Part shown: in pieces, positions 1-64,000 of the stretch
Layout of the letters: the number at the start of each line of letters is the position of its first letter
Numbering within the stretch: the stretch's first letter is position 1
Assembly: GCA_030949985.1 (NCBI GenBank)
Contig: JAUZRX010000021.1
Location: 124,001-188,000 of the forward strand
Length of the DNA: 64,000 bases
Direction: 5' to 3'
Source: Acidobacteriota bacterium
GTDB taxonomy: Bacteria > Acidobacteriota > Polarisedimenticolia > J045
The notes under the pieces: model-generated
Seen by the model: the letters and a program-made list of their open reading frames with translations, nothing else
What the model was told of the DNA's origin: nothing
Database searches by the model: none
Translations under genes and position numbers: made by a program

Positions 1-26
1 ACCCATTCGCAAGAGAGGACAACGTC

Positions 27-260
27 ATGGCTGATCCTTCTGCCAAGCATCCCGAGAACGCTGCGGGCAAGTTCTACGTTGACGAGAACTGCGGCGGCTG
101 CCAGGTGTGCATCGGCACAGCTCCCGAGAACTTCCAGATGACCGACGACGACGACCACGCCTACGTGGTCAAGCAGCCGGCCAACGACGAAGAACTCGAA
201 GCTTGCCAGGAAGCGATGGACTCCTGCCCCGACGAGGCCATCGGAGACGACGGCGAGTAG
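27..260 (+). CDS. single-cluster [4Fe-4S] ferredoxin
   Basis: Small acidic electron carrier of 77 residues. Cys22, Cys25 and Cys28 form a C-x2-C-x2-C motif and Cys67 followed by Pro completes the set for one [4Fe-4S] cluster; Cys60 is extra and could form a disulfide, as in Desulfovibrio-type ferredoxins. The C-terminus is rich in Asp and Glu, as expected for docking to partner oxidoreductases in the cytoplasm. The ATG follows a purine-rich AGAGAGG site about eight bases upstream. It stands alone on the plus strand and is followed by a strong terminator, so it is probably monocistronic or the end of an operon that starts before the window. Its redox partner is not visible. Confidence 0.88.
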   Translation: MADPSAKHPENAAGKFYVDENCGGCQVCIGTAPENFQMTDDDDHAYVVKQPANDEELEACQEAMDSCPDEAIGDDGE

Positions 261-281
261 CACTCGCCGGCAAGCGTCACG

Positions 282-310
282 AAGAAGGCGGCCCGACGGG
301 CCGCCTTCTT
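282..310. terminator. intrinsic terminator between ferredoxin and rpoD
   Basis: A perfect 13-bp inverted repeat (282-294 with 298-310) with a 3-base loop. The right arm ends in CTTCTT and the left arm starts AAGAA, so it can act in both directions and separates the convergent ferredoxin and rpoD genes. Confidence 0.85.
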
Positions 311-338
311 GGTGTTGGGATCCGAGGCGATGATCAGC

Positions 339-2093
<1,755 letters not shown>

Positions 2094-2254
2094 CTGGATG
2101 ACACCAGGATTGGAAAACCTGTCTCGATGGCGTCAGCCACCGCTGGTCGCGACCCGAGCCGCCATGCCCGGACCACGAAACTCATCACTTACCTTTCGCG
2201 CCATTCGCGCACACTGCTATCGACTCTGGCTACTCCTCCTCGAGGTTCTCTCCC

Positions 2255-4057
2255 TCACGAAACCGCTCCCCGGTCTCCCACGGGTTTCAAACCCTGAATC
2301 TCCCTGGCGAGGCTGACCTTCTCGGCCATCAAGGCCTCCAGCCTGTGCGCGTCCGCCTCGGCACCGATCTTCTGCTGCACCTCTTTCAGGCGTGCCCGGA
2401 GAGCGGCTCCCTGCAGGCTGACGAGGGCAGCCTCCAGGTCCTCGCGGTCCGGCTCCGCCGTAGCCTCGAAGGCGAGGGCCAGGATGGCCTGGCGTTCGCC
2501 CTCGGCAGCGGTCTCCGCCAGCCGGCGCAGATCCCAATGCTCCCGCCGCGCCAAACCCTCGCTCCACCGGGTCACGGCCGCCCGGGCCACCGAACCCAGC
2601 GCCTGCGGCGGCAGATCCTGCACTCGAGTCAGCAGCTCGCGGCGCTCGTCTTCATCGACGAGGCCATCGAGGAAACGCAGCACCACCGCCTCTGCCGGGG
2701 CGATCCGCACCGGGGCGGCTTCTCGGCTGCCCCGCGGCGTCCGGAATTCCTTGCGTCGAGCCCGCGCCGCCCGCTGCAATTCGGCAAGCATCAACTGGTC
2801 CTCGATACCCAGCCCCGCCGCCACCTGGCTGGCCGCCTCGGCCCGCGCCAAGGCACTCGGCAGAAGCACCAGGTGCTCGAGCATCATCTCCACGGCCGCC
2901 ACGCGCCCATCGATCGCCTCGAGATCGAAACTACGCCGCGCCTCCAAAACGAGGAAAGTGGGCAGATCGGCGGCCTCGTCGATCATCTCCCGCACTCTTT
3001 CCACCCCTTCGGCACGCACCATCTCGTCGGGATCCTTCCCGGCCGGCGCAGCCACCACACGGACTCCGAGCCCGGCGCCCAGCAGCGGCCCCAAAGCTCG
3101 CATCGTCGCCTTCCGACCGGCTGTATCGCCGTCAAAAAAGAGCACGACCTTCTCGGCCCAGCGGCGGATGACGTCGGCGTGGTGGGGCCCCAGGGCGGTG
3201 CCGCAGACCGCGACCACGCCTGGAATACCCGCGGCGGAAAGTCCCAGCGCGTCGAAATATCCTTCGACTATGACGATCTGGCCACTCCTACGAACCTCTT
3301 GGGCAACCTCGGATAGGCGAAAAAGAGTACGGCTCTTGTCATAGACGGGGGACTCCGGTCCGTTGAGGTACTTGGGCTCGTCGTCACCGAGGGCCCGCCC
3401 GCCGAACGAGACGACCCGGCCCGCGGTGTCGCGGATGGGAAAAGTGAGCCGACCGCGGAAGCGATCGTAGAACCCACCGCCGCTGCGCCGGGGAAGCGCG
3501 AGACCGGCCTCGGAAATCTCGTCACCGGAAAAGCCCTGGCCGGCAAGATGACGGAGCAGCCGGTCCCACTCGGTCGGGGCCCAGCCCAGACCGTGGTGGG
3601 CGATGGCCTCGGCACCGTAGCCTCGGCGGCCGAGATACTCCCGCGCCCGGGCTCCCTCCGGCGCCGCCAGCCGCTCGGCAAAGAAGTGCTGGGCCAGTTC
3701 GAGGGCCTTGAGAATCCGCTTGCGGCGGCGCCCGGAGTGGTCCTCCTCCCGGCCCGTCACGCGGGGACGGGGGATGCCGTAGCGTTCGCCCAGGAGGTCG
3801 GCCGCCTCGGTAAAGCTGATACCATGCAACTCGGCCATGTAAGTGAAGACGTCTCCACCGACCTGGCAACCGAAGCAATGAAAGACCCCCTTTTCGGGAC
3901 TGACCCGGAAACTGGGGGTCTTCTCCTGGTGGAAGGGACACAGGCCGACCAGGGCGTTGCCCGCGCGACGCAACTTGACCGTCTCACCGACGATAGCGGC
4001 AAGGTCCGCTGCCCGACGGATCTCCTCGAGATAATCCCTGTAGCTGCCTGGAGCCAT
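2255..4057 (-). CDS. dnaG: DNA primase
   Basis: Primase that lays RNA primers at the replication fork; 600 residues, normal for the family. The CHC2 zinc-binding domain is complete (Cys40, His43, Cys61, Cys64, in CPFH and FHCFGC). The Toprim catalytic core shows EGYFD and FFDGDTAGRKA. The C-terminal region (about 440-600) is poorly conserved and corresponds to the helicase-binding part. A promoter-like sequence lies about 145 bases upstream, and rpoD follows on the same strand, which suggests one dnaG-rpoD transcript. Confidence 0.97.
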   Translation of the reverse strand: MAPGSYRDYLEEIRRAADLAAIVGETVKLRRAGNALVGLCPFHQEKTPSFRVSPEKGVFHCFGCQVGGDVFTYMAELHGISFTEAADLLGERYGIPRPRVTGREEDHSGRRRKRILKALELAQHFFAERLAAPEGARAREYLGRRGYGAEAIAHHGLGWAPTEWDRLLRHLAGQGFSGDEISEAGLALPRRSGGGFYDRFRGRLTFPIRDTAGRVVSFGGRALGDDEPKYLNGPESPVYDKSRTLFRLSEVAQEVRRSGQIVIVEGYFDALGLSAAGIPGVVAVCGTALGPHHADVIRRWAEKVVLFFDGDTAGRKATMRALGPLLGAGLGVRVVAAPAGKDPDEMVRAEGVERVREMIDEAADLPTFLVLEARRSFDLEAIDGRVAAVEMMLEHLVLLPSALARAEAASQVAAGLGIEDQLMLAELQRAARARRKEFRTPRGSREAAPVRIAPAEAVVLRFLDGLVDEDERRELLTRVQDLPPQALGSVARAAVTRWSEGLARREHWDLRRLAETAAEGERQAILALAFEATAEPDREDLEAALVSLQGAALRARLKEVQQKIGAEADAHRLEALMAEKVSLAREIQGLKPVGDRGAVS

Positions 4058-4200
4058 GCGTTTCCTGCGCCTGGTCCGACCGCAAACCCCGACTGCCGAG
4101 CCCCTGGATGCCTGCCCGCGACCTTCCGGCGTCCGCTGTACATCGTGGGTAGGGATCCCCCCGCGGGACTACCCTCGGACTCTAAAGCATAGTTGGATGA

Positions 4201-4229
4201 ATTTTACTCTGATGCAAGTCTTTCTGCAA
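4201..4229 (-). promoter_or_regulatory. predicted sigma-70 promoter of dnaG-rpoD
   Basis: On the minus strand a -35 TTGCAG (4224-4229) and a -10 TAAAAT (4201-4206) are separated by exactly 17 bases in a locally AT-rich patch of the dnaG-larB intergenic region. The leader to the dnaG ATG would be about 135 bases. The rest of the 211-base gap holds one DnaA-box-like 9-mer (4234-4242) that I consider chance. Confidence 0.5.
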
Positions 4230-4268
4230 CGGGTTTTTCACACTTATCCGTGACCATCGTCCCGGCAT

Positions 4269-5024
4269 CTACTTCCGCTTGATGATCGCCCTTGCAGCGC
4301 AGGCCGCTCCGAAGCCGTTGTCGATGTTGACGACGGTCAGCCCCTCCGCGCAGGAAGTGAGCATACCCATCAGGGCGGTCATGCCGCCCTGGGCCACGCC
4401 GTAGCCGACGCTGGTCGGAACGCCGATCACCGGAGCGTCCACCAGCCCCGCCACCACGGAGGGCAGAGCCCCCTCCATCCCGGCCACCACGATGACCACC
4501 TTCGCGCGCCGCAGAACCTCGAGATGCTCGAGCAGGCGATGGAGCCCAGCGACCCCCACGTCGTAGATGCGCTCTACGTCCAGGGAAAACACGGCCGCCG
4601 TGACCGCCGCCTCTTCGGCCACGGGCAAGTCCGCCGTCCCCGCGCTGACGATGGTCAGGCCCTTGACCTTGCGGCGCCCCCTGCCTGGCGAAAGCCAGGA
4701 AAAAGTCCTGGAAAGCGGATCGTACCTCCCCCTCGGAAAGCGCTCGGCGAGCATCTTCCCCGGGCCGGGAAGCAGGCGGGTCACCAACACCGTCGCTCCC
4801 TTGTCGAAGAGGTGTTCGACGATCTCCAGGATCTGGTCGGTGGTCTTCCCCTCCCCCAGGATCACCTCGGGAATCCCCCGCCGGCTGGGCCGCTGGTGAT
4901 CGATGCGGGCCGAAGAGAGCTGTGCAGTCCCCAGGGTGGACAGGCGCTCGACCGCCTGGGCCACACCTGTTTTCCCGGAACGGACTTCCCGCAGCAGCTT
5001 GGCAATCTCCTGACGATCCAGCAT
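4269..5024 (-). CDS. larB: LarB-type nickel-pincer cofactor biosynthesis protein
   Basis: LarB carboxylates the pyridinium ring of nicotinic acid adenine dinucleotide and hydrolyses the phosphoanhydride, the first step to the nickel-pincer nucleotide of lactate racemase and related LarA enzymes. The C-terminal half is PurE-like (SAGTADLPVAEEA, then GMEGALPSVVAGL and GVPTSVGYG). The frame is open further upstream, but I place the start at the ATG 5022-5024 because a GGGAGG site precedes it and the upstream residues look non-coding; this gives 251 residues, the normal size. larC, larE and larA are not in the window, so the gene is orphaned locally. It is monocistronic and divergent from the HU gene. 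Confidence 0.88.
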   Translation of the reverse strand: MLDRQEIAKLLREVRSGKTGVAQAVERLSTLGTAQLSSARIDHQRPSRRGIPEVILGEGKTTDQILEIVEHLFDKGATVLVTRLLPGPGKMLAERFPRGRYDPLSRTFSWLSPGRGRRKVKGLTIVSAGTADLPVAEEAAVTAAVFSLDVERIYDVGVAGLHRLLEHLEVLRRAKVVIVVAGMEGALPSVVAGLVDAPVIGVPTSVGYGVAQGGMTALMGMLTSCAEGLTVVNIDNGFGAACAARAIIKRK

Positions 5025-5259
5025 CTGGCCTCCCGCCCCTGACGGGGGTCGCGCCGGCGGCGTCCACGTCACCTGGCGTCGCTGCCGATTATCCCCTACC
5101 CGGACGCCCGCGCCCCCGGGAAATCCCCCCACGGCGCGGAGATCGGGCGAGACGACCGTTGACCGCCGCGCTCGAGACATGATAGACAAGAGCGGCAGAA
5201 AACGGTGTGTCTGGGTCCAACAACCGGCGGATCTCTGCCCGCCACATCAAGGAGCGGCC

Positions 5260-5541
5260 ATGAACAAAGCGGAACTGATCGACAAGATCGCAGCAGATGC
5301 GGGGATCACCAAGGCAGCGGCGGCACGGGCCATCGAATCGATGATCGATGGCGTGGCACGCTCCCTGAAGGCCGGTGAGCGCACGACGCTGGTGGGCTTT
5401 GGCACCTTCACCGTCAGCCAGCGCAAGGGACGCGTCGGCCGGAATCCCCAGACGGGCGCCGCCATCGAAATCAAGCCGAAGCAGGTCGTCAAGTTCCGCG
5501 CAGGCAAGGAACTCGAGGATATCCTCAACCCCGATTCCTGA
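5260..5541 (+). CDS. HU/IHF-family nucleoid protein
   Basis: DNA-bending architectural protein of 93 residues. It has the standard HU layout: N-terminal helices (MNKAELIDKIAADAG), the GFGTF strand turn, the RKGRVGRNPQTGAAIEI beta-arm with the intercalating Pro region, and a C-terminal helix ending FRAGKEL. The frame extends upstream, but the ATG at 5260 has an AAGGAG site six bases before it and matches the family N-terminus. It is followed by a hairpin terminator, so it is probably transcribed alone. Confidence 0.95.
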   Translation: MNKAELIDKIAADAGITKAAAARAIESMIDGVARSLKAGERTTLVGFGTFTVSQRKGRVGRNPQTGAAIEIKPKQVVKFRAGKELEDILNPDS

Positions 5542-5557
5542 TCCAGCGTCGGCGCCC

Positions 5558-5578
5558 GGCTGTCACGGTCCGACAGCC
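5558..5578 (+). terminator. probable terminator after the HU gene
   Basis: A 7-bp inverted repeat (5558-5564 with 5572-5578) with a 7-base loop, followed by a pyrimidine-rich TCCTCTCT run. It starts 16 bases after the HU stop codon. The tail is weaker than a classical T tract. Confidence 0.5.
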
Positions 5579-5760
5579 TCCTCTCTGCGGCCGCTCCACC
5601 GTCCGCAGGCCGGGGGGGCATCCATCCCTGGAGCCCGATGGGCACCGGGCCCGGGGGTGTTGCTGTCAAGTCCGGTGGATTCCGTACCGATACGGGGTGT
5701 TGCCGGCTCCGCCCGCGCCGCTCGCGGGCGGGTTTCCGGCGGCCGGAGCCCTGGCTGCCC

Positions 5761-6609
5761 ATGTCGACCGCCGTTTCGGAAGCGCCGATCACCCTCGACA
5801 CAAAGCTTTCGCCCGGAGACTACGAGAGGATCCGGGCCCTGATCCACAAACACGCCGGTATCGCCATGCCGGATGGCAAGGAAGCCCTCGTCGCCTCGCG
5901 CCTGAGGCAGCGGCTGAAGGCCTGCGGCATCTCGACGATTCCCGAGTACCGCGACTTCGTGACCCGGAATCCCGAGAGTCATGAACTGCGGGCGATGATC
6001 GATGTGCTGACCACCAACAAGACCAGCTTTTTCCGAGAGGAAGCTCATTTCCGCTACCTGGCGGAGGTGGTCGTCCCCGAGGCCCAGGCCTCGCGCCGAC
6101 TGCGCCTGTGGTCTGCCGGCTGTTCGACGGGACAGGAGCCCTACACCACGGTGATTTGCCTGGCGGAAAGCCTGAGGGACTTCCAGCAGTGGGACATTCG
6201 CATCCTCGCCACCGACATCTCCGACCGCGTCCTCGCCGAAGCCAAGGCTGGTCGCTACCCGCGGCACACGCTCGATGGACTCGATGAGAGCCTGGTGCGC
6301 AAGTACTTCCAGGCAGAAAAGAATCAAGGGGAGTGGGTCTACGTCGCCAACCCGATCCTGCGCAAGCCCGTGAGTTTCGCCCGCCTCAACTTGATGGCTC
6401 GCTGGCCTATGAAAGGCCCTTTCGACGCCATCTTCTGCCGCAACGTGATGATCTATTTCGACAAACCGACCCAGGAGCACCTGGTCAACCGCTTTCACGA
6501 CCTGCTCCGACCCGGTGGGCACCTGCTGATCGGCCACTCCGAAAGCCTGACCGGCCTTGACCATCCCTACGAGTCCATTGCGCCCGCCACCTACCGGCGG
6601 AAAGCCTGA
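5761..6609 (+). CDS. cheR: chemotaxis methyl-accepting receptor methyltransferase CheR
   Basis: SAM-dependent methylation of glutamate side chains on chemoreceptors, in the cytoplasm at the receptor array. The 282-residue product has the short helical N-terminal domain followed by the catalytic domain: TNKTSFFRE, the SAM loop WSAGCSTGQEPYT, ILATDIS, and the C-terminal FCRNVMIYFDKPTQ block with LIGHSESL. The ATG at 5761 is chosen because it matches the family start; only a distant GGAG precedes it. It heads a compact operon with cheD, a CheY-like receiver, a CheX-like gene and an EAL protein. No cheA, cheW or receptor is present here, so the core signalling genes must lie elsewhere. Confidence 0.95.
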   Translation: MSTAVSEAPITLDTKLSPGDYERIRALIHKHAGIAMPDGKEALVASRLRQRLKACGISTIPEYRDFVTRNPESHELRAMIDVLTTNKTSFFREEAHFRYLAEVVVPEAQASRRLRLWSAGCSTGQEPYTTVICLAESLRDFQQWDIRILATDISDRVLAEAKAGRYPRHTLDGLDESLVRKYFQAEKNQGEWVYVANPILRKPVSFARLNLMARWPMKGPFDAIFCRNVMIYFDKPTQEHLVNRFHDLLRPGGHLLIGHSESLTGLDHPYESIAPATYRRKA

Positions 6610-6617
6610 GGGGCGCG

Positions 6618-7106
6618 ATGCCGGTCATCTCGGTGGGTGTGGGTGACGTCGCGGTTTCCGCGGACGGCCGCGGGGAGATCGTGACCCATGCCCTGGGAAG
6701 CTGCCTGGGCATCACGATCTGGGATCCCATCGTCAAGGTCGGCGGTCTCCTGCATGCCATGCTCCCCAACTCCGCCGTAGACAAGGCCAAGGCCGACGAG
6801 AACCCATTCATCTTCGTCGACACCGGCGTACCCCGGCTCTTCAAGAAAGCCTACGCTCTCGGCGCCGACAAGAAACGCATCGAGTTGAAGGTCGCCGGGG
6901 GCGCCAGCCTGCGGGCCAACAAAAGCCAGGACGACTTGTTCAAAATCGGGAAACGCAATGCCGTCGTTCTCAAGAAGCTGCTGTGGAAGAACGGCATTCT
7001 GATCGCTTCGGAGGATGTGGGGGGCGAGGTGTCGCGAGCCATGAAACTCGATCTTTCCACCGGCAAGGTCTCGCTGGTCGTACTAGGCCGGGAAAGGGAA
7101 CTCTGA
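6618..7106 (+). CDS. cheD: chemoreceptor glutamine deamidase CheD
   Basis: CheD converts receptor glutamines to methylatable glutamates and in many species also stimulates CheC/CheX phosphatases. The 162-residue product retains the Cys-His-Thr catalytic set: Thr23, Cys29 in the ALGSCLGI motif and His46 in GGLLHAMLP. It lies 8 bases after cheR and its TGA overlaps the ATG of the next gene by one base (TGATG), so the genes are translationally coupled. The nearby CheX-like gene fits the CheD-CheC/X partnership. Confidence 0.94.
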   Translation: MPVISVGVGDVAVSADGRGEIVTHALGSCLGITIWDPIVKVGGLLHAMLPNSAVDKAKADENPFIFVDTGVPRLFKKAYALGADKKRIELKVAGGASLRANKSQDDLFKIGKRNAVVLKKLLWKNGILIASEDVGGEVSRAMKLDLSTGKVSLVVLGREREL

Positions 7107-7522
7107 TGGCGCTCAATGTGCTGATCACCGACGACAGCAAGATCATGCGCGCGGCTATCATTCGCACCCTGCAAATGGCCGACGTGCCCGTCGGGGAAAT
7201 CCACCAGGCTGAAAACGGCCAGGAGGCGCTCGAGGTGCTCGATCGGCAGAGCGTCGATCTCCTGCTGGCTGATATCAACATGCCGGTGATGAACGGCGAG
7301 GAATTGCTCGAACGAGTGCGCGCTCACCCGGCCCACCAACCCCTGGATGTCATCGTCATATCCAGCGAAGCCAGTCCCACCCGTATTCACCGAATCGAAG
7401 GCCGTGGAGCCTGTTTTATCAGGAAGCCGATCAAGCCGCACGAACTGCGACGCACCGTCATGCGCCTGACAGGAGAGACCGATGACCCTGATCGTGACGA
7501 ACCCGATGACAGTGATTTTTGA
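7106..7522 (+). CDS. CheY-like single-domain response regulator
   Basis: A 138-residue receiver domain without an output domain. Acidic pocket Asp9/Asp10, phospho-acceptor Asp56 (LLLADINMP), and the conserved Lys107 in IRKPIKP are all in place. A short acidic tail (about 125-138) extends past the domain. The start is the ATG that overlaps the cheD stop, preceded by GGGAAAGGGAA. Its position between cheD and a CheX-like phosphatase gene suggests it is the phosphorylated partner of that phosphatase; whether it binds the flagellar motor or regulates the downstream EAL protein cannot be told from sequence. Confidence 0.92.
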   Translation: MALNVLITDDSKIMRAAIIRTLQMADVPVGEIHQAENGQEALEVLDRQSVDLLLADINMPVMNGEELLERVRAHPAHQPLDVIVISSEASPTRIHRIEGRGACFIRKPIKPHELRRTVMRLTGETDDPDRDEPDDSDF

Positions 7523-7933
7523 GCTATGCGAGCAGGCCTTCTTGGACTCGGTTTTCATGATGGCCGCCCCTCTCGACAGCCTCCCCGACCCTGAACCCTC
7601 TGGGCCGGAATGCAAGTGCGTTTCTCCGGGCCGCTCGTGGGCGAGATGACACTCCGCCTGAGCCGGGACCTGCTGGGAGACCTGGCCGCGAACTTCATGG
7701 GCACCGATACCCCTCCCGCCGAGGACGTTCAGCACGATGCCCTCGGCGAGGTCGTCAACATCATCTGCGGCAACGTGCTCCCGGCCCTGACGGAGGAGGA
7801 GGGCGTTTTCGACATCACGCACCCCGAGCCGCTGGAAACCACCGCTGACCTGGCCGGCGACGGCAACCAGGTATTCGATCTCTACATGTCGATCGACGAT
7901 GGTTATGGTCACCTTCGGCTAGTTCTGAACTGA
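7482..7933 (+). CDS. CheX/CheC-like phosphatase, apparently frame-disrupted
   Basis: Two frames together make one CheX-like protein. The first starts at the ATG 7482 inside the receiver gene, six bases after a clear AGGAG site, and encodes about 43 residues beginning MTLIVTNPMTVIFELCE with the AFLDSVFMM segment typical of the CheX N-terminal helix. It runs out at a TGA at 7647. The second frame, open from about 7593 and with its first ATG at 7610, continues with MQVRFSGPLVGEMTLRL, AANFMG and LGEVVNIICGN, the CheX/CheC core. The join requires a -1 shift between about 7593 and 7646, most naturally near 7608. The 7610 ATG has no ribosome site. It is either an assembly error, a recent mutation or recoding. 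In the family, these proteins dephosphorylate CheY. Confidence 0.7.
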
Positions 7934-7962
7934 GATCCACGGTGACACCCATTGGGGGAAAG

Positions 7963-9270
7963 ATGGCCGAATCGAAGCTCAAGAAGTCGCCTCGTGCAAC
8001 GCTGCCCGATCTCGCCCGGGAAATCGATCAGGTCTTCGCGGGCGCCGCGCGACCTCTCGATCAACTGCTGGCCCGATCCGGCTCTATCGGCCTGATCCGC
8101 GTCGGCATGGAAGCCCTCGACGCCGTGGAAGCCCGCTTCGGCGCCGGAGCCCGCTCGGAGGTCGCCGCCCAGGTCGAGAGACTCGTTCAATCCACGCTTG
8201 GCGGGACAGTGACTGAACAGGATCGATTCACCCACGGCCCGGGCGAGATCGTCGTCATGTTTTTCCGTCCCTCGGGTGACCAGGACTTTTTCGACCACCG
8301 TCTTCCCGGATTGGCCATGACCCTGCGACGCCAAATCGAGAAGCATCGGCAACAACTGGTGTTCCCCTACCTGAGGCCCGCTCCGCGGCTCGACGTCGGG
8401 TGGGGACTGGCTCCCCACAACGCGGCAGTTCGACCGGGAAAGACCATCGCCGTAGCCCTGGAACAGGCCCGCCGAGACGGTCGGATCTACGCCGAGGCAA
8501 GCGAACTCGAGGAGTTCCGCGAACTCGCCACCCTGGTGATCCACGAAAGGATCCGGCCGGTCTTCGAGCCGATCGTGCACCTCCCCAGCCGCACGGTCTA
8601 CGGTGTCGAAGCTCTCTCGCGCGGCCCTCGCGGGTCGATCTGGGAATCGCCGGCCCATCTCTTCGGCGTGGCCCGAAAAGCCAACAGTCTTTTTGAACTC
8701 GATGTCGTTTGTCGGCGCATCGCCCTGAGAGAACTGGCAGGGCACATTCCCGCCAACCAGGTGGTTTTCCTCAACTGCATGCCTTCCGCCCTGCTCGATC
8801 CCTCCTTCAGCGGCCGGACCCTGGAAAAGACGCTGGAGGCCTGCGGACTCCATCCCCATCAGGTGATCCTCGAAATCAACGAGCAGGAATCGATCCAGAA
8901 TTCCGAACTCTTCCACAAGGCCGTTCACCACTATCGGCAGGTGGGTATCCGCATCGCTCTCGATGATGTGGGTTCAGGTTACGCCAGCCTCTCGTCGATC
9001 CTCGATACCCGGCCCGACCTGGTCAAGATCGACCTTTCCCTGGTGCGCTCGGTGGACAAAGACCCGGCCCGAGAGGAACTGGTCTACACGCTGGTCAAGC
9101 TCGCCCACCGGATCGATGCGGCCTGTGTGGCCGAGGGCGTCGAAACGAAAGCGGAACTGGAGACCCTGGAGAAGCTCGAACTCGACTATGTGCAGGGTTA
9201 TCTCTTCTCGCGACCCACCACTCTCGAAAACGCACTGAGCCCCGATATCCTGCGAGAAGCGTTTTCCTGA
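7963..9270 (+). CDS. EAL-domain cyclic-di-GMP phosphodiesterase with degenerate GGDEF-like N-terminus
   Basis: The C-terminal EAL domain keeps the catalytic and metal-binding motifs: VEALSRG, EINEQES, ALDDVGSGYASL, VKIDLSLV, VAEGVET and QGYLFSRP, so hydrolysis of c-di-GMP to pGpG is expected. The N-terminal 190 residues resemble a GGDEF fold without the signature motif and may bind GTP or serve as a sensor. A GTG at 7942 is possible, but I prefer the ATG at 7963 because GGGGGAAAG lies directly before it. It ends the cheR-cheD-receiver-cheX operon, which links chemotaxis signalling to c-di-GMP turnover. Confidence 0.9.
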   Translation: MAESKLKKSPRATLPDLAREIDQVFAGAARPLDQLLARSGSIGLIRVGMEALDAVEARFGAGARSEVAAQVERLVQSTLGGTVTEQDRFTHGPGEIVVMFFRPSGDQDFFDHRLPGLAMTLRRQIEKHRQQLVFPYLRPAPRLDVGWGLAPHNAAVRPGKTIAVALEQARRDGRIYAEASELEEFRELATLVIHERIRPVFEPIVHLPSRTVYGVEALSRGPRGSIWESPAHLFGVARKANSLFELDVVCRRIALRELAGHIPANQVVFLNCMPSALLDPSFSGRTLEKTLEACGLHPHQVILEINEQESIQNSELFHKAVHHYRQVGIRIALDDVGSGYASLSSILDTRPDLVKIDLSLVRSVDKDPAREELVYTLVKLAHRIDAACVAEGVETKAELETLEKLELDYVQGYLFSRPTTLENALSPDILREAFS

Positions 9271-9348
9271 CCATCCGCCGGAGTTGGCGTCCTGGCTTGG
9301 ACGCGGTAGATTGACGTTCGGTCCCGCGCCGGGATCCGCGAGAGTTCG

Positions 9349-10557
9349 ATGCCGCACCTGTCCCTCAACGACGAACGGCGCCTTTCCCGCTACGTCGTCC
9401 CCTTGGGCGTCGAGGGGAAAGGCGGGCTCTACCATACGGTGACCGGGCGTCGCCTCCCGGTGGAAGCCGACGAGCAAGCCCTCGAGAGGGAGTTCTTCCT
9501 GGCCGGCCAGGAACGGCAGGCGCTGCTGTCGCGCCTGTTCCGGCCCCGTCGCACCCTGGTGCTGACCCTGATCGTCACCTGGGAATGCAACCTGCGCTGC
9601 AACCACTGCACCGTGCTCGACAAGCTGGTACCGGAAGCGCGGGCCGAGGTCGATCCCAGGCGCCTGGCGGATTTCGTACGCCGTTTTCGCGAAGCCCGTC
9701 CCGAAATCGAATCGCTCAAGCTGACCTTTCTTGGCGGCGAACCGCTGCTACGGCCCGACCTCTGCCTGGAGACGCTCGCCTGCTTGCGGGAAGTTGCCGG
9801 TGAAATCCGCTGCGATGCCACCTCCAACCTGGCGATGCCTCTCGAGGAAGCCCATCTCGAGTTGATCCGAGCCTGTGATGACCTGGTAGTCAGCCTCGAT
9901 GGTCTCGAATCCCAGCACAACGCCCAACGGCATCCGTTTCGGGATGACTTCAACCCCTTCGAAAGAACCCTCGCAAATCTCGAGCGACTCGGCCGGGAGG
10001 GTTTGAACGGCAAGGTACTCGTGCAGGGCGCGATTCGGGACGAGTTCGCGAGCATCGAGCTGTTCCAGGATTTCCAGCGGCGGCTGATGGCGCTCGGTGT
10101 ACCCTGGAATCGAATCGCCTTCGAGACGATTCACCCCACGCGCCTCAAGCCACGACCTCAGCAGACCTACCTGGCGACACTGCGGAATCCCACGCTCCGC
10201 ACGGATCCCTGCTGCAAATACCGCGGTGGCTACAAGCTGATCGTCAACGACGACGGCACCCTCTACTCGGACTACTACGACTGGGAGCCCCTCGGAACCC
10301 TCGATGACCCCATCGAGCCGATGCTCGAAAGGCACCGGAAGATGGTCCTCGACACCATGCCCGTGCTGCATGACGAGGGCTGCCGCGACTGCCCGGCCGT
10401 TGGTTATTGCTGGGGGGGATGCACCAATGCCCACGAACTGGCCCGCGAACCCAGCCGCCACTGCGATCAAGCCTTGCTGATCCGGAAGATCCGGGAGTTG
10501 GCCGTCAAGGACGAGCTGCCTGCGCCACCGGTGACCGACACCTGCAACTCGACCTGA
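9349..10557 (+). CDS. radical SAM / SPASM-domain peptide-maturase-like protein
   Basis: A 402-residue radical SAM enzyme. The N-terminal 65 residues (RYVVPLGVEGKGGLYHTVTG) match the lead-in of peptide-maturing SPASM enzymes. The cluster motif CNLRCNHC places Cys80, Cys84 and Cys87 on the SAM [4Fe-4S] cluster, followed by FLGGEPLL. The C-terminal SPASM region has a Cys pair near 287 (DPCCKYRGG), CRDCPAVGYCWGGC near 344-360 and a final HCD, enough for two auxiliary clusters. No short precursor peptide, transporter or protease lies beside it, so the substrate is unknown. The gene stands alone between the EAL gene and a convergent SLOG gene. A role in peptide or protein modification is inferred from family only. 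Confidence 0.85.
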   Translation: MPHLSLNDERRLSRYVVPLGVEGKGGLYHTVTGRRLPVEADEQALEREFFLAGQERQALLSRLFRPRRTLVLTLIVTWECNLRCNHCTVLDKLVPEARAEVDPRRLADFVRRFREARPEIESLKLTFLGGEPLLRPDLCLETLACLREVAGEIRCDATSNLAMPLEEAHLELIRACDDLVVSLDGLESQHNAQRHPFRDDFNPFERTLANLERLGREGLNGKVLVQGAIRDEFASIELFQDFQRRLMALGVPWNRIAFETIHPTRLKPRPQQTYLATLRNPTLRTDPCCKYRGGYKLIVNDDGTLYSDYYDWEPLGTLDDPIEPMLERHRKMVLDTMPVLHDEGCRDCPAVGYCWGGCTNAHELAREPSRHCDQALLIRKIRELAVKDELPAPPVTDTCNST

Positions 10558-10605
10558 ACGGGGCGCCGCCAGGCTCGACCCTCCCGCCGGGGACGGGCCG
10601 TGCCC

Positions 10606-11076
10606 TCACCCGGAAAGATCCAGCGCCTCGAGGACCCGCCGGGCCCAGGCCCCGGCTTCGGGTTCTTCCGAGTACCTGGGACCGGCTATGTTGAGACGCC
10701 CGATCCGGTATCGCCGGATGAAATCCCCGACCTCGCCGACGGCCCGATCGACACCCCAACTCCGGGGGACGACGAGCAGGGGACGCCCCGTCCGACGGGC
10801 GATGGAGGCCGTCAGGGCACTCCCTCCACTCAACCGGCGATCGACGCAGAAGACCAGTGTTCCGTCACTGTCGCGCACGTTTCTCGCGGTACGCTCGCCG
10901 GGATCCGCCGATGCCGTCTCGCGCAACCTGTAACGCTGAGGCAGGGGCCCGTCTTCGGCCAGCCGACCCGCCGGGCACCAGCCGTCGTGGTCGACGCCGT
11001 GCTCCAGGGCCCAGTCGAGGGCGGCCCGATCGACACCGGTCTGGCCGCCGGAAACGATGGTCAAATTCAAGACCAC
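10606..11076 (-). CDS. SLOG-superfamily protein (circularly permuted YpsA / 'molybdenum carrier' family)
   Basis: The LTIVSGGQTGVDRAALDWALEHG start, then GWCPAGRLAEDGPLP and the RNVRDSDGTLVF block are characteristic of the circularly permuted YpsA branch of the SLOG nucleotide-binding fold, often labelled putative molybdenum carrier in databases. The family is thought to bind nucleotides or nucleotide-derived ligands; its function is not established. I choose the GTG at 11074-11076 because a GGAGGGAAG site lies before it; a TTG further upstream is also open. It is a single gene, convergent with the radical SAM gene and divergent from the large BNR protein. Confidence 0.82.
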   Translation of the reverse strand: MVLNLTIVSGGQTGVDRAALDWALEHGVDHDGWCPAGRLAEDGPLPQRYRLRETASADPGERTARNVRDSDGTLVFCVDRRLSGGSALTASIARRTGRPLLVVPRSWGVDRAVGEVGDFIRRYRIGRLNIAGPRYSEEPEAGAWARRVLEALDLSG

Positions 11077-11151
11077 GGCAGCGCTTCCCTCCAACCGCTA
11101 GAATAGCCGACCGATGATTTCGCCGGGTCCCGGAATTCTGGAGGTTGTGCC

Positions 11152-14100
11152 TTGAGACGCCTTTTTCCCCTTATCTTCGCCGCCCTTCTTCTCGCCGCCC
11201 CCTCAACCCCCGCCGCAAGACGTCAGAACAGCGGTGAGAAGAAAACCGCGCCCCAGAAAGACGTTCTTTCGGCGGCCACCTTCTCGGGCCTCGAACTCCG
11301 CGCCATCGGCCCGGCGCTGACTTCCGGCCGCATCGTCGATATCGCGGTGGACCCGGCGGACGCGAGCCGCTACTTCGTCGCCGCCGCCTCGGGAGGCGTC
11401 TGGAAGACAGAGAATGCGGGAACGACGTTCGTGCCGATCTTCGATGATCAGGCTTCCTACTCGATCGGCTGCCTGGCGATCGCTCCAGGACATCCCCTGG
11501 TGGTCTGGGTCGGCACGGGAGAAAACAACAGCCAACGCAGCGTTGGTTACGGCGACGGCGTCTACAAGAGCGTCGACGGGGGAAAGACCTTCAGGCGCAT
11601 GGGTCTCGAAAACTCGGAACATATCGGCAAGATCCTGATCGATCCCAGAAATCCTCAACGCGTGCTCGTCGCCGCCCAGGGGCCGCTGTGGAAAGCCGGC
11701 GGCGACCGCGGCCTGTACCTCACCGAAGACGGTGGGGAAAGCTGGAAGAAAATCCTCGATATCAGCCCGGACACCGGCGTCAGTGACCTGGTGGCCGATC
11801 CGCGGGATTTCGATGTGCTCTACGCCGCCGCCTATCAACGCCGCCGGCGTACCTGGACGTTGATCAACGGAGGACCCGAGTCGGCGATCTACAAGTCGAC
11901 CGACGGCGGTGCAAGCTGGCACCGCCTCGAGAGTGGATTGCCGGGCAGCGACCTGGGACGCATCGGCCTGGCCATCGCGCCCAGCCGGCCGGACAGAATA
12001 TATGCCATTGTCGAAGCCGCGGGAGAGGAAGCCGGCTTCTACCGCTCCGACGACGGTGGAAACAACTGGGTCAAGCGGTCGAGTTACATCTCCTCGTCGC
12101 CCCAGTACTACCAGGAGATCGTCGTCGATCCGCTCGATCCCGATCGAGTCTACTCGCTCGACACCTGGATGATGGTGAGCGAGGACGGCGGCCTGAACTT
12201 CCGCAAGGTCGGCGAGCGAGCCAAGCACGTCGACAACCACGCCTTGTGGATCGACCCGGAAGACACACGGCACATGATCGCCGGCTGCGACGGTGGAATC
12301 TACGAAACCTTCGACCGGGGCGAAACCTGGAGTTTCAAGGCCAACCTTCCCATCACCCAGTTCTACAAGGTGACTCCGGACAACGACTTTCCTTTTTACA
12401 ACGTCTACGGAGGCACCCAGGACAACGCCACCCTGGGCGGCCCCTCGCGCAACACCAGCCGCAACGGGATCACCAACGCGGATTGGTTCGTCACGGTTTT
12501 CGGCGATGGCTTCAAGACGGTCGTCGACCCCCGGGACCCCGCCATCGTCTACTCCCAGTGGCAGTACGGCGGGCTGGTGCGATTCGACAAGCGCAGCGGA
12601 GAGATCGTCGACATCCAACCTCAGCCGGGCAAGGACGAGGCGCCGCTGCGCTGGAACTGGAGTTCGGCCCTGATACTCAGCCCACACTCTTCAACGCGAC
12701 TCTACTTTGGCGCCAACCGGCTGTTTCGCAGTGATGACCGGGGCGACAACTGGGAGCCCGTCAGCCCCGATCTGACCCGGCAGATCGATCGCAACCAGCT
12801 CGAAATCATGGGGCGCGTTTGGTCCGTCGACGCCGTAGCCAAGAACATGTCCACATCGTTCTATGGGACGATCGTCTCGCTGAGTGAATCGCCCCTGGTC
12901 GAGGGGCTGATCTACGCCGGGACCGACGACGGGCTGGTGCAGGTCACCGAAGACGGGGGCGGCACGTGGCGCAGGGTGGAGTCTGTCCCGGGCTGCCCCC
13001 CGATGTCCTATGTCAGCCGGCTCGAGGCCAGCGTCCACGATCCGAATACGATCTTTGCCGCCTTCGACAATCACAAGGCGGGCGACTTCCGGCCCTACCT
13101 CTTCAGAAGCGACGATCGCGGTCGCACCTGGCGGTCCATTGCGGGTGACCTTCCGGAACGGGGTTCGGTCTACGCCGTGGTCCAGGATCACCAGAAGCCC
13201 GACCTGCTCTTTGCGGGCACCGAGTTCGGGCTCTTCTTCACCCTGGACGGTGGGTCCCACTGGATCCCGCTGACCGGCGGCTTTCCCACCATTGCCGTGC
13301 GCGACCTGGAGATTCAGCGTCGAGAGAACGACCTGGTGGTAGGCACCTTCGGGCGCGGCATCTACATCCTCGATGACTACAGCCCCCTGCGGCATGTCGA
13401 TCGTGAGAGTCTCGAGCACTCCAGGATGCTCTTCCCGGTCAGACAGGCCTGGATGTTCATGCCCGAGGCGCGGCTCGGTCTCGACGGCAAGGCATTCCAG
13501 GGCGATAGCTATTTCACGGCTCCCAATCCGCCGTTCGGTGCGGTGTTCACCTACTACCTGCCCGAAAAAATCATGACGCGGAAAGAACGCCGCCAGCAGA
13601 AAGAGAAAGAGTGGATCAAGGCCGGCAAGACGCCTCCCTACCCTTCCTGGGAGGAGTTGCGTGCGGAAGCCCGCGAAAAGCCGCCGCGGGTCATTCTCAC
13701 GGTCAAAGACAGCGAGGGCGGGGTGGTCCGCCGCCTCGAAGGACCGATTGACGAGGGCTTCCACAGGGTCGCCTGGGATCTGCGCTACCCCCCCGCCGAT
13801 CCGGTACGCTTGACGGAACCCGAGCGAGGTCCGTTCAGCGGAGATCGCCTGGGACCGATGGTCCTTCCAGGAGCCTACGTGGTGGAAATGGCCGTCGAGA
13901 GGGACGGCGAGCTTCAACCGACCGGCATCGCCCAGCCCTTCGCGGCCCTCCCCCTGGGCACCGCGACCCTGGCCGCGTCCGACCGTGCCGCCTTACTGGC
14001 CTTCCAGCAGCAGACCGCCGACCTCCAGCGGGTGGTCCTGGGAACGCTGAGATGCCTCGACGAGGCCACGGAGCGCCTCGACTACCTGGCCAAGGCCCGT

Positions 14101-14475
14101 TTCCTGGCGCCCGGCGCCGAGGCGGAGATCGATCAGCGGATCACGGACCTGCGTGCCGACCTGGCGGACCTGCGAGAGAAACTGGCCGGAGATCCCGTAC
14201 TACGCCGGCACCAGGAGCCGACGCCGCCAAGTATCCTCGAGCGGGTCCAGCGCATCGTCGACGGCCACTGGACCGCAACCGCTGCGCCCACCGGCACCCA
14301 TCTCCGGAACTATCGCATTGCCCAGGAAGAGTTCACGGAACTCTACCACCGTATCGAGGAAGCCCTGACGATACGACTGAAAAAGATCGAAGACGACCTC
14401 GAAGCCGCCGGCGCCCCCTGGACCCCTGGAAGGCTCCCCCGGCTTCCCGATCCGGAGACCGGGAAGTCGTGGTGA
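11152..14475 (+). CDS. large secreted BNR/sortilin-type beta-propeller protein
   Basis: An 1107-residue exported protein. A signal peptide (about 1-22, hydrophobic core [14 protein letters not shown] ending at an Ala-rich site) precedes many BNR/Asp-box repeats such as [32 protein letters not shown] and SDDRGRTW, spaced through residues 60-770, as in VPS10/sortilin-like glycosyl-hydrolase-fold propellers. The last 330 residues include a charged segment and a helical region. The start is TTG with GGAGG seven bases upstream. Such proteins are common in soil and marine bacteria and are annotated as glycosyl hydrolases without proven activity. It has its own transcription unit. Confidence 0.9.
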
Positions 14476-14491
14476 GGGTCGCCGGGGGAGG

Positions 14492-15160
14492 TCAGTTCTG
14501 ACCGCGGTAACCGATCCGGTCGAAAGGGTTGACGATCGAGGAGGCGATGTTCTTCAGGTGGGCCGAGATGCGCTTGAGGTAGCGAGCGTAGAGGGTGGTG
14601 GCGACAGCCTCCTTGCCCGGCAGAGTGGGATCGTCTTCTTCGAGAAGACGGTTGACGATCTCATCGGAGCGCCGGGCGATCCACCAGTGCTCGCTCATCA
14701 CCTCGCGCGCCTTGTCCTCGTCGGAGTCGGGCAAGGCGGCGATCAGCAGACTGAACATGGTGCGCACCGTGGTCTCGATCTTGCGCATGTCCGGTTCACA
14801 GGGGCCGCAGGTCAATCGCTCCGGATGATGCAACGCCAGCTCCACGATGTTCTTCGTGTAGTCACCGATGCGCTCGATGTCGATGACGATGCTGACGAGC
14901 ACCAGGGCTGCATGGATGTCCGGCTCACCACCCACGGCCAGGTGCGTCATGACCTTGCGACGCACCTCGCGCTCGTAGGCGTTGATCATCTGGTCCTTGG
15001 CGTAGATGTCGATCTCGAGTCGGGCGTCGTCGCTTTCCCTCAGTGAGCGCACAGCCGCCTCGAACATCTCCTGGTCCTCGGTAAGCATCTCGCGGGAGCG
15101 CTCGAAGGCCTGGTTGAGTTGACTCTCCCGGCCAAGGAGTTCGATCAGTTTCTTGAACAT
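14492..15160 (-). CDS. PhoU-domain protein
   Basis: A 222-residue helical protein with two PhoU-type three-helix repeats (DIYAKDQMINAYEREVRRKV and a second near 150-210). PhoU proteins bind metals and regulate phosphate transporters or their sensor kinases in the cytoplasm. It starts four bases after the upstream Na/Pi symporter, with a good GAGGTG site, so the two are one operon and the protein is probably a regulator of that symporter. There is no pstSCAB or phoBR nearby. Confidence 0.9.
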   Translation of the reverse strand: MFKKLIELLGRESQLNQAFERSREMLTEDQEMFEAAVRSLRESDDARLEIDIYAKDQMINAYEREVRRKVMTHLAVGGEPDIHAALVLVSIVIDIERIGDYTKNIVELALHHPERLTCGPCEPDMRKIETTVRTMFSLLIAALPDSDEDKAREVMSEHWWIARRSDEIVNRLLEEDDPTLPGKEAVATTLYARYLKRISAHLKNIASSIVNPFDRIGYRGQN

Positions 15161-15164
15161 CAGA

Positions 15165-16304
15165 TCACCTCAAGATCCACAGCAAGGCAAGGGGTAGCAG
15201 GTAGAAGAACGTGATGATGTAGACCACGGGAATCCAGCGATTTCGACGGGCGAGCCACGAAAAGCGTCGCGCCATCTTGATCGGCAACTCTCTGACGGCG
15301 GGGACGGGCCAGATGATGGCAATCCCCAGCACGTTGAAGAACAGGTGCGAGAAAGCGACCGTCAAGGCCGCGGGACTGCCCACCGCGAGCGCCGCGAGCA
15401 GAGCTGTGAAAGTGGTGCCGACATTGGCTCCCAAGGTATAGGGGTAGATCTGGCGCAAACTGAGAATACCGGCACCGGCCAACGGCACGACCAGGGAAGT
15501 GGTGATGCTGCTGGATTGCACGACCGTCGTCAGCAGGCAGCCGAAGGCCATGGCCCGCAGAGCGCTGCGGAAAATGACATGGTCGAAGAAGGCCTCGACC
15601 CTCCGCAGGACCAGTGAGCGCAGGATGACCACGAGATAACGCAGGGCAAAGAACATCAACCCCAAGGAGACGAGAACCAGCAACCAGGGGCGATGCCCGA
15701 GCAGTTCCACGAGACCGGCGACGGCGGGATGGGTCAGCGCCTTGAGTGGACTGCTGAACGTCAGCCCGCCCACCTGCTCGAAAGCCCTCGTGAGGAAAAC
15801 CGCGAAGCCCTCGAGGAAATTCGTCATCCACTGCAGGGGAAAGAGCACAAGAACAGCGAAGATATTGAAGAAGTCGTGCACCACCGAGGCTGAGAAGGCT
15901 CGGTAGAACTCCCGCCCACGGGCCACGTGCCCCAGGCTGACCAGGGTATTGGTCACGGAAGTGCCGATGTTGGCCCCCATGATCACCGGGATCGCCGTGT
16001 GCAAAGGCATGACGCCGCCTCCCACCAGGGCCACGACGACAGAGGTCGTGGTGGAGGAGGACTGGACCAGGGTGGTGGCGAGAATACCGGTGAACAGGCC
16101 CACCAACGGGAAGGCGGCCGAGGCGATCATGTCCTCGACGAATCCACTGCCGAAGAGCTTGAAGCCTTTGCCCAGCAGCGAGATGCTCACGAGGAAGGAG
16201 TAGAGCAGGATGAGCAGCCCTCCCAGGCGCAGGGAGACGCTGATCCAGGAAGGCATCCTCTCTTGGGGGGGGCCGGCTGATGCCGCCGGCCTCGAATCAG
16301 CCAT
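15165..16304 (-). CDS. Na+/phosphate symporter (NptA/PNaS family)
   Basis: An integral membrane protein of 379 residues with about nine hydrophobic segments arranged as an inverted repeat. The duplicated signature is visible twice: QSSSTTTSVVVALVG with GANIGTSVTNT, and QSSSITTSLVVPLAG with GANVGTTFTAL. In the family these form the Na+ and phosphate sites. It is followed at once by the PhoU-domain gene. The start ATG has a GGAGAG site. The 163-base gap upstream holds no gene; a -10-like TAAGAT is present without a convincing -35. Confidence 0.93.
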   Translation of the reverse strand: MADSRPAASAGPPQERMPSWISVSLRLGGLLILLYSFLVSISLLGKGFKLFGSGFVEDMIASAAFPLVGLFTGILATTLVQSSSTTTSVVVALVGGGVMPLHTAIPVIMGANIGTSVTNTLVSLGHVARGREFYRAFSASVVHDFFNIFAVLVLFPLQWMTNFLEGFAVFLTRAFEQVGGLTFSSPLKALTHPAVAGLVELLGHRPWLLVLVSLGLMFFALRYLVVILRSLVLRRVEAFFDHVIFRSALRAMAFGCLLTTVVQSSSITTSLVVPLAGAGILSLRQIYPYTLGANVGTTFTALLAALAVGSPAALTVAFSHLFFNVLGIAIIWPVPAVRELPIKMARRFSWLARRNRWIPVVYIITFFYLLPLALLWILR

Positions 16305-16467
16305 CGGTCGGGTCTCTCCGGCGGCGGGGTGGGCGCCGCACCGAGGCCGATCTTACATCGAAGTCACGAGAATCCCGCGGCCGAAGAACGTGGGGGACAT
16401 GCCGGAGCGGCAGGGTCCTTTTTCCGGCGTGCGGCGGGCCGAAACGAGGGCCTGCCCGGCTTTGCCG

Positions 16468-17502
16468 TCAGACCGGCTGCGGCGCCTCCGACGAGAACGA
16501 TCCGGCCCCCTCGGCCTGAGCCAGTTCCTCCTCGAGGCGGCCGAGCAACTGGCGAAGTCGCTCGTAGGCCTGCAGACCCGCAGGACGCTCGAGCAGCCGA
16601 TCGAGTTCCTGGCAGCGCCCGCAGAGGTCCCTGAGCAGGGACGCCAGCTCCACCGGATCCGGCGGGTGATCCCGGTCCGCCATGCGGTCGAGGGCTTCGG
16701 CGACCACCTGGCGATCATGTTGGATCAGTTCCTCGCGCTGGTTGATCTGGAGTAGCAGTTCACTCAGGCCGTAGAGGTCCTGCCAGATCTCCATGCCCCG
16801 GGCGGGGTCGCGGGGTCGCTGCTCTTCCCAGCGCCAGATCCGGCGCTGGAGTCGGAGGAAGTTCTGACGGTCCGCGAGCCTGAGGGAGGGGCCCGACTCC
16901 GATTCGAGCACCGCCGCGATGGCCTGCGCTCCGTCCAGCAGTCTTTCCACGATGGAGGTGGCTTCAGGGGGGCCGTCGGCGGCGATGCGACGTCGAAAAT
17001 AAGCGAAAAGTCGGCGAAGATCGATGGCCTGCCGCGACTCGGTCAGGGCCGACAGTTCGGATCGCTGCCCCAGGCGTCGACAAAGGAGCTGCTCGGTGGC
17101 GATACCCGCCTTGATGAACGAGCCCAGGGCATGGTTGCAGTGGGAGAGCAGCGCCCAGCCCGCGTGGTGATCGCCGCTGCTGGCCAGTTGACTGGCCAGG
17201 TGCTGGAGTTCCATCTGCACGACGAAGAGGTGATCCGCCACCGCGTGGGCCGACACCGGACCGAGTTTCTCGACCTGCTCGGCACTCTCCTCGGCGGCAC
17301 GCGCGTCGAAGAGTTCCAGCAGGGAAGCCAAGACGCCGCCTCCGGACTCGAGGATCCGCCGCGCCTGGGCCGCGTGGGCGACGAAGTGGCTCTCCGCATC
17401 CTCGCCCATCTCCCGCACTTCCGCCTCGAGGGCCACCCGGACGAGACTTCTCAAGGCGCCGATCAGGGCAGGCAGTCGTAGCTCGAAATCTCCAGCAGGC
17501 AT
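16468..17502 (-). CDS. helical protein of unknown function
   Basis: A 344-residue soluble, almost entirely helical protein rich in Glu, Leu, Arg and Ala, without signal peptide or membrane segment and without a motif I recognise. The frame is open further upstream, but the ATG at 17500-17502 has a GGTGGAAAG site and begins a plausible N-terminus. It is divergent from the ulosonate-type operon and could share regulatory DNA with it. Consistent high-GC third positions and length support a real gene. No function is proposed. Confidence 0.7.
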   Translation of the reverse strand: MPAGDFELRLPALIGALRSLVRVALEAEVREMGEDAESHFVAHAAQARRILESGGGVLASLLELFDARAAEESAEQVEKLGPVSAHAVADHLFVVQMELQHLASQLASSGDHHAGWALLSHCNHALGSFIKAGIATEQLLCRRLGQRSELSALTESRQAIDLRRLFAYFRRRIAADGPPEATSIVERLLDGAQAIAAVLESESGPSLRLADRQNFLRLQRRIWRWEEQRPRDPARGMEIWQDLYGLSELLLQINQREELIQHDRQVVAEALDRMADRDHPPDPVELASLLRDLCGRCQELDRLLERPAGLQAYERLRQLLGRLEEELAQAEGAGSFSSEAPQPV

Positions 17503-17653
17503 GCTCTTTCCACCTTCCCCGGGGGAGGGAATCCAGTGGCCTTCAGAAGCCCCTTCCCAATGCATAAGTCCCGTTCACTTGCCGGTCCACCTCCTTTTCG
17601 CTCCCGCAAGCGCCTGTTTCGTCTCGATCAGGGTTGCCCGAGATCTTCCGCGC

Positions 17654-17682
17654 TTGCGCGCAGGGAATCCCAAACCTAGGTT
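17654..17682 (+). promoter_or_regulatory. predicted promoter of the ulosonate-type operon
   Basis: A -35 TTGCGC (17654-17659), 17-base spacer and -10 TAGGTT (17677-17682) lie upstream of the Rpe-CBS gene. The -10 resembles the TAGGCT of the rpmH promoter in this window. The start would be about 43 bases before the ATG, which has an AGGAG site. Confidence 0.4.
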
Positions 17683-17731
17683 TTCCAACAGGTAACGCCT
17701 CCCCGGCGACACGCGCCGAGCAGGAGACACG

Positions 17732-18745
17732 ATGCAGATCGCGGGATCGGTACTGGCCACGGAACGCTCGGACCCCGAACAGGTGTTCGGCCTGGTCCGG
17801 CAACTGGAACAAGCCGCGGTGGAGATCATTCACTACGACCACATGGACCGGGCGCCGCTGGAACTTTCGACGGTTTCCCGGCTGCGGCGCATGACCGGAC
17901 TGCCCCTCGAGGTTCACCTGGTCACCCGCCGGCCGGAACAGTGCCTGCCCCTGCTTGCCGAAGCCGGGGTCGACTACTGCGCGGTGCAGCTCGAGACCGC
18001 CGAGCATTTCGACCTGCGGCGCCTGCGAGCCTTTCCCGGCCGGCTGGGCCTGGCGGTGCAGACAACAACCCCGATTCGTCGAATCGAACCCCTGATCCAC
18101 GGCGTGGACTACGTGCTGCTGATGACCACCACGCCCGGCCGCTCCGGTGGCCGCTTCGACCCCGCGGTCTTCGACAGGATTCGCGACTTTCGCCTGCGCC
18201 ACCCGAGGATGCCCCTGCATGTCGATGGCGGCGTGGACGCCGATGTGTCCTCGGCGCTGCGCGTTCTGGGCGTGGACGTGATCGTCTCCGGCTCCTTTCT
18301 CTTCCGCGGGCAGAGCGTGATCCACCGCAAGATGGACCTGCTCCGGGCCAATGCAGACCTGGGTGTGGAATTCTTCATGATGCCCGAAGCGGCCGTGCCT
18401 CTCGTCGATCGCCACGCTCCCGTCGATGAAGTCGTTCGCAGCATGGCCCGGGGCCGGGTCGGAGCGACCCTCGTTCTGAATTCCGAGGGACTGCTGGTGG
18501 GCCTGATTACCGACGGCGATCTGCGAGAAGCCCTCCTCCGCCACTCTGGAGACCTCGACTCGCTGACCGCCTCGCAGATCATGAACCCACGACCGCTGAC
18601 CCTCGACCGTGGCCAGAGTTTGCGCCAGCTGGTGCGGGCCGTGGAGTCCTCCGGACGACCGATCCTCGTGGTCCCGGTCACCGAAACGGAAAGCCGGCGT
18701 TACGCAGGCTGCATTTCGCTGCATAATCTGCTCCGCCTTTTGTGA
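17732..18745 (+). CDS. ribulose-phosphate-3-epimerase-like domain fused to a CBS pair
   Basis: A 337-residue fusion. Residues 1-205 are an Rpe-type (beta/alpha)8 barrel with the family's acid/base and metal ligands kept: Ser6, His34, Asp36, His62 (EVHLV) and Asp165 (VDGGV), and the phosphate loop SGSFLF. MTTTPGRSGG replaces the usual NPGFGG loop, and Arg follows MD where Gly is normal, so the substrate may differ. Residues 225-337 are two CBS motifs (GLITDGDLREAL, ASQIMNPRPLT, then a C-terminal SLHNLLRLL) closely like the CBS pair of KdsD arabinose-5-phosphate isomerase. In the family the barrel epimerises pentulose 5-phosphates; the CBS pair would sense a nucleotide, possibly CMP- or CTP-derived feedback (inference). 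It heads the operon leading to a CMP-sugar-acid synthetase. Confidence 0.8.
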   Translation: MQIAGSVLATERSDPEQVFGLVRQLEQAAVEIIHYDHMDRAPLELSTVSRLRRMTGLPLEVHLVTRRPEQCLPLLAEAGVDYCAVQLETAEHFDLRRLRAFPGRLGLAVQTTTPIRRIEPLIHGVDYVLLMTTTPGRSGGRFDPAVFDRIRDFRLRHPRMPLHVDGGVDADVSSALRVLGVDVIVSGSFLFRGQSVIHRKMDLLRANADLGVEFFMMPEAAVPLVDRHAPVDEVVRSMARGRVGATLVLNSEGLLVGLITDGDLREALLRHSGDLDSLTASQIMNPRPLTLDRGQSLRQLVRAVESSGRPILVVPVTETESRRYAGCISLHNLLRLL

Positions 18746-18762
18746 GTGGATGTGGAGCACCG

Positions 18763-19758
18763 ATGATCCTGCAGTTGAAGGAAACCGTCTCTCCGGAACG
18801 GGCCGCCCGGCTCGCGCAACTCACCGATGGACAACTGGTGGTCTTCCGCGGCCGACGGCTGTTGATCTTCCCCTCCCAGGGTCCGGGCAGTCCTCTACCC
18901 GCCGACGAGGACCTGGGTGAGGTCATCGACTTCCACGAAGACTGGCCCCTGGCATCCCGCAAGGTGTGCCCCGAAAAAACGATCATCGAAATCGGCGGGG
19001 GCCTGCGCATCGGGGACGGTTCGACCCTCCTGATCGCCGGCCCCTGCGCCGCCGAATCGGAAGCTCAACTCCGCGCGTCGGCTTCCTTCCTGGTGGACCG
19101 CGGGATTCGCCTCTTCAGGGCCGGCTTGTTCAAGCCCCGTACATCGGCTTACAGCTTTCCAGGCCTGGAATTCGAAGGACTCGAAGTGCTCGCTTCGATC
19201 CGCAGGGAATTCGGCCTGAAGCTGATCACCGAGGTCTACGACACCTCCCATTTCGACGCCGTGGAGGAAATCGCAGACGTGATCCAGGTCGGCTCGAAAG
19301 CGATGTTCAACCTGGCGCTGCTACGTCGCTGCGGCCGCAGCTCGAAACCTGTCCTGCTCAAGCGTTTTTTTTCGGCTTCCACCCGGGAGTGGTTACAGGC
19401 GGCCGATGTCATTCTTGCGGCCGGGAACCCCAACGTGATCCTGGGCGAGCGGGGCATCCGCACCTTTGAACCCCGCAGCCGCTTCGTCTTCGACCTCAAT
19501 TCCGCGGTCTACATCCAGGAAAACAGCCACCTGCCCTTGCTGCTCGATCCATCCCACGCCATCGGCCGCGCTTCCGGGGTCGGCGCCCTGGCGCGAGCCG
19601 CCGCCGCCTTCGGCGCCGACGCGATCATGGTGGAGGTTCATCCGGCCGTCCAAGAGGCCCGCTGCGACCGGGCCCAGGCCCTGGACCACGCGACCTTCGC
19701 GGCTCTCCAGGACGAATTGATCACGATCTGCCGGGCGGTGGGCCGGGAGCTGAAGTGA
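18763..19758 (+). CDS. diverged DAHP/KDO8P-type 3-deoxy-ulosonate-phosphate synthase
   Basis: A 331-residue member of the PEP-condensing aldolase family. An N-terminal domain of about 80 residues resembles the ferredoxin-like regulatory domain of type I-beta DAHP synthases. The barrel shows IAGPCAAES, RAGLFKPRTSAYSFPG, LITEVYD, GNPNVILGERGIRTFEP, LLLDPSHAIGR and MVEVHP, so PEP and metal sites look intact. The acceptor side differs: the canonical GARN segment is GSKAMFN and the KRGM segment is KRFFSAS. I infer condensation of PEP with a phosphosugar other than erythrose 4-phosphate. The start is the ATG at 18763, with TGGAG before it, 17 bases after the Rpe-CBS stop. An ordinary DAHP synthase remains possible. 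Confidence 0.8.
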   Translation: MILQLKETVSPERAARLAQLTDGQLVVFRGRRLLIFPSQGPGSPLPADEDLGEVIDFHEDWPLASRKVCPEKTIIEIGGGLRIGDGSTLLIAGPCAAESEAQLRASASFLVDRGIRLFRAGLFKPRTSAYSFPGLEFEGLEVLASIRREFGLKLITEVYDTSHFDAVEEIADVIQVGSKAMFNLALLRRCGRSSKPVLLKRFFSASTREWLQAADVILAAGNPNVILGERGIRTFEPRSRFVFDLNSAVYIQENSHLPLLLDPSHAIGRASGVGALARAAAAFGADAIMVEVHPAVQEARCDRAQALDHATFAALQDELITICRAVGRELK

Positions 19759-19759
19759 G

Positions 19760-20494
19760 ATGAAATGGTCTCTCCCCCAGGTCGCCGGCGTCATACCGGC
19801 CAAGTCCTCCAGTCGAAGGGTGGAGGGCAAGAACAATCGGCTCCTGCTCGGTGTTCCACTCTTCCTGGTGGCCGCAGCCAACCTGGGCAAGGTCCTCGAA
19901 CCCTCCTCGATCTACGTCGACACCGACTCTCCGGAAATGGCCGCGCGGGCCCGGGCGGCCGGCTTTCGCGCGCTGTTGCGACCCGCCGAACTGGCCACCA
20001 ACGCGACGGACGGCAACGCGCTGCTGACCTGGGAAGCGTCCGCCATCGAGGCCGAAGTGCTCGTCCAGCACCTGCCACCGATGCCTTTCTGCCGCGAGGC
20101 GACACTGCGGAAGGGTATCGAGGCGGTACTCTCCGGCCGGGCGGACTCGGCTTTCGGTGCCTCTGACCAGGCGCTCTACCTCTGGCATCGCCAGCCCCTC
20201 AGGCCGCAATACGATCTCGAACACATCCCCAACAGCTTCACGCTCCCACGCCTGCTGGTGGAAGGGATGGGACTGTACGTCACCCGCCGGGATGTGATTC
20301 TCTCCCGCGGCACACGCGTCGGTGAGCGCCCCGAGATCCTCGAGCTGGATCGCTTCGAGCAAATCGACATCGACGAAGTCGAAGACCTGGAGCTGGCTCG
20401 CGCGGTGGCGACCGGGCTCGATCCCGATTCCGAGTACGTCAAGCACACCCACCGCCTGGCCGCCTTCTGCCAGCGCGCCGAGACAGCCCCATGA
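19760..20494 (+). CDS. CMP-ulosonate cytidylyltransferase-like protein (NeuA/KdsB type)
   Basis: A 244-residue nucleotidyltransferase. The N-terminal IPAKSSSRRVEGKNN is the CTP-binding signature of CMP-acylneuraminate synthetases, with the Arg and Lys of the family kept; SIYVDTDSP and LLRPAELA follow as in NeuA. The C-terminal ELDRFEQIDIDEVEDLELAR motif supplies the metal-binding Asp residues. CMP activation of a 2-keto-3-deoxy sugar acid is expected. The ATG is one base after the synthase stop, and its own stop overlaps the next ATG (ATGA), so translation is coupled. The sugar acid is not known. Confidence 0.85.
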   Translation: MKWSLPQVAGVIPAKSSSRRVEGKNNRLLLGVPLFLVAAANLGKVLEPSSIYVDTDSPEMAARARAAGFRALLRPAELATNATDGNALLTWEASAIEAEVLVQHLPPMPFCREATLRKGIEAVLSGRADSAFGASDQALYLWHRQPLRPQYDLEHIPNSFTLPRLLVEGMGLYVTRRDVILSRGTRVGERPEILELDRFEQIDIDEVEDLELARAVATGLDPDSEYVKHTHRLAAFCQRAETAP

Positions 20495-21114
20495 TCGATC
20501 CTTCGCGCTATTGCAGCGGCATCTTCTCGGACGTCCTCGATGAACTCGGCTATCGGCAGCAGGTGATCGACGGGCTGACGGCCAATCGCCCCGGCGCGCG
20601 TCTCTTCGGCCGCGCCCGCACCCTGCGGCTGGAGACGGTGGACACGACGGACGAGCGGATTCGCGTCGGCCTCGGCTTTCTCAATCGCCTCGGCGGCCGG
20701 GATGTCCTCGTCGTCGAGGGAAGCGACACGTTCGCCTACTTCGGCGAGCTGATGACCCGCCTCTCCCTACGCCAGGGCCTGGCCGGCGTGGTGATTGGAG
20801 GCCTGACCCGGGATGCGGCTTTCACACGCAACGCCGAGCTGCCGATCTTTGCCCGCGGCACCTCACCACGAGACATCAAGGGCCGAGGACGGGTGGCCGC
20901 CACGGAAGTCAAGGTCAGTATCTCCGGTGTCGGCGTCGTGCCCGGTGACTATCTCTTCGGGGACGACGACGGTCTCGTGGTCATCCCCCGCCAGGCGGAG
21001 GAAGAAGTTTTCCGGCGCGCCGCGGCCAAACTCGAAGACGAAGAACGTATCATCCGCTTGATCGATGGAGGAACGACCATCGAGAGCCTACTCGACCAGG
21101 TCCGGGAATTCTGA
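20491..21114 (+). CDS. RraA-family aldolase-like protein
   Basis: A 207-residue protein of the RraA / HMG-aldolase family. The family includes class II pyruvate or oxaloacetate-releasing aldolases and the RNase E inhibitor RraA. GELMTRLSLRQGLAGVVIGG and the TRDAAF motif with its Arg-Asp pair, plus VVPGDYLFGDDDGLVVIP, match the enzymatic branch, so metal-dependent C-C bond chemistry is plausible. It starts within the stop of the cytidylyltransferase (ATGA), which ties it to sugar-acid metabolism rather than RNA turnover. It could make or break a 2-keto acid intermediate, or trim a side product (inference). Confidence 0.82.
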   Translation: MIDPSRYCSGIFSDVLDELGYRQQVIDGLTANRPGARLFGRARTLRLETVDTTDERIRVGLGFLNRLGGRDVLVVEGSDTFAYFGELMTRLSLRQGLAGVVIGGLTRDAAFTRNAELPIFARGTSPRDIKGRGRVAATEVKVSISGVGVVPGDYLFGDDDGLVVIPRQAEEEVFRRAAAKLEDEERIIRLIDGGTTIESLLDQVREF

Positions 21115-21151
21115 CCCCACAGCCTGGTCCCAGCTTTTGCGAGGCGAGAAG

Positions 21152-22801
21152 ATGAAGCTCCATCCCCTGGCCGGCAAGCCGGTCCCGCCGGAGAACGTCA
21201 GCGACATTCCGCGCCTGGTCAGCACCTACTACGTTGCGCACCCCGATCCCGCCGAAGACACCCAGAAGGTGAGCTTCGGCACTTCCGGGCACCGGGGGTC
21301 GTCACTGCGTCGGAGTTTCAACGAAGACCATATTCTGGCCATTTGCAGGGCGATCTGCCTACACAGACAATCCCAGGGCATCGAGGGCCCCCTCTTCATC
21401 GGCAAGGACACCCACGCCCTGTCGGACCCCGCGCTGATCACCGCTGTCGAGGTCTTCGCGGCCCATGGCGTGGAAGTCGTCATCCAGGCCGGCGGGGGCG
21501 CTACACCGACCCCCGTGATCTCCCGGGCGATCTTGGTCCACAACCGCGACCCCCGGGCGGCGCGGGCCGATGGAGTCGTGATCACCCCCTCCCACAACCC
21601 ACCGGAAGACGGCGGCTTCAAGTACAACCCGCCCCATGGAGGTCCTGCCGAGGGCCGGATCACCGGCTGGATCCAGGACCAGGCCAACGCGACCCTCGAA
21701 GAGGGCGTCGCGGAGATCCCCCGCCTGTGCTGGGACAAGGCGCTGGGTTCTCCCCACGTGCACGAGCGTGACTTCATCGAGCCCTTCGTCGCCGACCTGC
21801 ACAAGGTCCTCGACATGGAAGCCATCGCCGCCTCCGGCGTACGCATCGGCGTCGACCCCATGGGAGGCGCCGGCAGAGAATTCTGGCCACGCATCGCCGA
21901 GCGTTACGGCCTGTCGCTCGAGGTGGTCAACCCACGCGTCGATCCGGCCTTCGCTTTCATGCGTATCGACCACGACGGCAAGATCCGCATGGACTGTTCG
22001 TCTCCCTATGCCATGGCTTCCCTGGTGGATCTGCGCGACCGGTTCGACATCGCTTTCGGTAACGACGCGGATGCCGACCGCCACGGCATCGTCACCCCGG
22101 GCACGGGCTTGATGAATCCCAACCACTATCTCTCCGTGGCGGTGGACTATCTGTTCCGGCACCGGGAACGATGGCCCCGCTCCGCCGCCGTGGGTAAGAC
22201 CCTGGTTTCCTCGAGCCTGATCGACAGGGTGGCAGCGGACCTGGGCCGACGCCTGGCCGAGGTTCCCGTGGGCTTCAAATGGTTCGTCAGCGGCCTGCTG
22301 AGCGGAGAATACGGCTTCGGCGGCGAGGAAAGCGCGGGTGCCAGTTTCCTCTGCCGCGACGGTTCGGTATGGACCACGGACAAGGACGGCCTGGCGGCCG
22401 GCCTGCTTGCCGCGGAAATCATCGCCGTCACGGGGGCCGATCCCGGCGAACACTACAAGCGCCTGACGAGCCGCTTTGGAGAACCCGTCTACGAAAGAAC
22501 GGATGCTCCGGCCACGCCGGCGCAGAAAAGGCGCCTGGCGGCCCTGAGGGCCCAGGACGTGGCGGCAGAGAGCCTGGCCGGCGAGAAGATCATCGCCCGC
22601 CTGACCCATTCACCCGAGGGTAAGACCCCGATCGGCGGGCTGAAAGTCGTCACCGAGAACGGCTGGTTTGCGGCGCGGCCTTCCGGTACGGAAGACATCT
22701 ACAAGATCTATGCCGAGTCGTTTCGGGGCCGGGACCATCTCGAGTGGATCCAGCGCGAAGCCCAGGAAATCGTCGGCAGGGTGATCGACATCGAGTCCTG
22801 A
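21152..22801 (+). CDS. pgm: phosphoglucomutase (alpha-D-glucose phosphate-specific)
   Basis: Interconverts glucose 6-phosphate and glucose 1-phosphate. At 549 residues it is the E. coli Pgm type rather than the shorter PMM/PGM type. Visible motifs: KVSFGTSGHRGSS, the phosphoserine loop TPSHNPPEDGGFKYNPPHGG, the metal loop GNDADADRHGIV, GGEESAGASF and the C-terminal phosphate-binding RPSGTEDIYKIY. The ATG at 21152 is preceded by GAGGCGAGAAG. It lies 37 bases after the RraA-like gene on the same strand and probably shares its transcript, supplying glucose 1-phosphate for nucleotide-sugar synthesis. Confidence 0.95.
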   Translation: MKLHPLAGKPVPPENVSDIPRLVSTYYVAHPDPAEDTQKVSFGTSGHRGSSLRRSFNEDHILAICRAICLHRQSQGIEGPLFIGKDTHALSDPALITAVEVFAAHGVEVVIQAGGGATPTPVISRAILVHNRDPRAARADGVVITPSHNPPEDGGFKYNPPHGGPAEGRITGWIQDQANATLEEGVAEIPRLCWDKALGSPHVHERDFIEPFVADLHKVLDMEAIAASGVRIGVDPMGGAGREFWPRIAERYGLSLEVVNPRVDPAFAFMRIDHDGKIRMDCSSPYAMASLVDLRDRFDIAFGNDADADRHGIVTPGTGLMNPNHYLSVAVDYLFRHRERWPRSAAVGKTLVSSSLIDRVAADLGRRLAEVPVGFKWFVSGLLSGEYGFGGEESAGASFLCRDGSVWTTDKDGLAAGLLAAEIIAVTGADPGEHYKRLTSRFGEPVYERTDAPATPAQKRRLAALRAQDVAAESLAGEKIIARLTHSPEGKTPIGGLKVVTENGWFAARPSGTEDIYKIYAESFRGRDHLEWIQREAQEIVGRVIDIES

Positions 22802-22855
22802 GCCGCCGCGATTCCAGTGGTCGGCAGCCCCCCTTTTGCGGTAGATTCAGCCGCC

Positions 22856-23392
22856 ATGCGACCGACCTTCCACCTCGACCTTCCCCTGGCCTGCGACGAG
22901 GTCATGCGTCGACTCGAGCTGAGCATCGCCCGCACGGACTGCCCCTGTCACGGCCGTTCGCTGGCGCGACATGCCGAGATCTGGGTCGATGACGCCCGGC
23001 GGAAGATCTGGTCTCCCTGGCTGAGCCTGACGATCGAAGCGCGAGAGGAGGGCTGCCATCTGCGGGGGCGCTTTTCCCCCAGTCCCAGCGTCTGGACCTT
23101 CTTCATGTTTCTCCATTTCTTCTTCGCCTTCCTGCTCTTCGTCGGCTCGCTCTACGGCTTCTCCCAGTGGACCCTCGGCCGCACCCCCTGGGCCCTGGGC
23201 GTCATCCCCGTCGCGACGGGTGGTATGGTGGGAGTCTACCTGGCCAGTCTCATCGGCCAGCGCCTGGGGGCGGAACAGATGGCGATGCTCCGCAAGATAG
23301 TCGATGACGCTCTCGGGCTGTCTCCCGCCGGCGACGCGGAAAGAGCCTGCCCGCCCCATCGAGCCCCGATCGGCGGATCCCCAGCGCGATGA
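22856..23392 (+). CDS. two-helix membrane protein of unknown function
   Basis: A 178-residue protein with a soluble N-terminal part of about 80 residues and two hydrophobic helices (FFMFLHFFFAFLLFVGSLYG and the segment ALGVIPVATGGMVGVYLASL). I do not recognise a family. The ATG at 22856 is chosen over a frame-internal upstream GTG because the upstream residues look non-coding. The stop overlaps the start of the hybrid kinase (ATGA), so the two are co-translated and the protein could be a membrane partner of that soluble kinase. Confidence 0.72.
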   Translation: MRPTFHLDLPLACDEVMRRLELSIARTDCPCHGRSLARHAEIWVDDARRKIWSPWLSLTIEAREEGCHLRGRFSPSPSVWTFFMFLHFFFAFLLFVGSLYGFSQWTLGRTPWALGVIPVATGGMVGVYLASLIGQRLGAEQMAMLRKIVDDALGLSPAGDAERACPPHRAPIGGSPAR

Positions 23393-25281
23393 CTCGAAAA
23401 GATTCCAGAGAACTCGAATCTCTGCTGGAAAACCTCCCCGACCTGGTGTTCTGGCTGGAACCCGGCGGCACCATCGTCGATTACAAGGCGTCTCGAGAGA
23501 TACCCACCTACGTACCACCCGAGACTTTCCTCGGCCGGCGCATGCAAGAGATTCTGCCCCCGTCCACCGTGGCGGTGATCGGAGATCACATCCGCGCCAC
23601 CAGCAAAGACGGCGTTTTTCGAACCTTCGAGTACGCCCTCCCTTTCGGCGACGAGACGAGACACTACGAGGGGCGGCTGGGGAAGCTCCCTAGCGGAAGG
23701 CTGATCCTGCTGGTTCGCGACATCACTCGACGCGTTGCCGCCCAGCGAGCACTGCGTCGCCGCGAAGCGGAGTTCGCCTCGATCCTCAGCCACATTCCAG
23801 GTGCCGTCTACCGCTACGACCCGCCTCCCGGGTGGCGGCCGACTTTCATCAGTGCCGGCATCGAAACGCTTTGCGGCTACCCGGCAGAGCACTTCCTCGA
23901 CGGCGAGGATCCCACCTTCCTCGACCTGGTCGTCCCGGAGGACCGCCGTCTTTATCTCGATGGGATTACGGCCTCCATCGCGCAGCGCCAGCCCTACCTG
24001 ATCGAGTACCGCGTCCGCCGGAGAGACGGTTCGCTGATCCACATCCAGGACAAGGGCCAGGGCCTGTTCGACGACCGGGGCCACTGCACCGGGATGGAGG
24101 GCGTGAGGTTCGATATCACGCAGCGCAAGCTTCTCGAGCAAGAGTTCCTGCAGGCCCAGAAAATGGAGGCCATCGGCCAGCTTGCCGGCGGCGTGGCCCA
24201 CGATTTCAACAACTTGCTGCAGGCGATCCTGGGCCACACGACCCTGGCTCTCGGCGCTCTGGATCCAGGTTCGCATGCCGCGGAGCACATGGAAAAGGTC
24301 CAGCTCGCCGCCGAACGGGCGGCGCGTCTGACCCGGCACCTGCTGGCCTACAGCCGCCGACAATTGCTGCAGCGTGAGCCCATACGGCCCGAGATCCTGA
24401 TCCGAGAATCACTGGACCTGCTGCAACGCGTGCTGGGCGAGACGATCCATATCGAATTCTCATGCAGCGAAGATGTTCCGGGAATCGAAGCGGATCCGTC
24501 CCAGATCGAGCAGATTCTCTTCAATCTCCTGGTCAACGCCCGGGACGCGATGCCGGAAGGCGGTACCATCTCCGTCGAGTTGGCTCGGGAGGAGGTTTCC
24601 GCCTCCCGCTGCGGCGGCCTCGGTCTCGACTCTCCCGGACCCTATCTACGACTGACGATCACCGATACCGGGACAGGCATGCCCCGGGAAGTGCTGGGCC
24701 GAATCTATGAACCTTTTTTCACCACCAAGCCCCCGGGGGCGGGAACGGGCCTCGGCCTGTCCATGGTCTACGGTACGCTGCGACAGCACGGAGGAGCGAT
24801 TCACGCCTCCAGCAAGCCGGGGGCGGGCAGCCGCTTCGACCTGTACCTTCCGGCTTCCGGACACGACGAGGCCGAGGCCCGGGAACCGAGCGCCGCGTTC
24901 GATGGAACGGTGAGTTCGACGATCCTCGTCGCGGAAGACGAGCCGCTGGTCTCCGCCCTGATGGTCGAAGTGCTGGAGAGCGCAGGCCACCGGGTGCTGT
25001 GTGCCCGTGACGGCCACCAGGCCGTAGAGCTGTTCCGCAATCACGCGAGCGAGATCGATCTGGCGATCCTGGACCAGGTGATGCCGCGCCTGGGGGGTCC
25101 CCAGGCCCTCGAAGAAATGCGCCGGATCAAGCCCGGACTGGCCGGCGTACTCGTCACGGGCTACGCGCCCGGACCGGACAGTGCCGGCAACGAGTGCGTA
25201 CTGGAAAAACCCTTTACGGCGGACAGGCTCTGTGAAGTGGTTCATCTTCGACTTGCGGAGGCCCGGGACGCTGCGGATTGA
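23389..25281 (+). CDS. PAS-PAS hybrid histidine kinase with C-terminal receiver
   Basis: A 630-residue cytoplasmic sensor kinase. Two PAS domains lie at about 8-120 and 130-250. The phosphorylation site is His271 in GGVAHDFNNLL, followed by an HATPase_c domain with N box LLVNARDAMPEGG, G1 ITDTGTGMP, F box FEPFFTTK-like YEPFFTTKPPG and G2 GTGLGLSMVYG. A C-terminal receiver (about 505-625) carries Asp562 (AILDQVMP) and Lys in VLEKPF. There is no membrane segment, so the signal is probably cytoplasmic (redox, oxygen or a ligand at the PAS domains) or arrives through the preceding membrane protein. No separate output regulator is adjacent. Confidence 0.92.
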   Translation: MTRKDSRELESLLENLPDLVFWLEPGGTIVDYKASREIPTYVPPETFLGRRMQEILPPSTVAVIGDHIRATSKDGVFRTFEYALPFGDETRHYEGRLGKLPSGRLILLVRDITRRVAAQRALRRREAEFASILSHIPGAVYRYDPPPGWRPTFISAGIETLCGYPAEHFLDGEDPTFLDLVVPEDRRLYLDGITASIAQRQPYLIEYRVRRRDGSLIHIQDKGQGLFDDRGHCTGMEGVRFDITQRKLLEQEFLQAQKMEAIGQLAGGVAHDFNNLLQAILGHTTLALGALDPGSHAAEHMEKVQLAAERAARLTRHLLAYSRRQLLQREPIRPEILIRESLDLLQRVLGETIHIEFSCSEDVPGIEADPSQIEQILFNLLVNARDAMPEGGTISVELAREEVSASRCGGLGLDSPGPYLRLTITDTGTGMPREVLGRIYEPFFTTKPPGAGTGLGLSMVYGTLRQHGGAIHASSKPGAGSRFDLYLPASGHDEAEAREPSAAFDGTVSSTILVAEDEPLVSALMVEVLESAGHRVLCARDGHQAVELFRNHASEIDLAILDQVMPRLGGPQALEEMRRIKPGLAGVLVTGYAPGPDSAGNECVLEKPFTADRLCEVVHLRLAEARDAAD

Positions 25282-25324
25282 GACCGCAGTCCGTCAATGC
25301 CGTCTTTCTCCCGCGAGGGCCTTT

Positions 25325-25975
25325 TCAAGAGACGGCCAGCAGGGCCGCGACCTGATCGAGGTGGTCGACGATCCTGTCGGCCTCCCCGAGCAGATCCCGC
25401 GGCTGGGTACCGGTCAGAGCGATGCATGCCATGCCTGCGGCCCGTGCGGCCGCGATGCCCGCGTGGGTGTCCTCGATCACCACGCAACGGCCCGGTGCTC
25501 GGCCCAGCCGCGCGGCTGTCTCCAGATAGATCTCCGGATCGGGCTTCCCGCGCGCCACGTCGTCCCGGGTCAGCAGGGCTGCGAAATGACGTTCCAGGCG
25601 TCGTGGTCCGAGCACGGCCGCGAGCTGCCGCCGGTCGGACCCTGTGGCCAGCCCCAGGGGCACACCCTTCGCCGCGAGACGTTCGATCAGGGTCACGGCG
25701 CCGGCTCGATAGGGCACGCCCTCCCTGGCGAGTCGTTCCAGGTAAACCGCCCTTTTATCGGCGATGACAGCCTGCGGATCGTCCACGCTCACGCCGGTCG
25801 ACCGGGCGAAAGCGGCGACGGCGGCAGCCTCCCCCACCCCGTGCCAGGACGGGTCGTCGACGGTGATCTCCACCTGGTAGCGGCGCCGAAAGACTTCCCT
25901 GTAGGCCTGAAACTTCAGGGGTTCGGAATCGACGAGGACTCCGTCCATGTCGAAGATGACGGCCTGGGCGATCAT
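25325..25975 (-). CDS. HAD-superfamily subfamily IA phosphatase / beta-phosphoglucomutase-like
   Basis: A 216-residue HAD hydrolase. Motif I is FDMDGVLVDSE, motif II lies in LATGSDRR, the Lys is in GKPDPEIY and motif III/IV is VIEDTHAGIAAARAAGM. The sequence fits the beta-phosphoglucomutase / phosphoglycolate phosphatase group; the substrate cannot be read from sequence. Its ATG overlaps the stop of the preceding glycosyltransferase by four bases (ATGA on the minus strand), so it is the last gene of the asnB-glycosyltransferase operon. A sugar-phosphate phosphatase would fit the dephosphorylation step missing from the ulosonate-type operon, but this is only a suggestion. Confidence 0.85.
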   Translation of the reverse strand: MIAQAVIFDMDGVLVDSEPLKFQAYREVFRRRYQVEITVDDPSWHGVGEAAAVAAFARSTGVSVDDPQAVIADKRAVYLERLAREGVPYRAGAVTLIERLAAKGVPLGLATGSDRRQLAAVLGPRRLERHFAALLTRDDVARGKPDPEIYLETAARLGRAPGRCVVIEDTHAGIAAARAAGMACIALTGTQPRDLLGEADRIVDHLDQVAALLAVS

Positions 25976-26850
25976 TGCGGGAGGCGGGTCGTGGTACAGC
26001 CGGTCGAGAGAGCCGCTGTCGGCTCGTAGCTTCGGACGCGGCCCGCCCCGCTGTCGGTGCAGCGGCCCGCACCGTCGACGATCACATCGGGATCGACCAC
26101 CCCCAGCCATCGGCGGTGAAAGAGTTCGATATTCTCCTTCACCCGGCTGAAGCGCTCGGGACCACTCATCGACTCGTAGTGGATCGCCACGCTCCGGGGC
26201 TGGTAGACGTTGAGCCAGCCGGCCTGGCCGAATCGCAGGCAGAGATCCACGTCTTCATAGCCGTTCCAGAAGGCCTCGTCGAAGCCGGAGAGAGCCTCGA
26301 AAGCCGATCGACGCACCGCCAGGCATGCCGCCGAGAGGGCCTGGTACGTCCGCGCCTGGTTGGCCTCCGGCAGGTTGGCAGGCTGGCGGCAATAGACATG
26401 GACCCCTTGCAGCGGGTCGCCTCCCTCGATCCGGGCCAGCAGGACACCGGCATGCTGGATCGTACGATCGGGATAGAGCAGTCGCGCTCCCACGCTCGCC
26501 ACACGGTCGTCGCTTTCGAGCACCTCGATCAGTGGTTCGAGCCAGCCCCGGGAGATCTCCGTGTCGTTGTTCAGAAAGAGCAGGTGGCGACCGGTGGCGG
26601 CCTCCGCTCCCTGGTTGCAGGCCCGCGCGAAGCCGAGGTTCTCCTGGTTATGCAGGGCGACCAGCCGCAGGCGTTCACCGAACTCCGGCTCGAGGCTGGC
26701 TGCGGTGGCGTCCCGCGAAGCGTTGTCGACCACCACGACCTCCGCCTCGTCAACGGCCGGCAGCGCGTGGGCCAGCGATTCGAGGCAATGGCGGGTCAGG
26801 GACCAGCGGTTGAAAACGGGAATCACGATCGAGACGAGGGGCCGGGTCAT
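25972..26850 (-). CDS. GT2-family glycosyltransferase
   Basis: A 292-residue inverting GT-A glycosyltransferase. The N-terminal SIVIPVFNRWSLTRHCLES binds the nucleotide sugar, NLGFARACNQG and LFLNNDTEI (the DxD equivalent) follow, and SGFDEAFWNGYEDVDLCLR is the acceptor/catalytic block typical of rhamnosyltransferase-like GT2 enzymes. No membrane helices are visible. Translation is coupled on both sides by ATGA overlaps with the large multidomain transferase and with the HAD gene. It is likely to build a surface polysaccharide or glycan. Confidence 0.9.
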   Translation of the reverse strand: MTRPLVSIVIPVFNRWSLTRHCLESLAHALPAVDEAEVVVVDNASRDATAASLEPEFGERLRLVALHNQENLGFARACNQGAEAATGRHLLFLNNDTEISRGWLEPLIEVLESDDRVASVGARLLYPDRTIQHAGVLLARIEGGDPLQGVHVYCRQPANLPEANQARTYQALSAACLAVRRSAFEALSGFDEAFWNGYEDVDLCLRFGQAGWLNVYQPRSVAIHYESMSGPERFSRVKENIELFHRRWLGVVDPDVIVDGAGRCTDSGAGRVRSYEPTAALSTGCTTTRLPQ

Positions 26851-29800
26851 CGGGCCTCCGCGGGGGCGAGCAACGATCGGGCGTCGTCGAGAACCCGGCG
26901 AGCCTCGGCGATCCGTCCCATCTGCTGAAGGACCCGGGCGCGCTCGGCCTGCAGAGCGGGATCGCGGGGACGCAGAGCGACGGCCCGCTCGATAGCCTCG
27001 AGAGCGTCGGCACCGCGCCCCGTTTCGAGCAGGCAGGCGGCCTTCTCCCGGAAAGCGTCGACATAGATCGGGTCGAAGACCAGCGCGCGTTCCAGGCGCT
27101 CGAGGGCTTGCTCCGGCAGCCCCTGCCGCCGCAGACAACGAGCGATCCCGGCCTGAATGCTCGCGCGAATGGGCCACGGTGCCTCCAGGTTCTCGCACTT
27201 CCGGTAGATGGCCAGGGCCTGGTCGACGCGTCCGACGGCGAAGCGGGCCAGCGCGAGCAACAGACCGGCCTCCGGATCGTCCTCCCCGTCGGCCCAGGCC
27301 CGCTCCACCTCGGCCACGGCCTGCCGCCCCTGGCCGAGACGGAAGAGGGATTGAGCCAGACGCTTGCGGCTCTCCGCCCAGCCCGGGTCGAGTTCCACCG
27401 CCGCCAACACCAGGCGATGAGCGGTGCCCACGTGCTCCCACTCCTCGAAGACGCGGCTGGCCTCGAACAACCGCCCGGCTGTCAGGCGTCGGCCCGGATC
27501 CGCGCCCCACTTCCTCTCCATCAGCCGGTCGTCCGCCTGCCGGTCCGATGGATCGGAACCCTCCAGCGCGGCGATCGGCCGGCCCTCCCATGCCACCTCC
27601 GCCCAGCGCAGTCCCTGGCGCTCGAGGGCATAGACCCGGTCCCGAAGCGCCGCGTCGAGAGTCCTGAAACGCTCGTCGAACCCGCCGAGCCGCCACAGCA
27701 ACCGCAGCGAGAAGTTCACCGCCAGCCAACCCTCGGCACCGAAAGCGACGGCGGCCGCATGGTCCGGGCTGCGGCCCAGTTCGTCGCGCAACCGCTCGAG
27801 CACCCGGGGAAGCTCTCTCGTTCCAGGCGAGACCACGGCCAGGTAGGGAGAGTCCGCCTGCATGGCGGCGGCCGTCAGCAAGGCGCCGCCCCGAGGCTCG
27901 CCCGGTGCCCCGCCGCCGACTTCCAGAACCCTGCACCGCACCAGTCCGGCCCGGATCCGCCGGTCGAGCGGGCCCGTGGTCAGCATCGTTTGAACACTCA
28001 CCTCCGGCTGATGCTCGACGTAATCGGCGTCCATGACCTGCACCGCCCGGCGAATCCGATCGGTGTAGCTGTGCTCCGCGTGAGCCCTGGCCTGCCCGGC
28101 GGCGGCGATCGCCCGGCGCTGCTCGTCATCACGCAGGTATCGCGCCACCTTGGCTCGGAGATCTTCCGCCCCGTGGAACGTGGCCACTTCCCGGCCCGGA
28201 CGGAAGAACTCGCTCAATGTCTCGCGGCTGTCATCCACCAGGACGAAGCCGCCACAGCCTGCGATGTGGAAGAGCGAACCGTTGGGAGAGCGAGCGGCGG
28301 TGACCGGCCCTCCGAAAGCACACTCCTCCTCCCGCCTGTGAATCACCAGGTTGATACGACTCTCGCGGTAGATCGCGGCCACCTTCTCCGGCGCAGCGCC
28401 TTCCAGGTGTTCCCAACCCTTCTCCCGCGCCACCTCTTCCCATCCGGAACCAACGAGCAGAACCTTCAGCGACGCTTCCAGCGAGCGAACCAGATCGACC
28501 CGGTGCGGAAACGCCGAACCGACCAGCGAAAGATCCCATCGCGGTGCGACGACGGGCTGCGACCGATGAACACCGACCGCGTCACAGCCGTGGGCCAGGA
28601 AATGAGTGTTGGGATTGCCATGCCGGCGATGATGTTCCACCGTGGCCGCATCCTGCACGAAAACATGATCGAAAAACTCACCGATCCGCCGGCTGCGCAC
28701 AGTTTCGTACGGTTCGTCCATCATCCAGACCGCACTGGGCACGCCCTGGGCCTTGATCTCACGCAGGATGTCACGGGGCAGCGCGTAGCCCTGGATGGCG
28801 AAAACCAGGTCGGGCTTTTCCTCGCGCAGCGCCAGCAAAGTCCGATCCACCGGGTAGCCTTCCTCCGCCAACCGGCGCCGGTGACCCTCCTCGTAGCGCT
28901 CCCAGAGCACCGCATGGCCGGCGAAGAGCTTGGGCGGCTGAAGGGGCCAGTACACCACTTCGAAGCCCGCATCGGAAAAAGCTCGTACCAGCATCTCGTC
29001 GAAGTAGGTATGCGGCCAAAGCATCCCCGCCCCGATATAGAACACTTTCTTCGCCGCCGGGGTCGCGTTCCGGCCTGGAAGGGATTTGCGGGCGAGCACC
29101 TCGTCGAAGACTGCCATCCACTTCTCGCAGGCCTGCGCCATGTCGTGGTGTTCCTCGACATCTTTCCGGGCTTCGGCGCCCATGCTTCGACAACGTGCGG
29201 GATCCTCGATCAAGTCCTCGAGGACCCGATACCAGGCCTCGGGATCTTCATCGACGAGCATGCCCGTCTCACCATGGCGCACCGTGTCCCGGTAGGCCCG
29301 CACATGAGAATAGACCCCGGCCGCCGCTACGGAGCCATATTCCAGGTACTTGATCGCGGACTTGCAATCGTTGAAGGGATGAACCAGCAAGGGAGCGAGA
29401 GCGATATCGATCCCGCAACCCGCCAGGGTCTTCAAATAGGCCGGGTAATCGTCCTGAAAGCCGAGTTCCTCGAGCGGCAAACCGGCCCGCCGGAGGCACT
29501 CGGGAACGAAGCCGAGAAAGACCAGTCGCAGGCGTTGGCCGTACTTGGCGTGCAGTCGCTGGAGCACTCCCGCGATCATCTCGAAGTCACCCTCGTGGGT
29601 GCGCGTTCCGGAATAGCCGAGAGTGACCCGTTCCGCGGGAGCGGAGCGCCGGGCCGGTACCTGCTTGAGGTCGATCGTGTTGTGGACGACACGGATCGCC
29701 GGGTTGTAGCGGCCGAACGTCTCCGCCAGGGCTTCGGTGGATACGGTCACCATGTCCGCCAGGCGCAGGTAGCGTTCGACGGTCGATCGCACGAGAACCG

Positions 29801-30113
29801 AGCGATAGGACTCGTAGGCCGGATGATATTCGGGCGGGCCGTTGACCCAGTTGTCGTCCGTGTCGTAGATCACGGGACGACCGCGAAGCCGGGCCATGCG
29901 GACCATTTCCATCGCCCGCGGATGCTCGAGCCGCTGCGCGACGATCACATCGGCGGAAGCCACGCAGCGTTCGCCGACACGGGCGACTGGACGCTGCTCG
30001 AAGGTGATCCGTCCCTCGGCGGCAAGGCGCTCGAAAGGGAGCAACTGGCGAATATGGGTCGCCGGTGTGGATCCATGGTAGGTCAGCAGCACATGGGGGC
30101 GCGTCCGACTCAT
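26847..30113 (-). CDS. multidomain glycosyltransferase: GT4-like, CgeB-like, degenerate GT2 and TPR modules
   Basis: A 1088-residue protein with at least four modules. Residues 1-370 are a GT4/GT-B-like domain (VIYDTDDNWVNGP, VHNTIDLKQVP, HPFNDCKSAIKYLEYGSV). Residues 375-700 resemble the CgeB spore-protein GT domain (WMMDEPYETVR, FLAHGCDA, SPNGSLFHIAGCGGFVLVDD). Residues 720-880 look like the C-terminal part of a GT2 domain without its donor-binding half (VNFSLRLLWRLGGFDERFR). Residues 890-1088 hold TPR-like repeats. Such proteins occur in O-antigen and flagellin-glycan clusters. It overlaps the next GT2 gene by ATGA and follows the preceding GT4 gene by a similar overlap. Confidence 0.85.
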   Translation of the reverse strand: MSRTRPHVLLTYHGSTPATHIRQLLPFERLAAEGRITFEQRPVARVGERCVASADVIVAQRLEHPRAMEMVRMARLRGRPVIYDTDDNWVNGPPEYHPAYESYRSVLVRSTVERYLRLADMVTVSTEALAETFGRYNPAIRVVHNTIDLKQVPARRSAPAERVTLGYSGTRTHEGDFEMIAGVLQRLHAKYGQRLRLVFLGFVPECLRRAGLPLEELGFQDDYPAYLKTLAGCGIDIALAPLLVHPFNDCKSAIKYLEYGSVAAAGVYSHVRAYRDTVRHGETGMLVDEDPEAWYRVLEDLIEDPARCRSMGAEARKDVEEHHDMAQACEKWMAVFDEVLARKSLPGRNATPAAKKVFYIGAGMLWPHTYFDEMLVRAFSDAGFEVVYWPLQPPKLFAGHAVLWERYEEGHRRRLAEEGYPVDRTLLALREEKPDLVFAIQGYALPRDILREIKAQGVPSAVWMMDEPYETVRSRRIGEFFDHVFVQDAATVEHHRRHGNPNTHFLAHGCDAVGVHRSQPVVAPRWDLSLVGSAFPHRVDLVRSLEASLKVLLVGSGWEEVAREKGWEHLEGAAPEKVAAIYRESRINLVIHRREEECAFGGPVTAARSPNGSLFHIAGCGGFVLVDDSRETLSEFFRPGREVATFHGAEDLRAKVARYLRDDEQRRAIAAAGQARAHAEHSYTDRIRRAVQVMDADYVEHQPEVSVQTMLTTGPLDRRIRAGLVRCRVLEVGGGAPGEPRGGALLTAAAMQADSPYLAVVSPGTRELPRVLERLRDELGRSPDHAAAVAFGAEGWLAVNFSLRLLWRLGGFDERFRTLDAALRDRVYALERQGLRWAEVAWEGRPIAALEGSDPSDRQADDRLMERKWGADPGRRLTAGRLFEASRVFEEWEHVGTAHRLVLAAVELDPGWAESRKRLAQSLFRLGQGRQAVAEVERAWADGEDDPEAGLLLALARFAVGRVDQALAIYRKCENLEAPWPIRASIQAGIARCLRRQGLPEQALERLERALVFDPIYVDAFREKAACLLETGRGADALEAIERAVALRPRDPALQAERARVLQQMGRIAEARRVLDDARSLLAPAEAR

Positions 30114-31912
30114 CGGTGGGCTCCTTCCGCGGTGACCTCCTGCCGCCTACCGCAGAGCACGTCGTCGTAGGCCTCCAGGGTAGCCTTGACGTGGGCCTCG
30201 AAGGAGTGCTCGGCGGCAAAACGCTCGCAGAGCCTGCGGCTGCGATTCGAGTCCGTGTCGTTCCAGGCCGCCAGCACCGCCCGCCGAATCGATGCGAGAG
30301 ATGCCGGTGAACAGTAGAAAGCGTCTCCCCGGTAGTACTCCCATTCGCCGGCGCGGTCGCCCACCACGATGCGGCAGCCGGACATGGCCGCCTCGATACT
30401 GGCCAGGCTCGCTCCTTCGTTCCAGCTCGGCAGGGCGTGGACCCGCGCCGCGGCAAAGGCGTCCGCCAGCTCGTGCTGGGGAAGCTGGGAGATGAAAAGC
30501 GTGTCCCTCGGAGCATAGTAGCGGCAGAGATCCTGGTAGTCTCGAGTGATCTCGTTGGCCGCCCCCACGATGACCAGCGGCAGCCCCGCGTCGGCCAGGG
30601 CGTAGAGCAGCATCAACTGGTTCTTGCGCGGTTCGAGATGTCCGACGGAGATGACAAAATCATCGACCCCGTACTTTTCGACGAAACGCTCCCGGGATCC
30701 ACGGGTGAAGAGGGACGTATCCGCGCAGTTGGGCACGATGGTGAAGGGCCGGTGGATCCCCAGTCTGTGGGCTATGGTGCGAATCTCCGAGAGACTCAAA
30801 CCCACCAGGTGATCCGCCAGGTCGAAGAGGGCTCGCTGGGCTTCCACCACCGGTTCGGCCACGGGAATGCGGCCGGGTTGGTCGGATCCACGGGTGACCA
30901 GCTCTCCGCGGGCCAGGTTGTCGAGCAGCGCTTCCCTTTCCTCAACCGACCAGGCCTGGAAAATGCGAGGAAGCACCTCTACGGCAAAGTTCGATTCGGA
31001 AAGCTCCATGTAGATCGTGGAGACGACCAGCGGGATGCCCGCATAGAGCACCCGGCTCGCCTGGGCCAGACCGTCCTGGCTTCGCCACGCGTGGTGGTAG
31101 AGATGGGCCAGATCGTAACCCTCGCAATGGGGATGGGCCGTGATCGCCAAATCGGCGACCCACCCCTCGTTTCTCAATCCGAGGATCGTCTTGGCGATCC
31201 GCAGGCGGGGACCGGGAGCATCATCGATGTTACCGAAGGCGTCCGGATGGGCGATCAACAGGACTCTCCGGCCATCGGGAGAAACCCGGCGCCGACGGTC
31301 GACCACCGCCACCAGCATGTCTCCTTCCGGTCCCGGACACTGAACGATCCACGGCACCTGCCCGAAAACCTGCAACACCAGGTTCTCGAGGGTGCCCCGC
31401 TCGAAGTAGTTGAGGCACCCCCAGGACCGGCGCTCGGGGACGTGGCGCCGGGCCGCATCGGCTCCGCGGTCCCGCACGCGGAGTAACAGCAGACCGTCGT
31501 CTCCCAGCCGCTTCCGGCACGCTTCCAGGGTTTCAAGCGGTCGGGGATCGTAGTCCAGAAGGTCCCAGGCGATCAGCGCACGGGCGGCATCCTTCCTCTC
31601 TCCCTCGGCCTGCAGGTCGTAGCCTCGGGCCGCCGCAACACCCTCGAAACGGCTGTCCCGGGCACCTAGAGTTTCGATCTTTCCCCTTCCTTCGAGCAGC
31701 AAATCGAGGAAGAAGAGCCGCCAGTCGAATCCTTCGTCGGTGTCAGCCATGCGGATCTGGTAGCGGCGCGCGGCCTGCTCGATGCGTCCCTGCCCGGGTG
31801 AGGGGAAGAGACTGTAAGCCCCGCAGGCTCGACAGTGCAGATGGTCGGAAAGCACTTCGAGGCCACCGGCGCCGGCGCAAACAGGACAGGAGGAAGGTCT
31901 GATGGCACTCAC
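30110..31912 (-). CDS. GT4-family glycosyltransferase with N-terminal zinc-ribbon/methyltransferase-like region
   Basis: A 600-residue protein. Two CxxC pairs (CPVC, CRAC) near the N-terminus form a probable zinc ribbon, followed by a region of about 180 residues resembling a degenerate class I methyltransferase as in SAM-dependent enzymes of glycan clusters. From about 215 a GT4 domain follows, with ISVGHLEPRKNQ, IVGAANEIT and the SWNEGASLASIEAAMSG nucleotide-sugar block. The GTG at 31910-31912 is chosen because GGAGGG precedes it and it overlaps the asnB stop (GTGA). Its stop region overlaps the start of the 1088-residue transferase. Confidence 0.85.
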   Translation of the reverse strand: MSAIRPSSCPVCAGAGGLEVLSDHLHCRACGAYSLFPSPGQGRIEQAARRYQIRMADTDEGFDWRLFFLDLLLEGRGKIETLGARDSRFEGVAAARGYDLQAEGERKDAARALIAWDLLDYDPRPLETLEACRKRLGDDGLLLLRVRDRGADAARRHVPERRSWGCLNYFERGTLENLVLQVFGQVPWIVQCPGPEGDMLVAVVDRRRRVSPDGRRVLLIAHPDAFGNIDDAPGPRLRIAKTILGLRNEGWVADLAITAHPHCEGYDLAHLYHHAWRSQDGLAQASRVLYAGIPLVVSTIYMELSESNFAVEVLPRIFQAWSVEEREALLDNLARGELVTRGSDQPGRIPVAEPVVEAQRALFDLADHLVGLSLSEIRTIAHRLGIHRPFTIVPNCADTSLFTRGSRERFVEKYGVDDFVISVGHLEPRKNQLMLLYALADAGLPLVIVGAANEITRDYQDLCRYYAPRDTLFISQLPQHELADAFAAARVHALPSWNEGASLASIEAAMSGCRIVVGDRAGEWEYYRGDAFYCSPASLASIRRAVLAAWNDTDSNRSRRLCERFAAEHSFEAHVKATLEAYDDVLCGRRQEVTAEGAHR

Positions 31913-33735
31913 AGGATCGCCCTCCGCCACTCCTGGTACATCAGCAGGGTCCAAACTTTCAACGCCCGGGCGGGCGAACGGGTCCAGCCCCCGCTCGCAA
32001 GAGCCTCGACGGTCTCGCGGCGGAAGACACCGGGCTCCAGGTCATCGAGTAGAGACTGCCGCGTGTACTCCTCGAGATCACCGCGGAACCACTTTTCGAG
32101 AGGCATCGAAAAGCCCATCTTCGGGCGCCAGAGCACGCGCGCCGGCAGTTCGTCTCGAAAGGCCGTCTTCAGTGCCAGCTTCGAGATCTCGCCACTGATC
32201 TTTGCCGACCGCGAGAGCCCCAGGCCGAAACTCACAAGCCGGGGATCGAGCATCGGTGCCCGTACTTCGAGCGAGGCCAGCATGCTGGCCCGGTCCACCT
32301 TGACCAGCAGGTTGTCCGGCAGATAGGTCTTCAGGTCGACGTACTGCAGGCGCTGAAGGTAGTCCATCCCGCCGCCGTCCTCGAAACGGGACTCCAAGTG
32401 CGGGTAGGGAGACTTCCGCCGCCGATCGAGGGCGCTCCAGAGCGACTCGTCCAACAGCTCGCGCTTCTCTTGATGGGTGAACGAACTCAGGAGAGGCACG
32501 TAGCTGTCGGGGTGGGGCGCGAGGGGCGGCTCGAGAAGCTGCCGAAACGCGCTTTCCCCACGGGCCACGCTGTCGAGATAACTCGCGTGCTCGGCCGCCA
32601 GCATGTAACGGGGATAGCCGCCGAAAGCCTCATCACCCCCTTCACCGGAGAGGCAAACCTTGACCTGCCTGCGGGCCTCGCGGCACATCAGGTAGGTGGG
32701 TACGGCGGCCTGGTCCGCCAGGGGTTCGTCGAACTGGGCCGCAATGGCGGGAATCAGCTCCACCGCCGATGAGGGGGCCAGCTCGATCCGCTCGTGACGC
32801 GTCCCGAAACGTCGAGCGACTTCCTCCGCGTATTCCGTCTCGTCGTAATCCTTGTCTTCGAAACCCACGGAAAAGGTGCGAATATCGCCGACGCCGAGAC
32901 GGGCCATGGTGGCCACGATCGCACTGGAATCGACACCGCCGCTGAGAAACACCCCTACCGGAACGTCAGCCACCAACCGGTCACGCACCGACTGCTCGAG
33001 CAGCCGCCGCAGGGTCTCGGTGGGAATCCCCTGCCCCGTGTCCTTTCGGGATTCGGGCACCGTCAGGCTCCAGTAGGGCTCGATACGCGCTCCCCCCGCA
33101 TCGAGACTCAGAGCATGTCCGGCGGGAAGTTTGTGAATCCCTTCGAAGATCGTGCGCGGCTCGGGAACGTATTGGAAGGTCAGGTAGTCGAAGAAGGACT
33201 CGCGATCGACGCGCCGCGGGCAGCGGGGATCGACGAGCAGGGCCTTGAGTTCCGAGGCGAAGGCGATACCGGTGTCCGTCAAACGATAGTAGAGGGGTTT
33301 CTTGCCGAAGTGATCCCGGGCGAGCAGCAGCCGCCGTCGCGACTCGTCCCACAAGGCGAGAGCGAATTGCCCTTCGAGGCGGCGCAACAGATCGTCGCCC
33401 ATCTCCTCGTAGAGGTGCACGAGAACTTCGGTATCCGTGTGAGAGCGGAAGCTGTGCCCCTGGCGCTGGAGTTCGCGCCGCAGCCGGCGATAGTTGTAGA
33501 TCTCACCGTTGAACACCACCTGCACGGAGCCATCCTCGTTGGCCAGGGGCTGGCGTCCGGCGGGAGAGAGATCGATGATGCTCAGACGACGATGGCCGAG
33601 GGCCACCTGCCGATCGGCGGAGAGGTAAAGCCCCGCGTCATCGGGCCCACGATGCACCAGGCGGTCCCGCATCTCGAGCACCAGTGACTCGCTGACGCCT
33701 CCTTCTCGGTCGACGATCCCGCAAATCCCGCACAT
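31909..33735 (-). CDS. asnB: asparagine synthetase-type glutamine amidotransferase (AsnB)
   Basis: A 608-residue glutamine-hydrolysing synthetase. After Met removal, Cys2 is the glutaminase nucleophile (MCGICGIVD), with RGPDDAG and NGEIYN in the Ntn domain. The synthetase half has the PP-loop LSGGVDSSAI, SLEVRAPMLD and the YPRYMLA region. It may make asparagine, but it heads an operon of three glycosyltransferases and a HAD phosphatase, where AsnB homologues often amidate uronic or nonulosonic acid residues of surface glycans. The start is the ATG at 33733-33735, supported by the obligatory Cys2. A promoter-like sequence lies 60 bases upstream. Confidence 0.93.
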   Translation of the reverse strand: MCGICGIVDREGGVSESLVLEMRDRLVHRGPDDAGLYLSADRQVALGHRRLSIIDLSPAGRQPLANEDGSVQVVFNGEIYNYRRLRRELQRQGHSFRSHTDTEVLVHLYEEMGDDLLRRLEGQFALALWDESRRRLLLARDHFGKKPLYYRLTDTGIAFASELKALLVDPRCPRRVDRESFFDYLTFQYVPEPRTIFEGIHKLPAGHALSLDAGGARIEPYWSLTVPESRKDTGQGIPTETLRRLLEQSVRDRLVADVPVGVFLSGGVDSSAIVATMARLGVGDIRTFSVGFEDKDYDETEYAEEVARRFGTRHERIELAPSSAVELIPAIAAQFDEPLADQAAVPTYLMCREARRQVKVCLSGEGGDEAFGGYPRYMLAAEHASYLDSVARGESAFRQLLEPPLAPHPDSYVPLLSSFTHQEKRELLDESLWSALDRRRKSPYPHLESRFEDGGGMDYLQRLQYVDLKTYLPDNLLVKVDRASMLASLEVRAPMLDPRLVSFGLGLSRSAKISGEISKLALKTAFRDELPARVLWRPKMGFSMPLEKWFRGDLEEYTRQSLLDDLEPGVFRRETVEALASGGWTRSPARALKVWTLLMYQEWRRAIL

Positions 33736-33793
33736 GGGGTCTCCCTCGGTCCCTGCGCACCCCTCCCTACGGGGGCGGACAGGCCTCGGGAAG

Positions 33794-33822
33794 AATATGG
33801 GTGCTGCAAACAGCGGCGACAA
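33794..33822 (-). promoter_or_regulatory. predicted promoter of the asnB-glycosyltransferase operon
   Basis: On the minus strand a -35 TTGTCG (33817-33822) and a -10 CATATT (33794-33799) are separated by 17 bases. It is the only AT-rich patch in the 235-base gap between the peroxiredoxin and asnB genes. Confidence 0.45.
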
Positions 33823-33970
33823 CCTGCGAACAGCAGGGAGGCACTCCGATCCGGCGGACCCCGGCAGTCGACCGATCCAGCCTTTTCGAGGCCAGGGGAC
33901 GGGACACCGAGGCCGGCACACCCGGCGGAAGCTCGGTTCCGCGCGCGAACGAGGCTCTTGGAGCGGGCTG

Positions 33971-34537
33971 CTAGGCCCCCGACCCTGAACGCCGGGGGAT
34001 ACCCAGTTCCTCGAGGCGGCGAATCATGTCGGCGCCGGCGGTGGCGGGCTCGACCTTCCTGTCGATGTAGAGCACCTTGCCGTCGATGCCGATATAGATC
34101 GTGGTGCGCGTGGCGAAACGGGCGATGGGATGCAGTACCCCGTACGCCTTGGCGACCTTCTTCCCCGGATCGCTGAGAATCGGGTAGGTCAGCTCGAGCT
34201 CCCGGGCGAAGCGGGCATTCTTCTCGGGCGCATCCACGCTCGCCGCAAAAAGCGCCACCTCGAATTCACCGATCTTTCGGCCGCTCTCACGGAGGGCCTT
34301 GCACTGAAGGGTTCACCCCCCTGTAAAGGCCCGGGGAAACCAGGCGATCACCACCGCCTTCCGGCCCCGGTACTCGCTGAGAGAGTGGACCTTGCCATCG
34401 GAGCCTGGAAGCTGGAAATCGGGGGCGATCTCACCGACCTTGAGCTTGCCGCGCCGCTTTTCCCCGGCCGGCTGGGCCCAGAGCCCGGCGAAAGCCAGGA
34501 ACATGATCAACAGCGATGCCCAAGTCGTCGCTTTCAT
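33971..34537 (-). CDS. secreted peroxiredoxin with in-frame TGA (probable selenocysteine) at the peroxidatic site
   Basis: A thioredoxin-fold AhpC/TSA-type peroxidase of 188 residues if the TGA at 34313-34315 is read. A signal peptide (MKATTWASLLIMFLAFAGLW, cleaved near residue 21-24) sends it to the periplasm. VGEIAPDFQLPGSDG, AVVIAWFPRAFTGG, then the TGA as residue 75, then TLQCKALRESG, SVDAPEKN, YPILSDPGKKVAKAYGVLHP and a C-terminal VEPATAGADM follow the family without a gap. The TGA replaces the Cys of FTxxC, giving T-x-x-U, the motif of known bacterial selenoperoxiredoxins; Cys79 could resolve. A SECIS-like hairpin follows. No frameshift is needed. A nonsense mutation is the alternative, but the rest of the gene is undamaged. 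The ATG has an AGAGG site. Confidence 0.85.
34279..34298 (-). promoter_or_regulatory. candidate bacterial SECIS hairpin
   Basis: On the mRNA, starting 14 bases after the UGA, GGCC pairs with GGCC and CUC with GAG, with a single bulged C and a five-base apical loop CGUGA. The loop begins 21 bases after the UGA and has G in its second position, in the range and form known for bacterial SECIS elements that bind SelB. Confidence 0.6.
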
Positions 34538-34609
34538 TCCGGCCTCTTGCGGATGGTCTTCCCGCCAGTGGATCGATCATAACGGCGGCTCACTCATAAA
34601 GCCAGAGGC

Positions 34610-36295
34610 CTAAGGGCGCCCACCGCCGCTGAGAATCCAGGCTGCCATGTGCTCGATCACCTCGGGGGCGACCCGGGAGGGGAGCTGGTATTCGGTGCCG
34701 TCCGACTCCCCCGTCACGGGCATGAAAAGGTGGTTCAGGCCGGTAAAGAGCCTGCCACGGCACCGGTCGTTCTTCGCCGCGCGGCACGCTTCCAGCCAGC
34801 GTTCGTAGTGTCGCGGACCGACCTGGTAGTCCTTGTCCCCGGCAAGGACGAGAACCGGTTTCGACACCTTGGCCAGCGCGGCCAGCGGATCCCGAGCGAG
34901 GATGTCTTGCCAGTAACGGACTCCGGCCCCCATGATCACCTCGTCGGGGGGCAGTTCCCCGGCGCGCAACCGGCGAAAACTCTCCCGCATCGTCTCGATC
35001 TCTTCGCGCGCCGGCTCGGCGACGCCCCGCCGGCGCGCGAGAAACCCGGTCTGCTCGAGGATCATCTCGTCCAGGGGAAGGTTCGCCCCGGCCAGCAGAA
35101 TGATCCCCGCCACTTGCGGATCACGCTGAGCGATCCAGGGCGCGGCCAGCCCCCCCAACGAGTGCCCGGCCAGGTAGACCCGGCCGGGGTCGATTTCCTT
35201 TTGATCCCGCACCCGACCCAGCGCGACCACCGCGTCGGAGATCGTCTCGTCTTCCAGGGTCAGGGTGGCGGTGTCGAGGGCCTCCCGCGCGGCGAAGGTG
35301 CGCTTGTCATAGCGATAGACGGCAATGCCGTGACGGGCCAGACCGTGGGCCAGGTCGCGGAAGGGCTTGTTGGGGCCCAGGGTCTCGTCTCGGTCGTTGG
35401 GCCCGGAGCCGTGGACCAGTACCACAGCCGGGAGTGCATGCTCTTCGGAGGGCCGGGGATCGGGCAAGGTGAGGGTGCCCCCGAGGGTGATCTCGCCGTT
35501 CTTCAGCGCAAGCTCGCGCTCTTCGAACCCGCCGGCCGCCGCCGAGGTCTCGGCAACGACCACCTGGAAACCGTCGCGGCGAAACTCGATCTTCTGGAGC
35601 GGCACTTCCACGGCCAACAACTGCCCGGGAACTTCAGGACTGGCCAACACGTTGACCACCAGACCCGCCACCGTCACCCGCAACTGCCGCAAGGCCAGGT
35701 CCTTTCCCCGGTAACGGCCACGGGGAGCCGCCACGGCACGGGCCGTGAGGGGAATGATCTGCATCACCTGGGGAACGGCGGCGTGGAAGGCCTGGAGGCC
35801 GCCTTTCTTCCAGTCGTAGCGGTCGAGCAGGATCTCGTAGTGATTGACCACCAGATTGTCGAGCACCACCAGCCCCTCCGGCGTGGGTGGGGAGGCGCGT
35901 TTTTCCTGGCCGGCCACGCGGACCTCGAAGTGCACCTTGTCATCCACACCACAGATGCAGATCTTCTGCTCGACCCCCATGACGGAAACCTTCAGCCGGT
36001 ACTCCTGCAGCCGCAATGTGCCCGCCTCCATGATCAAGGTCTGGCGGGAGCGCAACTGTCTGCCGGCGATGAAGGCGGAGCCCTGGGCCTCGATGCGCTC
36101 GATCCCTTTCCGGGCATCGAGGACCCGGGTATAGGTTTCGTACCCGATCTTCCTCGAATCCATCAAGATCTTGAACTCGCGCCGTTCGCCCCGGGCGCCG
36201 CCGGACGCCGCGAGGGCTGGAGACACCGCGCCGAAGAGCACGGCGACCAGCAGCAGCAGGCGTGCCCGGAGCCGGACTCCACGCTGGACACTCAT
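34610..36295 (-). CDS. secreted alpha/beta-hydrolase (dienelactone-hydrolase-like)
   Basis: A 561-residue exported protein. The signal peptide has the core LLLLVAVLFGAVSPALA (residues about 13-29). An N-terminal region of about 240 residues of beta-rich character (unknown, with a GICGVDD-like Cys pair near 110) precedes an alpha/beta-hydrolase domain: VVLVHGSGPNDRDE (oxyanion region), nucleophile Ser near 378 in AGHSLGG, and His near the end in FTGLNHLFMP. Related to the BAAT/dienelactone hydrolase group that includes acyl-CoA thioesterase-like and peptidase S9-like esterases. The substrate is unknown. It lies upstream of the peroxiredoxin gene on the same strand with a 72-base gap. Confidence 0.85.
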   Translation of the reverse strand: MSVQRGVRLRARLLLLVAVLFGAVSPALAASGGARGERREFKILMDSRKIGYETYTRVLDARKGIERIEAQGSAFIAGRQLRSRQTLIMEAGTLRLQEYRLKVSVMGVEQKICICGVDDKVHFEVRVAGQEKRASPPTPEGLVVLDNLVVNHYEILLDRYDWKKGGLQAFHAAVPQVMQIIPLTARAVAAPRGRYRGKDLALRQLRVTVAGLVVNVLASPEVPGQLLAVEVPLQKIEFRRDGFQVVVAETSAAAGGFEERELALKNGEITLGGTLTLPDPRPSEEHALPAVVLVHGSGPNDRDETLGPNKPFRDLAHGLARHGIAVYRYDKRTFAAREALDTATLTLEDETISDAVVALGRVRDQKEIDPGRVYLAGHSLGGLAAPWIAQRDPQVAGIILLAGANLPLDEMILEQTGFLARRRGVAEPAREEIETMRESFRRLRAGELPPDEVIMGAGVRYWQDILARDPLAALAKVSKPVLVLAGDKDYQVGPRHYERWLEACRAAKNDRCRGRLFTGLNHLFMPVTGESDGTEYQLPSRVAPEVIEHMAAWILSGGGRP

Positions 36296-36362
36296 GTCGA
36301 CCTCCTGGATCGAAAACAGCCCTCACGCCCCAGGCGGCCGAATGTTGCGCGACCGGCGGTCG

Positions 36363-38618
36363 TCAGTCCCGGGTCGGAGGGCGGGTCAGGCCCGGCAGAC
36401 GCTCCTCGACCCGCTGAAGGAGATCTACGGGCTCCAGATCCCGCAGTCGCCCCCAGGGACCGGTCAGGCTCTCCACGGAGCAGGACCGGCCCGCGCCCCG
36501 GTCCCACCCCTCCCGAACGAGGAAGAGGGCAGGAGCGCCGGCCGCGCGACAGACCCCTGCGGAGGCCGGGTCTTCGACGAAGACCACGAGCGCCCTTTCG
36601 AGCAGGGCAGCCGTGAGGGCCCCTCCCGGCGAGTCCAGCACCCGCAGCCCCTCGACGGCGGGAGCCGCCGCGGCAGGCCCGGCGTAGAGTACGAGCGCCT
36701 CGACCCGGCCCAGGGCCTCGGCCCAGCCCGGCCAGCGCTGATCCGCGGGCGGTGGGGCGAGGGCCAGATGCAGGCAGAAAGGCTCGTCAAGCCCCAGATC
36801 GTGCAGCGCCATCCGGCCCCGGGCCTGGACCTGGGGATGCACCAGAAGTTCGGCGATCGCCTCCTCGGCGACTTCTTGAAAAGGATCGGCAGCCAGCGCC
36901 CTGAGCAGATGATCCAGGGAGTCGGCGAAACGACCGGCCCGCCGATTCAGCCGACTGAGCAGACGCTCTCCCCGGGCTCGCCAGGTCCCCCCCAGGGAGG
37001 GAAGCGACAGGACCTTCCCGACGATCTGGGCCGCGGCCGCCGGATCCTCCAGGCTCTCGGCCTGCTCGAGCCATTGCTCGACGGCTTCCGCGGCGGGCTG
37101 GGCGGCGGAGGCCTGCCCGACCAGGGCGAGATTGGCCTCGACCCACTGGAGCATGCGCTGAAGATGGGACCGGCTCCCGGCCAGGCTGTCGGAAGCCCTG
37201 GTCCAGCGACCGCTGCGCGCCCATGTCAGGGCCGAAGCCAGCGTTTCCTCCACAGCATGCTCGATGGCCACACGGTTCGGTGGGGGATCGGCGTGGAGGG
37301 CACGGAGTCGTGCATAGCGCTCGAGCAGTCGATCGCGGGAGGGCGCATAGCCGGGGTGGGGAATCGTTGTATCGAGCTGGGCGAGATGGTGCTCGAGGAT
37401 CTCTTGCAGGGGGGCGATGGGGTCGAAGAAGGTCGCCGTCAGCGCGTCTTGCCGATGACGGGCGCGACTGCGCTCGAGAAATCCGCGCAACCAAGCTCCA
37501 TCGTGGAAATAGGCCTCAGGAATCGCGTAGTGGCCCAACAACCAGCGGGGCCAGCACTCACCAGGGTCCACGGGCGAAGCCAGGATGGACTCCAGATCGT
37601 CGAGACCGCCTCGAGCCAGAGCCTGGTAGCAAGGCCCCAGCGCGATCAGGGGAATCTTCCACACCAGGGCCTGCCAACCCAGGGCCGAAGAGACGGTGAG
37701 CAGGGCGTCGGTTTCCGGCAGCAGGTACTGAGAGCAGGCATAGGTGTTTTCGAAGTACTCGTGAAAGAGGAAGTGAGGATAGCGCCGACGCAGGCAGGCC
37801 ACCGTCTCGTCGTCGAGCAGGTTGTACTCCGGGTGGGTCGTGACCACCACGCCGATCTCCCGTGGTACGCGCTCGAGTATGTCCACGAGCTGATGCCAGG
37901 GAGTGGTCCACGGACAGTTGGCATCGATGGCGTAGTAGCCGAAAAACTGCAGGGGAAGCAGCACCAGGTGCTGGAAGCGGTCCCGTTGTCGCTGGAGCCA
38001 CCAGCGAAAGGGATTGCGCCGCGCGAGGAGGTCGAAACAACCGCGACGAAACGCCTCGAGCGACGCGCGCTCCTCCTCGGTGGGAGCCGGCTGGCCGGCG
38101 ATTTCCCCGGCGAAACGTTGGGGAAAGCCCTGGCGATACATGCCTGCGGGATCCAGGTACCAGGTCTTGGTGAAGGGCTTGCGGGAGAAGGGCCCGTATT
38201 CGCGGTGCAGGATCAGCGCCCGGGGGAAGGCCCGGCCCAGGTAGGGAGCCGGGCTTTGAGTGATGACGACCTCCGGCTCGAATCCGCCCAGGCGGTCTCG
38301 CACGACGTCGGCGCTCAGGTCGAGTTGACCTTCGTCGAAGGCGCCCAGGTACCAGCCGCTGGTGATCTCGAGAGCGTCCAGCCGCTCGAGCCCGGATCGC
38401 ATGTCCCGCTCCTCGAAGGCGACCGCGCGCGTGCCCGCTGGAACCTCCACCGCCTCCAGCAAGTGGGCGCCGGCCGCCACGACGATCTCGTCGCTCCCTG
38501 AAGATCCACTCCGGCCCAGGGCCTGGGCCATGCCCGCGGCGAACTCGGTGATCCAGGCACTCTTCCACAGCGGCCGGCCCATCTCCACCAGGGGCTCGAT
38601 CCAAAACAGAAGCTTCAT
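36363..38618 (-). CDS. capsule-polysaccharide (KpsC/KpsS-like) glycosyltransferase-type protein
   Basis: A 751-residue cytoplasmic protein. The middle part (about 215-440) resembles the capsule-synthesis domain of KpsC/KpsS, which are beta-Kdo transferases: VVTTHPEYN, then LPETDALLTVSSALGWQALVWKIPLIALG and GGLDDLESIL. The N-terminal part (MKLLFWIEPLVEMGRPLW) is a GT-B-like first domain and the C-terminal 250 residues are helical, possibly TPR-like. The ATG at 38616-38618 has a GGGAGAAG site. If it is a CMP-sugar-acid transferase, the CMP-ulosonate operon at 17.7-21.1 kb could feed it; that link is an inference. It is divergent from a GT2 gene. Confidence 0.65.
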   Translation of the reverse strand: MKLLFWIEPLVEMGRPLWKSAWITEFAAGMAQALGRSGSSGSDEIVVAAGAHLLEAVEVPAGTRAVAFEERDMRSGLERLDALEITSGWYLGAFDEGQLDLSADVVRDRLGGFEPEVVITQSPAPYLGRAFPRALILHREYGPFSRKPFTKTWYLDPAGMYRQGFPQRFAGEIAGQPAPTEEERASLEAFRRGCFDLLARRNPFRWWLQRQRDRFQHLVLLPLQFFGYYAIDANCPWTTPWHQLVDILERVPREIGVVVTTHPEYNLLDDETVACLRRRYPHFLFHEYFENTYACSQYLLPETDALLTVSSALGWQALVWKIPLIALGPCYQALARGGLDDLESILASPVDPGECWPRWLLGHYAIPEAYFHDGAWLRGFLERSRARHRQDALTATFFDPIAPLQEILEHHLAQLDTTIPHPGYAPSRDRLLERYARLRALHADPPPNRVAIEHAVEETLASALTWARSGRWTRASDSLAGSRSHLQRMLQWVEANLALVGQASAAQPAAEAVEQWLEQAESLEDPAAAAQIVGKVLSLPSLGGTWRARGERLLSRLNRRAGRFADSLDHLLRALAADPFQEVAEEAIAELLVHPQVQARGRMALHDLGLDEPFCLHLALAPPPADQRWPGWAEALGRVEALVLYAGPAAAAPAVEGLRVLDSPGGALTAALLERALVVFVEDPASAGVCRAAGAPALFLVREGWDRGAGRSCSVESLTGPWGRLRDLEPVDLLQRVEERLPGLTRPPTRD

Positions 38619-38727
38619 GACTTCTCCCGGGGAAGCCCAACGGTGCTCACCGCGGGAGGTTACAATCGCGCTGGACCGCCTGTCCACGCCAACTTCCGGC
38701 ACCCGGGCGGGCAGCGAGGTGTAACCC

Positions 38728-39486
38728 GTGGCCAGCATCGTCATCGGTACGGCGCGCCAGGGCGAGGTGGTCAGTCGCCCCCGGTTCTGGGCCGACGTTC
38801 TGATGTGCATCAACTCCTGCACGCTCTACGCGGAAGAACACGAAGTGGTAGTGGCCTGGAAAGGCCCCTGCGCTCCCGAGGGCTTTCTGCCCAACCCGCG
38901 CCTGCGTCTCGTCCGGCAGCCGGAAAGCGCCGACAGCTACGGGGAGGCCTTCGCCTTCGCCGCGGCCCAGGCCTCCGAAGACGATCTGATCCTGCTCAAC
39001 GACGACGCCGTACTGACCCCCGACACCATCGGGATCCTGCTCGAAGACGTCCAGATCCTGCGCAAGATGCCCCAGGATCCCAAGATCGGATTCGTCGCCT
39101 GCCGCTCCAACTTCATCGCGGGACCGCAGAACATTCGCGCCTCCAACGGCGGCGCGCTGGCCGCGAACTGCATGCGCTACGACTCGGAAGACAAGATCAT
39201 TGGTGTCAACCGTATCTCCCCGGTCTGCGCCTACATTCCCCGGGCCGCCCTGGAGGCCATCGGCGGTTTCCCCCCGATCAACTGGTTCAGCGACGACCTG
39301 ATGTGCTGGGATCTGGCGCAGAAGGGGTACTCGATCTTCATCAGCAGGGCCTATGTCCACCACATCGGCCAGCGGGCTTCGACCCAAGGGGGAAAAACCG
39401 AAGAGGACCTGCTGCGCGAGGGACAGCAGTGGGTCCGCCGTCACCGGCCGGACTTCTGGCAGGCGATTTCGCAGGGATCGGGCTGA
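38728..39486 (+). CDS. GT2-like glycosyltransferase
   Basis: A 252-residue GT-A-type protein. It begins MASIVIGTARQG, shows AAAQASEDDLILLNDDAVLTP as the donor/DxD block, and GGFPPINWFSDDLMCWDLAQKGY with YVHHIGQ as the acceptor part. It is shorter than most rhamnosyltransferase-like GT2 proteins but complete. The start is GTG with GCGAGG upstream. It is transcribed away from the capsule-type gene, with 109 bases between the two starts that must hold both promoters. Confidence 0.8.
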   Translation: MASIVIGTARQGEVVSRPRFWADVLMCINSCTLYAEEHEVVVAWKGPCAPEGFLPNPRLRLVRQPESADSYGEAFAFAAAQASEDDLILLNDDAVLTPDTIGILLEDVQILRKMPQDPKIGFVACRSNFIAGPQNIRASNGGALAANCMRYDSEDKIIGVNRISPVCAYIPRAALEAIGGFPPINWFSDDLMCWDLAQKGYSIFISRAYVHHIGQRASTQGGKTEEDLLREGQQWVRRHRPDFWQAISQGSG

Positions 39487-39510
39487 GGGCTTCGGAAGAC
39501 CCGCGCCGAA

Positions 39511-39726
39511 TCAGTGGAGCAACGCCTCGACGGGCTCATAGCCGAGCAGGGCCCGAGCCTGTGCCAAGGTGATCGGCGTGGCTTCGTCCGCCACCGCGGG
39601 AGGCGGGCTGCCGAGCCTCTCCTGTTCCACGCCGCGGACGGAGAACACGACCCAGTAGGTCTCTCCTACGAGATAGATCCTCCGGCCGTCCCCCTCACCA
39701 ACCACGAAATACTGTCTGCTGCCCAT
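39511..39726 (-). CDS. small protein of unknown function
   Basis: A 71-residue soluble protein. The first half (RQYFVVGEGDGRRIYLVGETYWVVF) looks like two beta-hairpins, the second is Pro- and Ala-rich with a short helix (ITLAQARALLGYE). A GGGGAG site precedes the ATG by eight bases, which supports expression. No family recognised. It is downstream of the secreted protein of the XRE-TPR operon, with a 146-base gap that holds no gene. Confidence 0.5.
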   Translation of the reverse strand: MGSRQYFVVGEGDGRRIYLVGETYWVVFSVRGVEQERLGSPPPAVADEATPITLAQARALLGYEPVEALLH

Positions 39727-39872
39727 CGGTGCACTCCCCTTTTTATGTCGTGTTCCCCTCGGGTGCAGGCTTCCAACGAATCCAGAGTAGGCCTCGTGCG
39801 ATTTCTTGGCGCCGGGTGTACTGGCCTCGCAAGCTTGGTTCCCCGCATCGAAAAGACTCGGTCGCTGTCGCG

Positions 39873-40610
39873 CTAGCTTCCCAGCACTGTCGAACGGATC
39901 GCCTGACGGGCCACGGGAATCTGACTGCTGCCGCTATAGTCTTCGTGTTGCACGGCGCCCCACAGGCCGCTGGAAGCATCCCACTCCGACCACCCCAACC
40001 GGGTCGACGAGTCGATCCAGTCAATCCACACGTGACCGGACTCGGCGTGTATCTGCACCGCCAGTTCGCCGTTGAAACTGGTCGTGGCGACCTCGTCGAC
40101 GGTGAAACCCGTAGGCCAGGGAGAGGGGCCTTCTCCCGCCCGCAGGTAGATCGACCCCGCCCCGTCCACCTCGTGCCAGCCCACCCAGGGGGTTGTGGTC
40201 TCCCAGGCGACCCAGGGACGGGAAGCATCCGCGGTGCCGTCGCTGACAGCCACGGCGGAGGACTGCCAGACCCAATCGGAGCCGACTTTCTGGCGGGCCC
40301 GGTAGTAGACCCGGCCGTTCGTACCCGACTCGCGCCAAACCACGGCCGACGCCCCATCGCCGTTGATCGCCAACCCCGGACAGGTGTCGTCCGTGGTGTT
40401 GGACGTCAGCGTGGTCTCGTGGGTCCAGACGCCACTGACCTGCTCGGCCCAGTGGATCTCGTAATCGTGCCCGTCGTTTTCAGCCCAGACCTTTTCCAGG
40501 TTCCCGGTGACGGGGTTACTGACGGTGATGCTGCCGCAGTCGGCCGAGGCGTGATGCCAGGGTATGCAGCACCAGGCCAGCAGAAGGCTTACGAGCAACC
40601 AGCGCCTCAT
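39873..40610 (-). CDS. secreted protein with beta-propeller-like repeats
   Basis: A 245-residue exported protein with a signal peptide (LLVSLLLAWCCIPWHHASA, cleavage near 23). The mature part is rich in Trp, Ser, Thr and Gly, with repeats of the type VWRESGTNGRVYYRAR, WVAWETTTPWVGWHEVDG, VWIDWIDSSTRLGWSEWD, which suggest a lectin-like or propeller fold. No catalytic motif is visible. Its ATG overlaps the stop of the XRE-TPR regulator (ATGA), so regulator and secreted product are one coupled unit. Confidence 0.72.
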   Translation of the reverse strand: MRRWLLVSLLLAWCCIPWHHASADCGSITVSNPVTGNLEKVWAENDGHDYEIHWAEQVSGVWTHETTLTSNTTDDTCPGLAINGDGASAVVWRESGTNGRVYYRARQKVGSDWVWQSSAVAVSDGTADASRPWVAWETTTPWVGWHEVDGAGSIYLRAGEGPSPWPTGFTVDEVATTSFNGELAVQIHAESGHVWIDWIDSSTRLGWSEWDASSGLWGAVQHEDYSGSSQIPVARQAIRSTVLGS

Positions 40611-41803
40611 GGCGTTCCCCTCGTCTTCTCGATTCCTGCTGCGAGTTGTTCGAGCAACGACCTCTGGTACGGCTTGCGGGGTCGGTCCCGCTCATGCCGT
40701 CGCAGGTCGCGGTAGAGTTCTCGGACCAGCGCTGTACGCCCCTGCCGCTGCGCGACTCGCGCCTGGCCCAGCTTGGCCAGGAAGATCCAGTCTCGATCGT
40801 CGATTTGCCGGCTCAAGTCGAGAGCCTCTGTGAATTGTCGATCGGCGGCGAAAAGCCGGTCTGCGGCAAGGGAGTACTCGCCGAGGGCGAGCAGGAACCG
40901 GGCTCGACGCTCAGGGACTTCCTCCCGCCGCGCTTCCAGCCGTCGAGCCACCCCTGCGGCCCGGCCGAGGTCACCGGTCCAGGCCAGAGCCCGCAGGAAC
41001 CGGGCTTGCTGCCCCCAGGCCCAGTCGTAGATTTCCGCCGGGTACTCGCCGTCCCCACCGGTCAACTCGTCGTGGAGTTCGTTCAGGCGCTGGTCGATCA
41101 CGCTGTCGATCTCGACGGCCTGGTCGAACCGACCGGCGATGAACTCCAGCGTGGATCGGGTGGAGAGGTAGAAGAGTTCGTCGAGGGATCCCGGCTCGTG
41201 GACCGTTTCGTCGACCATGCCGATGATCGCCATGGCGATTTCCGGCAAAGCGAGTTCAGCGTGGATCTTGGCCAGTGCGCAGAGCAGTTTGTTGCGCTCG
41301 AGGCCTTCGAAGGCTCCGGTCTGGAGCGCCTTTTCGAAGAAAGTACGGGCCAGCCACGGCCTGTCGCCTTGATCGAGGAAGATCCCGAGCAGCCACAGGT
41401 GCCGCCCCTCCTGCAGGGCATTGCGCTCCGCGCGGGCGCGCTCGAGGGCCGCGTAAGTCATCCCGATCGCCTGCCGGACGTCACCAGCGGTGAAAGCAGC
41501 GGTGATGTTCTCTTGGACCTGGGACCAGTCCAGGCCGACCAGGTGGTCGGACCAGCGCAGATCCATGCCTGCGAGGGCCTGAAACTCGGCCAGGTCTATG
41601 CCCAGGCTCATGGCGTAGGAGATGACCTTGCGGGCCGTACTGGGGATGCCCCGCGATTCGAGGTTGGCCACGAATTGTTGCTGGATCCGGCGGTCGCCGG
41701 AGGCGCGCCGGGCGGCTTCCGCCTGGGTCAGACCCAGCAGGACGCGCCGTTCGCGGAGCAGTTCGCGAACGGCGCGCGCCGGGTGCTGCGATCCTCCGGA
41801 CAT
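40607..41803 (-). CDS. XRE-type HTH regulator with TPR-like C-terminal domain
   Basis: A 398-residue protein. Residues 10-75 form a helix-turn-helix (RRVLLGLTQAEAARRASG, then QQQFVANLESRG), with an unusually long loop between the helices. Residues 90-390 are tetratricopeptide-like helices (YAALERARAERNALQEGRHLWLLGIFL and others). The architecture recalls peptide- or protein-sensing regulators of Gram-positive bacteria, though no signal peptide gene is visible here except the coupled secreted protein. An AT-rich promoter lies just upstream. Autoregulation of the two-gene operon is likely but not shown. Confidence 0.8.
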   Translation of the reverse strand: MSGGSQHPARAVRELLRERRVLLGLTQAEAARRASGDRRIQQQFVANLESRGIPSTARKVISYAMSLGIDLAEFQALAGMDLRWSDHLVGLDWSQVQENITAAFTAGDVRQAIGMTYAALERARAERNALQEGRHLWLLGIFLDQGDRPWLARTFFEKALQTGAFEGLERNKLLCALAKIHAELALPEIAMAIIGMVDETVHEPGSLDELFYLSTRSTLEFIAGRFDQAVEIDSVIDQRLNELHDELTGGDGEYPAEIYDWAWGQQARFLRALAWTGDLGRAAGVARRLEARREEVPERRARFLLALGEYSLAADRLFAADRQFTEALDLSRQIDDRDWIFLAKLGQARVAQRQGRTALVRELYRDLRRHERDRPRKPYQRSLLEQLAAGIEKTRGTP

Positions 41804-41850
41804 CGATTCCTCCCCGGCCGATCGGGGAACCCGAGACAGGAATATGGAAT

Positions 41851-41879
41851 AGGATACGAAATCTTACCAAATAAAGCAA
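41851..41879 (-). promoter_or_regulatory. predicted promoter of the XRE-TPR operon
   Basis: On the minus strand a -35 TTGCTT (41874-41879) and a -10 TATCCT (41851-41856) are separated by 17 bases within a 45-base AT-rich island that stands out in this GC-rich region. The low GC content could mark a transferred unit or just a strong promoter. Confidence 0.45.
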
Positions 41880-41964
41880 CTTTTGTCGGCAGGACGGGAG
41901 ACGGGCGTCGTGCCTGCCCACCGGGGGCGGGCCGGAACGATCACATGGCGAAGGGCGTGGAGCG

Positions 41965-42459
41965 CTACTCGATCAAGGCGATGAGCTCTCCCGACTCCAG
42001 ATTTTGCCCCGGAGTCACTTTCAGGGTGGTGACCCTGCCCGCCCGGGGAGCCTCCACCTCGTTCTCCATCTTCATCGCTTCGAGAATGATCAGGCCCTGG
42101 CCTTCGGCGACCTCCTGACCTTCTTCCACCATCACCTTGACCACCCGCCCCGGCATGACGGCCGTGATCGGGGCCGGGCCGCTGCGATCGAGATGAGCCC
42201 CGGCGGCCGCCACGAGGGGATCGACCAGCCGCACGGAACGCTGCCGCCCGCTGTGCCGCACCGTGTACGTCCCCCCCTCTCCGGCCGTGACCGACACGTC
42301 ATAGGACCGGTGATCGACAATCAGAGAGTAGTGGGATCCCTCGAGCTTGGCGGCGTCGATTTCCCGGCGCTGACCGTCGATGGTCACGGCGTAGCCCCCG
42401 TCGAGAGGCTCGATCTCAACGTCCAACTCCCGATCACCGTCGAAGGCCTTGAATCTCAT
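41965..42459 (-). CDS. biotin carboxyl carrier subunit of acyl-CoA carboxylase
   Basis: A 164-residue biotin carrier. The C-terminal 70 residues are the biotinyl domain, with the modified Lys130 in EAMKMEN and the ITAVMPGRVVKV opening strand; the N-terminal 90 residues are a separate beta-rich domain as in acyl-CoA carboxylase carriers of the propionyl-CoA type, which docks to the carboxyltransferase. Its ATG overlaps the biotin carboxylase stop (ATGA). It is the last gene of the carboxylase operon. Confidence 0.93.
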   Translation of the reverse strand: MRFKAFDGDRELDVEIEPLDGGYAVTIDGQRREIDAAKLEGSHYSLIVDHRSYDVSVTAGEGGTYTVRHSGRQRSVRLVDPLVAAAGAHLDRSGPAPITAVMPGRVVKVMVEEGQEVAEGQGLIILEAMKMENEVEAPRAGRVTTLKVTPGQNLESGELIALIE

Positions 42460-43973
42460 GAGAGTCTCCCCAGGGACCTGGCCCGACCGAGCCGGAGCCA
42501 GTTGGAAGTGCCGGCGGTAGTGGAGCCGGCGTCCTGCTCCAGACTGCGCTTGATCTGGCTGCGGTAGGCGTGAATCGCCGCGGCACAGAGAGTGATCTCG
42601 TCCGCGCCGCGGTCGCCGGCACTCCGCAACTCTTCTTCGTGCTCCGCGATGAAACCGGTGTGCAGGTTGCCGGCGACGAAATCAGGGTGGTCCATGACCC
42701 GCCGCAGGAAGGGGATGTTGGTCGTGATACCTTCGAGGCGGTACTCCTCGAGGGCGCGACGCATCCGCCGAATGGCTTCACCGCGGCTCGCCCCGCGGGC
42801 GATCAACTTTCCGATCATGGGATCGTACTGAATCGGAATCGTGTAGCCGGCGCTGATCGCCGAATCGTCTCGAATGCCGGGACCGGACGGAACGCGCACC
42901 GCATCGATGCGTCCGGGGCAGGGCATGAAATTGCGATCCGGGTCCTCGGCGGTGATTCGGCACTCGATGGCATGGCCTCGAGGCACCAACTCGTCCTGCC
43001 TCCAGCGCAGCTTCTCTCCGGCCGCGACGCGGATCTGGGCCTTGACCAGGTCCCGGCCGTAGACCTCCTCGGTCACCGGGTGCTCCACCTGGAGGCGGGC
43101 GTTGACCTCCATGAAGTAGAACGAGCCATCATCGTCTCTCAGGAATTCGACGGTGCCGGCACCCACGTAGTCCGCGGCGCGCGCCGCCGCCAGGGCCATC
43201 GAACCGATCTTTTCGCGTGTCTCGGCGTCGATCACCGGGGAGGGCGATTCCTCGATGATCTTCTGATGCCGCCGCTGAATCGAACACTCCCGTTCACCGA
43301 AGGAAACGCCGTTGCCGTGGCTGTCGAAGAGAACCTGCACCTCGATGTGCCGCGGTCGGCGAATGTAACGCTCGATGTAGACCGTGGGATTGGCGAAACT
43401 CGCCTGCGCCTCGGAACGTGCCCGCTCGAGAGCCCCGGCCATGTCTTCCGGGCCATCGACAACACGCATGCCCTTGCCGCCGCCGCCGGCCGCGGCCTTG
43501 ATGATGACCGGATAGCCGATTCGCTCGGCCTCCGCCAGGGCCTGCTCGGTGTTCCCGTCGAAGGCGCCTTCCGTGCCCGGTACGACGGGTACACCGGCCT
43601 CGATCATCCGCCGCCGCGCCTCGACTTTGTCACCCATCGCGCGCATGGCGGAAGCCGGTGGCCCGATGAAGACCAGGCCGGCCTCCGCGCAGGCGTCGGC
43701 AAACTCGGGGTTCTCCGCCAGAAAGCCGTAACCCGGATGGATCGCCTCGGCCCCCGAGGCGCGGGCCACGTCGATGATCTTGTCGATTCGCAGGTAGGAC
43801 TCGGCGGCGGGGGCCGGCCCGATGGCCCAGGCCTCGTCGGCCTGCCTGACATGGGGAGCCCCGCGGTCGGCACTCGAATAGACAGCGACCGTCCCGATGT
43901 CCAGGTCCCAACAGGCCCTGATCACCCGTACGGCAATTTCCCCGCGATTGGCGATGAGAATCTTCCGAAACAC
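42456..43973 (-). CDS. biotin carboxylase subunit of acyl-CoA carboxylase
   Basis: ATP-dependent carboxylation of the carrier's biotin with bicarbonate. A 505-residue ATP-grasp enzyme: FRKILIANRGEIAVRVIRA, ATP-binding KAAAGGGGKGM, HIEVQVLFD, ERECSIQRRHQKIIEE, FMEVNARLQVEHPVTE and the C-terminal lid region. The start is the GTG at 43973, with GGAG before it, which matches the family N-terminus; ATG codons upstream give a non-homologous tail. The final 50 residues are longer than stand-alone AccC. It pairs with the carrier and the carboxyltransferase in the same operon. Confidence 0.95.
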   Translation of the reverse strand: MFRKILIANRGEIAVRVIRACWDLDIGTVAVYSSADRGAPHVRQADEAWAIGPAPAAESYLRIDKIIDVARASGAEAIHPGYGFLAENPEFADACAEAGLVFIGPPASAMRAMGDKVEARRRMIEAGVPVVPGTEGAFDGNTEQALAEAERIGYPVIIKAAAGGGGKGMRVVDGPEDMAGALERARSEAQASFANPTVYIERYIRRPRHIEVQVLFDSHGNGVSFGERECSIQRRHQKIIEESPSPVIDAETREKIGSMALAAARAADYVGAGTVEFLRDDDGSFYFMEVNARLQVEHPVTEEVYGRDLVKAQIRVAAGEKLRWRQDELVPRGHAIECRITAEDPDRNFMPCPGRIDAVRVPSGPGIRDDSAISAGYTIPIQYDPMIGKLIARGASRGEAIRRMRRALEEYRLEGITTNIPFLRRVMDHPDFVAGNLHTGFIAEHEEELRSAGDRGADEITLCAAAIHAYRSQIKRSLEQDAGSTTAGTSNWLRLGRARSLGRLS

Positions 43974-44109
43974 TGGGCGGCTCCTAACCGGCGGGCCCTG
44001 GAACTCCCGCCGCGAGGACATGGGGTGGGCTGGCAACCCGTTGAAAAAGCCTCTTCCGCACGAGGCGTCGAGCTTCCTCTCGCATCGAAAAGACCTCGCC
44101 GACGGGTCG

Positions 44110-45651
44110 CTAGAGGGGAATGTTGCCGTGCTTCTTCGGCGGAGAGGGATCGACCTTCGTCTCCAAGCGCCTCAGGGCCTGGATCAGGCGCAACCGTGTG
44201 TCCGCCGGTTCGATCACCGCGTCCACGTAGCCCCGCTGCGCTGCAATGTAGGGGTTGGCGAAGGCCTTGCGGTACTCGTCCGCCCGCTGCTTTTTGAACG
44301 TCTCGGCGTCGTCCGCCTCACGCAGACCCTTACGGTAGAGAATCTCCACCGCTCCTTCCGCGCCCATCACGGCGATTTCGGCCGTGGGCCAGGCGAGGTT
44401 GAGATCGGTGCGCAAATGCTTGCTGGCCATCACGCAATAGGCGCCGCCGTAGGCCTTGCGGGTGATCACCGTCAACTTGGGGACGGTGGCCTCGGCAAAG
44501 GCATAGAGCAGCTTGGCCCCGTGGACGATGATGCCGCCGTGCTCTTGAGCCACACCGGGCAGGAACCCCGGGACGTCCTCGAAGACAATCAGCGGAATAT
44601 TGAAGGCGTCGCAGAAGCGCACGAACCGCGCCCCCTTCTTCGAGGCGTCGATATCGAGCACACCGGCGAGGGCCGCCGGCTGGTTGGCCACGATGCCGAC
44701 GCTGCGACCGTCGAGGCGGGCGAAACCGATGACGATGTTGCGCGCGTAGTTCTCGTGGACTTCGAAAAAGTCGCCTTCGTCCGCGATGGCCGTGATCACC
44801 TGCTTGATATCGTACGGCTTGTTGGGATTGTCGGGTACCAGGCCGTTGAGCGATTCCTCCCGGCGGTCCGCCGGATCCTCGCTGGCCACACGCGGCGGAT
44901 CCTCGTGGTTGTTCTGGGGCAGGAAGGAAAGTAAGCGTCGAATCAGCCCGAGGGCGTGTGGATCATCGTTGGCCGCGAAGTGCGAGACGCCGCTCTGGGA
45001 AGAATGGGTCAGCGCCCCACCGAGTTCCTCCTTGGTCACCTCCTCATGGGTCACGGCCCGGATCACGTCGGGACCGGTGATGAACATGTAGGAACTGTCC
45101 TTGACCATCACCGTGAAATCGGTAATCGCCGGAGAATAGACGGCACCCCCGGCGCAAGGCCCCATGATCGCGGAAATCTGGGGAATCACGCCCGAAACCA
45201 GGGTATTGCGCAGGAAGATGTCGGCATAGCCCGCCAGCGAGGCCGCTCCTTCCTGGATCCTGGCCCCGCCGGAGTCGTTCAAACCGATCATCGGGCAGCC
45301 CATCTTGAGGGCCATGTCCATCACCTTGCAGATTTTCTGGGCGTAGGTCTCCGAGAGGCTCCCTCCGAAGACCGTGAAGTCCTGTGAGAAGAGAGCCACG
45401 GGACGGCCTTCGATGCGGGCGAAGCCCGTCACGACGCCGTCACCCGGGATGCGCTGCTTCTCCATCCCGAAATCGGTACAGCGATGCACCACCATGGCGT
45501 CGGTTTCTTCGAAAGAACCGGGATCGACGAGAATCTCGATTCTCTCTCGAGCCGTCAGCTTACCGGCGTCGTGCTGCTTTTCGATTCTCGCGCTACCACC
45601 ACCTTGACGTGCGGCTGCCAGTCGCTCACGCAGCTCTTCAATCCTGTCCAC
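44110..45651 (-). CDS. acyl-CoA (propionyl/methylmalonyl-CoA type) carboxyltransferase
   Basis: Transfers the carboxyl group from biotin to acyl-CoA. The 513-residue crotonase-fold protein matches PccB/Mmd[85 protein letters not shown] and [13 protein letters not shown]. The propionyl-CoA type is inferred; acetyl-CoA is not excluded. The GTG start immediately follows the stop of a 76-residue gene. With a single carrier and carboxylase downstream, a complete biotin-dependent enzyme is encoded. It could serve propionate assimilation, branched-chain catabolism or fatty-acid supply. Confidence 0.94.
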
Positions 45652-45882
45652 TCACCCGTCCTCCGGGGCCGTTGAAGGCGCCATCCACACCTCCGGCCCG
45701 CCATCGACGATCAACCCTTCCCGCTCCATCTCCCGCAGCACTCCCGCAACGCGGGCTCGGAGTTGCCGCTTGGCGGCTTCCACGCCGACCTGCCCGGCCA
45801 CGGCCCTCAGCAGCACGCCCCGGGGTACGGGCGCGCCTCCGGCCAGGCACTCGAGCACGATGGCGCGGATTTGGTCCTTCAT
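45652..45882 (-). CDS. small winged-helix-like protein of unknown function
   Basis: A 76-residue basic protein: MKDQIRAIVLECLAGG, then AAKRQLRARVAGVLREMEREGLIVDGG, consistent with a short winged helix. Its TGA abuts the GTG of the carboxyltransferase gene, so translation is coupled, which supports it being real. It lies between the transaldolase-like gene and the carboxylase operon on the same strand. Family not recognised; a DNA-binding role is suggested by shape only. Confidence 0.55.
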   Translation of the reverse strand: MKDQIRAIVLECLAGGAPVPRGVLLRAVAGQVGVEAAKRQLRARVAGVLREMEREGLIVDGGPEVWMAPSTAPEDG

Positions 45883-45903
45883 CGCGCTGATCCGCCGCCG
45901 CGA

Positions 45904-46551
45904 TCAGTTCCCAGGTACCTTCTTCCAATCTTCGAGAAAACGCTCGAGACCCAAATCCGTCAACGGATGTTGGACGAGCTGGGCGATGACCTTGAAAGGA
46001 ATCGTGGCCACATCGGCACCGATCAGGCCGGCTTGCACCACGTGCATCGGGTGACGCACGCTGGCGACCAGAATCTCGGTGTCGAAACCATAGTTGTCGT
46101 AGATCCTGCGGATCTGCTCGATCAGTTCCATCCCGTCGGTGGAGATATCGTCGAGCCGTCCCACGAAAGGGGAGATGTAGGTCGCCCCCGCCTTGGCCGC
46201 CATCAGCGCCTGCAGCGGGTGGAAGCAGAGCGTCACGTTGGTTCGGATGCCCTGGCTCGAACACCAGCGCACCGCCTTGAGACCCTCGCGGATGATGGGA
46301 ATCTTGACCACGATGTTTTCGTGGATCCCGCTCAGTTCCGTCGCCTCGCGCTTCATCCCTTCGAGGTCGGTGGAAGTCACCTCCGCGCTGACCGGGCCGT
46401 CGACCACTTCGAGGATTTCCTCCAGAACTTCCCGGAAGGGCCGCCCGGTCTTCGCCACCAGGGAGGGGTTGGTCGTCACACCGTCGAGGACACCCAGGTC
46501 GAGCGCCTCACGGATTTCTCCGATATCCGCCGTATCGATAAAGAACTTCAT
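45904..46551 (-). CDS. transaldolase / fructose-6-phosphate aldolase-like protein
   Basis: A 215-residue (beta/alpha)8 aldolase of the small transaldolase group (TalC/Fsa). [28 protein letters not shown], the Schiff-base Lys83 in NIVVKIPI, and SPFVGRLDD are present. Members either transfer dihydroxyacetone units in the pentose phosphate pathway or cleave fructose 6-phosphate; many bacterial proteins of this length are transaldolases. The ATG at 46549-46551 has GAGG eight bases upstream and gives the family N-terminus. It follows gyrA by about 30 bases. Confidence 0.92.
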
Positions 46552-46580
46552 CGCAGCCACCTCACCGGGCCGATCGCGCC

Positions 46581-49052
46581 CTATTCCTTTTCGTCTTCCA
46601 CGTCAGCGACCTGGCTGGCGCGGGTGAAGGCGACAACGCTGTCCCCTTCCTTGAGTCGGATGATTCTCACACCCTGGGTCGATCGACCCAGCCTGCTGAT
46701 CTTGCTGTGCCCATCCTGCTCGACGGGCGTACGGATCACCTGCCCGAGTCGCGTGGCGACGATGATTTCGTCGTCGTTCCGGACCGGAATCGCCGATACG
46801 ACGGTGCCGGTCTTTTCCGAGACCTTGAGGTTGATCAGTCCCATGCCCCCGCGCCCCTGGGAACGGTACTCGGTCTCCGCAGTGCGTTTGCCATAGCCCT
46901 TTTCGGTCACGGTCAACAGGTCCTCTCCGCCCTTGAGGACGGACGCCTGCACGACCTCGTCTCCCTCCCTGAGCGTGATCCCGCGGACGCCCCGGGCCGT
47001 CCGGCCCATCGACCGCACTTCCTTCGCGGGGAAGCGAATCGCCATCCCCTTCCGCGTGGCGATGAGGAGATGGTCGTCTTCGCCGACCAGCCTCACCGAA
47101 ATCAGACTGTCACCCTCGACCAGCGAGAGCGCGATGATGCCTCCCGCCCGGATGTTGGCATAGGCTTCGAGAGGTGTGCGCTTGACCATGCCGCGCCGGG
47201 TGACCGTGACGACGAACAGCCCCGGCTGCTTGAAGTCTCTCAGGGCGAGAAGCCCCTGGATCTTCTCGTCGGGGGCCAGGCCGAGCTGGTTGACGATCGG
47301 CTTGCCGCGTGACGCCCGACCGGCCTCCGGCAGCCGGTAGACCGGCAACGAATGGACCTTGCCGGCGGAAGTGAACCAGAGGCTGGTGTCGTGAGTCGAG
47401 ACGATCCTCACCCGGGAGAGGAAATCCTCGTCACGGACTTCCATCAAGCGGATGCCCTTCCCTCCCCGGCCTTGGGTGCGGTACTCGGCCAACGCCGTCC
47501 GCTTGACATAACCACGGTGAGAGAGGGTGACGACCATGTCCTCTTCGGTGATCATGTCGAGGGTTCTGATTTCTCCCTCGTCTTCGACGATTTCCGTCCT
47601 TCGCTCGTCGCCAAAACGGCGGCGTACTTCTTCCAGCTCCTCGAGGACGATCTCGTCGACCATGCTCGTCGAGGCGAGAATCTGCCGGTAGTGCTCGATT
47701 TTGGCCAGCAACTCGGCAAGTTCCTCGAGCAACTTGTCCCGCTCGAGCTGGGTCAGCCGCTGCAAGCGCATGTCGAGAATCGCCTGGGCCTGGATCGCGG
47801 TGAACTCGAAGCGGTCGATCAAGCCCTGCTTGGCCTCGGCTGGTGTCTTCGAGGCGCGGATCAGGGCGATAACGGCGTCGAGGTGATCGAGAGCCTTTTT
47901 CAGGCCTTCGAGAATATGGGCCCGGGCCTCGGCCTGCTCGAGCAGGTACTGGGTCCGCCGCACCACCACCTCACGACGGTGCGTGAGGTAGAAACTGAGC
48001 ATGCTCTTGAGATCGAGCACCCGCGGTCGACCGGCGACGATGGCGAGAAAAATCGCCCCGAAGGTGGTTTGCAGGCGGGTATGTTTGTAGAGCAGGTTCT
48101 CGACCACCTTCGGAACCGCATCTTTACGCAGTTCGAGCACGACCCGAATGCCATGGCGATCGGACTCGTCGCGGATATCCGCGATCCCCTCGATTCGCTT
48201 GTCGCGAACGAGACCCGCAATCTCCTCGATCAACTGGACCTTGTTGACCTGGTAAGGAATCTCCTCGATCACCAGCCGATCCCGGCCCTTCTTGGCTTCC
48301 TCGTATTCCACCCGACCGCGCACGATGATCTTGCCGCGTCCCGTGTGGTAGGCCTGGTGAATCCCGGAACGACCGTAAATGACGCCGGAGGTGGGAAAAT
48401 CGGGACCTTTCACGTACTGCAACAGGTCGGCCACGCTGCAACCAGGGTTCTGGATCAGGTGCCGCGCGGCATCGATCAGTTCTCGCAGGTTGTGCGGTGG
48501 GATGCGGGTCGCCATGCCGACGGCGATTCCGTCGGCCCCGTTGGCCAGAAGGTTGGGAAAGCCGCAGGGCAGAACCAGCGGTTCGTCTTCCGTGTTGTCG
48601 TAGTTCGGTCCGAAATCGACGGTGCGCTTGTCGATGTCACGCAGCATTTCCCCGGCCAGCGGAGCCATGCGGATTTCGGTATATCGCATGGCCGCCGCCG
48701 GGTCGCCGTCGATAGATCCGAAGTTTCCCTGACCGTCGACCAGCGGATAGCGCAGGGAAAAATCCTGCGCCATGCGAACAATCGTGTCGTAGACGGCCTG
48801 ATCGCCGTGGGGATGGAATTTTCCAATCACCTCTCCGACGGTCTTGGCGCTCTTGCGATAACTTCGTCCGGCAACATTGCCGGACTGGTACATCGCATAG
48901 AGCACCCGCCGATGCACGGGTTTGAGACCGTCGCGCACGTCGGGAAGGGCGCGGCCGATGATCACGGACATCGCGTAGTCGAGATACGAGTGGCGCATCT
49001 CGTCTTCGATGCTGATCGGTGTTTGTCGGATCGCCTGGTTCTCGTCGGTCAT
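46581..49052 (-). CDS. gyrA: DNA gyrase subunit A
   Basis: Breakage-reunion subunit of gyrase, 823 residues. The catalytic Tyr is Tyr124 (AAAMRYTE). The quinolone region reads [18 protein letters not shown]: the position equivalent to E. coli Ser83 is Gln85, while the Asp87 equivalent is kept (Asp89). The C-terminal beta-pinwheel has the GyrA-box core QGRGGKGI near 530 and a second QGRGGMGL near 740, which supports gyrase rather than topoisomerase IV. It follows gyrB by 22 bases. Confidence 0.96.
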
Positions 49053-49074
49053 GGCGCTCGCTTTTCCCCTGCTT

Positions 49075-52606
<3,532 letters not shown>

Positions 52607-52817
52607 CGGTCTAGACCAGCGTCGCGTACGGGGCATCGAAGCAGCCCGCCGCGGTCGCTCGGCGGCCGGCGGCCCGCGCGGAAGGCCTCACGACCGCGTC
52701 ATGACCGGGAATCTCCCCGGCGGGCGCGGATTCCCCACGGGGAGTCGGACGGCCCGAAGTTCCCGGCGGGAATGGAGACGAGGCACTTCGGTCGAAGGAC
52801 TCGTGCATGATCCGGGT

Positions 52818-53933
52818 TCAAGACAGGGCCATCGGCATGACCACGTAGAGATCTTCCCGGTGATCCTCTTCGTCGCGGACAGGCCGGAAGAGGCTCTGCC
52901 CCATGGGCTGCCCGAGGGAGATCTCGATCTTCTCCGATCCGCAGACCGCCAGGAAATCGAGCAGGTACTGGGCATTGAAGCCAATCGAAAAGTCATCGCC
53001 GCTATAGGCCACCTCGAGCTGTTCCTGGGCCTCACCAAGCTGTTGATGGGACGAGGACACCTCGAGCTGGTTCTCCCGCAGATCGAGCCGCACCAGGTGG
53101 CTGTGCTCCTGGGACAGGACCGCCACGCGTTCGATGGCACTCTTGATCGCCGAAGTCGAAACGACCACGACCCGGTCATTGGAGGTGGGAAGAACCTTGT
53201 TGTAGTCGGGGAACTTCTGCTCCTGGAGGCTGGTACTCAGCTCCCGTTCGCCCATCCTGGCGAACAGGCTCGCGCCCTCGTGCCAGATGAACACGTCCCC
53301 TTCGTGATCCGCCGCCAGTTTATGCAGCTCGGCAACCGCCTTCCGGGGCACCACCAGCCGGTGATCGCCGCTCTCCGTCTGCTGGATGCTGCGCCGGGAC
53401 AGGGCCATCCGGTTGCCATCGGTGCCGACGATGGTGAGTTGCCCTTCGACCAGCTCCCACAGAGCGCCACCGATGTAGTAGCGGGGATCGTCGGCGGTGA
53501 TGGCAAAGAGCACGCGCTTGATCATCTCCGCCAGGGGCGCGGCATCGATCTGCGCGGTCGGCTGGCCTTCCTTCTCGCGCAGAGCCGGGAAGAGTTCGGC
53601 GTCCTGCGTCGCCAGGCGGTAGTGGATCCGCTCGCAGGTCAGGTGGAGCGATCCACCGTCGAGGCGGAACCCGACGTTTCCCTGGGGCAGACGCCGGATG
53701 ATGTCGTGGAGCCGCCGGGCGTGGACGGTCGCCAGCCCGGGCGCCTCGACGGTGGCGGGAACCGAGGAGCGGAAACCGATCTCGAGGTCGGTGGCGGTGA
53801 TCAACAACCGACCGTCGTCCCCCGCCCTGAGCAGAATGTTGGAGAGGATGGGGAGGGTCGCCTTTCTCTCGATGATGCCCTGCAGCAAGGAGAGTTCCCT
53901 GAGGAAGGTTGCCTGATCGACGGTGATTCGCAT
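52818..53933 (-). CDS. dnaN: DNA polymerase III sliding clamp (beta subunit)
   Basis: Processivity clamp of the replicase, 371 residues. Three clamp folds: MRITVDQATFLRELSLLQGIIERKATLPILSNILL (domain I), middle domain around LVVPRKAVAELHKLA, and the C-terminal domain ending DHREDLYVVMPMALS (canonical YVLMPMRL). The second of two in-frame ATGs (53931-53933) is chosen because GAGG lies nine bases upstream of it. The 268-base gap to dnaA contains two sequences matching the DnaA-box consensus (54143-54151 and 54170-54178). Confidence 0.96.
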   Translation of the reverse strand: MRITVDQATFLRELSLLQGIIERKATLPILSNILLRAGDDGRLLITATDLEIGFRSSVPATVEAPGLATVHARRLHDIIRRLPQGNVGFRLDGGSLHLTCERIHYRLATQDAELFPALREKEGQPTAQIDAAPLAEMIKRVLFAITADDPRYYIGGALWELVEGQLTIVGTDGNRMALSRRSIQQTESGDHRLVVPRKAVAELHKLAADHEGDVFIWHEGASLFARMGERELSTSLQEQKFPDYNKVLPTSNDRVVVVSTSAIKSAIERVAVLSQEHSHLVRLDLRENQLEVSSSHQQLGEAQEQLEVAYSGDDFSIGFNAQYLLDFLAVCGSEKIEISLGQPMGQSLFRPVRDEEDHREDLYVVMPMALS

Positions 53934-54201
53934 GGTCATGACCTCGGTGGTTGGAACTGGAAGAACAAGGCTATCAGGAAAGAATGATTTCTTTCCAGTC
54001 GTAGCCGTAGGGGCGTGGAAAGCGTGGAAAACGATGCAACTTCAAGTCGTCCTGGGGGTTGCGGAGAGGGTTGTCTGTTGACCCTTTTCAGCACAGGGGT
54101 GGATAGGGTGCGACCGGGGTCGGTCAGGGGGCGGGACAGGGGTTTTGCACAAGGGTTGGGATCCTCGGTTGTGGAAAAAAGCCCGGTAAGCGCTCTTCCG
54201 T

Positions 54202-55539
54202 CTAGCCCAGGCGGGCCTCCAGTTCGGCCAGGGTCCTGTGGATGGCCGGGTCCTCGCTCCGCAGGCGGTCGATCTTGCGGACCGCGTGGATCACGGTGGT
54301 GTGATGCTTGCCGCCGAAGATCTGGCCGATGGCCGGGTAGCTTTCCCGGGCCAGCTTCTTGCCCAGGTACATGGCGATTTGTCTGGGGAAGGCGATGCGG
54401 CGGGCGTTGGTCCGCGATTTGAGATCGGCCACCCGGAGGTTGAAGTGGCGGGCCACCGCGCGGAGGATCTCTTCGAGGGTGACGGGTTCTTCCTCGGGGG
54501 GGGCCATCGAGCGCACGACTTCCCGGGCGAAGGCCAGGTCCGCCGTGCGGCGTTGAATCGAGGCCGAGGCGATGAGGGTGGTCAGGCAACCTTCCAGTTC
54601 GCGGATGTTGCTCTGAACCTGTCCGGCGATGTAGAGCGCCACCTCGGGCTGGAGGCTCCAGCCCTTGGAGGCTGCGATCTTGTTCAGGATGGCGACCTTG
54701 GTCTCCAGGTCCGGAGGCTGGATGTCCGCGATCAGGCCCCACTCGAAACGGCTGCGCAGGCGCTCGGCGAGGCTGGGAATCGAGCGCGGCGGGGCGTCCG
54801 ACGCCAGGACGATCTGCTGACCGGCGTCGTAGAGGGCGTTGAAGGTGTGGAAAAATTCTTCCTGGGTGCTTTCCTTGCCGGCGATGAACTGGATGTCGTC
54901 GACCAGGAGGACGTCCACCGACCTGTAACGGGCCCTGAACTCCGGTGTCTTTTCGAAGCGGATCGCGGTGATCAGCTCGTTGATGAACTGCTCGGATGTG
55001 ACGTAGGAAAGGCGAATACCGGGCTGTTTGCGCAGCCAGCGGTTGCCGATGGCCTGCATCAGGTGAGTCTTGCCCAGTCCCACGCCCCCGTAGATGAACA
55101 GGGGGTTGTAGGCGCCACCGAGCTGGTCGGTGGTGGCCAGGGCCGCGGCGTGGGCGAACTGGTTGCAGGAGCTGACGACGAAGTTTTCGAAGGTGTAGCG
55201 AGGATTGAGCCGCGGAGAGGGGTAAGGCGCGGGCTTGGGGGGACGGTCCGCCCGGTCAGGGGAAGAGGGCTCGTCCCGCGCGACGAAGACAAGTTCGGCG
55301 GATGGAAGCCCGACCTTGGGCAGGGTGGCCCGGATCGTCTCCAGGTATTGACTCTGGAGCCATTCGGCGAACATGGTGTTCGGCACCTGGATCCGGAGCA
55401 GGTCACCTTCCGCGTCGAGCAGGCGGGTGGGACGGAACCATGTGTCGAAGATGGTTGCGCTGACCTGGGGCCTGAGGGCCTCGAGAACTCTCTCCCAGGC
55501 TCCCCCCTGAGCAAGGTCCTGACGCGGGTTGTTTTCCAC
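54202..55539 (-). CDS. dnaA: chromosomal replication initiator DnaA
   Basis: AAA+ initiator. Domain I starts at WERVLEALRPQVSATIFDTWFRP; the linker is Pro-rich; domain III starts at NPRYTFENFVVSSCNQFAHAAA with Walker A GGVGLGKTHL and Walker B VLLVDDIQFIAG; the sensor 2 Arg lies in SRF-like LRSRFEWGL; domain IV has the DnaA-box helix with HHTTVIHAVRKID. The GTG at 55539 gives 445 residues, the usual length; an ATG at 55608 would add 23 residues that do not look like DnaA and would place a DnaA box inside the coding sequence. It diverges from rpmH across a candidate origin. Confidence 0.96.
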   Translation of the reverse strand: MENNPRQDLAQGGAWERVLEALRPQVSATIFDTWFRPTRLLDAEGDLLRIQVPNTMFAEWLQSQYLETIRATLPKVGLPSAELVFVARDEPSSPDRADRPPKPAPYPSPRLNPRYTFENFVVSSCNQFAHAAALATTDQLGGAYNPLFIYGGVGLGKTHLMQAIGNRWLRKQPGIRLSYVTSEQFINELITAIRFEKTPEFRARYRSVDVLLVDDIQFIAGKESTQEEFFHTFNALYDAGQQIVLASDAPPRSIPSLAERLRSRFEWGLIADIQPPDLETKVAILNKIAASKGWSLQPEVALYIAGQVQSNIRELEGCLTTLIASASIQRRTADLAFAREVVRSMAPPEEEPVTLEEILRAVARHFNLRVADLKSRTNARRIAFPRQIAMYLGKKLARESYPAIGQIFGGKHHTTVIHAVRKIDRLRSEDPAIHRTLAELEARLG

Positions 55540-56102
55540 AGCCTCTACCCCCTTGTTTCGTCGTAACTTGACCGGTGTCGCAGCGAATGATACACACAGG
55601 TTTTCCACAGTTGTGGAATCCTGGATCCTTCTTCTAACCCTTTGTTTTTATGGGGTTTAAGGCGAAAAAAGTGCGTTCTGCGCCGCAGACGCCCCACCGC
55701 TTTCCCCTGGCCTGTCGGCCCTGGTCGAGATGTTCGTTCCGGTGGCCCGGGCCCTGTCCGAGCCATTGCCCACCACGGTTGAAAACGGCCCGACCGTAAC
55801 ACCTTCGTCAGGGGATAGACAAGAGGATTTTCCACAGGTTTCCTATCTTCTTGGGGCTCTGGAGCTTGGTCTCACCACTGGGAAGCGGCGGGGGGGCCTC
55901 CAGGACTCGACTTGTAGTCAGAAATGACTTTGCGTCGTGGTTTGACACCCGGCAAGGGTGCCCCTAGGCTATCTCGGTTTCGGAAAGGTCCCGCGGACGT
56001 CGTGGGCTGGTGCGCTGGCGCGCGCCGGCGGCCCGGCGAGGGTGGGGCCACGACAGCGACCGGCGGCGTTGGAGCGTGCCAGCGCGGCCGAGGTGCGAGG
56101 CG
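55540..56102. other. candidate origin of replication between dnaA and rpmH
   Basis: About 560 bases without a gene, between the divergent dnaA and rpmH-rnpA units. Two sequences match the DnaA-box consensus TTWTNCACA exactly: 55601-55609 and 55828-55836. A perfect 7-bp inverted repeat with a 2-base centre lies at 55603-55618. An AT-rich tract follows at about 55630-55672, including a T-rich GTTTTTATGGGGTTTAA region that could be a duplex-unwinding site. Together with the two boxes in the dnaA-dnaN gap this fits oriC, but the box count is low. Confidence 0.5.
55942..55970 (+). promoter_or_regulatory. predicted promoter of rpmH-rnpA-yidD-yidC-jag
   Basis: Consensus -35 TTGACA (55942-55947), 17-base spacer and -10 TAGGCT (55965-55970), about 130 bases before the rpmH ATG. 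This is the best promoter match in the window and is placed as expected for a ribosomal-protein operon. Confidence 0.65.
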
Positions 56103-56624
56103 GTGCGCAATGAAGAGAACTTTCCAGCCCAACAATCGCAAGAGAAAGAAGACTCACGGTTTTCGCGCGCGGATGAAGAGCGTCGGGGGACGGCGCGTTC
56201 TGCGGCGTCGGCGGGCGAAGGGCCGCAAGCGGCTGGCTGTCTGAACGCAGCCGCCTGCCGGACTTTTCCGGCGTCGGTTCGTCTGAAGAAGAGGCGGGAG
56301 TATCTGGAGGTCTATGACCGTGGCGTCAGGGTGGCGGGGAGCCATATCGTGCTCTTCGTCCTGCCCACGGAGCGGGGCGGACCGCGTCTGGGTGTCACAG
56401 CGACCCGCCGCGTGGGCGCCGCGGTTCGTCGCAATCGTGCGCGACGGGTGATACGCGAAGTCTTTCGCCATCACCGCCACCGGCTACCCGCGTGGGACCT
56501 GGTGGTCAACGTGCGGCGATCGGCGCCTTTTCGCTCCTACCGGAGGCTCGAACAGGATTTCTTGAACCTGGTCGGCCGCGCCGAGAAGAGACTCTCGTAC
56601 GTTCGGACAGGAGAATCCCCGTGA
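56103..56624 (+). CDS. rnpA: RNase P protein component, probably overlapping all of rpmH
   Basis: Protein subunit of RNase P, which matures tRNA 5' ends. The conserved part is [47 protein letters not shown] (RNR motif) and [13 protein letters not shown]. There is no ATG, GTG or TTG in this frame between the rpmH ATG and that core, only CTG codons. The first upstream start is the GTG at 56103, seven bases before the rpmH ATG and nine bases after a GAGG. That gives 173 residues with an N-terminal extension of about 60 residues and a fully nested rpmH, as reported for Thermus. A CTG start at 56241 or 56283 is the alternative. The stop overlaps the yidD start (GTGA). Confidence 0.75.
56110..56244 (+). 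CDS. rpmH: 50S ribosomal protein L34
   Basis: A 44-residue, very basic protein with the complete L34 signature ([22 protein letters not shown], then [13 protein letters not shown]). It begins at the ATG 56110 with GAGG nine bases upstream. The open rnpA frame runs through the whole gene in a different register, and a GTG of that frame lies 4 bases before this ATG. Confidence 0.97.
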
Positions 56625-56893
56625 GGCTGCCGCGCCGCCTGGCCACCGGAGTCATCCGTGCCTACCAGCGCTTCGTCTCGCCCCTGCTGGGATCTCACTG
56701 CCGCTTTCTTCCCTCGTGCTCCGAGTACGCCGTGATGGCGATCGATGAGTGGGGAGTGTTGAAGGGGGGCGCGCTGGCCGCATGGCGCATCGCCAGGTGC
56801 CATCCCTTGACCGCAGGGGGGCTCGACCTGCCCCCCCGCCGGATGACATCGAAGGCGGCGAATCGGCCGGCTTCCGGAAGGTATTCGGGCTGA
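56621..56893 (+). CDS. yidD: membrane protein insertion efficiency factor YidD
   Basis: A 90-residue amphipathic membrane-associated protein that assists YidC. The family hallmark is complete: IRAYQRFVSPLLG, CRFLPSCSEYAVMAIDEWG and AAWRIARCHPLTAGGLDLPP. The GTG at 56621 overlaps the rnpA stop (GTGA) and has AGGAG before it. It sits in the conserved rpmH-rnpA-yidD-yidC order. Confidence 0.95.
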   Translation: MRLPRRLATGVIRAYQRFVSPLLGSHCRFLPSCSEYAVMAIDEWGVLKGGALAAWRIARCHPLTAGGLDLPPRRMTSKAANRPASGRYSG

Positions 56894-56895
56894 AA

Positions 56896-58662
56896 ATGGA
56901 TCGAGAGACCACGTTTCGTACCCTGGCGGCTGTGGGACTGTCCATTGCCGTGATGATGGCCTGGGCCTACCTGTTCGGGCCCCAGCCCGGAACCCTGCCG
57001 CCGCCCACTGGGATGGAAGCAGGAGCCGCGGCGGCGCAGGATCAGGGGCCGGCTGATCCGGCCGCTTCGCGGCAGGAGCCAGTTGCGGCGGCTGATGCCG
57101 ACAAAAATCCCGACGCGGTGGCTGATGCCGGCCGTTGGGAAAAGATCGAAGGCACCTCCGGCCAGGCCAACGTCGAAGTCTTCACCAGCAGCCGGCAGAT
57201 CGTCTTTTCCGCCCGCGGAGGGCGGTTGTTGTCCTGGAAGCTGCTGGACTACGAGCAGCTTCCGGGGTCTGCCGACGGTCGCCCCGTGGACCTGGTCTCG
57301 CCCCAGGCCCGCGCTCTCGACCACGATCCCCTCTATGTCGAGGTATCCGACAAGGACCTCGAAAAGACGATCAATGAAGCCTGGTACCAGGTCTCGGAGG
57401 GGGCGGCGGATGACGATGAGCGCGAGGCTTTCGGCCTGCCGGAGGGCACCCGCCGCGTGGCATTCCGCTGGGCCGACGGGGCGGGACTCGAGGTGGACAA
57501 GACTCTCTACATCCCCGACGACGGCGGTTTCCTCGCGTGGTTGAAATGGGACGTACGCCGGCAGGGGCGTTCGCTCGACGATGCCGTGATTTGCTGGGGT
57601 CCGGGGATCTCCCGTGCGAACCCGGGCGACGAGAAGAATCGTTACGCCTACCGGGGCCGTGCGATCGCCGCGCTGACATCGGGTATCGAACGCTACTCCC
57701 CGGGTAAGGTCGACGCCGACATCAGTTGGCCGGCTGCCCTGGCTCCCCGCTGGCTGGCTCTCGACGCCCAGCACTTCGCGGTCGCGATGGTTCCGCGGCA
57801 GCCGGGCGTCGGGATGGTGCGGCGCTATGATCTGACCGGTCTGGGAGAAAGCGCTGAAGAGCAGAACCTGGCTCTGGCCACGGGGGCCCGGGAGGTCGTG
57901 ATCTTCGGCGGGCCGAAGGAAGATCACCTTCTCAAGACCCTCGACAAGAGGCTCGGTGTCGATCTGACCAGCCTGGTGAACTGGGGCTTTTTCGGCTTTC
58001 TGGCCCGGCCGCTCTACTTCGCCCTGGCCTGGCTGGAGAGGGGTGTGGGCAACTGGGGGCTGGCCATCATCATCATCACCATCGTCATTAAGGTGATCTT
58101 CTATCCATTGACCCAGAAGTCGATGGTCAACATGCGCCGCACCCAGCAGCAGATGGCCAAGCTGCAACCGAAGGTGAGGAAGATCAAGGAGAAGTACCGC
58201 GACAAGAGGGACATGGAAGCGCGGCGCAAGATGAATGAGGAGATGATGGCTCTCTACAGCCGGGAAGGGGTCAATCCGATGGCCTCGCTGACGGGCTGCA
58301 TGCCGATGCTCCTCCAGTTGCCGGTGCTCTACGCCATGTACACGGTGTTGAGCGCGGCCACCGAGCTGCGTGGAGCGCCCTTCTTTGGCTGGATTCACGA
58401 CCTTTCAGCGCCGGATCCCTACCTGGTGACTCCCCTGGTCATGGGCGTGACCATGCTCGGCCAGCAACTGCTGACGCTGACGAAGACCGAGGACCCTCAG
58501 CAGAAAAGCCAGCAGCGCATGATGTTGATGATGCCCATCATGTTCACCTTCTTCTTCCTCCGACTGCCCAGCGGCCTGGTGCTCTACTGGCTGGTGAACA
58601 ACGTCCTGGGTATCGGCCAGCAAGTGTTGATCAACCGCCATGCCGAGCGGGCGACGGAGTGA
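56896..58662 (+). CDS. yidC: membrane protein insertase YidC
   Basis: Inner-membrane insertase of 588 residues, the long diderm type. An N-terminal helix (LAAVGLSIAVMMAWAYLFG) is followed by a Pro- and Ala-rich linker and a periplasmic beta-super-sandwich (about 90-360), then the insertase core of five helices: FFGFLARPLYFALAWLERG, GLAIIIITIVIKVIFYPLT, the cytoplasmic coiled hairpin MVNMRRTQQQMAKLQPK, PMLLQLPVLYAMYTVL and the last two helices with LPSGLVLYWLVNNVLGIGQQ. The conserved groove Arg is probably that in the KVIFYPLTQKSM segment's vicinity but I cannot place it with certainty. It follows yidD by two bases. Confidence 0.96.
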   Translation: MDRETTFRTLAAVGLSIAVMMAWAYLFGPQPGTLPPPTGMEAGAAAAQDQGPADPAASRQEPVAAADADKNPDAVADAGRWEKIEGTSGQANVEVFTSSRQIVFSARGGRLLSWKLLDYEQLPGSADGRPVDLVSPQARALDHDPLYVEVSDKDLEKTINEAWYQVSEGAADDDEREAFGLPEGTRRVAFRWADGAGLEVDKTLYIPDDGGFLAWLKWDVRRQGRSLDDAVICWGPGISRANPGDEKNRYAYRGRAIAALTSGIERYSPGKVDADISWPAALAPRWLALDAQHFAVAMVPRQPGVGMVRRYDLTGLGESAEEQNLALATGAREVVIFGGPKEDHLLKTLDKRLGVDLTSLVNWGFFGFLARPLYFALAWLERGVGNWGLAIIIITIVIKVIFYPLTQKSMVNMRRTQQQMAKLQPKVRKIKEKYRDKRDMEARRKMNEEMMALYSREGVNPMASLTGCMPMLLQLPVLYAMYTVLSAATELRGAPFFGWIHDLSAPDPYLVTPLVMGVTMLGQQLLTLTKTEDPQQKSQQRMMLMMPIMFTFFFLRLPSGLVLYWLVNNVLGIGQQVLINRHAERATE

Positions 58663-58690
58663 GAACGACGATCGAAAACGCGAGGTTCCG

Positions 58691-59485
58691 ATGAGCGACG
58701 AGAGACTCAGGTTCGAAGGCAGGGATGTCTCCGAGGCGGTGGCCGCGGCGCGTCGTCACTTCGGTGTGGCGCGTCAGGATCTCGGCTACGAGGTGATCCG
58801 CAAGGCGGGCGTGGGGGAAGTGGCCGAGCCCGGATCTGCGCTGGTCGAGATCGAGGCCTGGAAGCAGCCCGGAGCCCGGCCTCGTCCGGAGCCGTCCGGT
58901 GACGAGGGCTACCGGCGTGAGCGTCGAGGCCGGACGGAGCGCCGTCCCCGGCGGGAAGAAAGAGACGGGGAAGAATTCGAACAGCCCCCCCTGCTTCCCG
59001 ACGCGGATGTCAGCGACGTGCGCCAGATTCTCGAGAAGCTGGTCAACAGCCTGGTCATGGGTCTGGACCTGAGGCTCTACGTGGAAGAGATCGTGGAGAA
59101 CGGTGTGGGTCTGCGGGTGCGCATGAGTGGCGGTGATGTCTCCCTGCTGCTCGAGGAAAACGCCGAGGGGCTCGAGAGCTTCCAGTATCTCGCCAACCGC
59201 ATTCTCCACCGGGATGGACGGATTCCCGGGCGCGTTTCCTTCGATGCCGGTGACTACCGGGCCAAGCAGGAAGAGGTTCTGCTCGAACAGGCCCGCGCCG
59301 CGGCGGAAGAGGTCGTCCGGACGGGCAAGACCCGCAAGATGCCCCCGATGGGGCCCTACGAGCGCCGGCTGATCCACCTGGCTCTGGCCGAGGTGGAAGG
59401 CGTTCGTACTTATTCCACCGGCAGCGGCTACCGGCGTCGGCTGCACATCGCGCCGCGTTCTCCGGAAAGCTCGGAGGACGCCTGA
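58691..59485 (+). CDS. RNA-binding protein Jag/KhpB (Jag_N, KH, R3H)
   Basis: A 264-residue protein. The Jag_N domain (about 1-50, FEGRDVSEAVAAARRHFGV) precedes an acidic and Arg-rich linker (about 65-105), a KH domain around 110-180 (VNSLVMGLDLRLYVEE, GVGLRVRMSGGDVSLLL) and a C-terminal R3H domain (MPPMGPYERRLIHLALAEVEGVRTYSTGSGYRRRL). In other bacteria it binds RNA with KhpA and affects division and envelope genes. The ATG at 58691 has a GAGG site. It completes the conserved yidC-jag pair. Confidence 0.93.
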   Translation: MSDERLRFEGRDVSEAVAAARRHFGVARQDLGYEVIRKAGVGEVAEPGSALVEIEAWKQPGARPRPEPSGDEGYRRERRGRTERRPRREERDGEEFEQPPLLPDADVSDVRQILEKLVNSLVMGLDLRLYVEEIVENGVGLRVRMSGGDVSLLLEENAEGLESFQYLANRILHRDGRIPGRVSFDAGDYRAKQEEVLLEQARAAAEEVVRTGKTRKMPPMGPYERRLIHLALAEVEGVRTYSTGSGYRRRLHIAPRSPESSEDA

Positions 59486-59486
59486 G

Positions 59487-60083
59487 ATGCCGGTCGAGCT
59501 GCTCGACGCTTCCCGCAGCCTGCTGCTGGTGATCGATCTCCAGGGCAAGCTGATGGAGATGATCGAAAGGCCGGACCTGGTCGTCGCCGCGACCCGTCGG
59601 TTGATGCAAATCGCGGAGATCTTCGAAGTGCCCGTGCTGCTCACCGAGCAGTACCCCGAAGGTCTGGGGCCGACCCACCCTGCTGTCCGTGAAACCTTCG
59701 ACGCGCTGCAAACCCCCAAGAGCTTCCTGGCCAAGACGAGTTTCGGCTGTTGCGGCGACGACGGCTTCCAGCGGACTGTCGACGAACTGCTCGGGGGGGG
59801 CGACCTTTCCCGGCGCCAGATCGTAGTGGCCGGGATCGAGGCGCATATCTGCGTGATGCAGACCACCATCGAGCTGCTCCGATCCGGCCACCAGGTCCAT
59901 CTTTGTTGGGAGTGCGTCTCTTCCCGGGGAGCCGAGTATCGCCGCCACGCCCTCGACCGGATGCAGCAGGCCGGCGCCCAGTTGACCAACCACGAGTCGG
60001 TGGGCTTCGAGTGGGCGCGCGATGCCGGTCATCCGCGTTTTCGGCGGCTCAATCGCCTGCTGCGCCAGGGGCAGCTCACCTGA
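59487..60083 (+). CDS. isochorismatase-family cysteine hydrolase
   Basis: A 198-residue enzyme with the catalytic triad Asp17 (VIDLQGKL), Lys83 (FLAKTSFGC) and Cys122 (GIEAHICVMQT). The family includes nicotinamidases and YcaC-like hydrolases; the present sequence is closest to the YcaC/hydrolase group and its substrate is unknown. The ATG lies one base after the jag stop, so it may be the last gene of the rpmH operon. It is followed by a 60-base gap and an exported protein with its own start site. Confidence 0.88.
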   Translation: MPVELLDASRSLLLVIDLQGKLMEMIERPDLVVAATRRLMQIAEIFEVPVLLTEQYPEGLGPTHPAVRETFDALQTPKSFLAKTSFGCCGDDGFQRTVDELLGGGDLSRRQIVVAGIEAHICVMQTTIELLRSGHQVHLCWECVSSRGAEYRRHALDRMQQAGAQLTNHESVGFEWARDAGHPRFRRLNRLLRQGQLT

Positions 60084-60144
60084 CCGCCTCACTTGCTGGT
60101 AAGATGCGCTGCGGATGATGTTCGCAGAAACGAGGAAGGTGAAG

Positions 60145-60978
60145 ATGAAGCGGATGCTAGCGGTCATGATCGTGTCGTTCGTACTGGCCATGGGATCGGG
60201 CCCGGCCTGCGCCGAAGACGCCGAGAAAGACTGGACCAACACGGCCGAGTTCGCCGCGGTGATCACGGGAGGCAATTCCCAGACCACGACGCTCTCGATC
60301 AAGGACACTTTCAAGAAGACCTACGCGGGCGGCGAGCTGACCCTCGACATGGTGCTTTTGAAGGCCAAGCAGACCGACCGCACTCCCCGCAACGAGGGCG
60401 GTACCCTGTTCGTCGACGAAATTTCGAAAACCAACGCCGAGTATTACGCGTTGCAGGGCAAGTACCGCGGACAGATCCGCGACGGTTTGTTCTGGTACGC
60501 GGGGGGCGGCTGGGAGCGGAACCAGCCCGCGGGTCTCGACAACCGGGTGAGTGCCGGTGGCGGGTTGGGCTACCTGATCTTCCGCGACGCGACCATGGAA
60601 CTCAGCGGCGAGCTGGGTGCCAACTACGTCGATGAGAGTTACGTCTCCGGCACCCTGCCCGATGGTGCGGACTACATCAATGTTCGTGGCTTCATCGGCT
60701 ATACGCGCAAGCTCAGTCCGACCGCCCACCTCGACGCCAGGCTGGAAATGCTGCAGAACATGGACGATTCCGATGATCTTCGGGTCAATGCCGAGGCCAG
60801 CGTCACCGCCAGTTTGACCTCGCAGCTCGCGCTGAAAGTGGGCTACAGCATCAAGTACGACAAGAGCCCGGTCATGATCCTGCTCAGCGATCCCGCCGAT
60901 CCCACGGCGCCGGCGGTGTTTTACGAATTCGACGATACCGACACCATTTTCGCCGCGTCCCTGGTGATCAACTACTGA
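60145..60978 (+). CDS. DUF481-family outer-membrane beta-barrel protein
   Basis: A 277-residue exported protein. The signal peptide (MLAVMIVSFVLAMGSGPACA) is followed by WTNTAEFAAVITGGNSQTTT, alternating Tyr/Gly-rich strands (YYALQGKYRGQIRDGLFWYAGGGWE and others) and a last strand that ends in Tyr (FAASLVINY), the signature of an outer-membrane barrel. It belongs to the DUF481/YdiY group, whose role is unknown. I use the ATG at 60145, which has an AGGAAGG site, over an upstream ATG at 60115. It shows that the organism has an outer membrane. Confidence 0.86.
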   Translation: MKRMLAVMIVSFVLAMGSGPACAEDAEKDWTNTAEFAAVITGGNSQTTTLSIKDTFKKTYAGGELTLDMVLLKAKQTDRTPRNEGGTLFVDEISKTNAEYYALQGKYRGQIRDGLFWYAGGGWERNQPAGLDNRVSAGGGLGYLIFRDATMELSGELGANYVDESYVSGTLPDGADYINVRGFIGYTRKLSPTAHLDARLEMLQNMDDSDDLRVNAEASVTASLTSQLALKVGYSIKYDKSPVMILLSDPADPTAPAVFYEFDDTDTIFAASLVINY

Positions 60979-61020
60979 GACGCGCCGGTCGACAGTGCGG
61001 GGCCGGCCCTTCCCGGCGCT

Positions 61021-61242
61021 TCAGAGCTTGTCGAGGATACGGCGCTGCAGTTCGTCCAGGTCTTCGCTCCGGCGTCCGGCAAGCCGCCGGGCGGCCCACG
61101 AGATGGCGGCGAGCTGACGGGAGTATTGGCGGCAGTGGCGGCAGAGCAACAGGTGGATGCGAACCGCCAGCCGCGTGCGCCACGGGGCACCTTCGATTTC
61201 GTCTTGGGCCATCATGGTTGTGACGTGGCGGCAGTCCAGCAT
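61021..61242 (-). CDS. anti-sigma factor with putative zinc-finger (ZAS-like), 73 residues
   Basis: A short cytoplasmic zinc-binding protein starting MLDCRHVTTMMAQDEIEG, with Cys and His in the N-terminal motif and HLLLCRHCRQYSRQL completing an H-x3-C-x2-C motif. No membrane segment follows, so it is a soluble anti-sigma, like ChrR or RsrA types, rather than a transmembrane one. The ATG overlaps the sigma gene stop (TGATG), a coupled pair. If the sigma gene is really broken, this gene may also be dispensable. Confidence 0.78.
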   Translation of the reverse strand: MLDCRHVTTMMAQDEIEGAPWRTRLAVRIHLLLCRHCRQYSRQLAAISWAARRLAGRRSEDLDELQRRILDKL

Positions 61243-61835
61243 CAGGTGGCTCCGAAAATGCCCTGCTTTTCGAGACATTCCCGCAGGCGATTGCGGGCTC
61301 GGTAGAGCATCACACCAAGGTTAGTGGCGCTGACCTGGAGGGCGTTACAGGTCTCGCGCGTGGAAAGTCCCTCCACTTCCCGGAGCAGGAAGGCCAATTT
61401 CTGCCGCTGCGGGACTTTCTCCAGGCAGCGGGCCGTGTGTTCGACGATTTCCCGGTCGTAGAGCGATCGATCTGCGGCGCGGGGCGGCTGGCGCCAGGCT
61501 CCCTTGTCGTCGAAACGTCGTTCCATGACCTCGTCGATGTCGTCGTGGCGCCGGTCCTTGTGGAAGCCGCGGCGAGCCTCCTGCAGCTTGCGGTAGAGAA
61601 TGCCCAGCAGAAAGGTACGCACCGTCGAGCGACCCTCGAAGCGGGGGGCGGCTTCGAAGAAGGTGAGGAAAGTGGCCTGGGTCAGATCCTAGGCCTGCCG
61701 GGAGTCGAGACCGGCGCCGCGAGCCGTTCGGTGCACCTGCCGCAGGTAGCGCCGGACGACTTCTTCAAAGGCTTCTCGGTCTGCGGCCCTCAGGCGCCGC
61801 GCGAAATCGGGCGTATCGATGGATTCGTCCTTCAT
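61242..61835 (-). pseudogene. ECF sigma factor interrupted by an amber codon
   Basis: An extracytoplasmic-function sigma factor of about 197 residues in one frame, apart from a TAG at 61689-61691. Region 2 begins at FARRLRAADREAFEEVVRRY, reads up to GLDSRQA, stops, and continues DLTQATFLTFFEAAPRF in the same frame. In the family this position is Glu or Asp (AEDLTQETF), so a single GAG to TAG change explains it. Region 4 is intact (QRQKLAFLLREVEGLSTRETCNALQVSATNLGVMLYRARNRLRE). The ATG is at 61833-61835. No frameshift is needed. It could be an assembly error, a recent inactivation or readthrough. Confidence 0.75.
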
Positions 61836-62096
61836 CGTCCTGCTTCCCTGTCGGTCCGCATGATTCCCGACAACGCTCCAATGGGCGTTTGCCAAGGCCC
61901 GTGGAGACCCGGGCCCGTACGCGGCGCTCAGCACGGACCCGGCCATTCTATCCCGCTCGGCTCCCCGATCTCCCAGGGACCGTGTAAGGAACACCCGTCT
62001 CGCCGCACTCACTGACTGCCGCGGGCCCTATCCAGAACCGCCGGTCGTGAAACATCCAGCGGCACTTTCGCCGAAAAAGAACAGGAGATCGACACG

Positions 62097-62729
62097 ATGC
62101 TTTCGAATTCCCCCTTCGCCGGTAAGAGAATCGTCAAGAAAGCACTGTTCCTGGTCACCCTCGTCGCGCTGACCCCGGGCGTGACGACCGCGGCCGAGAA
62201 GAGCTACAAGTTCGGCATCAGTGACCAGAGAACCAACATCACCTTCGAGTCCAACACGGACTTCGAGGTCATTCTGGGCTCGACCCACAAGCTCAGCGGG
62301 CAGATCGTCGCCGATCTCGAGGCGGGTACCGGTCGTGTGGAGGCCGAGGTTCCGGTAGCTTCCCGGCGTTCCGGCATCGACTTGCGCGACAAGCACCTGC
62401 GTTCGAAGAAGTGGCTCGACGCCAAGGGTCATCCTGTGATCTCTTTCGTTTCCAGCTCCGCGCGTCAAGTTTCCGGTACGCAATGGGAGATCATCGGCAC
62501 CTTCACCCTCCACGGTGTATCGCGTGAAGTTTCAGTCACCGCGGACGTGCGTCCCATTCCGGCGGCCGCGGCCAGGCAGGCGGGCCTCGAGAAGGGCGAT
62601 TGGCTGAGGGTGCTCGTCCCTCTCGAGATCAAGCTCTCCGACTACGGCGTCAAGATTCCCGGCAAGGCGGCGGCCCGCGTCAACGACACCTGGAAGGTAC
62701 GCATCCTGGCGTTTGCCGCCGCACGCTGA
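62097..62729 (+). CDS. YceI-family periplasmic lipid/isoprenoid-binding protein
   Basis: A 210-residue exported protein. The signal peptide has the core ALFLVTLVALTPGVTTAA, cleaved near residue 33. The mature domain is the YceI lipocalin-like barrel: YKFGISDQRTNITFESNTDFEVILGSTHKLSGQI, DLRDKHLRSKKWLDAKGHPVISF and GTFTLHGVSREVSV, ending WKVRILAFAA. Members bind polyisoprenoids or amphiphiles in the periplasm. It is divergent from the sigma gene across 261 bases that hold both promoters. Confidence 0.92.
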   Translation: MLSNSPFAGKRIVKKALFLVTLVALTPGVTTAAEKSYKFGISDQRTNITFESNTDFEVILGSTHKLSGQIVADLEAGTGRVEAEVPVASRRSGIDLRDKHLRSKKWLDAKGHPVISFVSSSARQVSGTQWEIIGTFTLHGVSREVSVTADVRPIPAAAARQAGLEKGDWLRVLVPLEIKLSDYGVKIPGKAAARVNDTWKVRILAFAAAR

Positions 62730-62852
62730 CCGGCATGTGTGCGAGGGCCCCGGTGCCGCCCCCCGTCCGTTCCCCCTGCCGGACCGGCCACCGGGGTCCT
62801 CCCACGCCAGGCCGAAGCGATCCTCTTCCAAAGTCATCCCAGGAGCTGAAAC

Positions 62853-63305
62853 ATGTTGAAGACATTCAAAGGCCATCTCCGCATGCTGACCTTCGTCGTC
62901 GGATTCGGCGGAGCGGCGCTGATCTTCCTCGCTGTCGGTGCACTCGATCGCTTCGCCGGTCGGGAGGTGTTGATGATGGCTGCCTACGACACTCCCACCA
63001 TCGCAATCAATCGGGCGCTCCATGTCCCAGGTGATCCCGTGGCCGAGATTTACGGCAATCCCCTCAGTCGAACCGTACGGGTTCTCTTCGTCGGCGAGCC
63101 GCGCATCGTCCATCCCCGGGAAGATCCGGCGCTGAGCCTGTTGCCGGTGGACAAGAGCGCCGCCGAGAATCCTCTGCAGGTCCAGACCTTGTGGTTCTTC
63201 GCCCGCTTCGTGATCGGTGGTCTGCTCTTGCTCGGATTCTCTGGCCTGGTCGTGCCCCGCCGCTGGCGGCGGGAGCTCCGGGCCGCGCCGGGCGCCACGG
63301 GCTGA
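62853..63305 (+). CDS. small membrane protein of unknown function
   Basis: A 150-residue protein with an N-terminal helix (LTFVVGFGGAALIFLAVGAL) and a C-terminal helix (FVIGGLLLLGFSGLVV), and an extracytoplasmic segment of about 85 residues between them. The loop contains AEIYGNPLSRTVRVLFVGEPRIV. No family recognised. It follows yceI by 123 bases on the same strand and may share its transcript. Confidence 0.75.
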   Translation: MLKTFKGHLRMLTFVVGFGGAALIFLAVGALDRFAGREVLMMAAYDTPTIAINRALHVPGDPVAEIYGNPLSRTVRVLFVGEPRIVHPREDPALSLLPVDKSAAENPLQVQTLWFFARFVIGGLLLLGFSGLVVPRRWRRELRAAPGATG

Positions 63306-63311
63306 GACGGG

Positions 63312-63872
63312 CTACTTGCCGTTTCTGGATTTGGAGGTCGGGGGCTTGGGCGTCGGGCAGGAGAAGGCATCGGCGGGAGCTGGCGCCAGGCCGCTGCCGA
63401 CCCACCTGCACTCGCCGTTGGAGACCTCGTAGATGCGTTCGCCCAGGTGCTTGGTTCCGGGGCGAGGATTGTCGACCATGTCCCCGAGGGTCCGGCTCCT
63501 TAGCACTTCCTCGACCTTGGCCTGGGCTTCGCGCCAGACTTCGTCGGCGGGACAGGCACCGCACCAGGGACAATCGCAGGGGCAGGAAGAGCAGGGCGCG
63601 ACGGCCAGCGGCCCTTCGATGGCGGTCACCACGTCGAGCACGCTGATCTCCCCCGCCGGGCGGGCCAGGCGGAAACCGCCCTTGGCGCCGCGGGTGGAAG
63701 AGAGGAGGCCGGCCCGCACCAGGCGCCGAAGAATCTTGGCCATGAAGCTCGACGGGACATGGCAGGCCCTGGCGACGGCGTCCTTGAGGGCGGGCTCTTC
63801 GGCCGGGAGGAAGGCCATGTGGATCATCGCTCGCAGAGCGTAATCCGCGGTTGTGGTCAGCTTTAAACCCAT
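63312..63872 (-). CDS. Rrf2-family transcriptional regulator with a Cys-rich cluster
   Basis: A 186-residue winged-helix regulator of the IscR/NsrR/Rrf2 group. The N-terminal LTTTADYALRAMIHMAF and LRRLVRAGLLSSTRGAKGGFRLARP are the helix-turn-helix and wing. The sensor region has six cysteines in a short stretch (CSSCPCDCPWCGAC), more than the three usual in Fe-S Rrf2 proteins, and two further Cys near the C-terminus (GECRW, SCPTP). Metal or Fe-S binding is likely. A GAGGTG site precedes the ATG. It is convergent with the membrane-protein gene and its target genes are not known. Confidence 0.9.
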   Translation of the reverse strand: MGLKLTTTADYALRAMIHMAFLPAEEPALKDAVARACHVPSSFMAKILRRLVRAGLLSSTRGAKGGFRLARPAGEISVLDVVTAIEGPLAVAPCSSCPCDCPWCGACPADEVWREAQAKVEEVLRSRTLGDMVDNPRPGTKHLGERIYEVSNGECRWVGSGLAPAPADAFSCPTPKPPTSKSRNGK

Positions 63873-64000
63873 TGCTCACACCTCGATTCCACCACCAAGC
63901 GCTTACGAACTTACTCCTCCGCGCCCCCCCCGTGCCACCGGTAGCGGGGGGCGAACCACCGGTGGGCGGCGTTCGAGGGCGCGGAGTAGAGTAATGTCGG
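63873..64000. other. regulatory region upstream of the Rrf2 gene, at the window edge
   Basis: About 128 bases without a complete gene. A perfect palindrome of 10 bases (CCACCGGTGG) lies near 63953, and a partial copy (CCACCGGTAG) about 20 bases before it, possible operator sites for the Rrf2 protein. A GGAG and an ATG at 63994 could start a divergent gene beyond the window. Confidence 0.35.

Follow-up and report, generated by a model that had tools for sequence, protein, structure and literature searches.

A possible Kdo-type pathway, rebuilt in a four-gene operon of an Acidobacteriota genome, to a CMP-activated 3-deoxy-2-ulosonic acid distinct from Kdo

Gene order at the locus

The window, a 64,000-nucleotide stretch of an Acidobacteriota genome, carries four packed genes on its forward strand. 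The first (17732-18745, + strand) encodes an Rpe-family barrel fused to a CBS pair, hereafter Rpe-CBS, and its stop codon lies 17 bases before the ATG of a DAHP-synthase-type gene (18763-19758, +), for which an earlier GTG at 18742 is a possible alternative start. After a gap of 1 base there follows a NeuA/PseF-type cytidylyltransferase gene of what we term the CTP-RraA subfamily (19760-20494, +), which is joined by an ATGA overlap to an RraA-type gene of the metal-dependent aldolase family (20491-21114, +). The original prediction had described this arrangement, and all four open reading frames were found at the place and with the spacings it gave. Its family assignments also held, with matches in Pfam/NCBIfam to Ribul_P_3_epim plus CBS, DAHP_synth_1/TIGR01361, CTP_transf_3 and RraA-like. 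Third-position GC is 78-81% in each of the four genes, the same as in gyrA and gyrB.

Immediately downstream, 37 bases from the RraA gene, lies pgm (phosphoglucomutase; 21152-22801, +; TIGR01132, 863 bits), a probable operon neighbor serving general nucleotide-sugar supply. In a congener (G231), an 85% identical RraA copy stands ahead of pgm at the same site (dN 0.116, dS 0.91); the congener's contig breaks off within this RraA gene.

Enzyme families and catalytic residues

Rpe-CBS consists of an Rpe-family barrel (residues 1-200; 106 bits to Ribul_P_3_epim in Pfam, which also reports the CBS match) and a CBS pair at about residues 212-337. All four metal ligands of Rpe are intact (H34, D36, H62 and D165), the FVPN loop of Rpe is deleted, and the score against the Rpe equivalog TIGR01163 is 97 bits, under the cut-off of 212.6; a standard Rpe is encoded elsewhere in the genome, on C23. 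The CBS pair is closest within the genome to that of KdsD (41%), and its closest structure in the PDB is likewise the CBS pair of KdsD (4o9k). KdsD joins such a pair to a SIS isomerase domain, whereas Rpe-CBS joins it to an Rpe catalytic domain. We propose that Rpe-CBS is the first, end-product-regulated enzyme of a pathway and supplies its aldose phosphate acceptor, the CBS pair probably being the end-product sensor. Among 193 genomes of the G366 class the fusion was not found, with plain Rpe matches only, and viral contigs held no relatives of it. A single-sequence structure model of Rpe-CBS was too poor (pLDDT 49) and was left out.

The synthase scores 186 bits against DAHP_synth_1 and 288 bits against the type I-beta DAHP synthase model TIGR01361 (cut-off 267.75). 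It keeps C102, R126, the KPRTS loop (K131-PRTS135), K207, R237, H272, E298 and D309, and the conservative R186K is the sole change among its metal and PEP ligands. With the Bacillus/Thermotoga type of these enzymes it has in common the family model, the four metal ligands and the KPRTS loop, and its N-terminal part resembles their ferredoxin-like domain; it differs from them in R186K, in its long branch and in its operon context. Against the KdsA model TIGR01362 it reaches 89 bits (cut-off 314), its loop reads KPRTS and not KANRS/T, and in the tree it joins DAHP synthases against KdsA with support of 100/100. Its PseI score is 16 bits against a cut-off of 340, and a NeuB route was dropped for the operon.

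An ordinary DAHP synthase isozyme, with neighbors that are unrelated or belong to aromatic metabolism, would pass TIGR01361 and group with DAHP synthases as this protein does. We consider that explanation highly improbable. The original prediction had accepted that it would fall if this were the sole DAHP synthase of the genome, but two ordinary DAHP synthases with higher scores (400 and 341 bits) are encoded elsewhere. The housekeeping reading was dropped; by score, the operon synthase does not rank as the genome's main shikimate enzyme. The length of its branch, its packing between the genes for Rpe-CBS and a CMP-sugar synthetase, and the likeness of the whole operon to the Kdo modules described below also speak against an isozyme. 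We propose instead that it is a PEP-condensing ulosonate-phosphate synthase.

The cytidylyltransferase matches CTP_transf_3 with 33 bits in Pfam, and TIGR00466, the KdsB model, is absent from its matches. By both sequence and fold its best match in the PDB is the CMP-Kdn synthetase 9t4z (Foldseek E 2.5e-15; mean pLDDT of the model, 77). It shares its fold and catalytic motifs with the CMP-sialic, Kdn and pseudaminic acid synthetases (NeuA/PseF), but is only 24% identical in the fold match and belongs to a separate subfamily tied to RraA. In Desulfobacterota, Bacteroidota, Alphaproteobacteria and other Acidobacteriota a cytidylyltransferase and an RraA domain form one fused protein (loci L060, L061, L063, L064, L088 and L089), and the operon enzyme joins these fusions in the tree with support of 86/89. 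Our literature search found no paper that joins RraA with a cytidylyltransferase. Among the 41 genomes of its own class the only match was the source genome (G000) itself, and neither 162 genomes of another class nor phages yielded a relative; on plasmids there were relatives at 25-33% only, and the best of them lay in a block of CTP, IMPase and NeuB genes. We propose that the operon protein is a CTP-dependent, NeuA/PseF-type enzyme of the CTP-RraA subfamily, with predicted activity on a 3-deoxy-ulosonic acid.

The last protein (RraA-like, 98 bits in Pfam) has the fold of the RraA/HMG-CHA aldolase family and its D/E-X20-R-D metal-catalytic motif. The canonical D-X20-R-D reads E-X20-R-D here, and E also takes the place of the first D in L060 and L064. 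What sets it apart from these aldolases is its tie to a cytidylyltransferase, and not to aromatic catabolism or RNase E.

Kdo-type modules in other phyla and related genes in this genome

Equivalog-level KdsA adjoins the CTP-RraA fusion at four loci (L060, L061, L063 and L064), and at the first three of these so does KdsD with CBS domains. In L060, from a member of the Desulfobacteraceae, the order is KdsD, KdsA, CTP-RraA and capsule-type transferase. The window has this order too, Rpe-CBS taking the position of KdsD and a KPRTS-type DAHP synthase that of KdsA. Compared with the CMP-Kdo pathway (KdsD, KdsA, KdsC and KdsB), the operon has the same order of steps, a CBS-regulated first enzyme, a PEP-condensing synthase and CMP activation; it has, however, an Rpe barrel and not a SIS isomerase, a DAHP synthase and not KdsA, a NeuA-type and not a KdsB-type activator, an added RraA and no KdsC. 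The original prediction called for a search for the same four-gene set in other genomes, and this brought up no second Rpe + DAHP-synthase module; the other CTP-RraA loci with a visible synthase use KdsA/KdsD.

These neighborhoods also bear on whether the cytidylyltransferase could activate something other than a 3-deoxy-ulosonic acid, such as the product of RraA in a secondary pathway. Relatives in G385, G238 and G248 sit in a different block, of cyclase, dehydrogenase and SDR genes without a PEP synthase, and the L088 and L089 fusions have no KdsA nearby. Set against this, the closest folds are CMP-ulosonic acid synthetases and four of the fused relatives adjoin KdsA, and we judge a different substrate to be quite unlikely.

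Elsewhere in the genome we found a complete kdsB-pyrG-kdsA-kdsD-kdsC operon, with KdsB and KdsC on contig 58, and a neuB/pseI-type cluster. The earlier claim that the standard kds and neuB genes are absent thus applies within the 64-kb window and not to the genome. Given this complete Kdo operon and the two other DAHP synthases, we conclude that the four genes are an extra, dedicated route to another product.

The operon itself lacks a phosphatase, as had been predicted. The HAD hydrolase then put forward as its source is a real gene (beta-PGM-like; 25325-26110, - strand; TIGR02009, 124 bits, below the cut-off of 153), but it has no direct link to the operon and is one candidate only. The HAD domain of a 1216-aa protein of L060 was also considered as the missing phosphatase and rejected, as the region matches the capsule polymerase Bcs3.

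A KpsC/S-like transferase had likewise been placed nearby. The gene in question, with its near end 15 kb from the operon, encodes a putative capsule-type glycosyltransferase with a C-terminal extension (36363-38618, - strand; the start at 38618 was set by comparison with a congener, and the frame is open to 38822). It matches PF05159 with 23 bits (cut-off 20) and has the HP motif in common with the beta-Kdo transferases KpsC, KpsS and WbbB. QXXXD is the invariant nucleophile motif of the KpsC/KpsS beta-Kdo transferases; the window protein reads QFFGY there, and the 1216-aa protein of L060 reads QFSNY, so that the window protein is not a canonical beta-Kdo transferase. It is 30% identical over 425 aa (E 6e-54) to the product of the gene that follows KdsD-KdsA-CTP-RraA in L060, and among 396 genomes of the phylum it was found only in this genus. 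We regard it as a candidate user of the CMP-sugar.

Proposed pathway and product

Known CMP-ulosonic acid pathways lead to C8 (Kdo) or C9 sugars (sialic, Kdn, legionaminic and pseudaminic acids). On balance we favor the reading that the operon encodes a Kdo-type pathway assembled anew from other enzymes, which makes a CMP-activated, non-Kdo 3-deoxy-2-ulosonic acid, most likely C7. The C7 product is suggested because the synthase has the KPRTS loop. In the route that we infer, with substrates, products and stereochemistry all predicted, the Rpe-family enzyme would provide the acceptor aldose phosphate under the control of its CBS pair, which is of KdsD type and would sense the CMP-sugar end product, and the DAHP-synthase paralogue would join PEP to the acceptor, giving a 3-deoxy-heptulosonate 7-phosphate. 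An enzyme from outside the operon, KdsC from contig 58 or the HAD hydrolase at 25.3 kb, might remove the phosphate. RraA would take the free 4-hydroxy-2-oxo acid as its substrate, plausible roles being a retro-aldol/aldol change at C4 or proofreading, and the cytidylyltransferase would use CTP to form the CMP-activated acid. The sugar could then be placed onto an acceptor surface polysaccharide by a transferase, for which the capsule-type protein at 36.4-38.6 kb is a candidate. The shorter acidic sugar would probably be used at the cell surface, alongside the normal Kdo genes.

Of the self-contained route from a pentose phosphate to a CMP-sugar acid that was originally predicted, the dedicated CMP-3-deoxy-ulosonic acid route is strongly supported by its parallel with the KdsD-KdsA-(CTP-RraA) modules. 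The obligatory pentose start is not, given the tetrose-phosphate loop KPRTS, nor does the route appear self-contained, as no phosphatase was identified in it. The operon could still make a C8 sugar, either Kdo or a Kdo isomer, if the synthase had come to use a pentose phosphate provided by way of the Rpe-type enzyme. All near CTP-RraA relatives with a visible synthase adjoin the eight-carbon enzymes KdsA/KdsD, a pentose start suits an Rpe, and some KPRTS-type DAHP synthases accept pentose phosphates. The loop is nonetheless of the DAHP type and not KANRTS, a complete Kdo operon is present elsewhere in the genome, and an aldose is not the product of an Rpe, and we hold a C8 product to be unlikely.

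The last point also weighs against the C7 reading that we prefer, as Rpe-type epimerases yield ketoses and condensation with PEP requires an aldose. One tentative and rather doubtful way for Rpe-CBS to serve a C7 route would be to invert C2 of erythrose 4-phosphate, an epimerization that gives D-threose 4-phosphate and that we liken to the Ru5P/Xu5P reaction on a substrate lacking the C1 hydroxymethyl group; with PEP, the synthase would then form 3-deoxy-D-lyxo-heptulosonate 7-phosphate. If so, 3-deoxy-D-lyxo-heptulosonate would match Kdo in configuration at C4, C5 and C6 but be one carbon shorter.

We know of no earlier route to a CMP-activated 3-deoxy-heptulosonic acid, and this would be the first. 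Our literature searches found no bacterial biosynthesis of heptulosaric or heptulosonic acid, and no biosynthetic enzyme named for 3-deoxy-D-lyxo-heptulosaric acid (Dha), a sugar of plant RG-II whose parent acid is 3-deoxy-D-lyxo-heptulosonic acid. A C7 route drawn from Rpe and DAHP-synthase stock would, if true, bring a further class of sugar to the surface chemistry of bacteria and offer a model for the synthesis of the plant acid. Whatever the product, the CTP-RraA fusion recurs beside KdsA/KdsD, which points to an unrecognized step in Kdo-type metabolism in several phyla.

The four-gene operon and its genome

The interval 17732-21114 is occupied by four plus-strand ORFs with gaps of 17 bases and 1 base followed by an ATGA overlap, which bears out the four-gene unit and spacings of the original prediction. 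Their Pfam families are, in order, Rpe with a CBS pair (Rpe-CBS), DAHP_synth_1, CTP_transf_3 and RraA-like, and in third-position GC they equal the gyrA and gyrB genes of the window. A phosphoglucomutase gene (pgm) lies 37 bases downstream. The two genes flanking the operon and pgm (16468-17565, minus strand, and 22817-23392, plus strand) lack any Pfam match.

The synthase scored 288 bits against the DAHP synthase model TIGR01361 (cut-off 268) and only 89 bits against the KdsA model (cut-off 314). Phylogenetic analysis joined it to the DAHP synthases, apart from KdsA, with support of 100/100 on a long branch (1.56). In Thermotoga numbering, C102, R126, K131-P-R-T-S135, K207, R237, H272, E298 and D309 are kept, and the sole changed active-site position among those checked is R186, now lysine. 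KPRTS is the erythrose-4-phosphate (E4P) loop of DAHP synthases, whereas KdsA proteins carry KANRTS.

The prediction that standard kds and neu genes are missing holds within the window but not genome-wide (3.7 Mb, 133 contigs): contig 58 carries KdsB, CTP synthase, KdsA, KdsD and KdsC together, so the operon is no substitute for kdsA/kdsB, and contig 49 carries a PseI/NeuB-type synthase with a cytidylyltransferase. Nor is the window synthase the genome's only DAHP synthase, as ordinary ones occur on contigs 51 and 58 (400 and 341 bits with TIGR01361). Contig 37 has a diverged, more distant DAHP-synthase-like gene (36820-37563; loci L004 and L113; 211 bits, below cut-off), and contig 23 a standard Rpe. 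No RraA paralogue was found in the genome. Because complete Kdo genes and other DAHP synthases lie elsewhere, we conclude that the operon is an additional route beside Kdo synthesis and not its replacement.

A rare cytidylyltransferase and its RraA fusions

The window cytidylyltransferase is rare. None of the available genomes from its own genus and family gave a match; with E below 1e-25 as the limit, the sole match among 396 phylum genomes was G366, plus G433 and G498 from the class of G366. A non-exhaustive scan of 84,980 species genomes, which used a two-sequence alignment and two short peptide patterns as query, returned five close homologues, in a Desulfobacteraceae genome (L060), a Flavobacteriales genome (L061), G366 (L062), Erythrobacter (L063) and Parvularcula (L064). 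All absences reported here are valid for the genomes searched. Fusions of the enzyme with an RraA domain from the window's subfamily (CTP-RraA) occur in L060 (9977-11299), L061 (2900-3876), L063 (9998-11308), L064 (9998-11308), L088 of G498 (4813-6108) and L089 of G433 (4317-5612), and in L062 the contig ends within the cytidylyltransferase gene. The window protein clusters with the fused proteins (86/89) and pairs with that of L060 (85/86), its exact position being unsure because the branch is long (1.99). The best structural matches of its predicted model (pLDDT 77, with residues 138-168 and the C-terminus unreliable) are CMP-Kdn and CMP-sialic acid synthetases.

An equivalog-rank KdsA adjoins or lies near CTP-RraA in four of the six fusions (L060, L061, L063 and L064), and KdsD lies near it in the first three of these. 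The L060 order is KdsD, KdsA, CTP-RraA and a 1216-residue protein (11601-15251) with a capsule-type transferase domain and a stretch resembling the capsule polymerase Bcs3 (PDB 8a0c), all within an ABC-transporter capsule locus; a KdsB-like gene and KpsC/KpsS-type proteins belong to it as well. Since that locus has its own KdsB-like gene, the fused protein probably works on a derivative of Kdo or on a second CMP-acid. The window operon keeps the order of this Kdo-type module, except that Rpe-CBS replaces KdsD and the DAHP-type synthase replaces KdsA.

The product of the window gene at 36.4 kb, whose match to PF05159 is weak yet passes the cut-off, shares 30% identity across 425 residues with the protein encoded after the L060 module, and the gene is confined to the window's genus in the phylum sample searched. 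Beta-Kdo transferases contain QXXXD with a nucleophile Asp (PMC10148158), whereas the same place reads QFFGY in the window protein and QFSNY in the L060 protein. Lacking this Asp, the window protein is a candidate CMP-sugar user that stands outside the characterised beta-Kdo transferases.

Rpe-CBS and RraA

Rpe-CBS retains the four metal ligands and phosphate-binding glycines, and has lost the FVPN loop along with several positions conserved in 21 other Rpe proteins. The nearest CBS pair within the genome is that of KdsD (41% identity, 57 bits; next CBS protein, 20 bits), and the nearest in the PDB is the KdsD pair 4o9k. 4o9k was reportedly solved with CMP-Kdo; if so, the pair would be an end-product sensor.

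RraA keeps its metal/catalytic motif as E-X20-R-D, with the same E form in two fusions and D in the remaining ones. A congener, G231, has an 85% identical RraA preceding pgm at the same site; its contig stops within RraA, leaving the other three operon genes beyond view. Between the two genomes RraA (dN 0.116, dS 0.91) is under evolutionary constraint, like pgm (dN 0.133, dS 0.91). RraA was not found around pgm in five other family members, where some stretches are short contigs. HMG/CHA aldolases belonging to the RraA family cleave 4-hydroxy-2-oxo acids with formation of pyruvate enolate (PMC5065237). As 3-deoxy-2-ulosonic acids in their free form are compounds of this kind, we propose that RraA would act on one at C3-C4.

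Proposed product and other cytidylyltransferase blocks

Because the operon parallels KdsD-KdsA-CTP-RraA, its product is most likely a CMP-3-deoxy-ulosonic acid. A C7 acid, favoured because the synthase loop is DAHP-type, has about an even chance, and a C8 acid would be improbable. Carbohydrate chemistry suggests one speculative and rather unlikely route, in which the Rpe enzyme would use E4P in place of Ru5P to yield threose 4-phosphate, and condensation with PEP would then give 3-deoxy-D-lyxo-heptulosonate 7-phosphate, which is the same as Kdo at C4-C6. The proposal has weak points: the aldose-forming step is missing if Rpe works as a normal epimerase, the operon contains no phosphatase, and the window is the one instance of the complete Rpe and DAHP-type module among the genomes searched.

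Two other kinds of gene block were observed. On plasmids of Enterobacter roggenkampii and E. coli (L058:8001-10911 and L059:8004-10914), polysaccharide-export loci bordered by insertion sequences hold a block of three genes, for a NeuA-like cytidylyltransferase, a protein of the inositol-monophosphatase family and a NeuB-family synthase of 514 aa; this block is a further ulosonic acid module, with a phosphatase type of its own. In a further set, which lacks a PEP synthase and recurs in unrelated genera, a NeuA-like cytidylyltransferase has as neighbours an SDR, a 2-hydroxyacid dehydrogenase and a cyclase resembling kynurenine formamidase, all named by eye from their sequences (L049:5256-9452 in G385; L054:5163-9057 in G248; L052:1499-3126 in G334, where the dehydrogenase is the only one of these neighbours in view).
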